A stretch of 58,438 nt of DNA from an uncultured Verrucomicrobiota bacterium (GTDB taxonomy: Bacteria > Verrucomicrobiota > Verrucomicrobiia > Opitutales > Opitutaceae), in assembly GCA_903876795.1 (NCBI GenBank), contig CAIRBK010000092.1, forward strand, positions 1-58,438, given 5' to 3'. Below, piece by piece: positions 1 through 58,438 of the stretch (the stretch's first letter is position 1; every line of letters starts with the position of its first letter). Below the pieces are notes generated by a model that did no database searches, was not told where the DNA came from, and saw nothing but the letters and a program-made list of their open reading frames with translations. Both the position numbers and the translations under genes were made by a program.

Positions 1-282
1 CCGCGACAGGTTCGGTTTGCGCTAGATCGCTTCCAGACCCATCAAGCGCATCAACCCTTTCACGCGTCTGCGTCCCGCCTCGTGGCCGAGCCGGTGCAGC
101 GCAATCTTCATCTGCCGGGAACCATAGAAGGGGTGCTGCATGTAAAGCTCGTCGATGTGTTTCATCAGCCTGAGGGTCTTGTCGGGCACCGTCTTGGCCC
201 GGTGGTAGTGCGTGGAGCGCGGCAGCGCTTGCGCGCCTTCGGTCCGGTGATTTTCAACGTCAAATCGGATGGGGTTCTGCAA
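1..282 (-). pseudogene. IS3-family transposase OrfB, N-terminal remnant with in-frame stop
   Basis: The reading frame encodes the HTH_21-type start of an IS3-family OrfB transposase, with recognisable segments such as HPFYGSRQMKIALHRLG and RVKGLMRLMGLEAI. In family members the last segment is normally followed by a tyrosine and then the DDE catalytic domain. Here the codon after LEAI is TAG (22-24) and the same frame continues as RKPNLSR to the window edge, so an amber nonsense mutation is likely. No OrfA lies upstream, and the residues before AQALPRSTHYH do not look like transposase, so the element is also truncated at its 5' side. The first possible start is a TTG at 282. A dead IS relic is the simplest reading. 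Confidence 0.75.
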
Positions 283-365
283 TCATCATTTCTTGAATGA
301 CTTTGGTATTCTACGGATCTTTTCTGATAGCTCGTCTACGCAAAACCCAAACATCGTGACTGAGT

Positions 366-418
366 GTTGCGAACCGTTGGTGCGGTCCCGCTCATGTTAC
401 AGTTTCACGGTTCGCAAC
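366..418. repeat. Perfect 12-bp inverted repeat upstream of hpt
   Basis: GTTGCGAACCGT at 366-377 is matched by its exact complement at 407-418, leaving a 29-nt spacer. It ends 49 bp before the hpt start codon and lies between the IS3 relic and hpt. It could be an operator, a leader hairpin or a leftover repeat; no T-run follows it, so a terminator is unlikely. Confidence 0.5.
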
Positions 419-467
419 GAACCTGTTGCCCTCAGTCGCGCAGACCTTCAAGGTCGCCAGCTAAACC

Positions 468-1043
468 ATGCCCAAGGCCAAACATTTCCCACTGCACGCC
501 GACCTCGAAACCGTGCTGGTTTCCGAAAAAGACATCAAGAAACGCGTCAAGACCCTCGGTGCCGAAATCACCGCCGCCTACGGCGAGGAAGAGATCACGG
601 TCATCTCCATCATCAACGGCGCCATCTTCTTCACCGCCGACCTCCTGCGCGAAATTCCCAACCCGGTGCGCCTGGACTGCATCCGCATCTCCAGCTACCG
701 CAACGACACCAAGTCCGTCGGCCAGCCCAAACTCCTGCAAAGCCTCACCCTCGACATCGCCAACCGCCACGTGTTGCTGATCGACGACATCCTCGACACG
801 GGCAAGACGTTCTCGGTCGTGGCCGCGATGATGAAGAAGCTCAACCCCGCCAGCCTCCACACCTGCGTGCTGCTCGACAAACGCGGCCGACGCGAGGTGG
901 AGTTCGAGGCCGACTTCGTGGGCTTCGAGATCCCCGACAAATTCGCGGTCGGCTACGGTCTCGATTTCGCCGAGCGCTATCGCAACCTGCCGTGCATCGG
1001 CGTGCTGCGCCCCGGCCTGCAAAATCCGCCCGAGTGGGCGTGA
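468..1043 (+). CDS. hpt: Hypoxanthine phosphoribosyltransferase
   Basis: This purine-salvage enzyme transfers ribose 5-phosphate from PRPP to hypoxanthine or guanine in the cytosol, giving IMP or GMP. The 191-residue length is normal for the family. The PRPP-binding loop is clear (LLIDDILDTGKTF, about residues 101-113), the N-terminal INGAIFFTADLLREI segment is typical, and the C-terminal part has the expected FVGFEIPDKFAVGYGLD motif that contacts the base. The ATG at 468 starts exactly where family homology begins. It is transcribed alone and faces uvrB convergently across a 36-bp gap. Confidence 0.95.
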   Translation: MPKAKHFPLHADLETVLVSEKDIKKRVKTLGAEITAAYGEEEITVISIINGAIFFTADLLREIPNPVRLDCIRISSYRNDTKSVGQPKLLQSLTLDIANRHVLLIDDILDTGKTFSVVAAMMKKLNPASLHTCVLLDKRGRREVEFEADFVGFEIPDKFAVGYGLDFAERYRNLPCIGVLRPGLQNPPEWA

Positions 1044-1079
1044 CCCGGCGGCCGAGGCCGTTGGCGTCGCACCGGGCTT

Positions 1080-3113
1080 TCAACTCCGACGGCGCTTCGC
1101 CTTGGCGTAGGAGCGGGACTTTGCGCGCGGGTTGGCGGCTTGGCGATAATCGCCGGACTTCAATGCCTCGATCTGGTCGCGCAACAGGGCGGCGCGCTCG
1201 AACTCCAGCCGGCCCGCCGCCACCGTCATCTCGTCCTCCAGTTCGGTGATCACGGCCTGCACATCCTCCACGCCGCCTTCGGCGACGGCCGACGCTTCCT
1301 CGGAAGCGCCGCTGCCGTCGTAAACGTGCAGACTCGCCTGCGCGGTGCGTTTCACGCTGCGCGGGGTGATCCCGTGCTCGAGGTTGTAGGCGATCTGCTT
1401 GGCGCGGCGCGCGGAGGTGACCTCCTGCGTGCGCCGGATGGAATCGGTAATCTTGTCGGCGTAAAAAATCACCCGGCCGTTTTCATGGCGGGCGGCGCGG
1501 CCGGCCGTCTGGATGAGCGAGGTTTCGCTGCGCAGGAAACCCTCCTTGTCGGCGTCCAGAATCGCCACCAGCGCGACTTCGGGCAGGTCGAGGCCCTCGC
1601 GCAACAGATTGATGCCCACCAGCACGTCGAAGTTGCCGAGCCGGAGGTTGCGGAGGATCTCCACGCGTTCGATGGCGTCGATGTCGCTGTGGAGGTATTC
1701 CACGCGCACATTGGCCTCGCGCATGAAGCCGGTGATGTCCTCGGAGAGCCGCTTGGTCAGCGTCGTCACCAGCACGCGCTCGCCCTTTTCCACCGCCAGC
1801 TTGATCTCGGCGATCAGATGTTCGACCTGGCCCTTGATCGGGTGGATCACGATCTCGGGGTCCAGCAGGCCGGTCGGGCGGATGACCTGCTCGGCGATGA
1901 CCGCCGACTTCTCCAGTTCAAACTTCGCCGGCGTGGCCGACACGAAGAGCGTCTGGCCGGTGATCGACAAAAACTCCGCGAACGTCTGCGGGCGGTTGTC
2001 GAGGGCCGAGGGCAGGCGGAAACCGTAGTTGACGAGGTTGAGTTTGCGCGCGCGGTCGCCGTTGGACATGCCGCCGATCTGCGGGATGGTCACATGGCTC
2101 TCGTCCACCAGGAGCAGCGCGTCCTTCGGAAAGAAGTCGATCAGGCAGACGGGCCGATCGCCGGTTTTGCGGCCGGCGATGACGCTGGAGTAGTTTTCGA
2201 TGCCGTTGCAGAAGCCCATTTCCTGGAGCATCTCCAAGTCGTAGTTGGTGCGCATGCGGATGCGCTGCGCCTCGAGGAGCTGGCCGTTTTTTTCAAAATG
2301 CGCCACGCGCTCGTCGAGCTCGGCCTTGATCGCCTGGACGGCGCCCGCGAGCTTGTCCTTGCTGGCGACGTATTGGGTCGCCGGATAAAGGTCGAACTGG
2401 TCCAGCAACCGCGTGACCGTGCCGGTGGTCGGATCGAACTCGCTCAACGCCTCGATCTCCTCGCCCCAGAACTCCACGCGCAGGCCGAGCTCCAGGTAGG
2501 CGGGCATGATGTCCACGACATCGCCGCGCACGCGGAAGGAGCCGCGCTTCAGGTCGTAGTCGTTTCGCTCGTAAAGGATGTCCACCAGCTTTTGCAGCAG
2601 CACCTGCCGGCCGAGCGCGGCGCCCTTGCGCAGCGGAATGCGCATCTCCTGGAAATCCTCTGGCGAGCCCAGGCCGTAGATGCAAGAGACCGAGGCGACC
2701 ACGATCACGTCGCGGCGCGAGACCAGCGAACTCGCCGTGGCGATGCGCAGGCGCTCGATCTCCTCGTTGATCGACGAGTCCTTCTCGATGTAGGTGTCGC
2801 TCGAGGCGACGTAGGCCTCGGGCTGGTAGTAGTCGTAGTAGCTGACGAAGTATTCGACGGCGTTATCAGGGAAAAAATTTTTGAACTCCGAGTAGAGCTG
2901 GGCCGCGAGAGTCTTGTTGTGCGAGATGATCAGGACCGGCCGGTCGCAGCGCGCGATCACGTTGGCCATGGTGAACGTCTTGCCCGATCCGGTGACTCCG
3001 AGGAGCGTCTGGTAGCGGTTGCCCGCCGTGATGGAGGCGGTGAGTTTCTCGATGGCCTGGGGCTGGTCGCCGGTCGGCTTATAGTCGGCTTTGAGCTTGA
3101 ACAACGAAAGCAT
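1080..3113 (-). CDS. uvrB: Excinuclease ABC subunit B (UvrB)
   Basis: UvrB is the damage-verifying helicase-like subunit of nucleotide excision repair; it loads from UvrA2B2 onto the lesion and recruits UvrC. Visible are the Walker A motif GVTGSGKT (about residues 39-46), the beta-hairpin region [11 protein letters not shown], the DESH box, the helicase C-terminal motifs (QTAGRAARH), and a C-terminal UVR domain ([17 protein letters not shown]) that binds UvrC. The start is placed at the ATG at 3113, where family homology begins with [18 protein letters not shown]; the upstream in-frame extension is unlike UvrB. Length is 677 residues, normal for the family. Confidence 0.97.
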
Positions 3114-3172
3114 GGGGCGGTTTGGCGATACGCAGGATGGTCCGCTTTGCCGCACGGGCAACCGCGCGGACC

Positions 3173-4582
3173 TCAAAGTCCGATGATCTTGAGCAGCTTG
3201 CCCGCCGGTCCGTCGTTGCCCCTCATGCGGGCCCGGGCCAGGCCGTTGGACTCGCTGGAGAGGAACGCCCCCACCCCGCAGATATCAGCCTCGAAAAGCG
3301 GACCGTCGCCACGATAAAAGCGCCAAAAACCCTGTGTGCGCGAGGGGCGGATCGCCAGTTGCGGGGTAAATCCCACGATGCCCGCCTGCGCGGTCCGGCA
3401 GCCGGATGACTCCCCGCCCTCGGCGGCACGCATCACCGTGGATTCGAGCGCGCTTACACACGAGACCACGATCCGGCATGGGCCGGAGAACTCCCAGTAG
3501 CCGAAGCGGCCCGAGACCCAGGATTGCCAATGAAACAGGCGCAAATAACGGCGGATCCTCACGGCACCGGAGTCCCGGGTGATGATGCCCATCAAAAAAC
3601 CGGCCCGCAGGACAAACGCGCCGCCCTCCGGCACCGACACGACCGCCAACTCCGCGAACGGATCGTCGCCGCAGGCGAGGATCACCGCGCGTTCGCCGGC
3701 GCTGCGTTCGTTGCGCAGCTCGACCAGCCCGGTAAGCCCGCTGGCCACGCAGGAAAAGGGTCGCCGCCAGTCCAGCAGCAGGCAACGCCGGCGACGCAGG
3801 CCGTCCTCGGCCGAACTCAAAAACCGGGTCCTCACCCGCAGCACTTCACCCGGCCAGAGCGCTTCCTCGACCACGCGGGCGCTGGCCCCGACGACCGGCA
3901 GGGCGGTGTCCGCCGACGAAAGCCGCAGGGCAGCCCCGCGCGCCACGAAGGGTGCCCAGAAAAAATAAAGTAAAACCGCGACGAACCACCCACCGCAGAG
4001 ATAGGCCGCGAAAACCGTCCAGAAAAGCCACTCCGCCTCGTTCCAAGCCAGGCGGGCGTAGTGGACCACCGGATTGCCGTCGGTGGCCAGTTGTCGGCTC
4101 TCCGCCTCAAGCGCCGTCACCCGCTCCTCCGCCGAGACCTCGCGGCCGGCCAGCACGACCAGCTGGCGCTGCAGCTCGACCACCCGGGTCTGCGCGTCGG
4201 CCTTGATGACCTCGGTGCGAGCCACCCGGGACTGGTGGTTCTTCCACTCCTCGGCGCCGCCCAGCATCCGGTCGATAAAACCGGGCTCCAGCTCGGCCAA
4301 CGACTTGAGAACCTTGTCGGCCTGGACGATGCGGCGCTGCTGCGCTTCGAGCTCGGAAGCCGAGTTTTGGCGGTCGGTGCGCACCACGGCCAACGCCCGA
4401 CGCGACTCGGCCAGCGCGGACTCGTTATCCGAACTCATCCGGTGAAGATGCTCATCGAACCCGGCCTGCTCGCGGACAAATATCCACAGCCCGAACGCCG
4501 CCAGGGCAAGCGTCGCAACCAGCACCGCCATCGCGGGTTTACGCAGAATTTTGAAGATAAACTGGGTCGCCGGATTGGCCAT
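3173..4582 (-). CDS. Membrane protein with coiled-coil segment, unknown function
   Basis: I do not recognise a family. After the chosen start (MANPATQF) there is one membrane segment (AMAVLVATLALAAFGLWIF), then about 120 residues rich in Ala, Glu, Arg and Gln predicted to form a coiled coil, then a second membrane segment (WLFWTVFAAYLCGGWFVAVLLYFFW), then a soluble C-terminal domain of about 240 residues. The coiled-coil part would sit on one side of the membrane between the two helices. The ATG at 4582 is preceded by GGGAG at suitable spacing, which favours it over the in-frame ATG at 4627. It ends 60 bp upstream of uvrB on the same strand. Confidence 0.8.
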   Translation of the reverse strand: MANPATQFIFKILRKPAMAVLVATLALAAFGLWIFVREQAGFDEHLHRMSSDNESALAESRRALAVVRTDRQNSASELEAQQRRIVQADKVLKSLAELEPGFIDRMLGGAEEWKNHQSRVARTEVIKADAQTRVVELQRQLVVLAGREVSAEERVTALEAESRQLATDGNPVVHYARLAWNEAEWLFWTVFAAYLCGGWFVAVLLYFFWAPFVARGAALRLSSADTALPVVGASARVVEEALWPGEVLRVRTRFLSSAEDGLRRRRCLLLDWRRPFSCVASGLTGLVELRNERSAGERAVILACGDDPFAELAVVSVPEGGAFVLRAGFLMGIITRDSGAVRIRRYLRLFHWQSWVSGRFGYWEFSGPCRIVVSCVSALESTVMRAAEGGESSGCRTAQAGIVGFTPQLAIRPSRTQGFWRFYRGDGPLFEADICGVGAFLSSESNGLARARMRGNDGPAGKLLKIIGL

Positions 4583-4696
4583 GTAAACTCCCATCAAAAA
4601 ATGAAACCGGGGGGATTTCAACGCCATGCTGACCCCGAAGATAAAATGACATCGGCATTCAGCCGCCCGGGCTTGTGCCGATTGAACCGGTTAACC

Positions 4697-5971
4697 ATGT
4701 CCAAAGCCATCGTTTCCTCCCTCTACGATTCAGATGTGTTCAAAATGGCCTGCCGCCAATTCGATCTGGCGGCCGACGCAATCAACCTCCCCGAGGACAT
4801 CCGCGACCGTACGAAATACCCCCAACGCTGCCTGGCCGTCGCCCTGCCCATCAAACGGGACAACGAGACCGTCACCGTGTTCGAGGGCTATCGCGTGCAG
4901 CACAACCTGCACACCGGCCCGGGCAAGGGCGGCATCCGTTTCCACCCCGGCGTCACGCTGGGCGAGGTCGCGGCCCTGGCCATGTGGATGAGCTGGAAGT
5001 GCTCCCTTGCGGGCCTGCCTTATGGCGGCGCCAAGGGCGGCGTGATCGTTGATCCCCGGCTGCTTTCGGCCGGGGAACTCGAAAGGCTCGCCCGCCGCTA
5101 CATGCAGGAAATCGCCCCCTTCATCGGGCCGCACATCGACGTGCCGGCGCCCGACCTCGGTACCAACGAAACCATGATGGGCTGGATGATGGACACCTAT
5201 TCCAGCCACATCGGGCGCAACGAACCGGCCGTCGTCACCGGCAAACCCATTGCGCTCGGCGGCTCGCAGGGCCGGCGCGAAGCCACCGGCGCGGGCGTCG
5301 CCTACCTGGTCAAACGCTACCTGGAGGACATGAACATCCCCATCGCCGGGGCTACGATCGTGATCCAGGGCTTTGGCAACGTCGGCGGCGAAACCGCCCT
5401 CGCTCTCTCCGCCTACGGCGCGAAGATCATCGCCGTCTCCGACTACACCACGGGCATCTATAACCGCGGCGGCGTGGACGTCAAAAAGGCCCTCGCGTAT
5501 GTCCAAACCCAGCGGGTGCTTCAGGATTTCGACGGCGGTGAACCCATCACCAACGCGCAACTGCTTGCCCTCGACTGCACCGTGCTGGTCCCGGCAGCCC
5601 TGGAACGGGTCATCACGCCGGAGGTCGCCGCCGGACTTCGCTGCCGCCTGCTGGCCGAGGCCGCCAACGGACCGACCACCTTCGACGCCGACAAAATCCT
5701 CGATCAACGCGATGACATCGAACTCATCCCCGACGTCCTCTGCAACGCGGGCGGCGTCATCGTGTCGTATTTCGAGTGGTTGCAAAACCTCCAGAACTTC
5801 TACTGGGACCGCGACGAAGTGATGCAAAAGCTCTTCGTCGTCCTGGAACGGGCCAAAAACTCCGTCGAGTATCAAAAGCGCAAGTTCAAGTTCAGCCGCC
5901 GACTCGCCGCGCAGACGCTCGGCATCCAGCGCGTGGCCGAAGCCAAGCGCAGTCGCGGGCTTTCCGCCTGA
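4697..5971 (+). CDS. gdhA: Glutamate dehydrogenase (Glu/Leu/Phe/Val family)
   Basis: This enzyme interconverts glutamate and 2-oxoglutarate plus ammonium using NAD(P), linking nitrogen assimilation to the TCA cycle. The 424-residue protein has the substrate-binding and catalytic stretch LPYGGAKGGVIVDP, the GPHIDVPAPDLGTN segment, and the Rossmann motif GFGNVGGETA. It resembles the hexameric RocG/GudB-like class more than the 450-residue NADP-specific class, so coenzyme preference is uncertain. The start is the ATG at 4697, where homology begins (MSKAIVSSLYDSD); the open frame extends far upstream but is non-homologous there. It is divergent from the coiled-coil membrane protein gene. Confidence 0.92.
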   Translation: MSKAIVSSLYDSDVFKMACRQFDLAADAINLPEDIRDRTKYPQRCLAVALPIKRDNETVTVFEGYRVQHNLHTGPGKGGIRFHPGVTLGEVAALAMWMSWKCSLAGLPYGGAKGGVIVDPRLLSAGELERLARRYMQEIAPFIGPHIDVPAPDLGTNETMMGWMMDTYSSHIGRNEPAVVTGKPIALGGSQGRREATGAGVAYLVKRYLEDMNIPIAGATIVIQGFGNVGGETALALSAYGAKIIAVSDYTTGIYNRGGVDVKKALAYVQTQRVLQDFDGGEPITNAQLLALDCTVLVPAALERVITPEVAAGLRCRLLAEAANGPTTFDADKILDQRDDIELIPDVLCNAGGVIVSYFEWLQNLQNFYWDRDEVMQKLFVVLERAKNSVEYQKRKFKFSRRLAAQTLGIQRVAEAKRSRGLSA

Positions 5972-6008
5972 CCGGTCAACGCGGCCTCCCGAGGACGCCG
6001 GTCACGAC

Positions 6009-6476
6009 TCAGGGCAGCTTGGGGCTGGGGGTCGTGCCCAGCCACTGCGGCGCGGCGCCGCTGGGCAGCGGCGGGATGCCGTCCTTGCCCGCAGGCGGCA
6101 GGGTGCCGTTGAGTTCCTGACGCCAATGGGCCACATCGCCACCCGGGCAATAGACATAGATCATGTGCATCGGCGTGTCGCCGGTGTTCGTCAGTTGGTG
6201 AAACTTGCCCGGAGGCATGTAGACCGCCTGGCCGGCCTTGATCGGGGAGCACTCGTTGTCCACGCAGATCTGGCCTTCACCCTCGACGATAAAGTAAACC
6301 TCCTCCTGCTCCTGGTTGTGCCAAGGCACCTGGCCGCCCTTGGCCTCGAGGATGGAGTAACCCATCGAAAAGCCCTTGGCTTGGATGGGCTGCGTGGCCT
6401 GGCCGACCAGACCGCGGCCCCAACGGCGCGCGGGAAACGTTCCACCGGCAATCTTGGCGAGATCTGCGATCGTCAT
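6009..6476 (-). CDS. Cupin-domain protein
   Basis: A single small cupin barrel of about 155 residues. The conserved motif 1 reads HNQEQEEVYFIVEGEG with the metal-binding His and Glu, and motif 2 reads PPGKFHQLTN. The function within the superfamily cannot be fixed: such proteins include small dioxygenases, isomerases and sugar-binding proteins. The start at 6476 is supported by a strong GGAGG four bases upstream, so the longer in-frame extension to 6593 is rejected. It converges on gdhA. Confidence 0.85.
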   Translation of the reverse strand: MTIADLAKIAGGTFPARRWGRGLVGQATQPIQAKGFSMGYSILEAKGGQVPWHNQEQEEVYFIVEGEGQICVDNECSPIKAGQAVYMPPGKFHQLTNTGDTPMHMIYVYCPGGDVAHWRQELNGTLPPAGKDGIPPLPSGAAPQWLGTTPSPKLP

Positions 6477-6837
6477 AGTGCCTCCAGCCAAGTCGTGCCG
6501 GAGACGACAGGGCGAACCTTTTTGTCCGGCCGGATCACCAAAACGCCGACCTTGTGCTAGGCATCCCCGGGTTCGTGCTACCGCCGATGTCATGCACCCG
6601 CATTGGAACCATCAAAAGATCATCTTCTAGACGCAATTTATCGACGACTGCCACTGGCGGACCGAGGTAAAGTGACATAGCCTCCATCGAGCCAACCCAG
6701 CGTCACCGTGCGCTCCCCAAATGGAGCCTTGGGGGACATTGCCTCGCCCACATCGCGGACTTTACCGGCCAAATCCGGCCAAGACCGCCACCCGGAATCA
6801 CCTACCCCAACTTGTAAGTCACGCCACCTTTGGCCAC
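6477..6837. other. Intergenic stretch, no supported gene
   Basis: About 360 bp between the cupin and DUF2934 genes. A 69-codon frame on the minus strand (6638-6847) runs through most of it but shows no recognisable domain, has no ribosome-binding site and overlaps the DUF2934 start. I see no clear hairpin or repeat. Confidence 0.5.
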
Positions 6838-7056
6838 ATGAACACACCCCATACCCCGCATTACTGCGATGATGAAAAACCCTCTCATCCGCACGTCACC
6901 CACGAAGAAATCGCCCATCGCGCCCACGAGCTCTGGCTGGAACAAGGCCAACCCGCCGGCTGCGATCTGGACATCTGGCTGGAGGCCGAAGCCGAACTCT
7001 ACGCGATCAAACAGAAGGTGTTCCGCCATCCCAGCCTGCACCTCAATCAACGATAA
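6838..7056 (+). CDS. DUF2934-type small protein
   Basis: A 72-residue protein whose core, HEEIAHRAHELWLEQGQP followed by a short DLDIWLEAEAELY helix, matches the DUF2934 pattern: a short acidic domain of unknown function common in Verrucomicrobia, Acidobacteria and Proteobacteria. The N-terminus is His-rich. The ATG at 6838 is chosen because the upstream in-frame residues have no family resemblance. It is followed after 27 bp by another small gene, suggesting co-transcription. Confidence 0.75.
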   Translation: MNTPHTPHYCDDEKPSHPHVTHEEIAHRAHELWLEQGQPAGCDLDIWLEAEAELYAIKQKVFRHPSLHLNQR

Positions 7057-7083
7057 CCCCTTCCCCCCCAAGGAACCACCCCC

Positions 7084-7368
7084 ATGCTCTCCAAATTCTC
7101 CATCGAATACGTGATTTTCCCCCAACATAGCGACACCGTCCGCACCCACCTCACCGACGATCCCATCGAGGCCGAAGAGTTCCTCATGCACCTCCTGCTG
7201 GTTCGGGCGCGCATCATGGAAATCCGCCACGAAGGGGCGACACTCACCGGCCACCAGTTTGATCGCATGTTAAAAATCGCCGCTGAACGCATTGTATCCC
7301 AATTGCTTGCCGAATCGCTTCACGCCGACGCCTCCGGCATCAAATCCCGCTTCGGCTTCGCGGCCTGA
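7084..7368 (+). CDS. Small hypothetical protein
   Basis: A 94-residue soluble protein of mixed charge, beginning MLSKFSIEYVIFPQHSD, with no signal peptide or membrane helix. I do not recognise the family. Central heptad-like helices (EEFLMHLLLVRARIMEIRHEG) suggest a helical fold. The ATG follows the DUF2934 gene by 27 bp, and the codon usage matches its neighbours. A strong hairpin without a T-run lies 20 bp downstream. Confidence 0.6.
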   Translation: MLSKFSIEYVIFPQHSDTVRTHLTDDPIEAEEFLMHLLLVRARIMEIRHEGATLTGHQFDRMLKIAAERIVSQLLAESLHADASGIKSRFGFAA

Positions 7369-7388
7369 TCCCCCTTTGGACCCTTGCC

Positions 7389-7414
7389 CGGTGCCCCGGA
7401 TGAAAGGGGCACCG
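7389..7414 (+). terminator. Hairpin downstream of small-gene pair (terminator candidate)
   Basis: CGGTGCCCC at 7389-7397 pairs perfectly with GGGGCACCG at 7406-7414 around an 8-nt loop. No T-tract follows, so it may stabilise the transcript end rather than terminate intrinsically. Confidence 0.35.
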
Positions 7415-7535
7415 AACGCGTTGCCCCTGCCTCTCGGCGGACACCTTCCTCGGCGCAGTGCCGCAGGCAGGATCGTCGCGAAGAACCCAATCGATTCTTG
7501 AAAAAACACTCCAGATAACCCATCTGTAAGGCTTG

Positions 7536-8201
7536 ATGAATCCAAACAAGCTCCTCGCTTGCTTGGTTGCCCTTATCGCCATCCGCAGCTTACCCCTTAG
7601 CGCTGCGGAAGTCTCCGACGCGCGCACTTGGACCGACGTTCAAGGCCGCACCATTGAAGCCCGTCTCATCAACGCCGATGCGACCGCCGGCACCATTAAA
7701 ATCGAGCGTGCCGACGGCGCGCATTTCACCCTGCCCGTGAGCCGTCTAAGCGCTCAGGATCAGGTTTTCGTGCGCGAGTGGACGGCCCGTCAAGCACCCG
7801 CCCCCGCCGCCCCTGCCGCCAGCGCTGCCTCCGCACCCTCCCTGCAGGAGCTCACACAGGCCAACTGGGATTGGTTGGCCCGTTGCGGCAGCATTCAACC
7901 CGCCGTATACAAGCAAATCTCCCCCGAGGATCTGGGCGCGTTGATCAACCGCCGACTCCAAAACTCCCCGGCTCCGACGGGCAAAGGCGCGATCACCCGC
8001 GCCCGCATCGACACCGAGTCAGGCGGCGATGAAATCTCCATCGAAGTTCGCACCATCGTCAGCCTGTCGACGTTCCTTCGCGATTTGGCGCGCCAAAACA
8101 ATCTCGTTCTCCGGATCGATTCCGAGGGCAACTTGGTCATTCAGCGTCAACCATCGAAAAAATCCGATACCATCGAGTTTCTGGGCGTGTCCAGCTCCTG
8201 A
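7536..8201 (+). CDS. Exported SHD1-domain protein
   Basis: The N-terminus is a Sec signal peptide (MNPNKLLACLVALIAI, cleavage near LSAAE). It is followed by an SHD1-like domain (about residues 30-85: RTWTDVQGRTIEARL, then FTLPVSRLSAQDQ), a fold named after yeast Sla1 and widespread in exported proteins of Verrucomicrobia and Planctomycetes. An Ala/Pro linker leads to a C-terminal region of about 110 residues of unknown role. The ATG at 7536 with AAGG upstream is preferred to the TTG at 7533. Its 3' end overlaps the convergent gene by 65 bp. Confidence 0.75.
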   Translation: MNPNKLLACLVALIAIRSLPLSAAEVSDARTWTDVQGRTIEARLINADATAGTIKIERADGAHFTLPVSRLSAQDQVFVREWTARQAPAPAAPAASAASAPSLQELTQANWDWLARCGSIQPAVYKQISPEDLGALINRRLQNSPAPTGKGAITRARIDTESGGDEISIEVRTIVSLSTFLRDLARQNNLVLRIDSEGNLVIQRQPSKKSDTIEFLGVSSS

Positions 8202-10296
8202 CCGGCCAAGCGAGCGCCCAACCGCTCGCGGAATCCACCAGAGCCAGCACACCTTCGACCGGCCCGTCGCCGGTCACTTCGGCCACGCGGCAGACAATTC
8301 CCACTTCCCCCGGGACTCGTACGTTTTCCCAACGCGCCGACGACCACGCCGGACTTAGGCTTCGCCACTGGAGGGTATCGCCGCCGGCAACCTTGCCCAA
8401 GGCAAACCACGGTGCCACCTCCAAGACGCCGGCAGCCGTCACGACCTCGATTCGTCGCTCGGCCGCCGTCACCCGCAGCCTCGCCAATTCCCGCCCGGCG
8501 CCCGATAGCAGCACGGCGCCAAAATCCTTGCTTGGGACCAGCTCGGGCCAGACCAGCCGCACCCTGCTCCCGCCGCCCACAATCGACGCACCGTCCAGGG
8601 GTCGCCGCGACTGGGCGTCCACCCACACCGGTTTCGACGCGACTTCTGCGGGCGCCAGCACCAGTTCCAATCCCGCTTTGAACTGCGGACTCCGAAACGC
8701 CTCCGGCAGTCTCGCTTGCATCGCCGCCACTGCGGCGGCGCGTGCCGCCGCCACCGCCTCGCGGGAATCTCCCTCACCCGGCCAGGTGGGCAAAACCACG
8801 TCTCGTACCGTTCGCGCCTCGACCGTCCCCACCTGCCACGCCAACGACCGATACTCCACCGCGAGGGACGCCGACACGAGGCCCGTATCCGCCGGCTCAG
8901 CCGGCTCTCCCGCATTGCGCGTGCTCGTTTTGTCCTCCGTCGCGACCTGCGCTTCAGGCCGGGGTAAACGACGAGGCACACCCGCACCCGCAGGCTCGGG
9001 CTGGTGACCTGCAACGCCGTCCGGGGAACTCGCCGTCCGCCGGGCCCGGTCTTTCGGCGCAGGTTCTCTTGGCTCCAGCAGGGCCGGTTCGAGCACACCC
9101 CGCTGCTTCCGCGCCTCGATATCCAAACCCGGCCCGGGCGGAGAAGCGGGCGCAGGCGGCACATCCCGAGCCTTCCGCGAGGGGCCGGTACCCTCCGTGG
9201 GTGGCGGGACACTGTCGGGAAACGCCAGCGACATCACGTCGCCGCCCGCAGTGGCCCCCTTTCGACCTTGCCCGCTGCCGCCTCCCGGCTGGGAGTCTCC
9301 GACCGGAGCGGAATCCGCCGACGCTCCCTTGCCCGGATTGGCCACGAACAGCCCCGTATCCGGTTCACCCGTGACCTTGGAGGCGGGGCCGGCTGCGGCA
9401 CCGCGCGGATCCTGGGTTGCGGCCATCCCGCCAACGGTCGCCCCCGGAATCCCTGCTCCCGCCCAAGGATCGGCTTCCATCTGCGTGCTTTGCTCTCGTT
9501 CACCACCGGTCGCCCCGGCACCAACCCGGACGACACTGGTGACCGATCCCATGCCTTGGTCGGGCACAACGGCGCGCTCGTCCGGCTCCCGACGCTCCGG
9601 CGCGCGAGGACGCTCAAAAAATTTGGCCACATCCTGGACAGTTTCCGACGGCACTTGTTCGGCCGGCTGGGTCGTACCGCCCGCACGACGCGTCCAAAAC
9701 ACTCCGGCCGCCGTCAGGGCGGCCACCAAAGCCAGCACAACCGCAATCAACGTCAAGCGACGTCTGGTGCCCGAGGTCTGCCCTGAGGGAGCACCGCCGG
9801 CCGCGATCATCCCCGCCTGCTCGCCCTCACGAGACTGCGTCCCGTCTTGTTCGCGCACGGCCACCGCCGGTGACTTGATTCCCCAACTGCGCACCATCCA
9901 GCCCCCCGGCGTCAAAACGGCTTGCGCGGAGAGCTCCGCATCGGCGGCGCGCACCAAGCCGTTGACCATCGTCCTCATCGCCTCCACCAGCTCCGCCGGA
10001 CTCAGCCCGGCGACCGGCTCGCGGCGACGCTCCATGTCATCCGACAAATCCAACAGCGCCTCTTTGAGCCGTGCGCGCACGTCGGCCAGATCGACCACCG
10101 ACGGCGCGGCGGGGAGTTCCGGCGACTCCCAGACCCAGGCCACGGTGCCCGCTCCCGCCCGTCGGCGCGGCTCCATCAACACCCGTCGAAAACTCGGCTT
10201 CAACAACATCCACCAGGCGTGTACCGGACGCCCGCCGACGCTCATCGCGGAGCGCTCGGGATCGTCCGCCCGCCAAACCACCCGCTCGTCCGTCAT
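8137..10296 (-). CDS. Large single-pass membrane protein with low-complexity region
   Basis: A 719-residue protein of unknown family. Residues 1-178 look soluble and include a helical stretch (DLADVRARLKEALLDLSDDMERR). A single membrane helix spans about 181-201 (LTLIAVVLALVAALTAAGVFW). Residues about 205-450 are Gly/Pro/Ala-rich and probably disordered, and a C-terminal domain of about 270 residues follows. The layout suggests a type II membrane anchor with a long periplasmic linker and a folded tip. Its start overlaps the stop of the upstream lipoprotein gene in an ATGA, so the pair is probably translationally coupled. Confidence 0.7.
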   Translation of the reverse strand: MTDERVVWRADDPERSAMSVGGRPVHAWWMLLKPSFRRVLMEPRRRAGAGTVAWVWESPELPAAPSVVDLADVRARLKEALLDLSDDMERRREPVAGLSPAELVEAMRTMVNGLVRAADAELSAQAVLTPGGWMVRSWGIKSPAVAVREQDGTQSREGEQAGMIAAGGAPSGQTSGTRRRLTLIAVVLALVAALTAAGVFWTRRAGGTTQPAEQVPSETVQDVAKFFERPRAPERREPDERAVVPDQGMGSVTSVVRVGAGATGGEREQSTQMEADPWAGAGIPGATVGGMAATQDPRGAAAGPASKVTGEPDTGLFVANPGKGASADSAPVGDSQPGGGSGQGRKGATAGGDVMSLAFPDSVPPPTEGTGPSRKARDVPPAPASPPGPGLDIEARKQRGVLEPALLEPREPAPKDRARRTASSPDGVAGHQPEPAGAGVPRRLPRPEAQVATEDKTSTRNAGEPAEPADTGLVSASLAVEYRSLAWQVGTVEARTVRDVVLPTWPGEGDSREAVAAARAAAVAAMQARLPEAFRSPQFKAGLELVLAPAEVASKPVWVDAQSRRPLDGASIVGGGSRVRLVWPELVPSKDFGAVLLSGAGRELARLRVTAAERRIEVVTAAGVLEVAPWFALGKVAGGDTLQWRSLSPAWSSARWENVRVPGEVGIVCRVAEVTGDGPVEGVLALVDSASGWALAWPVRSWTRPETRWYRIFSMVDAE

Positions 10297-10742
10297 GGCC
10301 GCCCCCCGTCGCCCGAGAACAGGGTGGCCAGCGGCCAGGTGTAGGTGCGCCCGGGCACCAGAAGGAGTTCCACGCTCTCGTCAGCCCCTTCGGAGAGTAC
10401 CGGCCCGCCGTTCGGGGCAACGGGCTCACGTCGCAACCGATACGCGCCCCCGGCCACGGAAAAGGTTTTGGTTTCCCGCGGAGACACCGGCTGCCACGAG
10501 CCCGGCTGCGGTGCAGCCCGGCCCGTGCCCAAGGGTTCAAACGCCACCCGCCACGGCCAACCCGTGAGGTTTTCCACCACGACCTTCGCCGTCGCGGGCG
10601 CCGGCGCCTCCGCCCGCGGCGGCGTCGCGCACCCGCCCCACGGCAACCATCCCCCGATCAACGCCAGCGCCAAAACCGGCCGCAGTCGGCGCATTCGCCG
10701 TCTCACGGGCGAGTCGGTTCCGATTGGCGGCAAAAAATTCAT
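10293..10742 (-). CDS. Putative lipoprotein
   Basis: A short protein with an N-terminal hydrophobic segment (LRPVLALALIGGWLPWGGC) that ends in a cysteine fitting a lipobox. The mature part of about 110 residues includes a beta-rich stretch (VVVENLTGWPWRVAFEP). The ATG at 10742 is given; the internal ATG at 10694 would give a more typical short lipoprotein signal and is equally possible, since neither has a clear ribosome-binding site. It overlaps the downstream membrane-protein gene by four bases (ATGA), which suggests the two products work together in the envelope. Confidence 0.65.
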   Translation of the reverse strand: MNFLPPIGTDSPVRRRMRRLRPVLALALIGGWLPWGGCATPPRAEAPAPATAKVVVENLTGWPWRVAFEPLGTGRAAPQPGSWQPVSPRETKTFSVAGGAYRLRREPVAPNGGPVLSEGADESVELLLVPGRTYTWPLATLFSGDGGRP

Positions 10743-10870
10743 GGGGTGGCACCGTCCCGCGTGAGTGCGGCCCGGCTGGACGCCACCCTAGGATTTCCCG
10801 AGGGGCCTGCGCAAGCCACGTTGGTTGACACACGCGTATCAGCGATGCGAAGCACTCGCCGCGATCACCC

Positions 10871-11236
10871 ATGAAGAAGTCCACCGCAGCCGTCCGCAAC
10901 TACTACGTCCTCCCTTGCTGCCTGCTGTTGCTCAACCTCGTCAACAGCCTCGTCGGCTACAAGTCGGAGCTCATCGACGAACCGTTTCTGCGCACGCTGG
11001 CGGTCATCTTTCTCGTCCTGTTCGGATCATCGCTGGTCGCCTTCGTATTCGCGCCGGCCATCGGCCTGGCCGTCAACTCGCTGTTGCGCGGAGGCCGGCG
11101 CAATGGCGGCCAACTGGGCGAAGTCATCGCCCTGCTCGTCCTCGGCGCGGGCGTCTTCTGGTGCTACTACCAGCTTTGCAACTACGGCCCCTCCGCCCTC
11201 CTTCTCGCCGACTGGCGCAACCCCGCGCACCGCTGA
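10871..11236 (+). CDS. Small integral membrane protein
   Basis: A 121-residue protein with three hydrophobic helices (YYVLPCCLLLLNLVNSLV, TLAVIFLVLFGSSLVAFVFA and VIALLVLGAGVFWCYYQLC) joined by a short basic Gly/Arg loop. No family is recognised. The ATG at 10871 starts a compact N-terminus (MKKSTAAVRN). It is divergent from the lipoprotein gene and convergent with gluQRS. Confidence 0.6.
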   Translation: MKKSTAAVRNYYVLPCCLLLLNLVNSLVGYKSELIDEPFLRTLAVIFLVLFGSSLVAFVFAPAIGLAVNSLLRGGRRNGGQLGEVIALLVLGAGVFWCYYQLCNYGPSALLLADWRNPAHR

Positions 11237-11273
11237 GGCCGCGCGCCGCAACGCGCCGTCCATCCGTCGTCGA

Positions 11274-12110
11274 TCAGACGCTTAAATCCAGATTGGCCGG
11301 TGAGACCCCGCAGGCCCGGAGTTCGGCCAGCGCAAGCGCATCGTGGCGCTTCGCCAGACGCCGGCCGTGCTCGTCCAGCATGAGCGGACAGTGGTAATAC
11401 CCCGGCGCCGTCCGCCCCAGCGCCCGGATGACCAGCAGTTGCCGGAAAGTCGATCGGATCAAATCCGCCCCGCGCACCACCTCGGTGACGCCGAGCTCCG
11501 CGTCGTCCACCGCGCACGCCAGTTGGTAGCTGGGCACGCCGTCCTTCCTCCACACCAGAAAATCGCCCAAATCACTCCCCGCGACCGCCGCCTGCCGACC
11601 GAAATACCCGTCGTCAAAGGCGACCAACTCGCCCTCCGGCACACGGAAGCGCCAGTTGGTCCCCCACCCTGCCTCGTCGAGCGGCGGCAACGGCGCGCCC
11701 GCCGGCGGACGCAAGACCGGAGGGTAAAACGGCTCGTCGCCCTCGGCCCCCTCGTGCGGCGCGGAGACCGCCGCTTCGGCCAATTCCCGGCGTGAATGGC
11801 GGCACGGAAAGATCACCCCCGCCGCGTGCAACCGCTCCAGCGCGGCGCGGTAGCGGTCCAGCCGGGCGCTTTGCGACACCATCGGCTCCGCCCACTCCAG
11901 CCCCAGCCAACGCAGATCCTCAATCATCGCGGCGACAAACTCCGGCCGGCAACGGGCCGCGTCGAGATCGTCGTTGCGCATCAGCAGGCGGCCCCCGGCG
12001 GCGCGGGCGCGCCGGTGCGCGACCGCAAACGTGCGCGCATGACCGAGGTGCAGGCGGCCCGTGGGCGATGGCGCGAGGCGCCCGACATAACTGGACGGCG
12101 GATTGACCAT
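11274..12110 (-). CDS. gluQRS: Glutamyl-Q tRNA(Asp) synthetase
   Basis: This truncated glutamyl-tRNA synthetase paralogue activates glutamate and attaches it to queuosine-34 of tRNA(Asp). Support: 278 residues, the class I signature RLAPSPTGRLHLGHA with the HIGH-type motif, LRWLGLEWAEP, VVRGADLIRSTFRQ, and RRLAKRHDALAL at the KMSKS position. It lacks the anticodon-binding domain of a full GltX. The usual zinc site is not obvious in this copy. It starts at the ATG at 12110 and is divergent from the LOG gene. Confidence 0.9.
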   Translation of the reverse strand: MVNPPSSYVGRLAPSPTGRLHLGHARTFAVAHRRARAAGGRLLMRNDDLDAARCRPEFVAAMIEDLRWLGLEWAEPMVSQSARLDRYRAALERLHAAGVIFPCRHSRRELAEAAVSAPHEGAEGDEPFYPPVLRPPAGAPLPPLDEAGWGTNWRFRVPEGELVAFDDGYFGRQAAVAGSDLGDFLVWRKDGVPSYQLACAVDDAELGVTEVVRGADLIRSTFRQLLVIRALGRTAPGYYHCPLMLDEHGRRLAKRHDALALAELRACGVSPANLDLSV

Positions 12111-12191
12111 TGTCGCCCACGATTCGGTACGAATTTTTCACACATTTCAGGCTTAATCAGTGCCGGGGACCGTCCATAAGGGAGCGCATCC

Positions 12192-12764
12192 ATGACCAAG
12201 CTCCTCTGCGTTTATTGCTCCTCCAGCACGCGACTCGACCCCAAGTATTACGAAGCCGGCGAGCGGCTGGGACGCGAAATGGTCGCACATGGCTGGGGCC
12301 TGGTTTACGGCGGCGGCAACGTCGGCATCATGGGCGCGGTGGCCCGCAGCGTGCAGTCGGCGGGCGGCGTGGTCGTGGGCGTCATCCCCGACTTCATGAA
12401 GGAGCGCGAACTCGCCTATACGGACGCGACCGAGCTCCTCATCGTGCCCACCATGCGCGAGCGCAAACGCATCATGGCCGAGCGGGCCCACGCCTTTCTC
12501 ACCTTGCCCGGCGGCATCGGCACCCTGGAGGAACTCTCCGAGATCATGACCGAGCGCCACCTCAACCTCACCCGCAAGCCTCTCGTCCTCCTCAATCAGG
12601 ACGGCTTCTACGACGATCTGCTCCGTTTCTTCGAACGCATGGTCGCCGAGCGCTTCAAATCCCGCGGCGTCGCCGAACTGCTGGCGGTCGCCCCGACGGT
12701 CGCCGACGTCTGGCCGCTCCTCCACAATCCCAAGGAATACCACGCCGACCCGCTCTGGCTCTAG
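12192..12764 (+). CDS. LOG-family protein (TIGR00730), nucleotide 5'-monophosphate phosphoribohydrolase type
   Basis: Members of this Rossmann-fold family cleave N6-modified AMP (cytokinin riboside monophosphate) or other nucleotide monophosphates to base and ribose 5-phosphate. The 190-residue protein has the signature LPGGIGTLEE with the catalytic Glu, the preceding MRERKRIMAERAHAF helix with its conserved Arg, and the N-terminal GLVYGGGNVGIMG phosphate loop. The biological substrate here is unknown. The gene ends within the stop codon region of the convergent pseudouridine synthase gene. Confidence 0.88.
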   Translation: MTKLLCVYCSSSTRLDPKYYEAGERLGREMVAHGWGLVYGGGNVGIMGAVARSVQSAGGVVVGVIPDFMKERELAYTDATELLIVPTMRERKRIMAERAHAFLTLPGGIGTLEELSEIMTERHLNLTRKPLVLLNQDGFYDDLLRFFERMVAERFKSRGVAELLAVAPTVADVWPLLHNPKEYHADPLWL

Positions 12765-13630
12765 GGTTTGACCGGCCCCAACCGCTCCCGGGCAAAGGCC
12801 AGCATATCCGCCGGCAACGGCGCGCAGAAGGTAAATGGCAGCCCGGCCGGCTCCAGGCCGATCTCGGCGCAGTGCAACGCCTGCCGCTCCATCAACAGCT
12901 TGTCCGCCAGGGTGGGCGTCCACCCGTGGTCGATGAAGTCCAGGTAGCAACGCGCGTCGGGACCGTAGATCTTGTCGCCCACCACCGGGTGGCCGAGCCA
13001 TTGCAGGTGGGCGCGAATCTGGTGCTTGCGCCCCGTCTCCAGATCGGCGCGCACCAGCGAAAATCCGTTCGCCGCCGCCTCGGGCGTGAAATGCGTCACC
13101 GCCGCCTTCGCCTCCAGATCGCCCATCCGCACGACCGCGCTCTTCACAAACACCGGGCTGTGCAGGTCCACCCCCAACGGTTGGTCCACCGTCACCGGCA
13201 CGCGTAATTCCCCCCAGGTGAGCGCGCGGTAACGCTTGGTCACACGACGGTCCATCACCGCCTTTTGCAGGCGCGACGCCATCCCGGGGTCCTTGGCCAG
13301 CAGGATGACGCCGCTCGTCTCACGATCGAGGCGGAAAACAAGGTGCACGGTCCGCAACCGGGTGTATTCACGCGCCGCGCCGACCAGGCTCGACCACGGG
13401 CCGGCCTTCGACGGATGGCAGACCACGTCTCCCGGCTTGGAAATGACCAGCAGCCGGTCGTCTTCATGCACGATCCACGCCTTCAACTCGTCCGGCGCGA
13501 TCATGCGCACGGTGCCCTCGCGCGGCTCGCCGCGCCGGGGCGGCCAAGCGCAGGCCCGGATGTCGTAGTCCACCGAGGCGGGCTGTTCCCGCCGGGGCGC
13601 GTCCGCCGGGCCGGTAGCGGAATCATTCAC
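12761..13630 (-). CDS. RluA-family pseudouridine synthase
   Basis: The protein isomerises specific uridines in rRNA or tRNA. The catalytic motif FRLDRETSG places the nucleophilic Asp at about residue 102, and the RKHQIRAHLQWLGHPVVGDKIYG segment is typical. I cannot tell which RNA site it modifies; no S4 domain is present. The start is set at GTG 13630, which overlaps the TGA of the upstream SDR gene as GTGA. The longer in-frame extension to 13885 lies inside the SDR gene and is not homologous. It forms a coupled pair with that gene. Confidence 0.88.
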   Translation of the reverse strand: MNDSATGPADAPRREQPASVDYDIRACAWPPRRGEPREGTVRMIAPDELKAWIVHEDDRLLVISKPGDVVCHPSKAGPWSSLVGAAREYTRLRTVHLVFRLDRETSGVILLAKDPGMASRLQKAVMDRRVTKRYRALTWGELRVPVTVDQPLGVDLHSPVFVKSAVVRMGDLEAKAAVTHFTPEAAANGFSLVRADLETGRKHQIRAHLQWLGHPVVGDKIYGPDARCYLDFIDHGWTPTLADKLLMERQALHCAEIGLEPAGLPFTFCAPLPADMLAFARERLGPVKP

Positions 13631-14445
13631 GCCGACACCTTGCTCAGGCGCCAGCGCGCCAGGATCTTGGCGCTGATGCGTGCGGCCAGCGGCTTGGGCA
13701 ACTTGGACGAGAACGCCGCGAGCACTTTGTTTTTCCAACCGGTGACGACCTGCGCCTTGCCCGCCGCCAGCGCCTGCACCGCCTCGCGCACGACCTCCTC
13801 GGTGGTCTGCCCGAGCGAATCGGTGACCGAGCCTTTTTTGAGCCCCGCCCGGCGGAAAAACTCCGTCGAGGTCGGCCCCGGGCACACCGCCAGAGCGCGC
13901 AAACCCGTCCCGCGCAACTCCTCGTTAAGCGCGAGGCTCCAGTGCAGCACAAACGCCTTGGTCGCGCCGTAGCTGGCCAGGTAGGGCGTGGGCTGAAATG
14001 CCGCCGTCGAGGCCACCGTCATGATCGCCCCGCCGCGTTGTTTTAGCATCGGCAATAAGCGCCCGGTCAGGTCCACCACCGCCCGCACGTTGACGTCGAG
14101 CATCTCAAGTTGGTGCGGCAGATTGGGCTCGGGGAAATGCCCGTAGGCCCCGAAGCCGCTGTTGTTGATCAACAGGACGGGACCGGCCGGCGCGTGCTCC
14201 GTAAGCAACCGTAATACCTCCCCCGCCGCTTCGGAAATCTCCCCGGGTTTGGAGAGATCACAGGGAACATGGCGCAAGTTAAGCTGACGTAGATTTATGT
14301 CCGGAACTCGTCGTGAAAGATTGCAAATGAACACGCCGGGACTCACTGTTGGCAGCAGATCAATGAAGGACTTTCCAATACCGGAAGATCCGCCCGTCAC
14401 GACGACGGCCGCATACCTTGTGACTTCTTCGCTTAGCGAGGACAT
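13627..14445 (-). CDS. Short-chain dehydrogenase/reductase
   Basis: A classical SDR of 272 residues. The nucleotide-binding motif is TGGSSGIGKS, the structural NNSG motif follows, and the active-site triad is visible as the Ser in TVASTAAF and the Tyr and Lys in YGATKAF. The LRALAVCPGPTSTEF segment is typical. These enzymes oxidise or reduce small alcohols and ketones with NAD(P); the substrate is unknown. It is translationally coupled to the pseudouridine synthase downstream and divergent from hpf across 56 bp. Confidence 0.9.
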   Translation of the reverse strand: MSSLSEEVTRYAAVVVTGGSSGIGKSFIDLLPTVSPGVFICNLSRRVPDINLRQLNLRHVPCDLSKPGEISEAAGEVLRLLTEHAPAGPVLLINNSGFGAYGHFPEPNLPHQLEMLDVNVRAVVDLTGRLLPMLKQRGGAIMTVASTAAFQPTPYLASYGATKAFVLHWSLALNEELRGTGLRALAVCPGPTSTEFFRRAGLKKGSVTDSLGQTTEEVVREAVQALAAGKAQVVTGWKNKVLAAFSSKLPKPLAARISAKILARWRLSKVSA

Positions 14446-14501
14446 GGTGACAAGAAGGCTACCAATTTCAGGCTAGGTCTAACCAAAAACATACCGCAGC
14501 T

Positions 14502-14876
14502 ATGAATAGAAATACCAAAAAGCAGGAAGTGATCGTTTCAGGCATCCATCTCGAACTGACGCCGTCCCTCAAGACGTTCGTTCAGGAAAAATCCGAGCGT
14601 CTGTTCCGCCATCAAGAGCGCATCATCCGTGTCCGTGTCGAACTGGAGTGCGACCCAAAGCAAGCTGTCGCCCAGAAATTCACCGCCAAAGGCCATATCG
14701 AGATTTTTGGTCCCGATATGAACGCCTCGGTCTCGACCGATGAATGCCACAAGGCGATCGCGATGCTCATCGACAAACTTGACCGTATGCTCGAACGCCG
14801 CGCCCACATGATCAAATCCAAGCGCCAACGCGTGCGCGTGGCCGATCTCGAGGGAGCCGTTCCGGAGTCGATGTAA
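14502..14876 (+). CDS. hpf: Ribosome hibernation-promoting factor (short HPF/RaiA type)
   Basis: This protein binds the A and P sites of idle 30S subunits and stabilises inactive ribosomes in starvation. The 124-residue length and the pattern VSGIHLELTPSLKTFVQEK, with a later helix ECHKAIAMLIDKLDRML and a basic tail, match the S30AE/HPF fold; the long-HPF dimerisation domain is absent. A good intrinsic terminator follows. A decayed copy of its 3' end and terminator lies at about 26.12-26.24 kb. Confidence 0.92.
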   Translation: MNRNTKKQEVIVSGIHLELTPSLKTFVQEKSERLFRHQERIIRVRVELECDPKQAVAQKFTAKGHIEIFGPDMNASVSTDECHKAIAMLIDKLDRMLERRAHMIKSKRQRVRVADLEGAVPESM

Positions 14877-14907
14877 ACCACACCCGTTCGTTTTTTTAGT
14901 CTCAGCA

Positions 14908-14938
14908 GACCCGCCGATCCTAGCCCGGCGGGTCTTTT
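14908..14938 (+). terminator. Intrinsic terminator of hpf
   Basis: GACCCGCCG (14908-14916) pairs with CGGCGGGTC (14926-14934), followed by TTTT. It lies 32 bp after the hpf stop codon. Confidence 0.85.
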
Positions 14939-15143
14939 GTTGTCCGCTGCGGCCGACCGTAATCCATTTATCATGAGACCGCCGTTGGCGACGGCGGATC
15001 GTCGGCCGAGGCGTCCCCCCGGGGCCTTTGCCATTCAAGCCGATGGGGCGGTTTTTAAACCATTCCGGGCGTTGAGTCGCGCCGCAGCCAAATCGCTGAC
15101 TCGCTTCCGCCCTGCCTCTTCGGCCTGCGAGTGCTGCCAGCCA

Positions 15144-16388
15144 TCAACCGCAGACTTCGGGCTGGGGGCGAATCTTGCGAGGACCGTCGGGCGCCGGTGA
15201 CTTCTGGAGCTGGGGACGCGGCCGCCGGGCGGCGGCGGGGTCAAGAAATTCAAGGCGGCCCAGTTTGTCGGCGGCGAGCTCGGTGAACCAGATGTTGCCG
15301 TCGGGCCCCTGGGTGATGCGGTGCATCACCGTGTCGGGCGTAGGCACCTCGTAAAAGGTGATCGGCACATCGGAAATGTCGCCGGTCTGACCTGCGTGCG
15401 GCGCAAGTGTCACGGAAGCGTCGATCCGCACGATGGCGTCGGTGCCGGCGGGATAAGGATTGCTCTGGTTTACGTAGGCCTGGGTCCAGAGATTGCCGGC
15501 GGAGTCGAAGGCAAGCGAAGCGAGAATGGTGTTGGCGTGCAGCAAGGGCACGGGATACTCGACGAGCGAGACAAACTCCCGGGTGACGGGATCAAGGAGA
15601 ATGCGGCCGACCTTGTTGCCGGCCTCCTCGCTGAACCACAACGAGTGTCCGTCGGGGCCGGGGGTGACGCCGATGGGACGGCTGTTGGGCGTGGGTATCG
15701 GATATTCGGTGACGACTCCGTCGGGGGTGACGCGGGCGATCTGGTTGCCCACGAGTTCGGTGCACCACATGTTGCCGTCGGGTCCGGCGGTGATGTAGAT
15801 CGGCACGGAGCCGACGGTGGGCAGCACGAAGTGCGTGACCGTGCCGTCGGCCGCGATGCGGCCCACGGTGCCGGTGGCCTTTCCGGTGAACCAGAGGGTG
15901 ACGCCGTCGGGGGCGATGCCCAGGCCGTGCGGGTTGGTGTTGATGGGAGCGGGCGAACCTGCGGAGTGCAGCGAGACGTCGATGACCTTCAGTATCCTGC
16001 CGGTGGTTTGGTCGATCTGCACAACCTTGCCCGCGAATTCAAGCGTGACCCAGAGGTTTCCGGCGGCGTCAAACTGGATGCCGTGCGGACCGCTGCCGGC
16101 GGGCATGGAGAAGAACGTGGGCCGGCCGTCGAGCGTGACGCGGGCGAGGCCGTCATGGGTCTGTCCGGTAACCCAAAACACCTGGGAACCGGAAGCAGCG
16201 GCGCGGTTGTAGGTGAGTTCATGGGTGGAGCCGCTGGTGCCCTTGGGCCAGTTGAGCGGGAACTCGGCGATCGAGGCGACGGTGGCGACCGGGCCGTTGG
16301 AAGCGACTGGCCGGGGTCCGGCGTGGAGCAGCGCAACGACAGCGGCAGCACCTGTGAATAGAAGCCCTAATGCAAGGAGTGGTTTCAT
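15144..16388 (-). CDS. Vgb-like beta-propeller protein (virginiamycin B lyase family)
   Basis: A 414-residue protein with an N-terminal signal or anchor (MKPLLALGLLFTGAAAVVALL) and repeated propeller blades carrying the motif GPDGNMWCTE / GPDGNIWFTE / APDGVTLWFTG. The pattern matches the streptogramin lyase-like family. Most such proteins are not antibiotic lyases, so a resistance role is not supported; an exported binding or lyase role is more likely. It is the last gene of the leftward cluster and starts 21 bp after the upstream membrane-protein gene. The C-terminal 30 residues are Pro/Arg-rich. Confidence 0.75.
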   Translation of the reverse strand: MKPLLALGLLFTGAAAVVALLHAGPRPVASNGPVATVASIAEFPLNWPKGTSGSTHELTYNRAAASGSQVFWVTGQTHDGLARVTLDGRPTFFSMPAGSGPHGIQFDAAGNLWVTLEFAGKVVQIDQTTGRILKVIDVSLHSAGSPAPINTNPHGLGIAPDGVTLWFTGKATGTVGRIAADGTVTHFVLPTVGSVPIYITAGPDGNMWCTELVGNQIARVTPDGVVTEYPIPTPNSRPIGVTPGPDGHSLWFSEEAGNKVGRILLDPVTREFVSLVEYPVPLLHANTILASLAFDSAGNLWTQAYVNQSNPYPAGTDAIVRIDASVTLAPHAGQTGDISDVPITFYEVPTPDTVMHRITQGPDGNIWFTELAADKLGRLEFLDPAAARRPRPQLQKSPAPDGPRKIRPQPEVCG

Positions 16389-16409
16389 GGATAAAAAAAG
16401 GGGGCGGGA

Positions 16410-16985
16410 TTACTTTCGGGCCTTGTCGGCCGTGGATTGCAGGAAGTTGGATACGACGTTGGCCATCTGGTGAACGCCCTCGCTGCCGCCCGCGAGGACT
16501 GCACCGGTGACAAAGACATCCACGGCGATATACAACCCGTGGCTCCCCGGAGCGGCGACGATGCTGTCGAGGGCGCGCACGCCGGCGAGGCTGATCAGCA
16601 GACCCAAGACGAGACTGATGACGAGGGCGATCTGCTTGGTGGCGGCGCGGTAGTCGGAGAGGTTCTTTTTCGCCAGCGCTAGAGCCGGGGTGGCGGCGGG
16701 CGCGGTGATGTCGTTCGTTTTCATGTCGGCGATCCGCGCCAACTCCGTCTCGACCACGGATTCCAAATGATCGGCGTCGGCGTCGCGGAGCACCATGATG
16801 ACAACCTCGACGGCGCGCTCGATGAACAACGCCACCGTGAACAACCAAGTGAGCACGCCGGCGATGGCCTGCGGGTCGAATCCTTTCAAGGCGATGCCGG
16901 AGGGTATCGCCTGCTTAAACGCGACGAACGCCAAGGCGGCGACCAGCGTGAGGAGCAAAAGGACGGGAGATAGTTTGGACTTCAT
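16410..16985 (-). CDS. Membrane protein of unknown function
   Basis: A 191-residue protein with four hydrophobic segments: about residues 5-24, 39-55 (AGVLTWLFTVALFIERAV), 119-140 (IALVISLVLGLLISLAGVRAL) and 150-168 (GLYIAVDVFVTGAVLAGG). A charged helical hairpin separates the two pairs. The C-terminal motif GGSEGVHQMANVVSNF is distinctive but I cannot name the family. The distance of 21 bp to the Vgb-like gene suggests one transcript; a terminator separates it from the GH31 genes upstream. Confidence 0.65.
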   Translation of the reverse strand: MKSKLSPVLLLLTLVAALAFVAFKQAIPSGIALKGFDPQAIAGVLTWLFTVALFIERAVEVVIMVLRDADADHLESVVETELARIADMKTNDITAPAATPALALAKKNLSDYRAATKQIALVISLVLGLLISLAGVRALDSIVAAPGSHGLYIAVDVFVTGAVLAGGSEGVHQMANVVSNFLQSTADKARK

Positions 16986-17335
16986 GGCGGAGCGAACCGA
17001 CGGAAAGAGATTAACGCGCAGCGCACGAGGGCGATGGACGGGGGACGTTTTGATAAAAGGATCAGCCCGGCTGTAGCTCGTTTAGGGATTGTACAGTCAC
17101 CGGTCTAAGTTTTGGCGAAAGCCGGGACCGCCGGCTTGAGGCCGCGTGCAGCAGCCGTAAATGAGGGCGGGCGGGATGCCGAAGACGTGACCGGCGGGTG
17201 GATTGATTCCATGAGATCCAGTCAATCGGAAGCCGGCGACAGGAACGGACATGGCGAAAAAGCGAAGGGTTCAGGATGAGAAACGGTAAAAAGCCGGGAG
17301 GCGCTACCGGGCCCGCCCCCCGGCTCAATTCGGAA
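16986..17335. other. Intergenic stretch between cluster halves
   Basis: About 350 bp. It holds the intrinsic terminator at 17287-17325 and presumably the promoter for the membrane protein and Vgb-like gene pair. I see no gene in it. Confidence 0.6.
17287..17325 (-). terminator. Intrinsic terminator after the GH31/DUF6209-like operon
   Basis: On the minus strand AGCCGGGGGGC pairs with GCCTCCCGGCT around a GC-rich loop and is followed by TTTTTA. It lies just past the stop codon of the DUF6209-like gene and ends the GH31 transcript. Confidence 0.75.
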
Positions 17336-18061
17336 TCAGTCCGCGATATACCAGCGGCCTTGGTTGTCGTCGGTGTAGGCGCGACCCTCCACGTTGTAGA
17401 CGACGTCAAAGGAGACGACGGCACCCTTCGGCACCGGGATGCCGCCTTCGGGCGCGGTCCAGGTCTTGCCGGCGGGTGTCGCAGCGGCGCAGACGAGGGA
17501 AGTGACCACGCGCGGGGCCTTGGGAGCGTTGGCCAGGCACCACCGTACGTTGACGGAGTCGACCGCAGGCCGGGTGGAGAACTCGAACTCAAGAGCGTCC
17601 TGGGGGGCGCTTTTTTTCACGGCAGGTTTCACCTTGGCGGTCTTGATGGCGATATCGGCGAGGCCGAAGCGCAGCCAGTGGTTTTTACCGTGATCGGAGT
17701 CCCAGTGCGTCTGGCCGTCATCGTGGGTGCAGGAGAACCAGACCTCGAGCGCGTCGCAGCCGGCAGGGATGTCAAAGGTGGTCGTGAGCATGAATCCCTG
17801 TCCGGTGACGTCGGCGAGATCGGCCAACGGGAGACCGGCGGGAAGCTCGAGCAGGCAATGCCACTCGACGCCGACGGGATGGAAGCGCACATGGGCGCGG
17901 ATGTGGTGGTTCTCGGTGGCGGCGTCGCCCAACGTGACGAGCCGGAGCGGATCGTAGCGGAGGACGCACGGGCCGGGCACGAGGTCGCCCTGGACAAGCT
18001 CGTGGAAATCGGAGGTGAAGGTAATCTGAGGGCGGGCGCCCGCGTTTTGACGGAGTTGCAT
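17336..18061 (-). CDS. DUF6209-like protein
   Basis: A 241-residue soluble protein without signal peptide. The segment FMLTTTFDIPAGCDALEVWF followed by DSDHGKNHWLRF, and the C-terminal FDVVYNVEGRAYTDDNQGRW, resemble the DUF6209 group, a beta-rich family of unknown function; the assignment is from memory of the pattern. An AAGGA at proper spacing precedes the ATG at 18061. It follows the first GH31 gene by 25 bp and is followed by a terminator, so it belongs to the GH31 transcript. Confidence 0.6.
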   Translation of the reverse strand: MQLRQNAGARPQITFTSDFHELVQGDLVPGPCVLRYDPLRLVTLGDAATENHHIRAHVRFHPVGVEWHCLLELPAGLPLADLADVTGQGFMLTTTFDIPAGCDALEVWFSCTHDDGQTHWDSDHGKNHWLRFGLADIAIKTAKVKPAVKKSAPQDALEFEFSTRPAVDSVNVRWCLANAPKAPRVVTSLVCAAATPAGKTWTAPEGGIPVPKGAVVSFDVVYNVEGRAYTDDNQGRWYIAD

Positions 18062-18086
18062 GATGTTCCTTGAGGTGGGGGATTGA

Positions 18087-20957
18087 TTAGTAAGAGGCGC
18101 TCACGAGGGTGTCGGCGCGGTTGTCGTGGATTTTCACGAACACAATGTTGAGGGATTGGTTCCAATACCAAGCGTCCACCGCAGAGGCTTGAAGCGAATC
18201 GGGATCGCCGACGTTGGGCAGAGTGGTGCCGTCACGGGAGACTTGTTTGGCGGAGGTGATACTGCCGAGAATACCGATGTAATTGAACGGTGACGGAGGC
18301 GTGTAGTTGTCCGTCTCGCGGGCGATCCGTATTTGGCGCGTGGTGCCGTTGTTGGTGAGAGTCTGCTGATAAATCCGGGAGAGGCGATACTCGGCGTTAT
18401 TGGCGGCGTTCTGGGTGATGCCGTCGTCCTGGTAGAGCCGGTAGGCCTGCGCATCGGTCCAGCGGTCCGGGCCGGGGTAGCAGTTGATGGTAAGCGGGTT
18501 CTCGGGCAGCTGGCCGACCCATTGTTCGAGTTCCTGGAACGGCATGATGGCGCCTGCCCGAACGTAAATCGGCACGAGATCGAGGCCGGCCGTGTAGGCG
18601 ATGACGCTGCCGCCCTGGACGGCGCCGAGGAGCGGGGCCTCGTTGTTCTGGAAGGCATACCAGTCGCTGCCGGCCGGGAGGTAGAGATCGCGCGTCGGGG
18701 AGATCGGTGGGGTGGCGGTCACGGCCTGGAAGAGAATCGGGGCGACGAGGAAATCACCGCCGACGAAGAACTGGGAGTTGATGTAGTAGTTGTCGTTACC
18801 ATACACGCCCTGGTCCTGCGGCTCGTTGAGGAAGAGCGGGCGGCAGATGGGAAGACCGGTCTGCGTCCACTCATACATGGCGTCGTAGTAAACCTGCATC
18901 ATGGTGTAACGCAGCTCGACGTAGGTGCGGCAGTTGGTGGGGACGGGCTCGCCGTAGGCGAAGGCCTCCTGGAACTGCTTGTTGTAACCGTCGTAGTGGT
19001 TTCGATACCACGGCAGGAAAGAACCGACCTGCATCCACCGGGTGAGCAACTCGTAGTTGGTGATGCCGCCCACGACGGTGCCGCCGACCACGCCGGATTG
19101 CGAGGTGGTGCCGGAGCCGGTGGCGAAACCGCCGATGTCGCAGCCGCTGATGGGCACGCCCGATAGGCCGAGGTTGAGGACTTCGGGGATGTTGATGTTG
19201 AGGAAATCCCAGCTGGAGGCCGAGTCACCCGTCCAGAGGGCGGCGTAGCGCTGCATGCCGGCGTAACCGCCTCGGGCGATGATGAAATTGCGGCGCTGCG
19301 GGGCGATGGCGTTGATGCCGGCCCAGGTGGCGCCGAGCAGGTTGTTGACGTAGCTGTTGTGAAGCTGGGCGTTGGGCAGGTAGTTGACGGCGACAACGGC
19401 GCCGGTGACCGGATCGGTCTCCTCCTGCGCCATCATGAGGTCTTGCGGGAAGGTTTTGAAATACTGCTGCGAGGGCGGAAGGTTGGCGTCAATCGCGGGG
19501 CAGGTCATGTCCTGCCAGATCATGTCGAGGCCGACGTTTTGAATGAGATCGAGGTACTGCTGGCCCCAGGTTTTGCGGGCGATGGTGAGGCCGAAATCGG
19601 GGTAGTTGCCGGGAGCGGCGAGAGGCGTCTGTCCCTGGGAGTTGGGCCGGAGCGGAGGATAGGGATACGGGTTGTTGCCGTAGTTGATGCCGTAGTTGAC
19701 GCCGCCGAGGTAGGGGTTGGGGTCCTCGTAGCTGCCGGGGTAACGCGTGTTGTAGATCAGAGCGTTGGCGGCGATGAGGGCGTCGCGCTGGGCGTAGGGG
19801 GTTTTCGCGCCCTCCTGATCCAGCGGGTTGGTGGTGATGATCGGGGTGATGTTGGTGCTCATCTTGAACCCGATGAGGTGCAGATCGTCGAAGAGTTCCT
19901 TGGTGTGGGGGAACTTCATCTCGCTGTGCGTGAAAGTCCGGTAGTTGTCCTGGAAATCGACGTCGATGTGGAGGCCGTCGCAGGGGATGCGGGCCGCGCG
20001 GTAGGCGTTGGCGGCGGCGGAGAGCTTGTAGCGGTCGAAGTAACCGTAGGCGCCCTGGTGAAAACCGAAGACGTAACGCGGCGGCATGGGCGAGCGACCG
20101 GTGAGCGTGGTGTATTGGCGGAGGATGTCCGGGATGCCCGAGCCGGCGAAGAAGTAGGTGTCGAGCTCGTTGTAGAGGCCTCCGAGGTAATACTTGCCAT
20201 CCATGTCGGAGTAGTCGTTGGCCGAGACGTTGGCGAACGTCTGTCCGCAGTTGTCGAGGAACAAGCCGGTGGCGAACGGCGAACCGGCGAACGCACCCGA
20301 GGGCGCGGGGTCGTTTTCGACGAGGACCGGTATGGAGCAGTAGAGCGGCTCGGACGGATTGAGCGGGCCGGGCTGGCCTTCGGAGGGGCCGTTGTAGGTG
20401 TAGTTGTCGAAGTTAAAGAACGAGTAGGTGAACTGGTTTTTCTGGAGGGCGGCGCCGGCTTTTTCTCCGAGGCCGTAGTAGGTCGCGCCGGCGGGGGCGG
20501 TCTTCATGATCGCGATCACCTGCTGGCCGGGGATGTAGAGAACACCCTGTCCGGGCGCGTCTTGGTGGATGAGCTGACCGCCGCGATAAACTTGTACGTA
20601 GAACGGCGCGAGGGCGACCTGGATGGTGATGGCACCGGTGTTGATTAGCAGGGTCTGGGCGTTGGGTTGGCTGGTGGAGACCTTGAGTCCGACGACGCCG
20701 AGGTCGCGATGCACAACGGCGGTGGACGTCTCGGTCGCGTAAGTGGCACCGGCCACCGGGGTGAAGCGAAGGCGGTACGCGGTGGGCCCGAGCACCTCGA
20801 TGTAGAGGGAGTAGGCGTTGTTCTGGCCGAAGACGAAGGTGAAACGGCGTCCGGTGGAATCGGGCGACCAGGAGGCGATGTTGCCCACGGTGCTCCAGCC
20901 GGAGTTGTTGGGTGTGAATTGGTTCGGGTAGACGTAGGGAAAGGCGGTGCTGCTCAT
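18087..20957 (-). CDS. GH31 enzyme, alpha-1,4-glucan lyase-like (copy 2 of tandem pair)
   Basis: A 956-residue glycoside hydrolase family 31 protein. Ordinary family members carry WxDMNE around the nucleophile. Here the motif is IWQDMTCPAI (Asp at about 483), as in algal and fungal alpha-1,4-glucan lyases, which cleave starch or glycogen by elimination to 1,5-anhydro-D-fructose. Other lyase-like stretches are FHQGAYGYF, DFQDNYRTFTHSEMKF, KMSTNITPII and NFIIARGGYAGMQRYAALWTGD (acid/base candidate Asp at about 578). No signal peptide is visible, so it is probably cytosolic. The ATG at 20957 begins homology; there is no Shine-Dalgarno. A 13-bp hairpin lies 42 nt upstream. Lyase rather than hydrolase activity is an inference. 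Confidence 0.82.
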   Translation of the reverse strand: MSSTAFPYVYPNQFTPNNSGWSTVGNIASWSPDSTGRRFTFVFGQNNAYSLYIEVLGPTAYRLRFTPVAGATYATETSTAVVHRDLGVVGLKVSTSQPNAQTLLINTGAITIQVALAPFYVQVYRGGQLIHQDAPGQGVLYIPGQQVIAIMKTAPAGATYYGLGEKAGAALQKNQFTYSFFNFDNYTYNGPSEGQPGPLNPSEPLYCSIPVLVENDPAPSGAFAGSPFATGLFLDNCGQTFANVSANDYSDMDGKYYLGGLYNELDTYFFAGSGIPDILRQYTTLTGRSPMPPRYVFGFHQGAYGYFDRYKLSAAANAYRAARIPCDGLHIDVDFQDNYRTFTHSEMKFPHTKELFDDLHLIGFKMSTNITPIITTNPLDQEGAKTPYAQRDALIAANALIYNTRYPGSYEDPNPYLGGVNYGINYGNNPYPYPPLRPNSQGQTPLAAPGNYPDFGLTIARKTWGQQYLDLIQNVGLDMIWQDMTCPAIDANLPPSQQYFKTFPQDLMMAQEETDPVTGAVVAVNYLPNAQLHNSYVNNLLGATWAGINAIAPQRRNFIIARGGYAGMQRYAALWTGDSASSWDFLNINIPEVLNLGLSGVPISGCDIGGFATGSGTTSQSGVVGGTVVGGITNYELLTRWMQVGSFLPWYRNHYDGYNKQFQEAFAYGEPVPTNCRTYVELRYTMMQVYYDAMYEWTQTGLPICRPLFLNEPQDQGVYGNDNYYINSQFFVGGDFLVAPILFQAVTATPPISPTRDLYLPAGSDWYAFQNNEAPLLGAVQGGSVIAYTAGLDLVPIYVRAGAIMPFQELEQWVGQLPENPLTINCYPGPDRWTDAQAYRLYQDDGITQNAANNAEYRLSRIYQQTLTNNGTTRQIRIARETDNYTPPSPFNYIGILGSITSAKQVSRDGTTLPNVGDPDSLQASAVDAWYWNQSLNIVFVKIHDNRADTLVSASY

Positions 20958-20999
20958 GATGTGAAACGGGGATGTTTTGGCGAAGAAGGAAAGATGTCG

Positions 21000-21030
21000 G
21001 TGAACCGTGCGCACCAAGCGTACGGTTCAC
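21000..21030 (-). promoter_or_regulatory. Intercistronic hairpin 42 nt before GH31 copy 2
   Basis: GTGAACCGTGCGC (21000-21012) pairs with GCGTACGGTTCAC (21018-21030), a 13-bp stem with one G-U pair and a 5-nt loop. No T-run follows on the transcribed strand, so transcript stabilisation or processing is more likely than termination. Confidence 0.6.
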
Positions 21031-21048
21031 CGCGAAACCGAGAAATGA

Positions 21049-23964
21049 TCAGAACGTGGCGACGACGGTCACATTGGCCGACGTGTCCATGACCTTGACG
21101 AAGGTGGTCTTGATGCTGGCGTTGTAGTAGTAGGCGTTGCCGTCGTAGACGGCCAGGGCGTCGGCCGCCTGTTCGGCTGTCGGGTAGATCAGGTTCGGGA
21201 CCGAGGCCCCCGCGACCGTGAGGGTGGCCGGCTGATTGGTGCCCAGGAAGGCGACATAGTAGAACGTCTCTTTCGGCGTAAACGCCGGATTTTCGTAGGT
21301 GCGGACGATGTTGACGCTCTGGCCTCCGGTGATGCCGGTGTGGCTGATGGTGGTCAGGCGATAGGCGCCGTTGGCCTGCGCGGCGGTGGTGAGTCCGTCG
21401 TCTTGGTAAAGCTGATACGAACTGTCCGGTCCCGGATAGATGTTGAAGGTAAGCGGACACTGCGCGAGCTGTCCGACCCATTGCTCGAGCACGCGGGTGG
21501 GGATGATGGCCCCGGCGCGCACATAAACGGGCACGTAATAGAGCGGATTGCCCGCGAAGGTGGCGGTATAGCTGTAGGACTGGCCGCCGGGGGTGATCGG
21601 ACCAAGCGGAGCTTGGTTGTTTTGGAAGCCATACCACTGGGAGCCGGCGGGGAGATAGACATCGCGCATACCGTTGCCTTCGGCCTGGGGGGCGAGAATC
21701 GGAGCGACGAGGAGATCGTGGCCGACATAGAACTGGCTGTCGGCGATCCCGGGAGACTGGTAGCAGAGCGGATCCTGCGGATCGTTGAGGAAGAGGGCGC
21801 GGCAGATGGGCATGCCCGTCTGGCTGGCTTGATAGGCGCAGTCGTAAAAAAGCTGGAGGAGGGTGTAACGGATCTCGACCCAAGTGCGGCAGATGGCCGG
21901 GACGGGCTCGCCGTAGGCATAGGGCTCCTGAAACTGCTTGGTGTAACCGTCGTAGTGGTTGCGGAACCAGGGAAGCAACGCCCCCATCGTCATCCAACGG
22001 GTTAACAGCTCGTAGTCGGTGACGCCGCCAAAGACGGTTCCGTCGGTCACGTAGGAAGCGGTGGTGGTTCCCGAACCATTGGCAAAGCCTCCAATGTCGC
22101 AGCCGGAGATGGGCTGGCCGGAAAGGCCGTTGTTGAGGACTTCGGGGATATTGGCCTGGAGGAACTGCCAACTGGAAGCGGAGTCGCCGGTCCACAGACC
22201 GGCGTAGCGCTGCATGCCGGCGTAGCCGCCGCGGGCGATGATAAAGGTGCGCAGGCCGGCGCGTAGGGTCTGGAGGCCGCCGGTGGTGGCCTTCAGGAGA
22301 TTCATGACGAATGAATTCTTGAGCCGGGCGTGGGCTTTATAGGTGCCGCTGACGGTGTCGTAGAGCATCAGCCCCAGCGGGAAGGTCTTCTCGTTGGCGG
22401 GCGTGTTGTTGTTGTAAGAGCCGATGGTGCCTCCCGGCTGGGCGATCTGGATGGTGGCACCATTGCCAGGCTCAAGGGCCGGATCGGTCATGTCCTGCCA
22501 GATCATCTCGATGCCGAGGTCGAGGATGTCTTTGTATTGCTGGCCCCACCACGTCTGGACCGCAGGGTCGCCCAGATTGGGGTAGTAGCCGTAGGAGCCG
22601 AGGGTGGTCACACCGTTGACGGGGACGAGCGGCGGATAAGGATAGGGATTGCTGCCAGCGTTGTCGCCATAGCCTTCGTTGCCAAGGAAGAGGTAGGGGT
22701 TGGGCGGACCGTCGTTCTGGGTGTAGTAGATGAAGGCGTTTTGTGCGAAGCCGCTGTCGCGCGCTGGATAAGGGGTGTTGGTGTTGCCGTATTCGTCGTA
22801 GGGATTGGCCGTGATCAACGCGGTGATGTTGGTGCTGCACTTGAAACCAATGGTCTTGAGGTTTTGGAACATCTCCTTCGCGTTCGGAAACTTCATCTCG
22901 CTGTGGGTGAAAGTCCGGTAGTTGTTCTGGAAATCGACGTCGATGTGCAGGCCGTCGCAGGGGATGCGCGCGGCGCGGAAGGAGTTGGCGGCCTGGGCGA
23001 GCTTGTAGCGGTCGTAGTAGCCGTAGCAGCCTTGATGGAACCCGAGCGCGTATTTGGGCGGGAGCATTGGACGGCCGGTGAGCTGGGTAAACTGGTCGAC
23101 CACGTCGGGAGCGGCGTTTCCGGCCATGAAGTAATAGTCCATGAAGCCGTAGAGGGCCCCGACATAATACTTCCCGCTCATGTCGGAATAATCGTTGGTG
23201 CCTATGTTGTAGTAGGACTGGGCAACGTTGTCGAAAAATAGGCCGTAGGCGTAAGGAGCACCTGAGTTCGCGCCGACAGGCTGGGGATTGATCTCGATCA
23301 GAAGCGGGACCGAGTTGTAGAGCGGTTCGGACGGATTGCCCGGGCCGGCAATCTCGCCGGCGGGAAGCGGTCCCGAGCCATCGGCGAACGAATTCGAATA
23401 CATGAAGTTGTCGAAGTTGAAGTTCGTCATCGTGAACTGGTTCTTCGCCAACGAGGTGCCCGCCTTCTCGCCGAAGCCGACGTAGAGGGCGTTCTGGGGA
23501 TACTGCTTGAGATTGGCCACGACCTCCTGGCCGGGGATGTAGATGAGGCCGCTGCCGGGAGCGTCTGAGTGGATGAGTTGATTGGTCCCCGAACGGTAAA
23601 CCGTGACAAAAAAACCGTTGAGATTGACCACCACGCGGATCACGCCCGTGTCGACGACGAGCTGGGTGGCGCTTTGAGTGACGGAGCTGAAATTCACCGC
23701 GCCCAGATTCTGGGTGACCACGGCGTAGGAGCCGTCAGGCGTGGAGGCCAAGGCGCCCGGTACGGGGCTGAAGCGCACGCGGAAACAGCTCGACGAAAGA
23801 AAGGAAAGCACGATGGGCAAGCCGCCATCGAGGGTGGTCGTGGTAAACACAGTTCCCTGCTGGGTCCAGGGATTGGTCAGGCCAACCGCCGTCCAGGGAT
23901 TGTTGGTCTGCCCGAATGTGTTCGGGGTGAATGCGTTTACGGTGACGAAAGAATAGGTGCTCAT
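21049..23964 (-). CDS. GH31 enzyme, alpha-1,4-glucan lyase-like (copy 1 of tandem pair)
   Basis: A 971-residue paralogue of the next gene, collinear with it from the N-terminal domain to the C-terminus. It has the lyase-type nucleophile motif MIWQDMTDPAL (Asp at about 491), the WTGDSASSW acid/base segment (Asp at about 594), FHQGCYGYYDRYK, DFQNNYRTFTHSEMKF and KCSTNITALI; the cysteine in KCSTNIT matches known glucan lyases. There is no signal peptide. Homology begins at the ATG at 23964; the upstream in-frame extension is not conserved. A strong hairpin lies 42 nt before the start. The substrate is probably glycogen or maltodextrin. Confidence 0.83.
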   Translation of the reverse strand: MSTYSFVTVNAFTPNTFGQTNNPWTAVGLTNPWTQQGTVFTTTTLDGGLPIVLSFLSSSCFRVRFSPVPGALASTPDGSYAVVTQNLGAVNFSSVTQSATQLVVDTGVIRVVVNLNGFFVTVYRSGTNQLIHSDAPGSGLIYIPGQEVVANLKQYPQNALYVGFGEKAGTSLAKNQFTMTNFNFDNFMYSNSFADGSGPLPAGEIAGPGNPSEPLYNSVPLLIEINPQPVGANSGAPYAYGLFFDNVAQSYYNIGTNDYSDMSGKYYVGALYGFMDYYFMAGNAAPDVVDQFTQLTGRPMLPPKYALGFHQGCYGYYDRYKLAQAANSFRAARIPCDGLHIDVDFQNNYRTFTHSEMKFPNAKEMFQNLKTIGFKCSTNITALITANPYDEYGNTNTPYPARDSGFAQNAFIYYTQNDGPPNPYLFLGNEGYGDNAGSNPYPYPPLVPVNGVTTLGSYGYYPNLGDPAVQTWWGQQYKDILDLGIEMIWQDMTDPALEPGNGATIQIAQPGGTIGSYNNNTPANEKTFPLGLMLYDTVSGTYKAHARLKNSFVMNLLKATTGGLQTLRAGLRTFIIARGGYAGMQRYAGLWTGDSASSWQFLQANIPEVLNNGLSGQPISGCDIGGFANGSGTTTASYVTDGTVFGGVTDYELLTRWMTMGALLPWFRNHYDGYTKQFQEPYAYGEPVPAICRTWVEIRYTLLQLFYDCAYQASQTGMPICRALFLNDPQDPLCYQSPGIADSQFYVGHDLLVAPILAPQAEGNGMRDVYLPAGSQWYGFQNNQAPLGPITPGGQSYSYTATFAGNPLYYVPVYVRAGAIIPTRVLEQWVGQLAQCPLTFNIYPGPDSSYQLYQDDGLTTAAQANGAYRLTTISHTGITGGQSVNIVRTYENPAFTPKETFYYVAFLGTNQPATLTVAGASVPNLIYPTAEQAADALAVYDGNAYYYNASIKTTFVKVMDTSANVTVVATF

Positions 23965-24006
23965 GTGGGAGGCGAAAAACGAGGGCTTGGTGCGAAGGGC
24001 AGGTTC

Positions 24007-24036
24007 GCGCACGCCGAGGCTCTCCGCGGCGTGCGC
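24007..24036 (-). promoter_or_regulatory. Intercistronic hairpin 42 nt before GH31 copy 1
   Basis: GCGCACGCCG (24007-24016) and CGGCGTGCGC (24027-24036) form a perfect 10-bp stem with a 10-nt loop, between the haem-protein gene and GH31 copy 1. There is no T-run. Its distance to the start codon equals that of the hairpin before GH31 copy 2. Confidence 0.6.
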
Positions 24037-24075
24037 ATTGTTGGGATGCGATGACTGGAGCAAGAATGCCGCGGC

Positions 24076-25863
24076 TTATTTGGCCGGGCAGATCTTCTGG
24101 TTGTTGGCGATCAGCTGCGTGGAGATGTCCACGGTGTCGTTGCCGGTGTAGGGCGCTGACTGCGCGCGCAGCTGGAGGAGCCACGAGTAGTCGGCGTCGC
24201 CCATGAGGCCGCGGACGGCGTTCTGGCCGTAGATCGGCACGCGGTATTTAACACCATCAACCGTTTGGGTGACATAACGGCCATAGGGGTCCTTTTTGAA
24301 GGCCACGGCGGCTCCGGCGGAGAAATGGCACCCGGCGCAGCTTTCCGTCGCGAAGATGATGTTGGGGTCGGCGAGCAGGCCGGCCGGCAGGCGGTAGTCG
24401 TCGGCGACGGGACCGGCGGGCTGGTTGCCGTTCTGGAAGAACGTCTCCATGGTGGTGTTCACCAGGAAGACGGGGACGACCTTGCCGGGAACCTTGTAAA
24501 TGATGCTATCGTGGGAGGACGGCAGCAGTTGGCCGTTGGGCTGGTTGGCGACGCCGTTGGTGAAGCCGGGGAAGGACGGCGCGGCGGGCCACTGAGTGCC
24601 GATCAACTCGTAGTACTGGAACACCGAGCCGAGGCCCTTTAGGGCGGCGCGAACCTGGGTGTTGAGCGCGGCGGTGGCCTTGGGGATGGGCAGCACCATG
24701 GTGGCCTGCGTGGGGTTGGTCGTGAGGGACTCATCCCAGGAGGAATAAACTTCGGGACCATCGTTTTTTCCGGTGGCGGGATTGTATTGGGCGACGGGTG
24801 CGGCGTTCTTCGGCGCGAGGGTATTGACGGGGATGGTCGGGTTCGCGGTGTTGAAGAACGTAGGCTTGATGGAGCGGCCCTTGCCGTCCTTTTCGAGATC
24901 GTCGGTATTGGTGTTGTCCACCTGCTCGAAGGTCGCCCAGATCCAAGTGGGCGAAGACTCGGTCTTCACCGCGATGTGCATACCGACCAGGCCGAACTCG
25001 GCGGTGTAGGGCTGGCCGGTGAGCGGGACGACGCGGGCCTTGCGCACAAGGAACCGCGCGGGGTCTTCCTGGCCGCTCATCTGCTTCCAGGACATTTTGA
25101 TCTCCATCGCACCGTGCTTGGTGGTGCCCTTGTTCGCGGGGAAGTTGATCTGTTTTTTGGCGGTGTAGGCGATCTGACCCTCGATATTGTAGAGCTTGTT
25201 TTCGACGAGGTAGTCGAACTCGACTTCGTTCATCGCGGCCTGATAGCGCACCCATTTGCCCTGCTGGTCGATCATGGGGCCGGTAAAGGCCTGCAAGCTG
25301 CCGCTGGGTCCCCCGAGAACGGGGAGGACATAGTCGCCGTCGCCCGCTTTCTTTTTGTCGGAGGGGGTGCCGATGGACATGCCGGACATCCAGAAGGTTT
25401 TCTCCTGACTGGCGGCCACAGCGTTTTTCCAGTCGAGCGGCGGAGCTCCGTCCTTGCGGTAAACCTGGCCCGCATCGACGTAGTATTCCCAAACGCGAGG
25501 AGTCTGCGAATCCGCAAGGGTGAGCTGTTTGTTCGGTTGACCGTCGGACTTGGCCGGCCAATTGAGCGCGATAAACGCCTGCCAGGAAAAAATATCGAAC
25601 AGGCGCTGAGCAGGCGGAATGTTATCTTCGGGAATCGTGTATGGAGGATTGGCTTTCTTGGGCGTGTCGCTGAGTGCGCGCAAAGCCGCCAGATTTACAT
25701 CGTAGGGCAGTTCCGAACTGAAGGGAATTGGCAGAAGCGTACTGACCTCTTTCGAGGCAACTTCATCTGCCGAATAAACCAACGTGGTTGCATAAAAACC
25801 GACAAGGAGTGCCGGAATGGCGCGCTCAAGCATAAGATAAGGAAGTCTAGACGTGTGTTTCAT
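24076..25863 (-). CDS. Exported cytochrome c-like protein, unknown function
   Basis: A 595-residue protein with an N-terminal signal region (LMLERAIPALLVGFYATTLVYSAD) and a single haem-c attachment motif SCAGCHFSAG about 80 residues before the C-terminus. The long N-terminal part contains segments such as DIFSWQAFIALNWPA and GAMEIKMSWKQM that recur in exported bacterial proteins, but I cannot name an enzyme. It probably acts in the periplasm as a redox protein. The ATG at 25863 (MKHTSRLPYL) is preferred over the one at 25887. It is the first gene upstream of the GH31 pair, with an AT-rich promoter region before it. Confidence 0.75.
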   Translation of the reverse strand: MKHTSRLPYLMLERAIPALLVGFYATTLVYSADEVASKEVSTLLPIPFSSELPYDVNLAALRALSDTPKKANPPYTIPEDNIPPAQRLFDIFSWQAFIALNWPAKSDGQPNKQLTLADSQTPRVWEYYVDAGQVYRKDGAPPLDWKNAVAASQEKTFWMSGMSIGTPSDKKKAGDGDYVLPVLGGPSGSLQAFTGPMIDQQGKWVRYQAAMNEVEFDYLVENKLYNIEGQIAYTAKKQINFPANKGTTKHGAMEIKMSWKQMSGQEDPARFLVRKARVVPLTGQPYTAEFGLVGMHIAVKTESSPTWIWATFEQVDNTNTDDLEKDGKGRSIKPTFFNTANPTIPVNTLAPKNAAPVAQYNPATGKNDGPEVYSSWDESLTTNPTQATMVLPIPKATAALNTQVRAALKGLGSVFQYYELIGTQWPAAPSFPGFTNGVANQPNGQLLPSSHDSIIYKVPGKVVPVFLVNTTMETFFQNGNQPAGPVADDYRLPAGLLADPNIIFATESCAGCHFSAGAAVAFKKDPYGRYVTQTVDGVKYRVPIYGQNAVRGLMGDADYSWLLQLRAQSAPYTGNDTVDISTQLIANNQKICPAK

Positions 25864-26119
25864 AGCGTAATTAAACTGAACTATCATCGTTAAAAACTGA
25901 TGACTAATATGTTATATTCAGCATAAAAAATGCCATGCAGCTACATTGTAAATTTTATATCCACAAATAATTACATTACGTCCTTATCGTAATCGAAATT
26001 CAATGAATCGGAAATCCGCAATCAGGCGGCAAATAATTACGCAAGATGCTGATTCGGAGATGATCGGGGATTCTCGGTGGACAGCTCATTTCTCATTCCG
26101 TTGGAAACCGACAAGCGGA
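25864..26119. other. AT-rich upstream region of the cytochrome c-like gene
   Basis: About 250 bp that is much more AT-rich than its surroundings, with several T/A runs. It presumably holds the leftward promoter for the cytochrome c-like and GH31 genes. No gene is visible; composition suggests older horizontally acquired or decayed DNA. Confidence 0.45.
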
Positions 26120-26240
26120 GTAATCCACACGTGCCCGATTCCGAAGGAGCGGCTCCGAATACGATGCAAACAAGACACGCTCGTTTTTAGTGTCAGTAGC
26201 CCCGCCGATTCTAGTCTGGACAGGTCTTTTGTTGTCCGGA
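26120..26240 (+). pseudogene. Decayed duplicate of hpf 3' end and terminator
   Basis: The sequence from about 26131 aligns to the last codons of hpf and continues through its terminator region to GTTGTCCG at 26238. By eye about 40 of 54 bases match over the coding end (VPDSEGAAPNTM against VADLEGAVPESM), with similar or better identity through the terminator region. The stop codon TAA has become CAA and the terminator stem is broken. Nothing of the first two thirds of hpf can be traced upstream. Confidence 0.65.
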
Positions 26241-26250
26241 TCAGCAGGTG

Positions 26251-26328
26251 GGAGCCCGTTTACGGGCGAGATGGGAATGACAAAAGCCTGCGGCGTCCCA
26301 CGTACAGAATCGCCCGTGAACGGGCTCC
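26251..26328. repeat. REP/BIME-like inverted pair
   Basis: A 19-bp unit GGAGCCCGTTTACGGGCGA at 26251-26269 recurs inverted at 26310-26328 with one mismatch. Each unit is itself palindromic (GCCCGT/ACGGGC). This is the arrangement of REP elements grouped as a BIME. Confidence 0.7.
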
Positions 26329-26340
26329 TTACTGCCAGAT

Positions 26341-26378
26341 AAAAAAAGCCCGCCGTTCGTTGAAGAAGCGGCGGGCTT
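26341..26378 (-). terminator. Original intrinsic terminator of tRNA-Arg, now separated from it
   Basis: On the minus strand GCCCGCCG and CGGCGGGC form a perfect 8-bp stem followed by seven Ts. It directly follows the 31-bp tRNA 3'-end copy at 26384-26414, so it was the tRNA terminator before the element integrated. Confidence 0.8.
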
Positions 26379-26383
26379 AAAAT

Positions 26384-26414
26384 TGGTGCAACCGTAGGGA
26401 GTCGAACCCCAAAC
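26384..26414 (-). repeat. Attachment site (distal, tRNA 3'-end copy)
   Basis: Exact 31-bp copy of 35060-35090. It reads, on the minus strand, as the T arm, acceptor strand and CCA of tRNA-Arg. The integrase gene starts 42 bp away. Confidence 0.88.
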
Positions 26415-26456
26415 TTGTTTTAGCCCTACGCAAGTTTCCTGATTACCATAGAATAA

Positions 26457-27668
26457 ATGACGAAAAACATTGTAACATCTTTTGATATGTTGCCAGTGTG
26501 GTTGCCAGCCAATCCTACCATGCCTTCCCTTCGTCGCAAAGTCGGCTCTCCCTTTTTCTTCGCCTGCTTCACCCTGCCGGACGGGCGCCGCACCCAGCGC
26601 AGCACGAAGCTGGCAGACCGCGGCAAGGCCATGAAAATGGCGGTGCAGTGGGAACAGGCAGCGTCGGACCGGATAACCGAAGCGCAGGCACGTCGGGTGA
26701 TGTCCGACATCCATGAGCAGATTCATGGCACACGCTTGGATTGCCCATCGCTCACGGACTTCGTCACTCAATGGCTTGGACGAAAGAAAGGAGAGACCGC
26801 GGCCGTTACCCTCAACACCTACCGCCTGGCGGTGGAGGAGTTCAGGGATGCATTGGGTGATCGTGCCGCCGCTCCGATCAATTACATCACCCCGGCGCAG
26901 ATTACCGCATGGCGCGACGCTGCGGCAGCCAAGGCCAGTCCCAGAACGGCCAACAACAAACTCAAAATCGTTCGGGTGTTGCTCCAATCGGCATGGCGCG
27001 ACGGATTGATCTCTGAGAATCCCGCCGCCAAGGTGCAGGTGCTAAAATCAGAAGGTAGCAACCGCCGCCCCTTCACGTTGCCAGAGCTTCGGACATTGCT
27101 CGGCATGGCGAATAACGAATGGCGCGGCATGATCCTAGCCGGCCTCTACACCGGCCAGCGCCTCAAGGACATTGCCTCGCTGACTTGGGCGAACGTTGAC
27201 ATGGAGCGGGCAGAGATCCGCCTCGCGACAAGCAAGACCGGTCGCCGACAGATCATCCCCATCGCCACACCGCTGCGCGCCTACATCGAGGGCCTGCCAG
27301 CCGGCGACAATCCATCCGCACCCATCTTCCCCTCCGCCTATCGCATCGCGACGGTAAATCTACACATGGGAATGCTCAGCCGCCAGTTTGGCGAACTCAT
27401 GGCGACGGCAGGCCTGGCGAAGCCCGTGCCCGAAACGCACGCCGGCACCGGCAAAGGACGCGGAGCACCACGAGAGCGGAACGCCCTCTCCTTTCACTGC
27501 CTCCGCCATACCGCGACGTCATTGCTCAAAAATGCAGGTGTGTCCGAAGCTGTTGCGATGGACCTCATCGGCCACGATAGCACGGAAATGTCGAAGCACT
27601 ACACGCACACCAACGAAACGGAGAAGCGCGCGGCGATCGCAAAGCTGCCCGACATAACATCGACCTGA
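26457..27668 (+). CDS. int: Tyrosine-type site-specific integrase of the element
   Basis: A phage-type integrase that recombines the tRNA attachment site. All catalytic residues are visible: Arg235 (TGQRLKDI), Lys260 (TSKTGRRQ), His347 and Arg350 (HCLRHT), His373 (IGHDS) and the nucleophile Tyr382 (KHYTHTN). The N-terminal part holds an arm-binding segment, and residues 100-190 form the core-binding SAM-like domain. The ATG at 26457 is given, but homology starts nearer MPSLRRKVG (ATG at 26520); neither has a clear ribosome-binding site. It is transcribed inward from the distal attachment site. Confidence 0.92.
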   Translation: MTKNIVTSFDMLPVWLPANPTMPSLRRKVGSPFFFACFTLPDGRRTQRSTKLADRGKAMKMAVQWEQAASDRITEAQARRVMSDIHEQIHGTRLDCPSLTDFVTQWLGRKKGETAAVTLNTYRLAVEEFRDALGDRAAAPINYITPAQITAWRDAAAAKASPRTANNKLKIVRVLLQSAWRDGLISENPAAKVQVLKSEGSNRRPFTLPELRTLLGMANNEWRGMILAGLYTGQRLKDIASLTWANVDMERAEIRLATSKTGRRQIIPIATPLRAYIEGLPAGDNPSAPIFPSAYRIATVNLHMGMLSRQFGELMATAGLAKPVPETHAGTGKGRGAPRERNALSFHCLRHTATSLLKNAGVSEAVAMDLIGHDSTEMSKHYTHTNETEKRAAIAKLPDITST

Positions 27669-27731
27669 GTCACTGGCACGGCACGCCAGTAATTGACGTC
27701 ACCGCTCCCGAGTCCGAAGGTCTGCCCCAAG

Positions 27732-27908
27732 ATGAGCGAGCGTCCCAAGATCAAATTACCGCCGGAGCTGGTGAAGCATCAGCAGCAGGCGCTCAAGTCG
27801 CAGGCCAAGCTGGACGCCGACTACAAGACGCGCTACGCGCAGCCGGGGTCGATGACCAAGGCGTTCAACGAGCAGTTCGACCGGATCAGGGCAGCCGCTC
27901 AACGCTGA
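27732..27908 (+). CDS. Small hypothetical protein of the element
   Basis: A 58-residue basic, helical protein (MSERPKIKLPPELVKHQQQALKS at its start) without membrane segment. The family is unknown. The ATG at 27732 is chosen over the in-frame start at 27693 because it begins the compositionally coherent part and follows a GAAGG. It lies 63 bp after int and could be a small regulator. Confidence 0.5.
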   Translation: MSERPKIKLPPELVKHQQQALKSQAKLDADYKTRYAQPGSMTKAFNEQFDRIRAAAQR

Positions 27909-28235
27909 GTCGCTCCGAGCAGGAGCCAGAGCCTCACCGCGTGGGCCCGCGCGCTTCTCAGACGGCGTTACAAAAATATATTCTGATAAGACGCGGCAGC
28001 GTCAGAGGCAGGGAGTCGGGTAGTGGAAATTCACCCTTGCGACACCGGCAAGCGGTGCCACTCGGTGGGCGTGGCCGTAAGAAGCCAAATTAAACGATAG
28101 TCACATATCGCCCCCGCCGGGCGATGGAAGGTGTCATGACTGGCACCTAATTCTTACCCATCGTTTGGCGCGGGGTTTAACCATAGGCAGAAGAAGCCGT
28201 AAGGAGCTGAACCTGCACCGAAAGGAAAACCAGTC
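27909..28235. other. Intergenic stretch in the element
   Basis: About 330 bp without a supported gene. It contains short GC-rich inverted sequences (for example GGTGTC and GGCACC around 28131-28147) and probably the promoter of the next operon. Nothing else stands out. Confidence 0.45.
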
Positions 28236-28649
28236 ATGGCAGCAAAACCAGCGCGGACCAGCACGGCCCGCATCAATCAGAAGCCGCTCACCCCCGACGC
28301 CCTTTTGCATCAGGTGCGCATGATGATGAACGCCGGCGAGACGACGTCGCGCGCCGACATCAGCCGCATCGAGAAACTCGCCGAGGAGGTCGAACGCCAA
28401 GGCAAGCTCGCGCAAGCGCATATCATCGCAGCTATGGGGAACCACCCCTTGCCCGTTCGCTTTTTTTCACCGTGGGCCAGCTACGCCCGGATCAACCAAG
28501 CCGAGCGCGACGGGACGCTCACGACCCTGGTGCGCCGCAATGCAAAAGTGCTCATCCGCGCCAGCGACTTCTTCGATTGGTTCGAGACGATCCCCGCCGA
28601 CGTGAAGCGGAAAAAGGCGGGCGGTATCGCACGGGAGGGCGGAAAATGA
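28236..28649 (+). CDS. Putative excisionase-like DNA-binding protein
   Basis: A 137-residue protein. Its C-terminal part, WASYARINQAERDGTLTT followed by NAKVLIRASDFFDWFET, fits the winged-helix pattern of excisionase or MerR-like small domains: a recognition helix, a Gly turn, a beta wing, and a terminal helix. The N-terminal 70 residues form a helical coiled-coil-like region. GAAAGGA lies nine bases before the ATG. It overlaps the next gene by four bases (ATGA). A role in excision or transcription control of the element is inferred. Confidence 0.55.
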   Translation: MAAKPARTSTARINQKPLTPDALLHQVRMMMNAGETTSRADISRIEKLAEEVERQGKLAQAHIIAAMGNHPLPVRFFSPWASYARINQAERDGTLTTLVRRNAKVLIRASDFFDWFETIPADVKRKKAGGIAREGGK

Positions 28650-29023
28650 GCATCAGCTTTTACGAAGACGCGCGACGGAATGGGGAGAAGTGCCACAAGC
28701 TGCCCCTTGCTGCTTGGGTCGCCCGACAGTTCGAGGAGGAGTTCGGCAACCTGCGATCCGCGGTGCCCACTCTCGTCGCAGATGTTCGGATGGCCGTGGA
28801 GCTCGGCACGCTGACGCCCGACTTGGGGACGATACGCTGGGTGTTTGACGGCGGGACCTCGGCTCTGGAAGCCAATCGTCATCATCGTTACATCGCTCTC
28901 CCGCTCGACTTGGACCGCCAGTTTGAGCAACTGGCACGCGCTCACGGTCTGACACCGAACGCCGCGCTGTGCATGCTGATGACATGGCGTGCGCTCCACG
29001 GCTGGGTGATACCGGGCCGGTGA
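28646..29023 (+). CDS. Hypothetical protein of the element
   Basis: A 125-residue soluble protein starting MSISFYEDARRNGEKCHKLP with an internal segment FVARQFEEEFG-like (AAWVARQFEEEFGNLRSAV). No family is recognised. The ATG at 28646 overlaps the previous stop as ATGA and has GGAGG close upstream, so the start is secure and translational coupling is likely. It may act with the excisionase-like partner. Confidence 0.6.
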   Translation: MSISFYEDARRNGEKCHKLPLAAWVARQFEEEFGNLRSAVPTLVADVRMAVELGTLTPDLGTIRWVFDGGTSALEANRHHRYIALPLDLDRQFEQLARAHGLTPNAALCMLMTWRALHGWVIPGR

Positions 29024-29473
29024 TTCCGCCAAGGAGGGAGCACCCCTTGTAACGCTCACCCGTAGCCGCTCAATGTGCCGCGCAAGAACTGACACCCCTC
29101 CCCTCTCGCTTCCCCCTGAAATTTCCGCAGGCCACCCCCGCCCTGATTTCCAAAAAAAATCGGGCTGGGGTTTTTGAAAACTTGCCCTGCCTAAAACTCG
29201 GGTTCTCGCTTGCGTGATGCTCCAACCGTCCCGACTTGAGCCACCACCTTGGAACATCCGGCCTCGGTTGCTGCTCAGGGTTGATACTTGGCTCAACGGG
29301 ATGCCGCGTAGGGGTATCCCGACATCGCGCACGATGACGGCAAGGCACGGCTCCGGCCCTACACCGCATGGCCACGCTGCACCCGCTGGATTTCCTACAA
29401 GCAAACGAGGTCCGAGAGCGGAGAGCGCGTCGTTGGGTCATGGCGTTTCCGATCCGACTGGCTGGCGGAAAAG
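29024..29473 (+). other. Intergenic stretch with open but start-less frame
   Basis: About 450 bp. A hairpin (GCCC-GATT with AATCGGGC, 29140-29165, then TTTTT at 29171-29175) may end the preceding operon. From 29312 the frame of the next gene is open and reads as plausible protein (PYTAWPRCTRWISYKQ, then SWRFRSDWLAEKL), but it has no ATG, GTG or TTG before 29474 and is closed by TAG at 29309. Confidence 0.45.
29140..29175 (+). terminator. Terminator candidate after the 28.2-29.0 kb operon
   Basis: An 8-bp stem with one bulged T (GCCC(T)GATT with AATCGGGC) and an A-rich loop; TTTTT follows five bases later. The spacing of the T-run makes it a weak candidate. Confidence 0.35.
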
Positions 29474-29791
29474 TTGATCATCGGTGCGGCGGCGTCCTAC
29501 GTTGAGCATTATCTGGATGAGACGCTGATTTGCTGGCTACGCGACCGGGACAACGCCGACGAACGTGTCTCCGCGCTTCCTGACAATTGGAACATAGTCG
29601 CCCTTTACTTGCTGCTCTACGTCGAAAACGGGGACTGCCGGCCCTTCTGCATGAGTTGCGGCCGGAACATCGCCCACACCGATCTCAGCCTTGAAAATAC
29701 CGGTGGCCCCAAGGGCGACATTGGCAAGGTTGTCCGCTGCGACCGCGGGCACGTGCTGCTCGATCAGCGCTGCTTTATCCACATCGACTGA
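29474..29791 (+). CDS. Cysteine-rich small protein, possibly 5'-truncated gene
   Basis: A 105-residue frame from TTG 29474. A helical N-terminus (SYVEHYLDETLICWLRDRDN) is followed by a zinc-ribbon-like pattern: CRPFCMSCGRN and, 27 residues later, CDRGH then C. The start is uncertain: the same frame is open and protein-like back to 29312 but lacks a standard start there. Either it uses a rare start, or its true 5' end was lost to a nonsense or frameshift change near 29300. No family is recognised. Confidence 0.45.
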   Translation: MIIGAAASYVEHYLDETLICWLRDRDNADERVSALPDNWNIVALYLLLYVENGDCRPFCMSCGRNIAHTDLSLENTGGPKGDIGKVVRCDRGHVLLDQRCFIHID

Positions 29792-29808
29792 CGCAGCCGT
29801 CTCTATTC

Positions 29809-30018
29809 ATGAAAGCCCCCATCCTCTGCTTCCTTGCCGCGCTTGTCGTCGGCTTCGCGGCGTTCTCGATTGCTGGTGAGCGCTACCAGTTCGCCGCCGG
29901 CCCCTCGTCGATTTCCATGCGAGACCGATGGACGGGAAAACTTTACTACATGAGCGCCGGATTCACCGTCACTCCTGGACTAAGTTCTGCGCCATCTTGG
30001 CGGGAGGTTTCCCAATGA
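29809..30018 (+). CDS. Small exported or membrane protein (paralogue A)
   Basis: A 69-residue protein with an N-terminal hydrophobic helix (MKAPILCFLAALVVGFAAFS) followed by GERYQFAAG and RDRWTGKLYYMS. The pattern of a membrane helix, then an RY dipeptide, then an Asp-x-x-Thr-Gly turn, is shared with the next gene. The role is unknown; a membrane-anchored small domain is likely. It overlaps the next gene by four bases (ATGA). Confidence 0.5.
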   Translation: MKAPILCFLAALVVGFAAFSIAGERYQFAAGPSSISMRDRWTGKLYYMSAGFTVTPGLSSAPSWREVSQ

Positions 30019-30176
30019 AAGCGCGTTGTGTGATCGCCGCCCTGCTGGGACTGGTTGCCGCCTTCGTGCTGCACTCGGCCATCGGAGGGCGCTACTATAC
30101 CGATAAACACGGCGTTACGCTCGATGGCATGACCGGCACCGCCGAGTGGCGCGGCGCGCGCGTGACCCTGCCCTAG
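30015..30176 (+). CDS. Small exported or membrane protein (paralogue B)
   Basis: A 53-residue protein: hydrophobic N-terminus (MKARCVIAALLGLVAAFVLH), then GGRYYTDKHG, then LDGMTGTAEWRG. It has the same layout as the preceding gene and is probably its shortened paralogue. The ATG overlaps the previous stop and has GGGAGG seven bases upstream, which supports translation. Confidence 0.5.
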   Translation: MKARCVIAALLGLVAAFVLHSAIGGRYYTDKHGVTLDGMTGTAEWRGARVTLP

Positions 30177-30186
30177 AGGCGGTCAG

Positions 30187-30243
30187 ATGGCCCGAAAGCT
30201 CAGGAAATTCTTCGAATACGCGCGCAACAAGAAGGTGAACTGA
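30187..30243 (+). CDS. Possible 18-residue basic peptide
   Basis: ATG 30187 to TGA 30243 encodes MARKLRKFFEYARNKKVN, a basic, potentially amphipathic helix, ten bases after the previous stop and just before a strong terminator. An AGAGGCGG lies upstream. Too short to judge from composition. Confidence 0.25.
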   Translation: MARKLRKFFEYARNKKVN

Positions 30244-30267
30244 GGCAGTTGCCCACCGAAGAACTCG

Positions 30268-30295
30268 GCCCCGCTTTCACCGGCGGGGCTTTTTT
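30268..30295 (+). terminator. Central intrinsic terminator of the element
   Basis: GCCCCGC (30268-30274) pairs with GCGGGGC (30283-30289) and is followed by TTTTTT. It lies where the rightward and leftward arms of the element meet. Confidence 0.85.
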
Positions 30296-30321
30296 GCGCA
30301 CTTGCTGCCGGGTGCACCCAC

Positions 30322-30969
30322 TCACACGGCCCACCAGTTATAAACGAGCACCCCGCAGGTTTGCCCGTTCAGGCTATGCGTCACGGCCTGATGAAGGGTC
30401 ACGGCCGACCCGGACACGGCAACTTGCCCAATTAGAAAATGTCCGGTCGTGGTGGTGTCGGCGGGAACCTCCTCACCGCTTGCAATGGCGGCATCGACCG
30501 GCAAGCCGTCGGAATCGACGGTTACCTCGGCCCACACCAGTAGGCCGTCGGAAGGCGTGAACGATGCTGGCGCGCCGCCGCCGTCAACTTCCTCGGGCAC
30601 CATACCCCAGACGCTGCCGTAACGGACGCGGACGACTGGATCACCATCAACGGTGGCGGTGTAGAGCTGCAAAGGGTGGTTTGCAGGTGCCACATCGTCG
30701 TCACCCAAGGCGACATCTACGGGGTTGCGGTCCCAAAGCTCGATGGTGACTTTGTTGTCGCCGAAGACCAAGCGGCCGGCGTTGTCGGGCTTCAACTCCA
30801 GCTCAAAGCCGAACTCGTCTTTGAAGGCCATGGCGAAGCCGGCGAGGGCTGCACCCGCCTGCCGCTCACGACGTCGGGTCAAGTCTTGGCGGGGGCTCAG
30901 CCCCGTATCGGCCAGGCGAAGATTCTGATCGTCTTGTTCCAGCCATTTCACTGTCGGTTCGTAGCTCAT
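30322..30969 (-). CDS. Hypothetical protein of the element
   Basis: A 215-residue acidic soluble protein. The N-terminal third is helical (ERQAGAALAGFAMAFKDEFGFELEL) and the rest is Gly/Val/Thr-rich and likely beta, ending in GQTCGVLVYNWWAV. No family is recognised; a phage-like structural or accessory protein is possible but unproven. It overlaps the ERCC4 nuclease gene by four bases (ATGA) and is the last gene of the leftward operon. Confidence 0.55.
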   Translation of the reverse strand: MSYEPTVKWLEQDDQNLRLADTGLSPRQDLTRRRERQAGAALAGFAMAFKDEFGFELELKPDNAGRLVFGDNKVTIELWDRNPVDVALGDDDVAPANHPLQLYTATVDGDPVVRVRYGSVWGMVPEEVDGGGAPASFTPSDGLLVWAEVTVDSDGLPVDAAIASGEEVPADTTTTGHFLIGQVAVSGSAVTLHQAVTHSLNGQTCGVLVYNWWAV

Positions 30970-31589
30970 AGTGTGTTTGGGTTAAGTGTTCGGGAAATTT
31001 CAGGGCACCGCGGCGCCGCCCCGCTGGCCGTGGCGAGGCTTTCGGACGCCGGCGCGGGTGATGACGGCTCCTCGCCCTCCGTGCCGCGCAGAAGCTCGTT
31101 GCAGCGTTCGACTGCCTCGCGGGCATACCACCAGGCCCAACGCTCGACCGCCTCCGCCCCCTCCGCCGCGTTCTTCACGTGAACGACCGGCACATCAAAC
31201 CGCGCTTCGATGACCGCCAGCGTGGACAGAACTGCTTTGGGTGAGATGCTCGATCCGTAGCGCTTCGCCGGGATCTCCCACGCCTCGCCGATCACCAGCA
31301 GTCGCTTGAACCGGAAGCCGCGCAACCGGTGGAGTTCACGGAAAAACCGGAGTCGGTTTTCTCCCGAGCAGCACGAGACGAAGTCATCGATAGTCTTCCG
31401 CTCGACGGCGAACTCGTTCTCGAACCCGCGCACGCTGTAATCCCCGCTTTGCAGCGTGTCCCGCACCGACGCCAAGCGCGTGAACGCCAGCGGGGTCTGC
31501 TCACGGGTGTCGGTCACGATCACCGGGCGCAGGTCCGCCAGGCGGGCGAGGCCGCGCAGGGCCGGGAGTGTTTCGAGTGGCGCCGACAT
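30966..31589 (-). CDS. ERCC4-type nuclease
   Basis: A 207-residue nuclease of the XPF/ERCC4 fold. The catalytic signature is complete: Asp and REQ in VIVTDTREQTP, then GDYSV, then the ERK-x3-D motif in FAVERKTIDDFVSC. Phage and element homologues cut branched or damaged DNA during replication and recombination. No helicase or helix-hairpin-helix domain is attached; the Pro/Ser/Ala-rich C-terminus is probably disordered. It starts 6 bp after the DnaC-like ATPase gene, placing it in the replication operon. Confidence 0.85.
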   Translation of the reverse strand: MSAPLETLPALRGLARLADLRPVIVTDTREQTPLAFTRLASVRDTLQSGDYSVRGFENEFAVERKTIDDFVSCCSGENRLRFFRELHRLRGFRFKRLLVIGEAWEIPAKRYGSSISPKAVLSTLAVIEARFDVPVVHVKNAAEGAEAVERWAWWYAREAVERCNELLRGTEGEEPSSPAPASESLATASGAAPRCPEISRTLNPNTL

Positions 31590-31595
31590 CGCGGG

Positions 31596-32444
31596 TTACT
31601 TCTTCTTCCCGAAAGCCACGGGCGTGCAGGTGTCACGGATACGGCGGAGAACCTTGTCCACCATGAGAACCTCGCCGGGATAACGCCCCTCGACAGTTTT
31701 GCGCCAGTCCTCGGCGGTGCCGTTGAAGCTGATGATCGTGGGCAACTCCCTGCCGAGCCGGTCATCCATCACGAGGTAAAGCGCCGCAAGCGAGGCCGGC
31801 GTCCAGTTGCCGGCGTCGAGGTCATCGAGAACCAGAAACGGCACACCGCCCAAGTTGCTCAACCGCGGCACACCGTGGATCTCCGACCGCTCGCCCTTGG
31901 CTTCGGCAACGGCGGCCTGGGCAAACTCCACGCCCCGCACAAATGCGACATACGCAACCTCTCCGCTCGTATCGTAGTCACGCCCCCCAGACACGGCCCG
32001 CATTGCTGAGGCCAAGGACCACACCTGCGCCCTCGCGATCGCAGCCCGCGTCTTGCCCGCTCCGCAGTGACCGCTCAAGAGCCACGATTTACCTAGCTCC
32101 ACGGGATCGCACGCAGCCCGCCATGAACGAACACCGGCCCACCATGAAAGCCGCGCCGCAACGATCTCCTCGTAATTGTCAGCATGGCGTTCAGGAGCCG
32201 GCGGAGGTGCGACGGGGAGCGGACGCGGAATGCCGCTCCACACCACTTTGGAAAATGCTGCGGTGGCAGGCACCCTTGCCTCATCGGTGCGCAGCAAGGC
32301 GGGTCCAGGGACGTTGCTCCACCGGGTAGCCGTCGGCGTGATAATCGGCGTTGCGCGGAAAAGCTCCGCATCTATTTCCGAGCGGCGTTCGTCTTCTCGC
32401 AGTTGGTCTCGCTGCTGATCGTTTTGATATTCGGTGGTGTTCAT
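31596..32444 (-). CDS. DnaC/IstB-like AAA+ ATPase (helicase-loader candidate)
   Basis: A 282-residue protein with Walker A SGHCGAGKT (about 124-132) and Walker B PFLVLDDLD (about 202-210), in the size range of phage DnaC-like helicase loaders. The first 90 residues are Arg/Pro-rich and not conserved, as expected of the helicase-binding part. The nearby initiator candidate and nuclease support a role in loading the host replicative helicase. The start at 32444 is 3 bp after the initiator gene stop. Confidence 0.78.
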   Translation of the reverse strand: MNTTEYQNDQQRDQLREDERRSEIDAELFRATPIITPTATRWSNVPGPALLRTDEARVPATAAFSKVVWSGIPRPLPVAPPPAPERHADNYEEIVAARLSWWAGVRSWRAACDPVELGKSWLLSGHCGAGKTRAAIARAQVWSLASAMRAVSGGRDYDTSGEVAYVAFVRGVEFAQAAVAEAKGERSEIHGVPRLSNLGGVPFLVLDDLDAGNWTPASLAALYLVMDDRLGRELPTIISFNGTAEDWRKTVEGRYPGEVLMVDKVLRRIRDTCTPVAFGKKK

Positions 32445-32447
32445 GGG

Positions 32448-33506
32448 TTAGAAAATTTTGAGGTCCTCGGGCATCTCTGACGGGGTCGCCGTCGAACGCT
32501 GGGCAGTATTCGGGAGGCACAACCGACGGAGGTGCGCCACGATGGCGTTGGCCACGGCAGCCGGCGCATCGTCTCCGAGCTTGTTGAATGCATCGCGCTG
32601 GGCCTCGATGGTTGCTCGTCCAAACAGCGAACGCTCGTTGAGGTAGTCCACCCACCGGCACCAGGCTTCAGCACGTGCAGGCGTGTCGGCGTCTGCCATC
32701 GCCTTGGCTTCAACCAGAGAGAATGAAACAGACCGACCATCACGCGCGCGCCCTGCGTGCGTCTCTCCCGTCTCCATCGTCTCATACTTCTCTTCTGAAG
32801 TAGCGCACAGGTCTTTTTGAGGCCGTGAGCTAACCCCTCCGCTCATTATGCGCTGACCCCGTGGCTCATTGTGAACCAGCGAGTCCGGGCCCTTCGTTCC
32901 ACCTAAGTTCCCAACACGAAACAGCATGGTGTAGGTTGATGGGTAGTTGTCCCCTGATGGTTTCTTCGCACGTTCGATGCGGACGATGCCCGCACACTCA
33001 AGCACTCGGAGCCACCGTTTCACGGTCGCGAGGCTGCAAAAGCTCAAGTTCGCGATGTCTCCCTGCGTGACGACAGCCGGGCCATAAGGTGCCGCACTTG
33101 CACCACACTTGAAAGCGGCACGGAGAGCACGCCGCAGTCCGATGATCACGGCCACGCCGCCGGCGGCCTCCATTCCATCAGTGGCAGCCGCGAAGGCCGC
33201 GAGCTCAGCATCTGGGATTCCGGTAAATTGCCCATGATCGGGCATCCCCTTCGCCGGACTGGCCGAAACTTTAACAGCCGCCGGGATAGAGGCAGGCGCC
33301 AACCCGGCCGATGTCTGGGCTTCGACTGGAGCAACTGCTGGTGCCTCTGCTTTGACGGCATTCACCGCGAGAAACTGCGGGATTGATAGCTTGCGCCCGG
33401 TCTGACGCTCAAACGCGGCGTGCATCTCTGGAGGCACCGTTTTGCCCGCGGCGACGAGGTGTTCCAGGCGGGCGAGCATTGCGGAAGAAAGATCAGGGTT
33501 TTTCAT
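32448..33506 (-). CDS. Winged-helix replication-initiator candidate
   Basis: A 352-residue protein. Residues about 120-200 hold a helix-turn-helix (GDIANLSFCSLATVKRWLRVLECAGIV) with a wing, the pattern of phage replication proteins and DnaD-like domains. The flanking Ala/Pro linkers look disordered. The C-terminal part (WVDYLNERSLFGRATIEAQR) is helical. ATG 33506 is chosen; GTG 33524 is in frame. It directly precedes the DnaC-like ATPase gene, a classical initiator-loader order. The initiator role is inferred from position. Confidence 0.6.
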   Translation of the reverse strand: MKNPDLSSAMLARLEHLVAAGKTVPPEMHAAFERQTGRKLSIPQFLAVNAVKAEAPAVAPVEAQTSAGLAPASIPAAVKVSASPAKGMPDHGQFTGIPDAELAAFAAATDGMEAAGGVAVIIGLRRALRAAFKCGASAAPYGPAVVTQGDIANLSFCSLATVKRWLRVLECAGIVRIERAKKPSGDNYPSTYTMLFRVGNLGGTKGPDSLVHNEPRGQRIMSGGVSSRPQKDLCATSEEKYETMETGETHAGRARDGRSVSFSLVEAKAMADADTPARAEAWCRWVDYLNERSLFGRATIEAQRDAFNKLGDDAPAAVANAIVAHLRRLCLPNTAQRSTATPSEMPEDLKIF

Positions 33507-33681
33507 TGGTGGCGTGGGCTGCACCGCGCTCGATCTCGACGAGCTGGGCGTGCAGGCGGGCTAAAGTTTGACGGCGGGTAGTGATTGAGACCGTGAGGCG
33601 TGCGGCCTTGGCCTCGGCGCCGGCGATGTCGGCGGCAAGGGCGGCGATCCGGCGGCGGAGTTCAGTGGGCGCAATGCTCAT
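33493..33681 (-). CDS. Small coiled-coil protein of the element
   Basis: A 62-residue, highly helical protein (ELRRRIAALAADIAGAEAKAAR) without membrane segment. No family is recognised. It overlaps the gene before it as ATGA and the gene after it by 14 bp, so it belongs to the coupled leftward operon. Confidence 0.5.
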   Translation of the reverse strand: MSIAPTELRRRIAALAADIAGAEAKAARLTVSITTRRQTLARLHAQLVEIERGAAHATNEKP

Positions 33682-34019
33682 GACTGGGCGGTTTCGCGGA
33701 TGTAGGCGGCAATCTCGCGGCGATGTTCGCGGGCTGCTGCGGCACGGCGTTTGTTATCGACGCGGATAGTTTCGCGAAGGGAAACGAGTTCAGATTCTAG
33801 AGTGGCCAGGCGCTCACGCTCGATCCGGCCGTGATTACGAATCATGGCGCATAGATGCCGGCGTAATTCGCGGTATAGAATCGGCATCTGCTCGTCCACC
33901 GTCAGCGGCCTTTTCACAATCTCGTCAATCCGGCGCTGATGCTCGGCTTCGAAGCGTTGAAGAGTATTTTTAGCGCTCATTGCAGGCGGCGGGGTTGGAG
34001 CTTGAGTCGATGTAAGCAT
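33678..34019 (-). CDS. Arg-rich helical protein of the element
   Basis: A 113-residue, strongly basic helical protein (RRIDEIVKRPLTVDEQMP and long Arg/Glu-rich helices). No family is recognised; nucleic-acid binding is plausible. ATG 34019 lies 50 bp inside the upstream gene, so the internal ATG at 33980 (MSAKNTLQRF) is equally likely. It ends as ATGA with the next gene. Confidence 0.5.
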   Translation of the reverse strand: MLTSTQAPTPPPAMSAKNTLQRFEAEHQRRIDEIVKRPLTVDEQMPILYRELRRHLCAMIRNHGRIERERLATLESELVSLRETIRVDNKRRAAAAREHRREIAAYIRETAQS

Positions 34020-34188
34020 TCAGATCGGCACGACGGATGCGGATGCACCTCGCAGAAAGGCGAACGCGGCGGAGACGGCCACGGGCTGCCTGGACTTCGA
34101 GAAACCGGCGCGAGACCTTCAGTTCACGGGCGACCTCGTCGAGGGTGAGGAGCTTTGCCCCGGCGGGGATTGGAGAATGATTTTCCAT
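33970..34188 (-). CDS. Excisionase-like helix-turn-helix protein
   Basis: A 72-residue single-domain protein matching the HTH_17/excisionase pattern: LLTLDEVARELKVSRRFLEVQA (helix-turn-helix), then RVRLSARCIRIRRADLNAYI (wing and last helix). Such proteins bend DNA at attachment sites for excision or repress promoters. It is the second gene of the leftward operon. Confidence 0.72.
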   Translation of the reverse strand: MENHSPIPAGAKLLTLDEVARELKVSRRFLEVQAARGRLRRVRLSARCIRIRRADLNAYIDSSSNPAACNER

Positions 34189-34318
34189 GTCGGGAAATTA
34201 CACGTGGGGCGATCTGTGGGATCGGTTGCATTCGAGAGCATTCGTTCGCCTCCACGGCTTGAACCCACCCTCGTCTTGCGCATCCGGCCTCATCAGGCTT
34301 CCGGGGGAAGTGGGGGAA

Positions 34319-34582
34319 TTATGCATCGGCTCCGGCACCCAATTTGCGGACAAAGGCGATTGCGTCGGCCACGGGAACCAAAACGCGACCACGAACGCGG
34401 CCGGGCTTCCTGAGCCTGACGAGGCGAATCAATCCACGGGCTTCGCTATCAAGCCAGAAGGACCGGCTCAGCCCGCAAATGGGATCACCACCTTTCGTGG
34501 GCAGTGAAAAAAACTCAGGACGGGAAACGCTCGCAGTCGAGGCAACCGCAGCGGAAGTGGGTGTGTTATTTTGATGGCTCAT
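34319..34582 (-). CDS. Putative small DNA-binding protein
   Basis: An 87-residue protein from ATG 34582 (a GTG at 34594 is also in frame). After a Ser/Thr-rich, probably disordered tail it carries GLSRSFWLDSEARGLIRLVR followed by RGRVLVPVADAIAFVRKL, a short helix-wing-helix pattern like that of excisionase-type proteins. First gene of the leftward operon, just downstream of the palindromic control region; an autoregulator is a reasonable guess. Confidence 0.55.
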   Translation of the reverse strand: MSHQNNTPTSAAVASTASVSRPEFFSLPTKGGDPICGLSRSFWLDSEARGLIRLVRLRKPGRVRGRVLVPVADAIAFVRKLGAGADA

Positions 34583-35015
34583 GTGAGAGCCCACAGCCTG
34601 CGCCTTTCGCTAAAATCGCGGGCGGTTGCATTAACACGTGTTAGAATTAACTACCTAATTTTTCCACGTATTACCTTCACTTGATAATGCTTACGAAAAA
34701 CGAAAGATTCTCGAAGAATTTCTGAGCATAGCCTAAAACGCCGCGAATTGATTTAAAATTGATGTTTACCACGACAATTTGCCGTCATTACACGCGCAAA
34801 ACTCAATTAAAAATTGATAATCAATACCTTGTGCCGGTTGCATTACTCTTGTTCGTTCGACCTTATTTCAGCATCTGCCACCACACTTCCCTAGATCAAC
34901 GAAATCGAGGACCATCCACCCAATGGGCTATTGGCACGAGCAGGAAACTACTAAACACATGATAGGCATTTGTCGCATCTGTTGCCAGCTGCGTTGCCAA
35001 TTCAGGAATCTAGAA
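34583..35015. promoter_or_regulatory. AT-rich control region of the element
   Basis: About 430 bp between the leftward operon and the attachment site, clearly more AT-rich than the rest. It contains three palindromic sites: TAACACGTGTTA at 34632-34643, ATTCT-CGA-AGAAT at 34707-34719 and ATTGAT-A-ATCAAT at 34813-34825. They are candidate operators, and the region may also hold a replication origin for the element. A 67-codon frame at 34759-34962 has no coding support. Confidence 0.55.
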
Positions 35016-35056
35016 AACGAAAAACCCGCTACCTCCTGAGAGATAACGGGTTTTAA
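35016..35056 (-). terminator. Element-borne terminator downstream of tRNA-Arg
   Basis: On the minus strand AAAACCCGTTA pairs with TAGCGGGTTTT (11 bp, one G-U) and is followed by TTCGTTTT. It is brought by the element and replaces the original tRNA terminator now stranded at 26341-26378. Confidence 0.75.
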
Positions 35057-35059
35057 AAA

Positions 35060-35090
35060 TGGTGCAACCGTAGGGAGTCGAACCCCAAAC
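35060..35090 (-). repeat. Attachment site inside tRNA-Arg
   Basis: The 31 bp identical to 26384-26414. It covers the variable-loop end, T arm, acceptor 3' strand and CCA of the tRNA, so the gene remains intact after integration. Confidence 0.88.
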
Positions 35091-35136
35091 CTTCTGATTC
35101 GTAGTCAGATGCTCTATCCAGTTGAGCTACGGCTGC
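35060..35136 (-). tRNA. tRNA-Arg (anticodon ACG), CCA encoded
   Basis: A 77-nt cloverleaf can be folded: acceptor GCAGCCG with CGGTTGC (one G-U), anticodon stem TCTGA/TCAGA with loop CTACGAA giving anticodon ACG, T stem TGGGG/CCCTA with loop TTCGACT, discriminator A and encoded CCA. ACG is normally edited to ICG and reads CGU, CGC and CGA. It is the integration target of the neighbouring element. Confidence 0.96.
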
Positions 35137-35224
35137 GCTGAGGAGAAGTGAAAAAGCCGCGTTTGACCGGCGAGTGCAAGCGTGAATTTGGAGATTTTCC
35201 ACATACGCCCGCACTGCCTCGATC

Positions 35225-37570
35225 CTACTTCCGGGGATAAATCAGCACTCGATCATGGACGAGGAGCACGAGGTCCTTACGACCGTCGCCGGTCACGTCG
35301 GCGACGATCATCTCTCTAGGCTCCAGCGCGTCACCCTTGCGGCCTTGGTAATGTTCATCCGTCTCGAAAACTTTGAAGTGCAGCCGGCTCTCCCAGGTTT
35401 TCGCGACTTCATCCCGGGCGAGCACTTCGATCACGCTGTTCTCGGGATCAAGCGCGACCAACTCGGGCTTGCCGTCGCCGGTCAGGTCGCCAGCCAGCAC
35501 GTCACCGTAGTGGATGCCGGGTAAATCCGTCGTGTAGGTCTCCACCGAGCGCACCGTGAAATCGTGTCGCCCGAGGGGCAGCCACCAAAAGCGGTCTTTG
35601 CCGAGCAGAAACAGCTCCGGCGAGCCGCCCGACTTGGAAGCAGCGCGCACTTCGGCCCCCACCACGTCTATGCGACCGGCCGGCACCGCCTCCACGACTT
35701 CGTATACTCCGCTCTTGTTGGCCCGGAGGCGCTGGAACTGCTCGCCCTTGCGATCATAGAGCAGCACTTCGGGCCGCCGGCCTTTTTCCGAGGGCAAGAC
35801 AAACGTCGCGGTGATCTCCGCCGTGCTTTCGCGTGCGTTGAACTGCTCGATCACCGTGAGCGCACCCGACTCGTCCACCCGCAAGGCACGCGCAAAGCCC
35901 CCCGTGCTCGCCAGCAGCGCGGGCCGGCCGTCGCCGGTGACATCGCCGGCCGCCAGAGAGGCCGCATCGAGGTTGTCAACCAGCCCTTTCCGAAAACCGA
36001 CCGAGCCGGTCGCATCGGTGAACGCGCCGTCCTGGCCCTGCAACAGGAGCCTCAACGAATCCATCGGCGTGCTCACCACGATGTCCATCCGGCCGTCCTG
36101 GTTCGCGTCGATCAAGCGCAGGCCGCGCGGATCGGTCTTGAGTCCGGGCAAATCGATCGTGCGCGTGATCTCGGGCGCGCCGGCGGAGTTGCGTGCGTGA
36201 AAATCGATCCAGCGCCGGCCTTTTTCTTCGCGCAGCACGAGGATCGTCGGCGCGCCCGAGCCGGCCAGTTCGCCCGCTGTCAGGGCAAGCGGCCTTCCCG
36301 CGCCGGGCAGGGGCTGCGGATACTCCAGCCGCCCGGAGGCGGTGAAACGCGCCAGCCCCGCAGACTGCTCCCGCAGGCTGGCCACCAGCAACTCGGCGCG
36401 ACCGTCGCCGTCCCAGTCGAGCGCCGCCAACCCGCGCACGTCGGCAAAACAGGGAAAGCGCTCCGCCACCGTGAAACCGCCGTCGGGCTGCCGGAAATAC
36501 ACGAACACCTGCGCGCCGTCGCCGTCGCTCACCGCGATGTCCTCGCGGCCGTCGCCGTTAAAATCCCCGAAGGCGTAGGCTGCGGGGGTCTTGCCCGAGG
36601 ACCGGGGCGTGAAGACGCGCGGGCGGGGTATCGATCCCTCGCTGCCCTTGCTTTTCTTCACCGTCTCCAGGTTGAAAAAATCGAGCTGGCCGGTGCGCTG
36701 TTGCGCAAAGACCAGGCGGGCGGGTTGCTTCTTCGCCGCGTCGGCCGGATTGAGGACTTGCAGCGTGCAACGGGTGTCCTTGATCGCGCAGGCCTGCTCG
36801 GCGCCAAACTGGGCCTGCGCGTTTTGCAGGCGGATGCGCATGGCGTCGCGGCGGGTGGTGCTGAGGTAGGCGATGTCGGGCCGCCCGTCGCCGTCGAGAT
36901 CAACGATCTCCAGGCCGTAGCAGTTGTCGTCGGACATCGGGAAACGCACGGGCGGGAAGAGATCGCCGGCCTCGGTCTGGTAAAAAACCGCCAGCTCCTT
37001 CTGCCCTAGCATGACGAGGTCGGTGCGCCCGTCGTCGTTGAGGTCGGCCAGGCGCAGCGTGCCGACCGACTGGCTGGGCGCGGGCGACTCGGTCACGCGG
37101 GCCTCCAACCAGGTCCCGTCCTCCTGACGATACTGGACCGTGAGGGCCTGGGGGTCGCCGGTATAAACCATATCCAGGAGGCCGTCGCCGTTGAGATCGC
37201 CCGTCGCGAGGTCATACATGGCCACGCCGGTCGTCACGCGCTCAAGGCGGAACCGCGCGTCCTCGACCACCGGTTCCCACCTGCCGCTGCGCACGACTTT
37301 CGTCGCCGTGTCGGCGGGGGAAGCGCCGGATTGGAGCTGGTAGAGCACATCGATGGTCGCCCGGTCATTGTTGGCAACAACCAGGTCGGACCGACCGTCG
37401 CCGTCGATGTCGGCGGCTTGGAGCACACGCGTGTTCCAGTCGAGTTTCCGCACCTCCGGGCCGGAGAGCTCGACCTCGGGCGCGGCGGCTTGCACGACGG
37501 AGGCCGGGACCAGCGCGGACATCGCGGCTGCGGCGCAGATCCAAAATCGGTGCGGGGCAAACGGGTTCAT
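35225..37570 (-). CDS. Exported FG-GAP/VCBS repeat protein
   Basis: A 781-residue protein with a signal peptide (about residues 1-28, ending VVQAAAP). It contains about ten calcium-binding FG-GAP/VCBS loops of the form DxDGDGRxD, for example DIDGDGRSDLVVAN, DLDGDGRPDIAYL, DFNGDGREDIAVSDGDG and DVTGDGRKDLVLL, spaced as in integrin-like beta-propellers. It probably acts outside the cytoplasm in binding or adhesion. ATG 37570 overlaps the stop of the upstream gene (ATGA). It is the last gene of a three-gene exported operon. Confidence 0.85.
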   Translation of the reverse strand: MNPFAPHRFWICAAAAMSALVPASVVQAAAPEVELSGPEVRKLDWNTRVLQAADIDGDGRSDLVVANNDRATIDVLYQLQSGASPADTATKVVRSGRWEPVVEDARFRLERVTTGVAMYDLATGDLNGDGLLDMVYTGDPQALTVQYRQEDGTWLEARVTESPAPSQSVGTLRLADLNDDGRTDLVMLGQKELAVFYQTEAGDLFPPVRFPMSDDNCYGLEIVDLDGDGRPDIAYLSTTRRDAMRIRLQNAQAQFGAEQACAIKDTRCTLQVLNPADAAKKQPARLVFAQQRTGQLDFFNLETVKKSKGSEGSIPRPRVFTPRSSGKTPAAYAFGDFNGDGREDIAVSDGDGAQVFVYFRQPDGGFTVAERFPCFADVRGLAALDWDGDGRAELLVASLREQSAGLARFTASGRLEYPQPLPGAGRPLALTAGELAGSGAPTILVLREEKGRRWIDFHARNSAGAPEITRTIDLPGLKTDPRGLRLIDANQDGRMDIVVSTPMDSLRLLLQGQDGAFTDATGSVGFRKGLVDNLDAASLAAGDVTGDGRPALLASTGGFARALRVDESGALTVIEQFNARESTAEITATFVLPSEKGRRPEVLLYDRKGEQFQRLRANKSGVYEVVEAVPAGRIDVVGAEVRAASKSGGSPELFLLGKDRFWWLPLGRHDFTVRSVETYTTDLPGIHYGDVLAGDLTGDGKPELVALDPENSVIEVLARDEVAKTWESRLHFKVFETDEHYQGRKGDALEPREMIVADVTGDGRKDLVLLVHDRVLIYPRK

Positions 37571-39363
37571 GGCTGGGCGTTTGGCAGGCGGGTGGTTCCG
37601 AAAAGTCCCTCGGAGGTGCGCGTCACAAACCCGGAGGCCAGCCCCCAGTGGCGGGCGATCGACTCGGCGTCGGGTCGGGCGGACACGTCGAAGAAAACCT
37701 TTTTTTCGCCGTCGGGTTTGCCCCCGGCGTCGACGGCCTGCTGCATCCGCACCGCAGTCTCGATCAGCGAGGCGACCATCACGCGCATATCCTGGACTTG
37801 AATACCGGCGATCTCGGACGGGAAATCGGCCAGCGACGCCTTCACCTCGTCGCGCTCCCAGAAGCCGCCCCGGCCGGAGCTCATGCCCTGAAGCGCGCTC
37901 TCGACGGTGGCGGGCGAGCCGATGCCGAGCAACAGGGTGCGATTGGCGATCGCGTAGGAGAAGCCGCGCTGGGGCGGCGCATCCGCCGGGACAGGCATGT
38001 TCAAGGTGTAAATCGTGGCCCCCAGATACTCCCGAGTGCTGAACATCTGGTCGGCCGCCGGGCCGGCCAGCTGCTTGAGCGCGGCCACCGCCCGGGAAAA
38101 GGCCTCTTCGTTGACGAGTGAAATCGCGATGAACTGGTCCATCTCCGTCCATGCTGGAACGGCCGCGTTGTCTGCGCCGGGAGGGAGCGCGTAGGCGGTG
38201 ACGAATTCATCGCCAAGGCTGCCGATCAAGTCGCGCCGCAGGTCCAGGCCGAGTTTCTGATTGAGACTGCGGATCTGCCCCTGCGCCATGCCGGAAAGAA
38301 TCGGGCTGATCGACTCGACCAACTCCTCCAACCCCTCGTAGGCCTGCGGAACGCTGAAACGGGAGGCGGACACGATCGGCCACTTGGCCGGAACCCACTC
38401 GGGCCGCACCGGCGCGCCCGTGCGGTAGGCCAGCAACTTGAGCAGGCCGCGTTCCTCGGCGTAGGCCAAGCCGCTGTCCAGCCGCGACTCCCGTTCGTCG
38501 ATCCGCAGGGCGGCATAGGCCTCCCCGAGCGCGTCCAAGCCGAGGGCGCCCATGACGGTGTCGGCATTGATGCCGAAAAAATTCGGCTTGGCCCCGGGAC
38601 CGGCTTCGGCCTTCACGGCGGCCGCGCGGATCACCGGGTAAATCGCCGGGCCGTTCACATAGACCAAAGCCTGGGCGGAGCCGATGCGCCGGCGGGTGCG
38701 TTGATACCCCTCGCTGCGACCGAGGGAGTCGGGCAGACCACCCTGCTTGACCGCGTCGATGGCCGCCAGGACACGCTCCCGGTCAATACCAAACAGCCAG
38801 ATGCCGTCGGTGATAGCCCAGACAAAGCGCTTCGCCTCGGCCCGGACGTCGTCCGTGGGGGGCGCCGCCGGCCGGGTGTGCACGGTAACACCGGCAAAAA
38901 TCTCGGTCGTTTCCTCAATGGATTTTTTCGCCGCCGATTCGGCGAGAAGCGCCTCGATTTTTTCGGACTGCGAGCCGACCTCTATCGCGGCCAGAAAGGG
39001 CGTCTCAGACTGGGATTCGATTTGATCGCCCGCCAAAGACGGGATGGCCAGGAGCGCCTCGCCCCGGGCCAGGGCGAGCAATTCGCGCACGCTCAACCCG
39101 GTGGCCTCGCGCGTGCGCTCGTCCCACTCGTCGATCTTCATCTCGGCGCGCAACGGCGCGAGAAAGCGCACAAACTGCGGATCACGCCAGGTGGCCGCCA
39201 GCGGGGAGGCATCCCAGCCGCGCAGCAGCGACGGCACGTCGTCCGCGCACACGGCCACCAGCGTGCGTTCATCGACCAAATCGACCAGCGGCACCGCCGG
39301 CGCGGCCGGCAAACGGACGGACAGGACAACAAGCAAAGCAACAGCGGAGAATCTTAGTAACAT
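37567..39363 (-). CDS. Exported DUF3352-like protein
   Basis: A 598-residue protein with a signal peptide (MLLRFSAVALLVVLSVRLPAAPA). The remainder is a large soluble region with repeated helix-strand units and segments such as LGDEFVTAYALPPG and FSYAIANRTLLLGIG that resemble DUF3352, a group of exported proteins of unknown role. It is translationally coupled to the FG-GAP gene and follows the protease gene by 11 bp. Confidence 0.65.
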   Translation of the reverse strand: MLLRFSAVALLVVLSVRLPAAPAVPLVDLVDERTLVAVCADDVPSLLRGWDASPLAATWRDPQFVRFLAPLRAEMKIDEWDERTREATGLSVRELLALARGEALLAIPSLAGDQIESQSETPFLAAIEVGSQSEKIEALLAESAAKKSIEETTEIFAGVTVHTRPAAPPTDDVRAEAKRFVWAITDGIWLFGIDRERVLAAIDAVKQGGLPDSLGRSEGYQRTRRRIGSAQALVYVNGPAIYPVIRAAAVKAEAGPGAKPNFFGINADTVMGALGLDALGEAYAALRIDERESRLDSGLAYAEERGLLKLLAYRTGAPVRPEWVPAKWPIVSASRFSVPQAYEGLEELVESISPILSGMAQGQIRSLNQKLGLDLRRDLIGSLGDEFVTAYALPPGADNAAVPAWTEMDQFIAISLVNEEAFSRAVAALKQLAGPAADQMFSTREYLGATIYTLNMPVPADAPPQRGFSYAIANRTLLLGIGSPATVESALQGMSSGRGGFWERDEVKASLADFPSEIAGIQVQDMRVMVASLIETAVRMQQAVDAGGKPDGEKKVFFDVSARPDAESIARHWGLASGFVTRTSEGLFGTTRLPNAQP

Positions 39364-39374
39364 GGAGGGAGGGC

Positions 39375-40343
39375 TCAGGGTTTGGCGGGAAGTGCGGGAC
39401 CGGGCGCGGCCTTGACCGGCTGCGGCGGTTCCAAGTAGCGGAAACCCGCGTTGGGATTGCGCGGGTCGAAGGCGAAGGCGTCGCGATTGCGCAGGAAATT
39501 TTTCAACACGCCGGAGGGGATCGCAAAGTTGAGCCCCTCGACGCCTACCTCCATCGCCTTCATGTTGTTCACACCAACGACCTCGCCTCGCAAGTTGAAG
39601 AGCGGTCCGCCGGAGTTGCCGGGATTGATCTGCGTGGTGGTCTGGATGTAGAGCTGGCCGTCGAGCGGCCGGGTGCGGGCGCTCACGATGCCTTGGGAAA
39701 CGGTGCGATCAAGTCCGAGCGGGCTGCCGATGGCGAACACTGGCTGGCCCTCGTTGAGACCGGCTCCGTCGCCGACGGGCACCGCGGGAAACACGGTGTC
39801 GCCGGCGTCCTCGATCTTGAGCAGCGCGAGGTCGAGCCGCGCGTCGAGGGCCACGATGCGGACCTTGTTGTATTGCACGCGCTCCAGCTCCGCCGCGCCG
39901 CGCCGGAAACGGGTGACGGTGATGTTGAATTCACCGGAAATCACATGCTGGTTGGTGACGATGTAGCCGGCAGGATGGATAAAGAAACCCGAGCCGAGCC
40001 CGACGGGCGTGCGCACCAGCACCACGGCCTCGCCCACGCGATCGACGTTTTCCTTCACCGAGAGGACGGGCAGCCCGGCGGCGGTGCGGTAGAGATCGGC
40101 GCTCTCCGCAACCGCCTCGACGGGGCCGGAGGAGTCGGAGCCGGCCCTCACGCTCTCAATCTCGTCGCGCGGCACGGTGACCACGGTGAACCCGAGATCC
40201 ACCACGAGCCGGTCGGCTTTTTCCGCGATGACCTCGCCCTCGAGACCTGCGCCGTTTTTCAACCGCACCTCGGACAACGCATAGGTCGCGGAAGACGCCG
40301 ACAACCACGCGGCGGCGGCCGCAGCCAGAAAAAGATTCTTCAT
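39375..40343 (-). CDS. Exported trypsin-like serine protease (HtrA-type, no PDZ)
   Basis: A 322-residue protein with a signal peptide (residues about 1-22). The S1C triad is visible: His133 (VTNQHV), Asp171 (LDLALLKI) and Ser244 (PGNSGGPLF). It has an N-terminal domain of about 90 residues before the protease and no PDZ domain after it, unlike DegP. The start is ATG 40343, where the signal peptide begins (MKNLFLAAAA). First gene of the exported operon; its targets may include the products of the next two genes. Confidence 0.87.
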   Translation of the reverse strand: MKNLFLAAAAAAWLSASSATYALSEVRLKNGAGLEGEVIAEKADRLVVDLGFTVVTVPRDEIESVRAGSDSSGPVEAVAESADLYRTAAGLPVLSVKENVDRVGEAVVLVRTPVGLGSGFFIHPAGYIVTNQHVISGEFNITVTRFRRGAAELERVQYNKVRIVALDARLDLALLKIEDAGDTVFPAVPVGDGAGLNEGQPVFAIGSPLGLDRTVSQGIVSARTRPLDGQLYIQTTTQINPGNSGGPLFNLRGEVVGVNNMKAMEVGVEGLNFAIPSGVLKNFLRNRDAFAFDPRNPNAGFRYLEPPQPVKAAPGPALPAKP

Positions 40344-40392
40344 GTGGGAAAGCGAAGGGACGGTTCCAGCGTGTTTCCTCCGGGAGGAACTG

Positions 40393-41163
40393 TCAAAGCA
40401 ACTGCTGGAACTCCGGCGGCAGCGGCGCGGTCGCCTCAAAGCGGAATTTTTTACCGCCCCACTCGTAGTCGAACACGGTTTCGTAGGAATGCAGGAAAAG
40501 GCGCTTCAGCCCGGTGGCCCTGGCCAGATCGCGATTGGCGGCGAAGTCCCCGTAGGTGAGGTCGCCCACGATGGGGAGCCTGCGATCGGCGCATTGCACG
40601 CGGAGCTGGTGGCTGCGGCCGGTGAGCGGCTCCAACTGGATCAAGGCGAGCGGAGGCACGGCGTCGCGACACTGGCGGACGACCTTCATGCGTGATTCGG
40701 AGACCTTGTCGCCGCCCGTGCCGACGCGGATCTTGGCGCCGCGTTTCTGCACGGCCAGGCGGTCTCGCCAGACTTGGGAAGGTTCGGAGGGTTTGCCAAA
40801 CACCACGGCCTGGTAGCGCTTGGTGATGTGCTTGTGCAGGAAAAGCTCCCGCATGTAGGCGGCGAGCGCCTGGTTGGCGGTGACGAGGATCACGCCCGAG
40901 GTGGCCGAATCGAGGCGGTTCAACAAATAGAGCCGGCGCGGGGCGGCTCCCGGGATGTCGGCGGGCGTCCAGTTGAAGCACTCTCCCTTGAGCGCGTAGG
41001 GCACGGTAAGAAGCGCGCGCGGGACCTCGCTCTCCATGTTGGGATGGGAGAGCACGCCCTCGGGCTTGTTGAGCGCGGCGAGCCCGTTGGCGTCGTGCGC
41101 GAGCAAGGTCACTCCGTTGCCGAGCGGGAGTTGCTCCCAGAATTTAGAGGGAAGGTTGCTCAT
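40393..41163 (-). CDS. RluA-family pseudouridine synthase
   Basis: A 256-residue enzyme with the catalytic motif LLNRLDSATSG (Asp at about 85) and the later RSHQLRVQCADRRLPIVGD stretch. The target RNA site is unknown; no S4 domain is present. The start is ATG 41163, where homology begins; the longer frame reads into the upstream gene. It follows the TonB-like gene by 8 bp, in a maf / TonB-like / synthase operon. Confidence 0.87.
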   Translation of the reverse strand: MSNLPSKFWEQLPLGNGVTLLAHDANGLAALNKPEGVLSHPNMESEVPRALLTVPYALKGECFNWTPADIPGAAPRRLYLLNRLDSATSGVILVTANQALAAYMRELFLHKHITKRYQAVVFGKPSEPSQVWRDRLAVQKRGAKIRVGTGGDKVSESRMKVVRQCRDAVPPLALIQLEPLTGRSHQLRVQCADRRLPIVGDLTYGDFAANRDLARATGLKRLFLHSYETVFDYEWGGKKFRFEATAPLPPEFQQLL

Positions 41164-41171
41164 GCGCCGGG

Positions 41172-42293
41172 TCAGTTGTAGGTAAAGGTAAAGGTGAGCT
41201 CCTGGGATTCGCCGAGGATGTCGATCATGTCGTCGGACCAGGGGCCGTAGGGCGCGCGGGCGACAATCGCGCTCAAGCAGCCGTCCTGGGCGCTGCGGTT
41301 GCCGCCCTCGACCTTCACGATCTCGGAGATCTCGCCCTTGGTGTTCATACGGAAAACCACCACGACCTTGGTGCCCGCAGGCGGATAAAACGAACTTTGC
41401 TGAATGATGCGCTGCCACTGGATGTCCACCGACTCGATGAACTTCTGGAGGTATTCACCGTAGCCGCTCCACTTGGCGTTGTAGGCGACGGCCCCGATGT
41501 TTTCGGTGCCGAACTCGCGGTTGGCCAGCGGTGAAGAACGGGCGCGCACCACGTCGGGCGCGAGCGCGGGGCGAACCTGCGGACGCTTTGCATCGACGCG
41601 GTAGTAGAGCCCGGTGCGGGCGCCGGTGTCGCTCTTGGCATCGGCCTCGCCCTCGATGCGTTCGGGCACCGCCCGGGCGTCGGGCGCGGGTTTGCCGATG
41701 TTGGCGCCGAAGCCATCGGGGTTGTCGCCCTCGAATTTCTCGGAGCCGGGCAGCGGCGTCTGCGCGCGCCGGGCGGCCTCCTTCTCGGGCGTTTCCACGT
41801 CGGCCGCGGGCGGTTGCGGGCGGACGACCGGCTTGGGCTCGACCAACTGGCCGCTCACGATCGCGGTGGAGGCGTTGTCAGGCTCGCCCTTCGACGCAGG
41901 GGCGTCGCTTTTGCCTTGGGGCGTGGGCTTTTCCTGGGCGACTTGCTGGTTTTGGGCGGCGACCAGGTCGGTTTTGTCGGGGGCGTTGTCGGGAGCGTTG
42001 GGGTTGACCTCCACGAAACGGGGTGGCGCCGGCTTCTCGTCCTCGCCGGTCTCGTTCGGGGCCAACTCGATCTGGAACTCGCGCGAAGCCCAGTCGTCGG
42101 CCGGCGCGGCGGTGTCGGCGGGGCCGATCCATCGCTCGACACGGGGCGCCAGCACGAGGAGGAGCACATGGATGAGAATCGTTGCGATGACGCCGACCTG
42201 CACCGCCCGGGTATCGGGATGAGCCGACCAGAGAGTTCGCGCGCGGCGCCGGGCAACAGACGGCTGGGCGGTGGTGGGCGGCGGTTTAAGCAT
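41172..42293 (-). CDS. TonB-like energy-transducer protein
   Basis: A 373-residue protein with a short cytoplasmic N-terminus, one membrane helix (VQVGVIATILIHVLLLVLAP), a long Pro/Glu/Lys/Asp-rich periplasmic linker and a C-terminal domain (FIESVDIQWQRII, then PPAGTKVVVVFRMNTKGEI, ending in FTFTYN) that resembles the TonB C-terminal fold. No ExbB/ExbD partners lie nearby. It may energise an outer-membrane receptor or act as an envelope spacer. ATG 42293 is preferred to 42329. Confidence 0.72.
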   Translation of the reverse strand: MLKPPPTTAQPSVARRRARTLWSAHPDTRAVQVGVIATILIHVLLLVLAPRVERWIGPADTAAPADDWASREFQIELAPNETGEDEKPAPPRFVEVNPNAPDNAPDKTDLVAAQNQQVAQEKPTPQGKSDAPASKGEPDNASTAIVSGQLVEPKPVVRPQPPAADVETPEKEAARRAQTPLPGSEKFEGDNPDGFGANIGKPAPDARAVPERIEGEADAKSDTGARTGLYYRVDAKRPQVRPALAPDVVRARSSPLANREFGTENIGAVAYNAKWSGYGEYLQKFIESVDIQWQRIIQQSSFYPPAGTKVVVVFRMNTKGEISEIVKVEGGNRSAQDGCLSAIVARAPYGPWSDDMIDILGESQELTFTFTYN

Positions 42294-42307
42294 GAAGGGT
42301 CTGCATT

Positions 42308-42886
42308 TCAGGATTTGAGCAGACCGCAACGAGTCAAAAGTTGTTTCGTCTCATCGACCGGCAATCCGATAATATTGCTCAACGAGCCCGAGAAACGATC
42401 AACGATCAACTCGCCGTGGTCCTGGATGCCGTAGCCACCGGCCTTGTCGAGTGTGTGCACCCGCGCGAGGTAGGCCTCGATGGTCGGCTCGTCGAGCGTG
42501 CGCATCGTCACTTCGCTGGACACGCCCTCGTCGATCCGCACGCCTTTGGTAAAATGCCTCAGCGCGATTCCGGTAAACACGGTATGGGTGCGCCCGCTCA
42601 GGCGGCGCAGCATCGCCCGCGCTTCGGTGCCGTCGGCAGGTTTGTTGAGGGCATGGCCGTCGATGAACACCGTCGTGTCCGCCCCCAGCACCCAGGCGTC
42701 GGGATAACGCGCCGCCACCCAGTCGGCCTTGAGAGCGGCGTTGTGGGCGACCATCACCCGAGGATCAGTCGTGGCCTCCTCGTGCTCGGTCACCTGCGCG
42801 GTGATGACCTCGAAGTCCACGCCCAGCTCCGCCAGCAATTCACGGCGGCGCGGCGAAGCGGAGGCGAGGATCAGGCGTTGGGACAT
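42308..42886 (-). CDS. maf: Maf-family nucleoside triphosphate pyrophosphatase
   Basis: Maf proteins hydrolyse non-canonical or modified nucleoside triphosphates to the monophosphate and pyrophosphate and affect septum formation when overproduced. The 192-residue protein shows LILASASPRRRELLAELG at its start and ADTTVFIDGHALNKPAD with the metal- and base-contact residues. dTTP/UTP (YhdE type) and 7-methyl-GTP (YceF type) subgroups cannot be separated with certainty. It heads the operon with the TonB-like gene. Confidence 0.9.
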   Translation of the reverse strand: MSQRLILASASPRRRELLAELGVDFEVITAQVTEHEEATTDPRVMVAHNAALKADWVAARYPDAWVLGADTTVFIDGHALNKPADGTEARAMLRRLSGRTHTVFTGIALRHFTKGVRIDEGVSSEVTMRTLDEPTIEAYLARVHTLDKAGGYGIQDHGELIVDRFSGSLSNIIGLPVDETKQLLTRCGLLKS

Positions 42887-43041
42887 GCCCGCATCTAATC
42901 GCCATGCGCCGTTGCCACGGAAGCCCCAAATGCACCCCCGCTTGACCGCAACCCTGAACGCCCGACCGCCGAGACCCTGAAAGTGCCTTGTGGGTTGTCA
43001 GCGGCGCCACGCGCCCCAATGTTGCGGCCCACTTACCGCCC

Positions 43042-44685
43042 ATGCGCATCGGCCTTGCCCAGCTCAACACCACCGTCGGCGACCTTCCCGGCAATCGCCG
43101 GCTCATCCTCGACGCCTACCAATCCCTCGTCTCACAAGGCGCGGAGCTGGTCGTTTTCCCCGAGCTCGTCATCTGCGGCTACCCGCCCCGCGACCTGCTT
43201 TTTAAGCGCCGCTTCGTACCCGACATCGAGGCTTCGCTGGCCGAGATCGCCGCGGCCATCGGGGACGTGCCCGCGTTGATCGGCACCGTCGAGTCCAACC
43301 CCGCCGAGACCGGCCGCCGCCACTTCAACGCCGCCGCGCTCTGTCACCAGGGCATCGTCGTTTCCCATGCCCGCAAGTGCCTCCTGCCCACCTACGACGT
43401 GTTCGACGAAGACCGCTACTTCGAGCCCTCCCCCGCCCCGCCGTCGATCATCTCGATCAAGGGTCAAAAAATCGGCATCACCCTCTGCGAAGACATCTGG
43501 ACTCACCCCAGGCTCGCCCCGGCCAACCGCTATCGTTTCCAGCCGCTCGCCTGGCTCGCCGGCCAAAGTCTCGACCTCATGGTCAATCTCTCCGCCAGCC
43601 CGTGGCACCACGGCAAGGGCCACATCCGCGAGCAACTCGTCACCGACGCGGCCCGCCAGCTCGGCTGCCCGGTGGTCTACGTCAACGCCGTCGGCGGCAA
43701 CGACGAGCTCATCTTCGACGGGCGCAGCTTGGTCGCCGACGCGCAGGGCCGCGTCACCGCCCGCCTGCCCGCCTTCATCGCCGATTGCCGCGTGATCGAC
43801 ACCTCGACCGCCGCTCCCCTGCCCTCTTCCGTAGCGCAACCCGGCGAACCGGCCGACGTCCACGCCGCCCTCGTCCTCGGCCTGCGCGACTACGCCCGGA
43901 AAAGCGGCTTCAAAAAAGCCCTCGTGGCCCTCTCCGGCGGCATCGACTCCGCCCTCGTGGCCGAGCTCGCCGTTCACGCCTTCGGCTCGGCCAACGTCAT
44001 CGGCGTGTCACTGCCTTCGGCGATTTCATCGCAACACTCTCGAGACGACGCCCGTGACCTTGCGCGCAACCTCGGCATCCGTTTCCAGACCATCGCCATC
44101 GCCGACACCGTGGCGGCCGCCGAAGCCGCGCTCGGCCCCGTCTTCACGGGACTCAAGCCCAACGTCACCGAGGAAAACATCCAGGCCCGCGTGCGCGGCG
44201 TGTTGATGATGGCGCTCTCCAACAAATTCGGCGCGCTTCTCCTCACGACCGGCAACAAGAGCGAGATGGCGGTTGGCTACTGCACGCTTTACGGCGACAT
44301 GTGCGGCGGCCTCGCGGTCATCAGCGACGTCTTCAAAACCCAGGTCTACGACCTATGCCGCTGGATCAACCGCGACCTAGAGATCATCCCGCGCAACACC
44401 ATCGACAAACCGCCGTCCGCCGAGCTACGCCCCGGGCAGGTCGATCAGGACAGCCTGCCGCCCTACGACGTCCTCGACGCCCTGCTGCGAGGCTACGTTG
44501 AGGAAGGCATCTCGCGCCGCGATCTGGTTGCCCAGGGATTTGCCGAGGCGGTCGTCAACGACATCGCGCGGAAGGTCGATCTCAACGAATACAAGCGCAA
44601 GCAAGCCGCCCCCGGCCTCAAGATCGCCCCGCTGGCTTTCGGAGTCGGCCGCCGCATCCCCATCGTCCAAAAATACGTGGGTTGA
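43042..44685 (+). CDS. nadE: Glutamine-dependent NAD+ synthetase
   Basis: This enzyme makes NAD+ from deamido-NAD+, ATP and glutamine. It has two domains: an N-terminal nitrilase-type glutaminase (residues about 1-270) with the Glu of [13 protein letters not shown], a Lys in [13 protein letters not shown] and the Cys of GITLCEDIW; and a C-terminal synthetase with the ATP loop LSGGIDSAL. It has 547 residues, normal for the two-domain form. Homology starts at ATG 43042 (MRIGLAQLN). Confidence 0.95.
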
Positions 44686-44805
44686 TCGAGTTGATTGTCC
44701 TCAATATCCGGCTGGCTCGCAGTCTGATTACGCCGGTGTTTTTCACCAGCCTGGTGCGCACGGTGATCGTGAGCGTCCGCATGGCCGCCCGCCGTTTAAT
44801 CGGTT

Positions 44806-45495
44806 TTACGTCCGCCCTTCCTGCTGAACCTGAGTCTGCGGTCTCAACGCTTTCAGTCGCTTGCGCAGCAGATGCAGCCCACACCCCACCACGGCAAACA
44901 ACCCTCCGGCCACGAGCAGTCGCGTGTGATTGCCCTGCACCAACGCATCCCCGGCGAGCACCGCGACCGCCAGATGAATCGTCGGCACCAGGACCGAAAC
45001 CGGCAGATAAACACCAAAACGCACCCGAGCCAGCCCGAGCAGGTAGCTTTGCAGGCAAAACGGCACGCCCGGGACCACCCGCAATACCAACGTAAACTCC
45101 CACGAGCGCCGGCCCGCCGGCTGCGGGATCGCATACCCGAGCCACACCAGCAGTCGTTCCAGCCAAGGTCGCAAACCGTGCGCCGCCAGCCAGTAAGACA
45201 ACGCCGCGTTGACCGCCAGCGCCACCGCCCCGCAGCCAATCACCGCCCCCGCCCCTAGCGTCGGCCCAAAGAAGGCCCCGGCCGTCAGCACAAATGCCGA
45301 TAGCGGCACCCCGACGAGGGGCAGCAACGCCATCGCCGTGAAAAAAAACACCACCCCTTCCGCGCGCACATAAGCCAGTAAACTCTCCAGGTGCTCGCGC
45401 AGGTCGAATTGCATGGCCAGCAAGCCCGCGGCCGCTCCGAGAATCCCTAGCACAACGGCCAGCCCGATTAGCTTTTTTGTCCGCAGGTTAATCAT
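44806..45495 (-). CDS. TVP38/TMEM64-family (VTT-domain) membrane protein
   Basis: A 229-residue integral membrane protein with six or so hydrophobic segments. The VTT/DedA-like signature is visible: ALLPLVGVPLSAFVLTAGAFFG, then GCGAVALAVNAALSYWLA, then LVLRVVPGVPFCLQSYLLGL. Family members are proposed lipid scramblases or transporters in envelope maintenance. It starts at ATG 45495 and is divergent from hemL. Confidence 0.85.
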   Translation of the reverse strand: MINLRTKKLIGLAVVLGILGAAAGLLAMQFDLREHLESLLAYVRAEGVVFFFTAMALLPLVGVPLSAFVLTAGAFFGPTLGAGAVIGCGAVALAVNAALSYWLAAHGLRPWLERLLVWLGYAIPQPAGRRSWEFTLVLRVVPGVPFCLQSYLLGLARVRFGVYLPVSVLVPTIHLAVAVLAGDALVQGNHTRLLVAGGLFAVVGCGLHLLRKRLKALRPQTQVQQEGRT

Positions 45496-45610
45496 TTCTC
45501 AAAGCTGAGGCACTGCCCTCCCGCAGTGCAACTCGACGATTGCCCCTGCCTTCACCAACCTTTCTCGTTTCGTCCAATCCACGTTCATCGCCCGACTCCC
45601 ATCCTCCACC

Positions 45611-46897
45611 GTGTCCGCCTCATCCGCATCCTCCGATCTTTTCGCCCGCGCCCTCCAACTCATCCCCGGCGGCGTCAACTCTCCCGTCCGCGCTTTCCGC
45701 TCGGTCGGCGGCGCGCCGTTTTTCACCAAGTCGGCCCGGGGGGCCACGCTCACCACCGCCGATGATCGCGAGTTGATCGACTTCGTCTGCACCTGGGGCC
45801 CCGCCATCCACGGACACAACCACCCCGTCATCAAGGCCGCCATCGCCTCCGCCCTCGAACACGGCACGTCCTTCGGCACGCCCAACCCTTACGAGGTCGA
45901 AATGGCCGAGCTCATCGCGCGCTTCGTGCCTTCGATCCAAAAGGTCCGCATGACCAGCAGCGGCACCGAGGCCACCATGTCGGCCATACGCCTCGCCCGC
46001 GGCTTCACGAAGCGTGACAAGATCATCAAATTCTCCGGCTGCTACCACGGTCACTCCGACGCGCTCCTCATCAAGGCCGGCTCCGGCGCCCTCACCCACG
46101 GCCACCCCGACAGCGCCGGCGTGCCCGCCTCCTTCGCCCGCGAGACCATCGTCCTGCCCTACAACGACCGCGCCGCCCTCGACGCCGCCTTCGCCGCCAA
46201 CCCCGGCCAGATCGCCGGCCTCATCCTCGAACCTTACTGCGGCAACGTCGGTTTCATCATGCCCGACCCCGGCTACCTCGACTACGTCCGGGAAATCACC
46301 GCCAGGCACGGCGCGGTGCTCATCTTTGACGAGGTCATGACCGGTTTCCGCATCGCCAGGGGCGGCGTGCAGGAACGCGAAAAGATAAGCCCCGACCTCA
46401 CCTGCCTGGGCAAAATCATCGGCGGCGGCCTGCCCGTGGGCGCCTTCGGCGGACGAGCCGACATCATGGACCACCTCGCCCCGCTCGGCCCGGTTTACCA
46501 GGCCGGCACACTCAGCGGCAACCCGCTCGCCATGGCCGCAGGCATCGCCTCGCTGCGCCTGCTGGAACAACTCGATCCCTACGCCCGCCTCGACACGCTC
46601 GGCCGCCGGCTCTGCGCCGCCGTGGCCTCCGCCTGCCAGTCCAAGGGCATCCCCGTGCAAACGCCCCGGTGCGGCTCGATGTTCAGTTTCTTTTTCACCG
46701 ACACGCCGGTGCGCGACTACGAGACCGCGCTGAAGGGCGACGCGAAGCTGTTCTCCCGGGTGTTCCATGCCGCGCTTGCGGGCGGCGTTTATCTTGCGCC
46801 GAGCGCCTACGAGGCGGGCTTCCTGAGCACCGCGCACGACGGCCCCGCGATCGACCGCGCCTGCGACGTGCTCGCGGCGGCGATCAAAGGCTTATGA
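45611..46897 (+). CDS. hemL: Glutamate-1-semialdehyde 2,1-aminomutase
   Basis: The enzyme makes 5-aminolevulinate for tetrapyrrole biosynthesis in the C5 pathway, using pyridoxal phosphate. The 428-residue protein has [12 protein letters not shown], the SSGTEATM phosphate-contact segment, GCYHGHSD, the FDEVMTGFR aspartate and the catalytic Lys in [17 protein letters not shown]. The start is GTG 45611, where homology begins; no ATG is available there. No other haem genes are adjacent. Confidence 0.95.
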
Positions 46898-46909
46898 AAA
46901 ACGGCCCGC

Positions 46910-47854
46910 TCACGCCCTCGGGTGGGCCTTGGCATACACGTCGCGCAGACGCGCCACGCTCACATGGGTGTAAACCTGCGTCGTGTTGAGATTGGCGTGG
47001 CCCAGGAGTTCCTGCACCAGCCGCAGGTCCGCCCCCGCGTTGAGCAGGTGGGTCGCGTAACTGTGCCGGAGTTTGTGCGGCGTCAGGTCCGACGGCAGAT
47101 CGGCCAGCGCCAGATAACGCTTCAACATCAACTGCACCTGCCGCACCGGCAGCCGCTCGTGTTTCGCATTCACCAGCACCGGCGCGTCAGGGGCGGTGTT
47201 GGCGGCAAACGCGGTCTTCCATTTTTCAAGGACCGCCATCGCCACCCGCCCGAGCGGACACAACCGTTCTTTCCGGCCCTTGCCCATCACTCGGGCCACG
47301 CCGCTCGTGAAATCGATCTGTCCGTAGTCCAGCCCCACCACTTCGCTCACACGCAGGCCGCCGCCGTAGAGCAGATCCATCACCAGGCGGTCGCGCCACG
47401 CGGTGAACGCGTCGAGCGTCTGGTTTTCGAGCAGCCGCCGGGGTCCGCCCAGGAGTAGTTTCATCTGCTCCTCGGTTAAAAACTTCGGCAGTCGCTTCTC
47501 CAGCTTCGGCAGCGGCACGCCGATGAACGGGTTCTGTTTCACGCCGCCGCGCCGCAGCCAGAATTTAAAAAACGCCCGCAGGCCGGACACATGGTTGTGC
47601 AGCGTGCGCCGGTCGAAGCGTCGCTGCGCCTCGATCACGAAGTCGCGCAGGTCGCGCGGACCGAGCCGGTCGAAGCCGCGCTCCCACAGGCCCGCCGCCA
47701 CCAGCCATCGGTGGAAATCGTCGAACGCCTGCCGGTAATTGCGCAGGGTGTAGGCCGAGTAGCGGCGTTCCTTTTCCAAGAACTCCGCAAACGGCGCCCA
47801 CCAGCGTGTCAGCACCGGTTCAGGTGGCGGCGGATGGGACGCGGGCTTCGACAT
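46910..47854 (-). CDS. xerC: XerC-type tyrosine recombinase
   Basis: A 314-residue recombinase of the Xer class, which resolves chromosome dimers at dif with XerD. The catalytic residues are visible: Arg in GGGLRVSEV, Lys in GKGRKERLCPL, the HKLRHSYATHLL block, the LLGHANLNTTQ histidine and the Tyr in QVYTHVS. The N-terminal SAM-like domain (YSAYTLRNYRQAFDDF) is present. Length and architecture match chromosomal XerC, unlike the element integrase. It overlaps mazG by 35 bp. Confidence 0.9.
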   Translation of the reverse strand: MSKPASHPPPPEPVLTRWWAPFAEFLEKERRYSAYTLRNYRQAFDDFHRWLVAAGLWERGFDRLGPRDLRDFVIEAQRRFDRRTLHNHVSGLRAFFKFWLRRGGVKQNPFIGVPLPKLEKRLPKFLTEEQMKLLLGGPRRLLENQTLDAFTAWRDRLVMDLLYGGGLRVSEVVGLDYGQIDFTSGVARVMGKGRKERLCPLGRVAMAVLEKWKTAFAANTAPDAPVLVNAKHERLPVRQVQLMLKRYLALADLPSDLTPHKLRHSYATHLLNAGADLRLVQELLGHANLNTTQVYTHVSVARLRDVYAKAHPRA

Positions 47855-48491
47855 CGCGCATGACCCGCGTGGCGTGCAGTCGCAACGCCCCCTCGGGATC
47901 GAGTCCTTTCACGCGGGCGGCGGCGGTGAGCTCGAACAGCATCCGGCCCAGCGCGGCCTCGTCGAGTTGGGCGCCGAGGGCTTTCACCTGGGCGGTATCC
48001 ACGATGCCGTCGGCGGGAAGCGATTTCTTCTCGATCTGCTTCCAGATCGCCTCGGCAAACATCAGCGAGGGCAGCCGCGGCGGCAGCTCTTTGAAAACGC
48101 CTTTCTGGGCCGGGCCGTTTTTCTTTTCCTGCGCCTTGATCTGCTCCCACTTCACGAGCACGTCGGCGGACGTGCCGATCCGGTCTCCCGTCCCGAAGAC
48201 GTGCGGATGCCGGCGCACGAGTTTTTCGTTTGCCTCCGCCGCCACCGCCTCGAGATCGAAGTGCCCGGCCTCCTCGGCCAGTTGCGCGTGAAACACGACT
48301 TGCATGAGCACGTCGCCGAGTTCCTCGCGCATGTGCGGCAGGTCGAGGCGATCAATGGTGTCGAGCAGCTCGCTCACCTCGTCGATGAGGCAGCGCGTCA
48401 GCGACGCGTGCGTTTGTTCCTGGTCCCACGGACACCCGCCCGGGGCGCGCAGGGCGGCGATGGTTTTGCGAAGGTCGACGAGTGAGCTCAT
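47820..48491 (-). CDS. mazG: Nucleoside triphosphate pyrophosphohydrolase MazG
   Basis: MazG hydrolyses NTPs and dNTPs to monophosphates and pyrophosphate, acting as a house-cleaning enzyme. The 223-residue protein has the MazG signature CPWDQEQTHASLTRCLIDEV, the EELGDVLMQVVFHAQL helix and a second similar half, with the EXXE metal-binding glutamates. The C-terminus overlaps the xerC start by 35 bp, so the two are translated from one transcript. Confidence 0.92.
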   Translation of the reverse strand: MSSLVDLRKTIAALRAPGGCPWDQEQTHASLTRCLIDEVSELLDTIDRLDLPHMREELGDVLMQVVFHAQLAEEAGHFDLEAVAAEANEKLVRRHPHVFGTGDRIGTSADVLVKWEQIKAQEKKNGPAQKGVFKELPPRLPSLMFAEAIWKQIEKKSLPADGIVDTAQVKALGAQLDEAALGRMLFELTAAARVKGLDPEGALRLHATRVMRDVEARVPSAAT

Positions 48492-48498
48492 TAACTTG

Positions 48499-48586
48499 GC
48501 CGCAAAGAGGCGCCAAAGACGCCAAAAGGTAAACCCAGAATCCTCCTCCGGGATTGTTTCTTGCGCCTTTTGCGCCTCTTTGCGGC
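48499..48586. repeat. Inverted repeat between mazG and trpC
   Basis: GCCGCAAAGAGGCGC (48499-48513) and its exact complement (48572-48586) flank a 58-bp centre with further AAGGCGC-type repeats. It is divergent-promoter DNA; the sequence style (runs of AAGRSGC) recalls intergenic repeats seen across Verrucomicrobia. Confidence 0.6.
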
Positions 48587-48601
48587 TATTACTCCTCCGA
48601 T

Positions 48602-49405
48602 ATGTCCGACAAACTCACTGAGATCATGGCCTGGAAACGCCAGGAGATCGCCCCGCTCGTCCGCGAGGTGTCCCTGTCCGAACTGGCCGCGTTCAACGCC
48701 TTGGCGCCCAAGCCGCCGTCATTCGCCGCCGCGCTTCGCCGCGACGACGGCAAACTCGCCGTGATCGCCGAGATCAAGCGCCGCTCGCCCTCCGCCGGCG
48801 CCATCGCCGCCGCCTCGCTCTCCGCCAGGGACCAGGCCGTCAAATATCGCGCCGCCGGCGCCGCCGCACTCTCGATCCTCACCGACGAAAAATACTTCGG
48901 CGGTACCCTCGGCGACCTCGCCGGCGTCACCTCCTTTTTCCGCCAGGACCGCCCCGCCGTGCCGTGCATCCGCAAGGATTTCATGGTTCACCCCATCCAG
49001 GTCCTCCAGGCCCGCGAGGCCGGAGCCAGCGCCATCCTCATCATCGTCCGCGCACTCAACGACGAGGAGATCGCCGCACTGTTCTCCGCCGCCAAGTTCG
49101 CCGGGCTCGACGCCCTCTTCGAGATCCACAACGAATCCGAACTCGACCGCGCGGTGAAACACGGCGCCAAGATCATCGGCGTCAACAACCGCGACCTCGC
49201 CGTCTTCAGGTGCGACCTCGGCCTGAGCGAGCGCCTCATCCCGCTTTTCCCGAAACATGTGATCGCCGTGAGCGAGAGCGGCATCTTCACCGGAGCCGAC
49301 GCCGCCCGCGTCAGGGCTGCCGGCGCCCACGCCATCCTCTGCGGCGAAGCCCTCATGAAGGCCCCCGACACCGCCGCGCTGATCGAGGAATTTGGAAACC
49401 GGTGA
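48602..49405 (+). CDS. trpC: Indole-3-glycerol phosphate synthase
   Basis: Closes the indole ring in tryptophan biosynthesis. The 267-residue beta/alpha barrel shows the signature EIKRRSPSAG, the AALSILTDEKYFGG segment, CIRKDFMVHPIQVLQAREAGA with the catalytic Lys, and GVNNRDLAVF. ATG 48602 begins homology. It stands alone here with no trp genes adjacent. Confidence 0.95.
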   Translation: MSDKLTEIMAWKRQEIAPLVREVSLSELAAFNALAPKPPSFAAALRRDDGKLAVIAEIKRRSPSAGAIAAASLSARDQAVKYRAAGAAALSILTDEKYFGGTLGDLAGVTSFFRQDRPAVPCIRKDFMVHPIQVLQAREAGASAILIIVRALNDEEIAALFSAAKFAGLDALFEIHNESELDRAVKHGAKIIGVNNRDLAVFRCDLGLSERLIPLFPKHVIAVSESGIFTGADAARVRAAGAHAILCGEALMKAPDTAALIEEFGNR

Positions 49406-49459
49406 ACCGTCCCGCCCTCAACCTCCCCAGGGCCTGCCGCGCGGCTTGAGATTTATCCG

Positions 49460-50305
49460 ATGCCTTTAAGCCCTTCCGCCACCCGCGACCTGCTGGGTCA
49501 ACTCGGCCACTTCCCCAAGCGCGCCCTCGGCCAGAACTTTCTCGTCGACGGCAACATCGTGCTCAAATCCCTCGAACTCGCCGGCGTGCGCGCCGGCGAC
49601 ACCGTCGTCGAGATCGGCCCCGGCCTGGGCACGCTCACGACCGCGCTGCTCGAGACCGGCGCCGATCTCTGGGCCGTCGAGTTCGACCGCAATCTCCACG
49701 CCCACCTCGACGCCACGCTCCGGCCCCGGTTTCCCGACACCTTCCACCTCCTCGAGGGCGACGCCGTCGAACATCCCCTTGCCGCCCTGCCCGCCGACAA
49801 GGCCGCCTTGGGCTTCAAAGTCGTCGCCAACCTGCCCTACGCCATCTCCACCCCGTGGATGGACGCCGTGTTCTCCGGCCCGCTCCCGACCAATCTGGTC
49901 CTCATGCTCCAGCAGGAGGCCGCCCAACGCTACGCCGCCAAACCCGGCGGTAAACAGTTCGGCGCCATCTCGATTTTCCTCCAGTCCGCCTACGACATCG
50001 CCCCCGGCCACAAGGTCGCCGCCGCCTGTTTCCACCCGCGCCCCGACGTCGAGTCGTATCTGCTCAACCTCGTGCGCAAGCCCGCGCCGTTCGTTTTTGC
50101 CCCCGAGGTAAAACTCCTCATCCGCGCCTGCTTCCAACAACGTCGCAAACAGCTCGGCGCGCTCCTCCGCGACAAGCTCCCCGACGGCGGCCAGGCCTGG
50201 TTTGCCGAGCTTGCCGCCGTCGGTCACAGCCCGCGGAGCCGCGCCGAGGAGGTGCCCGTCGCCCTCTGGCAAAGGCTCGCCGTCCCGCCCGCCCCCGTCG
50301 CCTGA
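49460..50305 (+). CDS. rsmA: 16S rRNA dimethyladenosine transferase
   Basis: RsmA (KsgA) dimethylates two adjacent adenosines near the 3' end of 16S rRNA using S-adenosylmethionine. The 281-residue protein has KRALGQNFLVDGNI, the SAM motif VVEIGPGLGTLT, the catalytic motif NLPYAIST and the FHPRPDVES segment. It starts at ATG 49460, 54 bp after trpC, and is followed closely by a small membrane protein gene. Confidence 0.95.
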   Translation: MPLSPSATRDLLGQLGHFPKRALGQNFLVDGNIVLKSLELAGVRAGDTVVEIGPGLGTLTTALLETGADLWAVEFDRNLHAHLDATLRPRFPDTFHLLEGDAVEHPLAALPADKAALGFKVVANLPYAISTPWMDAVFSGPLPTNLVLMLQQEAAQRYAAKPGGKQFGAISIFLQSAYDIAPGHKVAAACFHPRPDVESYLLNLVRKPAPFVFAPEVKLLIRACFQQRRKQLGALLRDKLPDGGQAWFAELAAVGHSPRSRAEEVPVALWQRLAVPPAPVA

Positions 50306-50310
50306 GCGCC

Positions 50311-52885
<2,575 letters not shown>

Positions 52886-52895
52886 AACGAGGCTT

Positions 52896-52980
52896 AACCA
52901 CTAATGGACACTACTGGTCACTGATCCCGAACCTCCGAATTAGTGATTATGAGTGTACAGTAGTTGTTAAAAAATTCCGT
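52896..52980. repeat. Phased heptamer inverted repeat at left edge of TA island
   Basis: Three CACTNNT heptamers at 52899, 52909 and 52919, then three ANNAGTK heptamers in the opposite sense at 52939, 52949 and 52959, each set spaced exactly 10 bp. The second set is followed by GTTAAAAAATTCCG. A related copy of the second arm lies at 54369-54408. Confidence 0.7.
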
Positions 52981-53042
52981 CCTTCGAGTCCCGCCCGCGC
53001 ATTGCCGCTGTCGGGATTTTTTATGCATCACCCCGGCAAAGC

Positions 53043-53071
53043 TTGACCCGGTTCCCAATACGGGAACACTT
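53043..53071 (+). promoter_or_regulatory. HigBA promoter/operator candidate
   Basis: A -35-like TTGACC at 53043-53048 is followed by the palindrome GTTCCC-AATAC-GGGAAC (53051-53067), placed where the antitoxin could block RNA polymerase. The toxin gene starts at 53091. Confidence 0.5.
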
Positions 53072-53090
53072 CTTCACGCGACCCAGACGC

Positions 53091-53384
53091 ATGCGCATAA
53101 TCTCCCGAAAAACGCTCAAAGATTTCTGGGAGAAACACGCGAATGCCGAGGCAGCCCTCAGGTCCTGGTTCCATGAAACCAAACACGCCGACTGGAACTC
53201 CTTCGCCGACATCAAAGCCCACTACCGCTCCGCCGACGCCCTGCCCGGCAACCGCGTCGTTTTTAACATCAAAGGTAACACCTACCGCCTGATCGTCCGC
53301 ATCCACTTCAACACCCGCATCGTATTCATCCGCTCCATCGGCACCCACGCCGACTACGACAAAATCGACGCCACCGAGATTTAA
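53091..53384 (+). CDS. higB: HigB-family toxin (PF09907 type)
   Basis: A 97-residue ribosome-dependent mRNA endonuclease candidate. MRIISRKTLKDFWEKHANAEAA, HYRSADALPGNRVVFNIKGN and the C-terminal FIRSIGTHADYDKID match the HigB toxin family. The internal Arg and His residues expected for catalysis are present. ATG 53091 begins homology. The antitoxin follows 13 bp later, in the toxin-first order normal for higBA. Confidence 0.9.
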   Translation: MRIISRKTLKDFWEKHANAEAALRSWFHETKHADWNSFADIKAHYRSADALPGNRVVFNIKGNTYRLIVRIHFNTRIVFIRSIGTHADYDKIDATEI

Positions 53385-53397
53385 CCGCCACACCGCC

Positions 53398-53808
53398 ATG
53401 AAAGCCAAAGTCCTCAAAACCGTCCGTGAATACAAGGTCGCCCTCGCCTACATAGAGCGCCTCATGGACCAGTCCACGCCCGATGAAGCCGAACTCGATC
53501 TTTGGTCGCTGCTGGTGGAGAACTACGAAGAAGCCCATTTCCCCATCGCCAAGCCCGACCCCGTGGAAGCGATCCGTTTCCGACTGGAGCAATCCAACTC
53601 CAAGCCCGCCGACCTGCTCCCTTACCTTGGCACCAAAAGCCGTGTCTCCGAAGTGCTCAGCGGAAAACGCCCATTAAGTTTGGCAATGATACGCTCCCTG
53701 CACCACGGCCTAAAAATCCCCGCCGAAATCCTTATTGAAGCGCCCACGCGCTCGGCCAAGTTACCTCATCCAAGCCGACGCACCATTCGTGCTCCTATTG
53801 CCAAATAA
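53398..53808 (+). CDS. higA: HigA-family antitoxin
   Basis: A 136-residue antitoxin. Residues about 1-55 form the toxin-binding helical part, and a C-terminal Xre helix-turn-helix (LEQSNSKPADLLPYLGTKS, then RVSEVLSGKRPLSLAMIRSL) binds the operator. It neutralises the HigB encoded just upstream and represses the operon. The last 20 residues are basic and extended. Confidence 0.9.
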   Translation: MKAKVLKTVREYKVALAYIERLMDQSTPDEAELDLWSLLVENYEEAHFPIAKPDPVEAIRFRLEQSNSKPADLLPYLGTKSRVSEVLSGKRPLSLAMIRSLHHGLKIPAEILIEAPTRSAKLPHPSRRTIRAPIAK

Positions 53809-53828
53809 GTTAAAAGTAACAAGTAACG

Positions 53829-53844
53829 GCCTGACCCCATTTTC
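53829..53844. repeat. Short repeat related to 55715-55731
   Basis: GCCTGACCCCATTTTC recurs as GCCCTGACCCTATTTTC at the right end of the island. The preceding bases (TAACAAGTAAC and TTAACAAGTTTC) are also alike, giving about 30 bp of similarity. Confidence 0.45.
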
Positions 53845-53859
53845 CGCCCCGTTCTCCAC

Positions 53860-54072
53860 ATGAGCAAAGCCGAAATCATCGCCGAACTGCCCAAGCTCAC
53901 GGCGGAAGACCGCAGCGACATCCTCGCCCGCCTTTGGCAGATGGAAGAAACCTCCGGCCCCACCGACCGAGAAAAACAACTCCTCGACGAAGCCCAAGCC
54001 GCCTACGAAGCCAACCCCGACGCCGGCTCACCTTGGTCCGAAGTCGAAGCCCGCCTCCGTCGCCGGGCATGA
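53860..54072 (+). CDS. RelB/ParD-like addiction-module antitoxin (TIGR02574 type)
   Basis: A 70-residue acidic helical protein (MSKAEIIAELPKLTAEDRSDILARLW) matching the unstable antitoxin family PF09720, which binds a RelE/ParE toxin through its C-terminal helix. The stop codon overlaps the toxin start as ATGA, coupling their translation. Confidence 0.88.
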   Translation: MSKAEIIAELPKLTAEDRSDILARLWQMEETSGPTDREKQLLDEAQAAYEANPDAGSPWSEVEARLRRRA

Positions 54073-54362
54073 AGTGGCACCTCCATACCCGTCCGGAGGC
54101 CGAACAAGACATTGCAGCCGCCCGCGATTGGTATGACGAAGTTCAAACCGGACTCGGTGACGCCTTCCTCGACGAGATAAGCGCGGCCATTCATCAACTG
54201 ACCTGCCACCCGGAAACACCCCGACTCTACTATCTAAACTTCCGACGCATCCTGCTCCGCCGTTTCCCCTACAAAGTGTTCTACCAAGTCATCGGCCAGC
54301 GAATCGTCATCTCCCGTGTGCTCCACGTGCGCCAGTGCCACGCCCCCGCCCTGCCCGAGTAA
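54069..54362 (+). CDS. RelE/ParE-family toxin
   Basis: A 97-residue toxin with the RelE/ParE pattern: HTRPEAEQDIAAARDWYDE, then FLDEISAAIHQLTCHPETP, then RRFPYKVFYQVIGQRIVISRVLH. Whether it cleaves mRNA or inhibits gyrase cannot be told from sequence. ATG 54069 overlaps the antitoxin stop, the reverse order to the flanking HigBA pairs. Confidence 0.88.
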   Translation: MKWHLHTRPEAEQDIAAARDWYDEVQTGLGDAFLDEISAAIHQLTCHPETPRLYYLNFRRILLRRFPYKVFYQVIGQRIVISRVLHVRQCHAPALPE

Positions 54363-54368
54363 TCCGTG

Positions 54369-54408
54369 ATCAGTGATAATCAGTGTTGATCAGTGGTTAA
54401 AAATTCCG
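54369..54408. repeat. Phased ATCAGTG repeats upstream of DUF2442 gene
   Basis: The heptamer ATCAGTG occurs at 54369, 54379 and 54389, exactly 10 bp apart, and is followed by GTTAAAAATTCCG, as in the right arm of the repeat at 52896-52980. A variant ATCCGTG precedes at 54362. Confidence 0.7.
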
Positions 54409-54426
54409 CCCGCGCCCTTAGCCGCC

Positions 54427-54681
54427 ATGAAGCCGCTTGGAAAAAACACTTCGGTTGAGGTCAGCCATATCTCCCCGCGCGGACTCTGGCTGTTGATCGG
54501 GGAGCGCGAATACCTGCTCCCCTTCACCGAGTATCCGTGGTTTGCCGACGCTAAGGTGGCCGACATCCACGACGTAAAACTCCTCCGCGGCCACCACCTC
54601 CACTGGCCGTCGCTCGACTTCGACCTCGATCTCGCCGCCCTCAACGACCCCGCTGGCTATCCGCTAGTCTACAAGGTCTGA
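54427..54681 (+). CDS. DUF2442 protein
   Basis: An 84-residue protein with the DUF2442 pattern: SHISPRGLWLLIGEREYLLPF, FADAKVADIHDVKLL, and HWPSLDFDLDLAALNDP. DUF2442 genes are often paired with a DUF4160 gene in a proposed toxin-antitoxin-like module; no DUF4160 gene is adjacent here. ATG 54427 begins homology. Confidence 0.82.
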   Translation: MKPLGKNTSVEVSHISPRGLWLLIGEREYLLPFTEYPWFADAKVADIHDVKLLRGHHLHWPSLDFDLDLAALNDPAGYPLVYKV

Positions 54682-54717
54682 GTAAAAGCAAAAAATCGGC
54701 CGGACGAATTTTGTCTC

Positions 54718-54861
54718 ATGAGAGACACCGATTTCAAAAACCTCCTCCAAGGCATCCGCGAAGCCGGCTTCTACCTGAGCGAAAACAAGAAAGCCGCCGC
54801 CCGCGTCCTCCTCCGCGTCGCCGCCAAACACCCCAAGGCCGTGCTGGAAGCCGTGCGCTGA
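54718..54861 (+). CDS. Small hypothetical protein (47 residues)
   Basis: ATG 54718 to TGA 54861 encodes a helical, basic peptide: RDTDFKNLLQGIREAGFYLS, then KAAARVLLRVAAKHPK. The start resembles the first helix of Xre-type antitoxins, without the helix-turn-helix that should follow, so it may be a truncated antitoxin or a stand-alone small gene. It has no clear ribosome-binding site. Confidence 0.35.
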   Translation: MRDTDFKNLLQGIREAGFYLSENKKAAARVLLRVAAKHPKAVLEAVR

Positions 54862-54873
54862 ATCTCCGCAAGG

Positions 54874-54948
54874 TGTCTCACAAAGGAAGCAAAGGTAGCG
54901 AAGTAAGAACCGGCTTCCCCTTCGCCACCTTCGTATCCTTCGCGAGAC
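54874..54948. repeat. Imperfect inverted repeat, GTCTC-type family
   Basis: GTCTCACAAAGGAAGCAAAG and onward to GCGAAG pairs with the complement of CTTCGCCACC through CGCGAGAC, about 29 bp per arm with a few mismatches. The right arm recurs at 55657-55688. Confidence 0.55.
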
Positions 54949-54957
54949 AATATTCCG

Positions 54958-54992
54958 AATCCCGCCCGCGACCACCGCCGGCGGGATTTTTT
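54958..54992 (+). terminator. Intrinsic terminator in the TA island
   Basis: AATCCCGCC (54958-54966) pairs with GGCGGGATT (54980-54988), followed by TTTT. It separates the DUF2442 region from the second HigBA. Confidence 0.8.
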
Positions 54993-55056
54993 GTGCCCGT
55001 GCGCACCCCGTGGTTACGCTTGACGTTACTAATGCTCCGCGCAACTGTTCGACCTG

Positions 55057-55338
55057 ATGATTCTCTCGTTCGCCGACGATGACACCAAAGCCGTCTTCGA
55101 CGATCTCGCGCCTCCGTCACTCCCGCCCCCGATCCTTAACACCGCCCGGCGAAAACTCATTCAGCTCAACGGTTCCCACCTCCTGAGCGATCTGCGTATC
55201 CCGCCCGGCAACCGGCTCGAAGCCCTCAAGGGCAACCGCAAGGGACAGTATTCCATCCGCATTAACGACCAGTGGCGCATCTGCTTCACTTGGACCGGCT
55301 CCGATGCCCGCAACGTCGAAATCACCGACTACCACTAA
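55057..55338 (+). CDS. higB: HigB/RelE-type toxin (PF05015 type)
   Basis: A 93-residue toxin of the plasmid-maintenance-killer type: RRKLIQLNGSHLLSDLRIPPG, then RLEALKGNRKGQYSIRINDQ, then WRICFTW and VEITDYH. These cut mRNA at the ribosome. Toxin-first order with the HigA gene 6 bp downstream. Confidence 0.92.
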   Translation: MILSFADDDTKAVFDDLAPPSLPPPILNTARRKLIQLNGSHLLSDLRIPPGNRLEALKGNRKGQYSIRINDQWRICFTWTGSDARNVEITDYH

Positions 55339-55344
55339 ACGATC

Positions 55345-55644
55345 ATGAAAAAGCTCACCCCCATCACATCGGGCGAAATTCTTAGTGAAGATTTTCTCAA
55401 GCCCATGGGCATCTCCGCCTACCGACTGGCCAAGGACATCCATGTGCCGCTCACGCGCATCACGGCGATCCTCCAAGGTCAGCGCGGCATCACCGCCGAC
55501 ACCGGACTCCGCCTCGACCGCTATTTCGGAATGTCCGAAGGCTACTGGATGCGCATCCAACTCGAATGCGACCTCCGCGAAGCCAAAGCCCGCCTCGGCA
55601 AAAAGCTCGCCGAAATCACCCCCCGCGAACTCGCCGTGGCGTAA
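55345..55644 (+). CDS. higA: HigA-type addiction-module antitoxin (TIGR02607 type)
   Basis: A 99-residue Xre-family antitoxin: PITSGEILSEDFLKPMGISA, helix-turn-helix YRLAKDIHVPLTRITAILQG, then TADTGLRLDRYFGMSEGYW. It pairs with the toxin just upstream and represses the operon. Confidence 0.92.
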   Translation: MKKLTPITSGEILSEDFLKPMGISAYRLAKDIHVPLTRITAILQGQRGITADTGLRLDRYFGMSEGYWMRIQLECDLREAKARLGKKLAEITPRELAVA

Positions 55645-55656
55645 TAAACTGGCCAG

Positions 55657-55731
55657 CCCTTCGCGTCCTTCGAATCCTTCGCGAGACAATCCCTAAACAA
55701 ATTTAACAAGTTTCGCCCTGACCCTATTTTC
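55657..55731. repeat. Repeat block at right edge of TA island
   Basis: CTTCGCGTCC through CGCGAGACAAT copies the right arm of the repeat at 54874-54948, and GCCCTGACCCTATTTTC (55715-55731) copies the unit at 53829. The serine hydrolase gene breaks off exactly here. Confidence 0.55.
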
Positions 55732-56129
55732 TGGCCGGGCTGGAGGGTGAACCAGGGCAGGTGCTGCACGACGGTGTCGTCGAGCCGGAGTTTGCCGGCT
55801 TCGCGCAGCTGCAGGATGGCGGTGGCGGTGAAGAGTTTGCTATGCGACGCGATGCGGAACTTGGTCGCGGGCGTGACGGGCAGCTTTTGCTCGATGTCGG
55901 CGAAGCCGAAGCCGCGGGCCCATACAAGTTGCTGGTCGTGCACGACGCCTACCGCGACGCCGGGTAGGCCTCGGTAGGCGATCTGGCCGTCGAGCCACGC
56001 CTCGAAAAGCCGCACGGCGCCGCGCACCTCGGGGTGATCGGCGGCGGCGGGGGAGGCGTTGGTGTCGGCGCGGGCGGTGAGCGCTGCGAGGGCCGCTAGC
56101 GATAGGAGCAGGAGGCGGTTGAGTTTCAT
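55732..56129 (-). pseudogene. Truncated beta-lactamase-type serine hydrolase
   Basis: The N-terminal part of a class C beta-lactamase/penicillin-binding-type exported hydrolase: signal peptide (MKLNRLLLLSLAALAALTARA), then YRGLPGVAVGVVHDQQLVWA, then SHSKLFTATAIL with the SxxK nucleophile. Family similarity stops at TLQPGQ; beyond it the frame runs into repeat sequence and ends at 55542. Full-length members exceed 350 residues, so about two thirds is missing, including the YxN and HxG motifs. The product would be inactive. Confidence 0.8.
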
Positions 56130-56219
56130 CGACTGAAAATCTGATGGGAAAGGTGGACGATAGTGAGCGTGTTTTCGTGAGGGAGCGGGGGGCTCCGACC
56201 GGCGGGCTGGCCGGCGTGT

Positions 56220-58331
56220 TTAGAGCCATCGTTTCAGCCAGGCGGCGACTTCGCCGAGTTGGTGGCGGTGGTTTTCGCCGTTTAGAATCCAGTGGTTCTC
56301 GTCGGGATAAACCAGCAGGCGGCCTGGCACGCGCTGACGCTGCAGGATGCTCCACAGTTCGAGCGTGTTGTTGATGGGCACGCGGAAGTCTTTTTCGCCG
56401 ACGCTGAGGAGGATCGGGGTCTTAAACTTCGCCGCCGCGAGGTGCGGGCTCTGCTCGCGCCACACGGGGTTCAGTTCCCAGGGAGGGCCGCCAAAAGAAC
56501 GCTCCCCTCTGTAAATGATGTCGGTGCTGCCCCACAGCGACTCGAGGTTCGCCATTCCGGCGTGAGAAAAGAGCGCCCGGAAGCGATCACTTTGGCCCAA
56601 GAGCCAATTGGTCAGAAAACCGCCGTAGCTAGGCCCGCCGGCGGCAAGGCGACCGAGATCCACCGCCGGGTAACGTTTGGCGGCCTCGTCGATCGCTTCG
56701 AGCAACTCGTCGGCCGGACCGCGCAAGGGATCGCCCTTGATTGCCTGGGCAAAGGCTTCTCCGAAACCGGTCGAGCCGGTGTAGTTCGTCTGGAGCACAA
56801 GGTAGCCGCCCGCGGCGAGGAGGTGGGGGTTCCAACGCAGGCCGAAGGTGTCGCCACTCATGGTGTGCGGGCCGCCGTGGATGAGGGTGACGAGCGGATA
56901 CTTTTTGGCGGGATCGTAGGCAGGAGGCAGGACCACGAGGTTGTGGATGCGGCGACCGTTTTTGGCGGTGAACCAAAAGCTTTCCACCGGCCGGACGTCG
57001 GCGGCGGCCAGTTGGGTGGCGTTAAACCGGGTGAGCTCGGCGGGCGTGCCGGCGGGCGCGTTGACTCGGCGCAAGTCGGGCGGGGTCACCCCGTCTTCGT
57101 AGATGCCGACGACGACAGGATTGCCGGGCGTGCCGGCGGCGCCGACGGCGGTGTAGGTCCCGGCCGCTTGCGGAAAGGCACCGGGCGAGTTCCGACCGGA
57201 GATCGAAGCAAAAAAGATCCGCGTGAGGCCTTGGTCTTCGGCGGTGAAGTAAACGGTGTCGCCGTCGGGACCGGGGGCATATTCACGCGCCGAGACGTCG
57301 AGCGCGGCGGTGAAAACCCGGGGCTCTCCGACGGAGGGCCAGTCAAGCGCGGCGAGGCGGGTGTTGTTAAAGAGCTGGCCGTCGTTTTCGGTGACGGTGG
57401 CGAGCAGGAACTTGCCGTCGGGGGTGAACTCGGGACGTCCATAGACACGCGCCCCCGTGGTGAGCACGCGGGGTTCCCCGCCGGTGACCGGAACGGTATA
57501 GAGGTGAACGGCGAACTGGGCGTAGGCGGCGCGATCACGTTCGGTCGTGGCGGCGAAGATCACCGCTTGTCCGTCAGGCGCCCAGGCGGCATCAAATTCT
57601 TCGCCGGTAGGGCTATACCGACCGCCGAATCCCGGATTTTTGACCAGCGCCGTGCCGGCGAGCAGGTCGCGCGCGACCGAGCCGTAGGCGATGTCCTGCG
57701 CGAAGACGCGAGTCTGCTGCTCGTCCAGCCATTTGTCCCAGTTGCGCACGGGAAATCCGTCGTAGACGCGGACCTTGGCTTTCTGCGCCTTCTTCGCGGC
57801 GACGAGTTTTTGCTGCGCGGCGTCGTCGGTGGCGTCGGCGTAGGCGTTCGAGAGGAACAGCAGGCGGGTGCCGTCCGGGCTCCATCTGGGTTCGCGGGCT
57901 CCGCCGGAAAAGGAGGTGACGCGGCGGGCTTCGCCGCCTGCGGCGAGGTCGATCACGTAGATTTGCGCGGCGTCGTCGCCCTCGCGCTTGCTGGAAAAGG
58001 CCAGGCGGGTGCCGTCGGGGCTCCAGGCGAGGCCGGTTTCGGCGGAGGGGTTGAAGGTGAGCTGTCGCGGCGGGGTGCGACCGTCCGTGGCGACGAGCCA
58101 GATGTCCTGGGTTTGTTTCTTCTCGTCATAGTCGGGTGCGGTTACCCGGACGGCGGCCCACCGTCCGTCGGGGCTGAGGACGGGGCCGGCGAGCCGTTTG
58201 GCGAGCCAGATGTCTTCATGGGTGATCGGGCGTTTGGCGGCAGCGACGGAGGGAATGGAGATCGTCTCGGCGTGTGCGGCGAAGGCGGCGAAGGCCGCGA
58301 GCGGGAGAAGCGGGAGGCTATTGAGTTTCAT
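56220..58331 (-). CDS. Exported S9-family prolyl oligopeptidase-like peptidase
   Basis: A 703-residue peptidase with a signal peptide (MKLNSLPLLPLAAFAAFAAHA). The N-terminal beta-propeller shows repeated SPDGTRLAFSS-type blades, and the C-terminal alpha/beta-hydrolase has the nucleophile in GGPSYGGFLTNW (Ser at about 568), Asp in VGEKDFRVP and His in DENHWI. Acylaminoacyl- or dipeptidyl-peptidase activity is likely; it would cut peptides in the periplasm. It lies just upstream of the truncated serine hydrolase. Confidence 0.9.
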   Translation of the reverse strand: MKLNSLPLLPLAAFAAFAAHAETISIPSVAAAKRPITHEDIWLAKRLAGPVLSPDGRWAAVRVTAPDYDEKKQTQDIWLVATDGRTPPRQLTFNPSAETGLAWSPDGTRLAFSSKREGDDAAQIYVIDLAAGGEARRVTSFSGGAREPRWSPDGTRLLFLSNAYADATDDAAQQKLVAAKKAQKAKVRVYDGFPVRNWDKWLDEQQTRVFAQDIAYGSVARDLLAGTALVKNPGFGGRYSPTGEEFDAAWAPDGQAVIFAATTERDRAAYAQFAVHLYTVPVTGGEPRVLTTGARVYGRPEFTPDGKFLLATVTENDGQLFNNTRLAALDWPSVGEPRVFTAALDVSAREYAPGPDGDTVYFTAEDQGLTRIFFASISGRNSPGAFPQAAGTYTAVGAAGTPGNPVVVGIYEDGVTPPDLRRVNAPAGTPAELTRFNATQLAAADVRPVESFWFTAKNGRRIHNLVVLPPAYDPAKKYPLVTLIHGGPHTMSGDTFGLRWNPHLLAAGGYLVLQTNYTGSTGFGEAFAQAIKGDPLRGPADELLEAIDEAAKRYPAVDLGRLAAGGPSYGGFLTNWLLGQSDRFRALFSHAGMANLESLWGSTDIIYRGERSFGGPPWELNPVWREQSPHLAAAKFKTPILLSVGEKDFRVPINNTLELWSILQRQRVPGRLLVYPDENHWILNGENHRHQLGEVAAWLKRWL

Positions 58332-58357
58332 GGGAGGAAAGAGGACGGGGCGGGATT

Positions 58358-58438
58358 TTATTGGCCGAGGGCGCGGCGGACTTTCAGGCCGCCGTAAACC
58401 CCCGCGACGAGGGCGGCGGCGAAGAGCCAGCCGGAGAC
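58358..58438 (-). CDS. C-terminal end of a membrane protein, partial
   Basis: The last 26 codons before TAA at 58358 read as a hydrophobic helix (GWLFAAALVAGVYGGLKV) and a short basic tail; the rest lies beyond the window. It ends 26 bp before the S9 peptidase start. Confidence 0.4.
   Translation of the reverse strand, partial: VSGWLFAAALVAGVYGGLKVRRALGQ

Follow-up and report, generated by a model that had tools for sequence, protein, structure and literature searches.

A candidate bacterial α-glucan lyase module, recurring in several phyla, that joins GH31 proteins to a DUF6209 protein and an apparently exported c-type haem protein

α-1,4-Glucan lyases act in exo fashion from the non-reducing end of their substrate. 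In the enzyme of the red alga Gracilariopsis lemaneiformis (EC 4.2.2.13, PDB 2x2h) we take D665 to be the acid Asp, and a 2013 structure paper reportedly describes a switch from the Glu of hydrolases to Val556. A 2025 review assigns catalytic roles to D553 and N459, with Asn 459 assisting proton abstraction, and states that glucan lyases are carried by fungi and red algae (PMC12441222). The same review outlines anhydrofructose catabolism in rhizobia, where an AF reductase is followed by a P450-like hydroxylation by an unidentified enzyme (PMC12441222). The GH31 hydrolases YicI, YihQ, PsGal31A, 5djw and maltase-glucoamylase share the fold and the catalytic Asp pair with the lyase-like proteins analyzed here.

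The window, i.e., the whole stretch of 58,438 nucleotides of an uncultured Verrucomicrobiota bacterium that was analyzed, carries the following genes:

17336..18061, minus strand: DUF6209-like protein, last gene of the module, with a predicted α-glucan-binding-like (CBM21/CBM34-type) fold; PF19714, 34.6 bits
18087..20957, minus strand: WA, GH31 α-glucan-lyase-like protein of the Cys type (WQDMT-C), 956 aa; Pfam GH31
WA site codons, residues numbered from the ATG: Asn369, equivalent to N459, 19851-19853; Asp as nucleophile 19509-19511; Cys486 at the switch position 19500-19502; Asp as acid 19224-19226
21049..23964, minus strand: WB, GH31 α-glucan-lyase-like protein of the Asp type (WQDMT-D), 971 aa with ATG 23964 as the start; Pfam GH31
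WB site codons, residues numbered from the ATG: Asn equivalent to N459 22828-22830; Asp as nucleophile 22492-22494; Asp494 at the switch position 22483-22485; Asp as acid 22183-22185
24076..25887, minus strand: haem603, apparently exported c-type haem protein with one CxxCH, first gene of the module
haem603 sites: Cys517 codon 24337-24339; Gly259 (25111-25113) and Lys264 (25096-25098) in a G-x4-K motif

WA and WB are adjacent and intact, with zero internal stops, and both contain the lyase-like stretches that the initial annotation had read in them: WQDMT, with C next in WA and D next in WB, K[MC]STNIT, FHQGxYGY, [ND]NYRTFTH and RGGYAGMQRYAxLWTGD. The neighbors that it had named are also as described, since the DUF6209 protein scores above the PF19714 cut-off of 27.5 bits and the haem protein has its CxxCH; their recurrence as a module was not part of that annotation. 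An integrative element with an integrase inside lies at 26384-35090, bounded on either side by 31 bp repeated from the 3′ end of tRNA-Arg. As far as the window shows, the module was rejected as cargo of this element because its position is outside the repeat-bounded interval. The window's own genome also gave strong matches, two of them to families of the glycogen-synthase type and one to the phosphorylase type.

One genome scan returned a bacterial lyase-like family of 40 loci in seven phyla, so that the 'few bacterial cases' of the initial annotation was too low a figure; because the scan relied on two peptide patterns, one of them [ED]MIWQDM, members without the patterns were missed and conservation within the patterns is biased. 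A haem gene sits directly upstream of the lyase-like gene in 25 of the 35 testable loci, and a DUF6209 gene directly downstream in 21 of 36 (L042 and L037 are included in these totals; a tally that omits them gives 34 and 35). Among the ten loci that lack the upstream haem gene, one has it directly downstream and one about 2.1 kb upstream, and at L042 it is absent from the 5.9 kb upstream; a DUF6209 gene is missing from 15 of the 36. Haem proteins scoring above 590 bits were present in 21 of 25 lyase genomes; 18 of these 21 had given rows to the search model, so that the independent cases are G068, G078 and G080 only, at 661-672 bits. When 288 Verrucomicrobiota genomes were sampled for the haem protein alone, a score above 590 bits turned up once, in the genome to which the window belongs. 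Brevifollis gellanilyticus has all three genes, and Aquimarina sp. RZ0 the lyase and haem genes. Thus, the lyase-like, haem and DUF6209 genes are a recurring module in several phyla. The window is unusual in having two lyase-like genes: a second lyase-family match was seen at none of the 40 loci of the scan. A bacterial operon of this kind was not among the matches listed in the open-access literature, and a bacterial lyase subfamily may be in print elsewhere.

Both GH31 proteins match the catalytic, N-terminal and C-terminal GH31 domains of Pfam above cut-off, the barrel model far above it (E 1.7e-73 and 2.3e-75). In single-query searches of the PDB, the best match of each was maltase-glucoamylase, which has two GH31 copies, and the algal lyase ranked second for WB and fourth for WA. 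WB and the algal lyase form a single unbroken alignment (residues 206-957 of a 1004-aa frame, E 4.8e-63). A profile of 38 members aligned almost end to end and in a single stretch with the algal lyase at 421.7 bits, compared to 424.9 bits for maltase-glucoamylase with its two copies and 405.5 bits for PsGal31A with one. Alignment A2 is made up of WA, WB and 36 loci, with L029, L037, L038 and L042 left out of the 40. The NCBIfam matches of all 38 aligned members were to hydrolase models only, WA and WB being far below cut-off.

Tree placement was assessed with the red-algal enzyme as the one characterised lyase and with 12 GH31 references, eight of which are uncharacterised proteins presumed to be hydrolases. 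The first tree (53 rows) contained 38 loci, without L037 and L042 and with L043 omitted as a likely duplicate of L024. The family rows and the algal lyase fell on the same side of one branch with an SH-aLRT of 100, and a second tree of 47 rows, from which six rows that were long or partial had been taken out, again gave 100, although the algal lyase sits on a long branch and the support for its placement may be inflated. Grouping of the algal lyase with two GH31 references was rejected by the AU test (p 8e-6); its position relative to the bacterial family, outside or within, had support values of 10 and 0. The initial annotation had held that placement inside hydrolase clades would speak against a lyase, and no such placement was found. 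These results support the assignment of both genes to the side of the algal α-1,4-glucan lyase rather than that of the GH31 references.

Within the family, the description of WA and WB as paralogues in one operon stands as to their adjacency and their identity of about 54%, and is refined as to their descent. They are not sisters (AU p 1e-45), so recent tandem duplication is rejected as the origin of the lyase-like pair. WA is 88% identical, over the tree columns, to L025 of B. gellanilyticus. In the 53-row tree, no starred set of at most half the rows contains WB. Because constraining WB into the WA clade (L014, L016, L024, L025, L026, L041 and WA) was narrowly not rejected (AU p 0.055), acquisition of WB by transfer from outside the phylum is possible rather than proven.

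The nucleophile and acid Asp are kept in all 40 family rows (38 loci, WA and WB), as in the algal lyase. The equivalent of N459 is Asn in WA, WB and altogether 38 of the 40 rows, and in none of the references, where the 11 with a letter at this position show S (7), I (2), W (1) and Y (1). At the switch position, 556, where hydrolases carry Glu after the nucleophile, WA has Cys and WB has Asp; across the 40 rows the residue is C in 28, D in 11 and T in one, never Glu and never the Val of the eukaryotic algal enzyme. The references have Glu in 11 of 12, the twelfth (L051) having Asp. The named hydrolases agree with this division, with Glu in all four that were aligned and no Asn in the three with a letter at 459. 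In 225 columns that are at least 90% conserved over the 40 rows, 17 residues are common to the family and the algal lyase and occur in none of the 12 other references, among them Gln before the nucleophile and Gly at 650; the runner-up reference shares four private residues, in counts where related references dilute one another. Kinship with lyases, as the initial annotation had proposed, is thus supported by both trees, by the retained Asn, by the lost Glu and by the private residues. We regard the predicted lyase chemistry of the pair as well supported by sequence; with a carboxylate at the switch position, WB may differ from WA in activity.

The DUF6209 family, for which zero papers were found in the open-access literature, matched PF19714 in 22 of 22 aligned members. 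Five of the 22 also matched CBM_21 (E up to 0.1; best 2.8e-6), and the window member did so at 0.096, below cut-off. A profile search of the PDB was weak, with PPP1R3C best at 0.053. In the structural model (pLDDT 87.6), residues 131-241 resemble the starch-binding domain of TVA II (VIA Z 11.3, 2.1 Å over 99 residues), and the model resembles the CBM21 of PTG (Z 10.2, 3.3 Å over 104 residues). The 13 best VIA rows, at Z of at least 9.0, are all α-glucan-active enzymes or glycogen-targeting CBM21 domains, the first unrelated row following at 7.8. Foldseek placed mostly fibronectin- or antibody-type domains on top, at an rmsd of 7 to 15 Å, and the PTG CBM21 at rank 7. The protein is thus predicted from its model to fold like α-glucan-binding domains, namely the CBM21 of glycogen-targeting PP1 subunits and the starch-binding N-domains of the neopullulanase type; unlike these, it is free-standing and encoded beside the lyase.

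The haem protein is harder to place. CxxCH is found near the C-terminus in 27 of 27 blastp-matched haem proteins listed (L043 being a duplicate of L024), and G259 and K264 are invariant in the 25 aligned members of A3, which represents 24 of the 28 haem-bearing loci (without L007, L018, L019 and L041). By eye, many relatives have a hydrophobic or lipobox-like N-terminus, and the protein is apparently exported. The C-terminal CxxCH and the G-x4-K spacing resemble cytochrome P460/c′-β; Gly73 and Lys78 of McP460 are reported at the same spacing (PMC6427953). These cytochromes have about 150 aa, whereas the haem603 family has about 500-600. The ten best VIA rows for the haem603 model (pLDDT 70.9) are P460/c′-β proteins, at a Z of at most 5.2, which is within the range of chance arrangements. 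Profile-profile comparison with P460 aligned the G-x4-K motif in register without significance, and the score without CxxCH was matched by 23 of 200 shuffles. Because that match lacks significance, membership of P460 is not claimed. PF16694 was not among the Pfam matches of the 25 A3 members to E 0.1, and among 23 members of A5 it appeared once, below cut-off at E 0.39. The window member matched nothing in NCBIfam or Pfam, its relatives had only chance-level Pfam matches, the PDB profile search gave zero matches, and Foldseek gave nothing usable (best E 0.27).

We consider it reasonably probable that the genes at 17336-25887 form a bacterial α-glucan lyase module, in which WA, and probably WB, would cleave α-1,4-glucan by elimination. 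The nucleophile Asp would form a glucosyl-enzyme and, positioned by the Asn of STNIT, would abstract a proton from the bound sugar, so that the enol of 1,5-anhydrofructose rather than glucose would be released. The DUF6209 protein would hold glycogen or starch and bring the polymer into contact with the enzyme. The haem protein, apparently exported, would take part in redox chemistry further along, acting on anhydrofructose or on a product of it, or would pass electrons onward. The gene content, the neighborhood that recurs, the active-site residues of lyase type and the tree placement are observed. We infer the lyase activity, the substrate and the glucan binding; the reaction of the haem protein, and the route by which the product would reach it across the membrane, are guesses. 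The anhydrofructose pathway from glycogen suggested in the initial annotation is plausible; against it, export is apparent for the haem protein and not for the lyase or the DUF6209 protein. In the rhizobial route, too, an anhydro sugar would have to pass through a haem-dependent reaction; the enzyme there is described as P450-like (PMC12441222), whereas haem603 is of the c type. We hold as improbable a bolder version, an undescribed bacterial glucan route in several phyla in which elimination starts breakdown and an exported P460-like haem enzyme, perhaps with a cross-link from Lys264 to haem, oxidises or hydroxylates the anhydro sugar, i.e., redox glycogenolysis.

Other readings of the pair were weighed against the elimination reaction. 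WA and WB could be ordinary GH31 α-glucosidases or transglucosidases, lyase-like in look only, that release or transfer glucose; the GH31 fold with both Asp residues intact in 40 of 40 rows fits this, as do the single-query PDB searches, in which the best matches for WA and the top match for WB are hydrolases, and the NCBIfam models, which are only those of hydrolases (the window pair matching far below cut-off). Glu missing from all 40 rows, the lyase Asn in 38 of them, the tree and the private residues favor a lyase, and we judge this reading unlikely. Somewhat doubtful, too, is a split pair with WA as the lyase and WB as a hydrolase, transferase or bifunctional enzyme on the same glucan. 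The Asp of WB, a residue shared with L051 where the other 11 references have Glu and WA has Cys, would agree with a division of labor between old paralogues that are not sisters; against it, ten further family rows with Asp all retain the lyase Asn, and the haem gene adjoins eight of these ten. With no second lyase-family match in any of the 40 loci, the Asp-type protein alone must therefore serve the module there.

A lyase might also act on another α-glucoside, e.g., an exported or foreign polysaccharide, outside the cytoplasm with the haem protein and by an unrecognised export route. The N-termini of many haem relatives and the scatter of the module across phyla, with rarity in the sampled phylum, are compatible with this. 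The resemblance of the DUF6209 model to starch- and glycogen-binding modules argues against it, as does the lyase itself: no signal peptide was apparent in a crude hydropathy scan of N-termini, the one line of backing for the initial annotation on this point. Most readable N-termini begin a few residues ahead of a conserved FVxVNxF[TQ]P, which the scan's pattern missed in several rows. Such a substrate appears to us improbable. Finally, the haem protein may be a bystander or a general P460-like protein that handles NO or hydroxylamine and is unrelated to sugar, and distant relatives do occur at genome sites without its close family. Its strong presence in lyase genomes (21 of 25, 18 being model rows) against one of 288 Verrucomicrobiota (the window's own), and the gene order repeated in 25 of 35 loci, make this very unlikely.

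Returning to the lyase module, the named strains B. gellanilyticus and Aquimarina sp. RZ0 open the anhydrofructose route to genetic testing. The module suggests functions to seek for DUF6209 and the haem protein, families without any, and it bears on the origin of environmental 1,5-anhydrofructose and anhydroglucitol.

Four genes of the window, all on the minus strand and free of internal stops, follow one another in this order:

24076-25887, minus strand: haem603, an apparently exported c-type haem protein (first in gene order)
21049-23964, minus strand: WB, GH31 alpha-glucan-lyase-like protein, Asp type
18087-20957, minus strand: WA, GH31 alpha-glucan-lyase-like protein, Cys type
17336-18061, minus strand: DUF6209-like gene (last in order)

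The initial annotation, which saw here a tandem of GH31 proteins with glucan lyase signatures, was confirmed in its observation: every motif quoted for WA and WB was found in the sequence, and both proteins carry the GH31 N-terminal, TIM-barrel and C-terminal domains. In the window's own genome (3.57 Mb, 98% complete) there is no further strong GH31 gene, the third match reaching 25.6 bits, barely above the Pfam cut-off. Nearby, 15144-16388 (minus strand) encodes a beta-propeller protein with a Pfam match to the virginiamycin B lyase family (E 3.5e-58) that falls far below the NCBIfam Vgb cut-offs, and is likely a generic Vgb-like propeller. An integrative element (26384-35090; integrase gene 26457-27668, plus strand) is bounded by two identical 31-bp copies of the tRNA-Arg 3' end (26384-26414 and 35060-35090); its edge lies ~500 b from the haem gene, with the haem, lyase-like and DUF6209 genes outside it. 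Adjoining the tRNA-Arg gene is a gene for a 975-aa FG-GAP repeat protein (35225-38152, minus strand).

The tandem itself is unusual. A single lyase match (E up to 1e-100) was found in 23 of 25 other lyase genomes, and two full copies in none of the 25; G077 (Okeania) has one full lyase and a partial 435-aa frame (L107), and G078 has two lyase pieces on separate contigs. WA and WB are not sisters in the tree: the nearest relative of WA is from Brevifollis gellanilyticus (88%), while WB has no close relative (best 60%).

Forty related loci came from one scan of a species-genome collection and span Pseudomonadota, Myxococcota, Bacteroidota, Acidobacteriota, Cyanobacteriota, Verrucomicrobiota and Planctomycetota. 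In a 53-row tree (38 loci, WA, WB, the Gracilariopsis lemaneiformis alpha-1,4-glucan lyase 2x2h and 12 GH31 references), the 40 family rows and 2x2h stood together across one branch (SH-aLRT 100) with the 12 references outside; the same branch was recovered in a 47-row tree from which six long or partial rows had been taken out. YicI, YihQ, PsGal31A and 5djw are characterised or solved, and the remaining 8 references are uncharacterised GH31 proteins from related genomes, hydrolases by presumption. The tree placement, which the initial annotation had proposed as a check, sets WA and WB with the algal lyase, apart from the 12 other GH31 references. The trees did not separate a position of 2x2h outside the bacterial family from one inside it (support 10 and 0). 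A grouping of 2x2h with PsGal31A and 5djw was rejected (p 8e-6).

Sequence scores alone separate lyases and hydrolases poorly. The first PDB match of both WA and WB is maltase-glucoamylase, with the algal lyase fourth for WA; in the profile search the algal lyase (421.7 bits, single stretch) lay below two-copy maltase-glucoamylase (424.9 bits) and above PsGal31A (405.5 bits over two stretches). Since 2x2h is a long branch, a tree-free count of privately shared residues was added. Among 225 family columns at least 90% conserved, 17 residues are common to the family and the algal lyase and occur in none of the 12 references, against 4 for the best reference and 3 and 2 for the next, kinship among references lowering each one's score. 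The 17 include Asn459 (algal numbering), described in a 2025 review as helping Asp553 to abstract a proton and as Ile in glycosidases (PMC12441222). Of the 40 family rows, 38 have Asn there, and none of the 11 references with a letter at that position does (7 S, 2 I, 1 W, 1 Y). The other two family rows, L015 and L029, have Asp and Val, respectively; changed activity, or an error in alignment or assembly, is possible in these.

After the nucleophile motif, 11 of 12 references have a Glu. At this switch position (Val556 in the algal lyase), family rows carry Cys (28), Asp (11) or Thr (1), with Cys in WA and Asp in WB. In a Sulfolobus glucosidase, replacing the Glu by Val reportedly gave lyase activity. 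Cys agrees with loss of the carboxylate, whereas Asp does not fully do so. All 10 other Asp-type rows keep the Asn, and the haem gene adjoins 8 of them. We consider WA quite likely to be a lyase; the balance tips the same way for WB, which is the weaker case because Asp fits carboxylate loss incompletely.

For the DUF6209 protein the predicted structure is of good quality (pLDDT 87.6). Its best 13 VIA-align rows (Z 9.0 to 11.3) were alpha-glucan-active enzymes or glycogen-targeting CBM21 domains, including TVA II (Z 11.3, 99 residues, 2.1 A) and PTG (Z 10.2, 104 residues, 3.3 A), and the first unrelated row had Z 7.8; with Foldseek alone, PTG ranked only 7, after fibronectin- and antibody-type domains. 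CBM_21 was matched by 5 of 22 DUF6209 members (best 2.8e-6), so that sequence would in part back a CBM-like fold.

The haem603 family has a single conserved CxxCH, and visual inspection shows what looks like an export signal or a lipobox at the start of many relatives; haem603 itself matched no family in Pfam or NCBIfam. The model of haem603 is only fair (pLDDT 70.9). Its best 10 VIA rows were all P460 or c'-beta cytochromes (124-144 residues of targets 135-157 long), at chance-attainable Z of 4.5 to 5.2. An invariant G-x4-K has the spacing of Gly73 and the cross-linking Lys78 of McP460 (PMC6427953). With the CxxCH region left out, the comparison with the P460 profile did not reach significance: 23 of 200 shuffles scored equally well. 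Because of this and the chance-attainable Z, the model suggests only that haem603 resembles a P460/c'-beta-like protein, not that it is one. Weaker relatives are present in other genomes. A broader group of uncharacterised proteins with CxxCH, L070-L079, comes from Verrucomicrobiota genomes that mostly belong to the same family as the window; these proteins are distantly related to haem603 (at most 280 bits, versus 706 for haem603 itself) and mostly share its G-x4-K and W[AT]TFEH-type motifs.

Glycogen is probably both made and phosphorolysed by this cell, since the window's genome has glycogen-synthase-type and phosphorylase-type genes. Elimination by the lyase, to 1,5-anhydrofructose, would open another way out of glycogen, and the DUF6209 protein is a putative anchor to the polymer. 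The 2025 review notes, as part of the rhizobial use of anhydrofructose, a P450-like hydroxylation whose enzyme is still unidentified (PMC12441222); by analogy, a haem protein beside a lyase might be guessed to be a natural candidate for a comparable step. The puzzle of this scheme is that the compartments of an apparently exported haem protein and the lyase do not match. The anhydrofructose pathway from glycogen suggested by the initial annotation is a plausible hypothesis.

The gene neighbourhood recurs. Three family HMMs were searched against all ORFs at the 40 loci, where the neighbouring genes are unselected because the loci were retrieved through lyase peptides only. Of the 35 loci that have 1.5 kb or more of sequence upstream, 25 have the haem gene directly upstream of the lyase; the DUF6209 gene is directly downstream at 21 of 36 with enough sequence. 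At L027 the haem gene is ~2.1 kb upstream, and at L019, with less than 1.5 kb, a copy is cut off. At L036 (Okeania, G077) the haem gene is directly downstream of the lyase, not upstream. Whole-genome searches agree with the three-gene module seen at the loci: the haem protein exceeded 590 bits in 21 of 25 lyase genomes and the DUF6209 protein 270 bits in 15 of 25. Rows from 18 of the 21 haem-positive genomes had contributed to the search model, and the 3 outside it scored 661-672 bits. Among 288 sampled Verrucomicrobiota genomes, searched for the haem and DUF6209 families, either protein reached that level in one, the window's own. Among 55 relatives and the window's genome, a close lyase was found, besides the window's, only in G006, of the same genus. 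This recurring module of haem, lyase-like and DUF6209 genes is the finding most deserving of follow-up.
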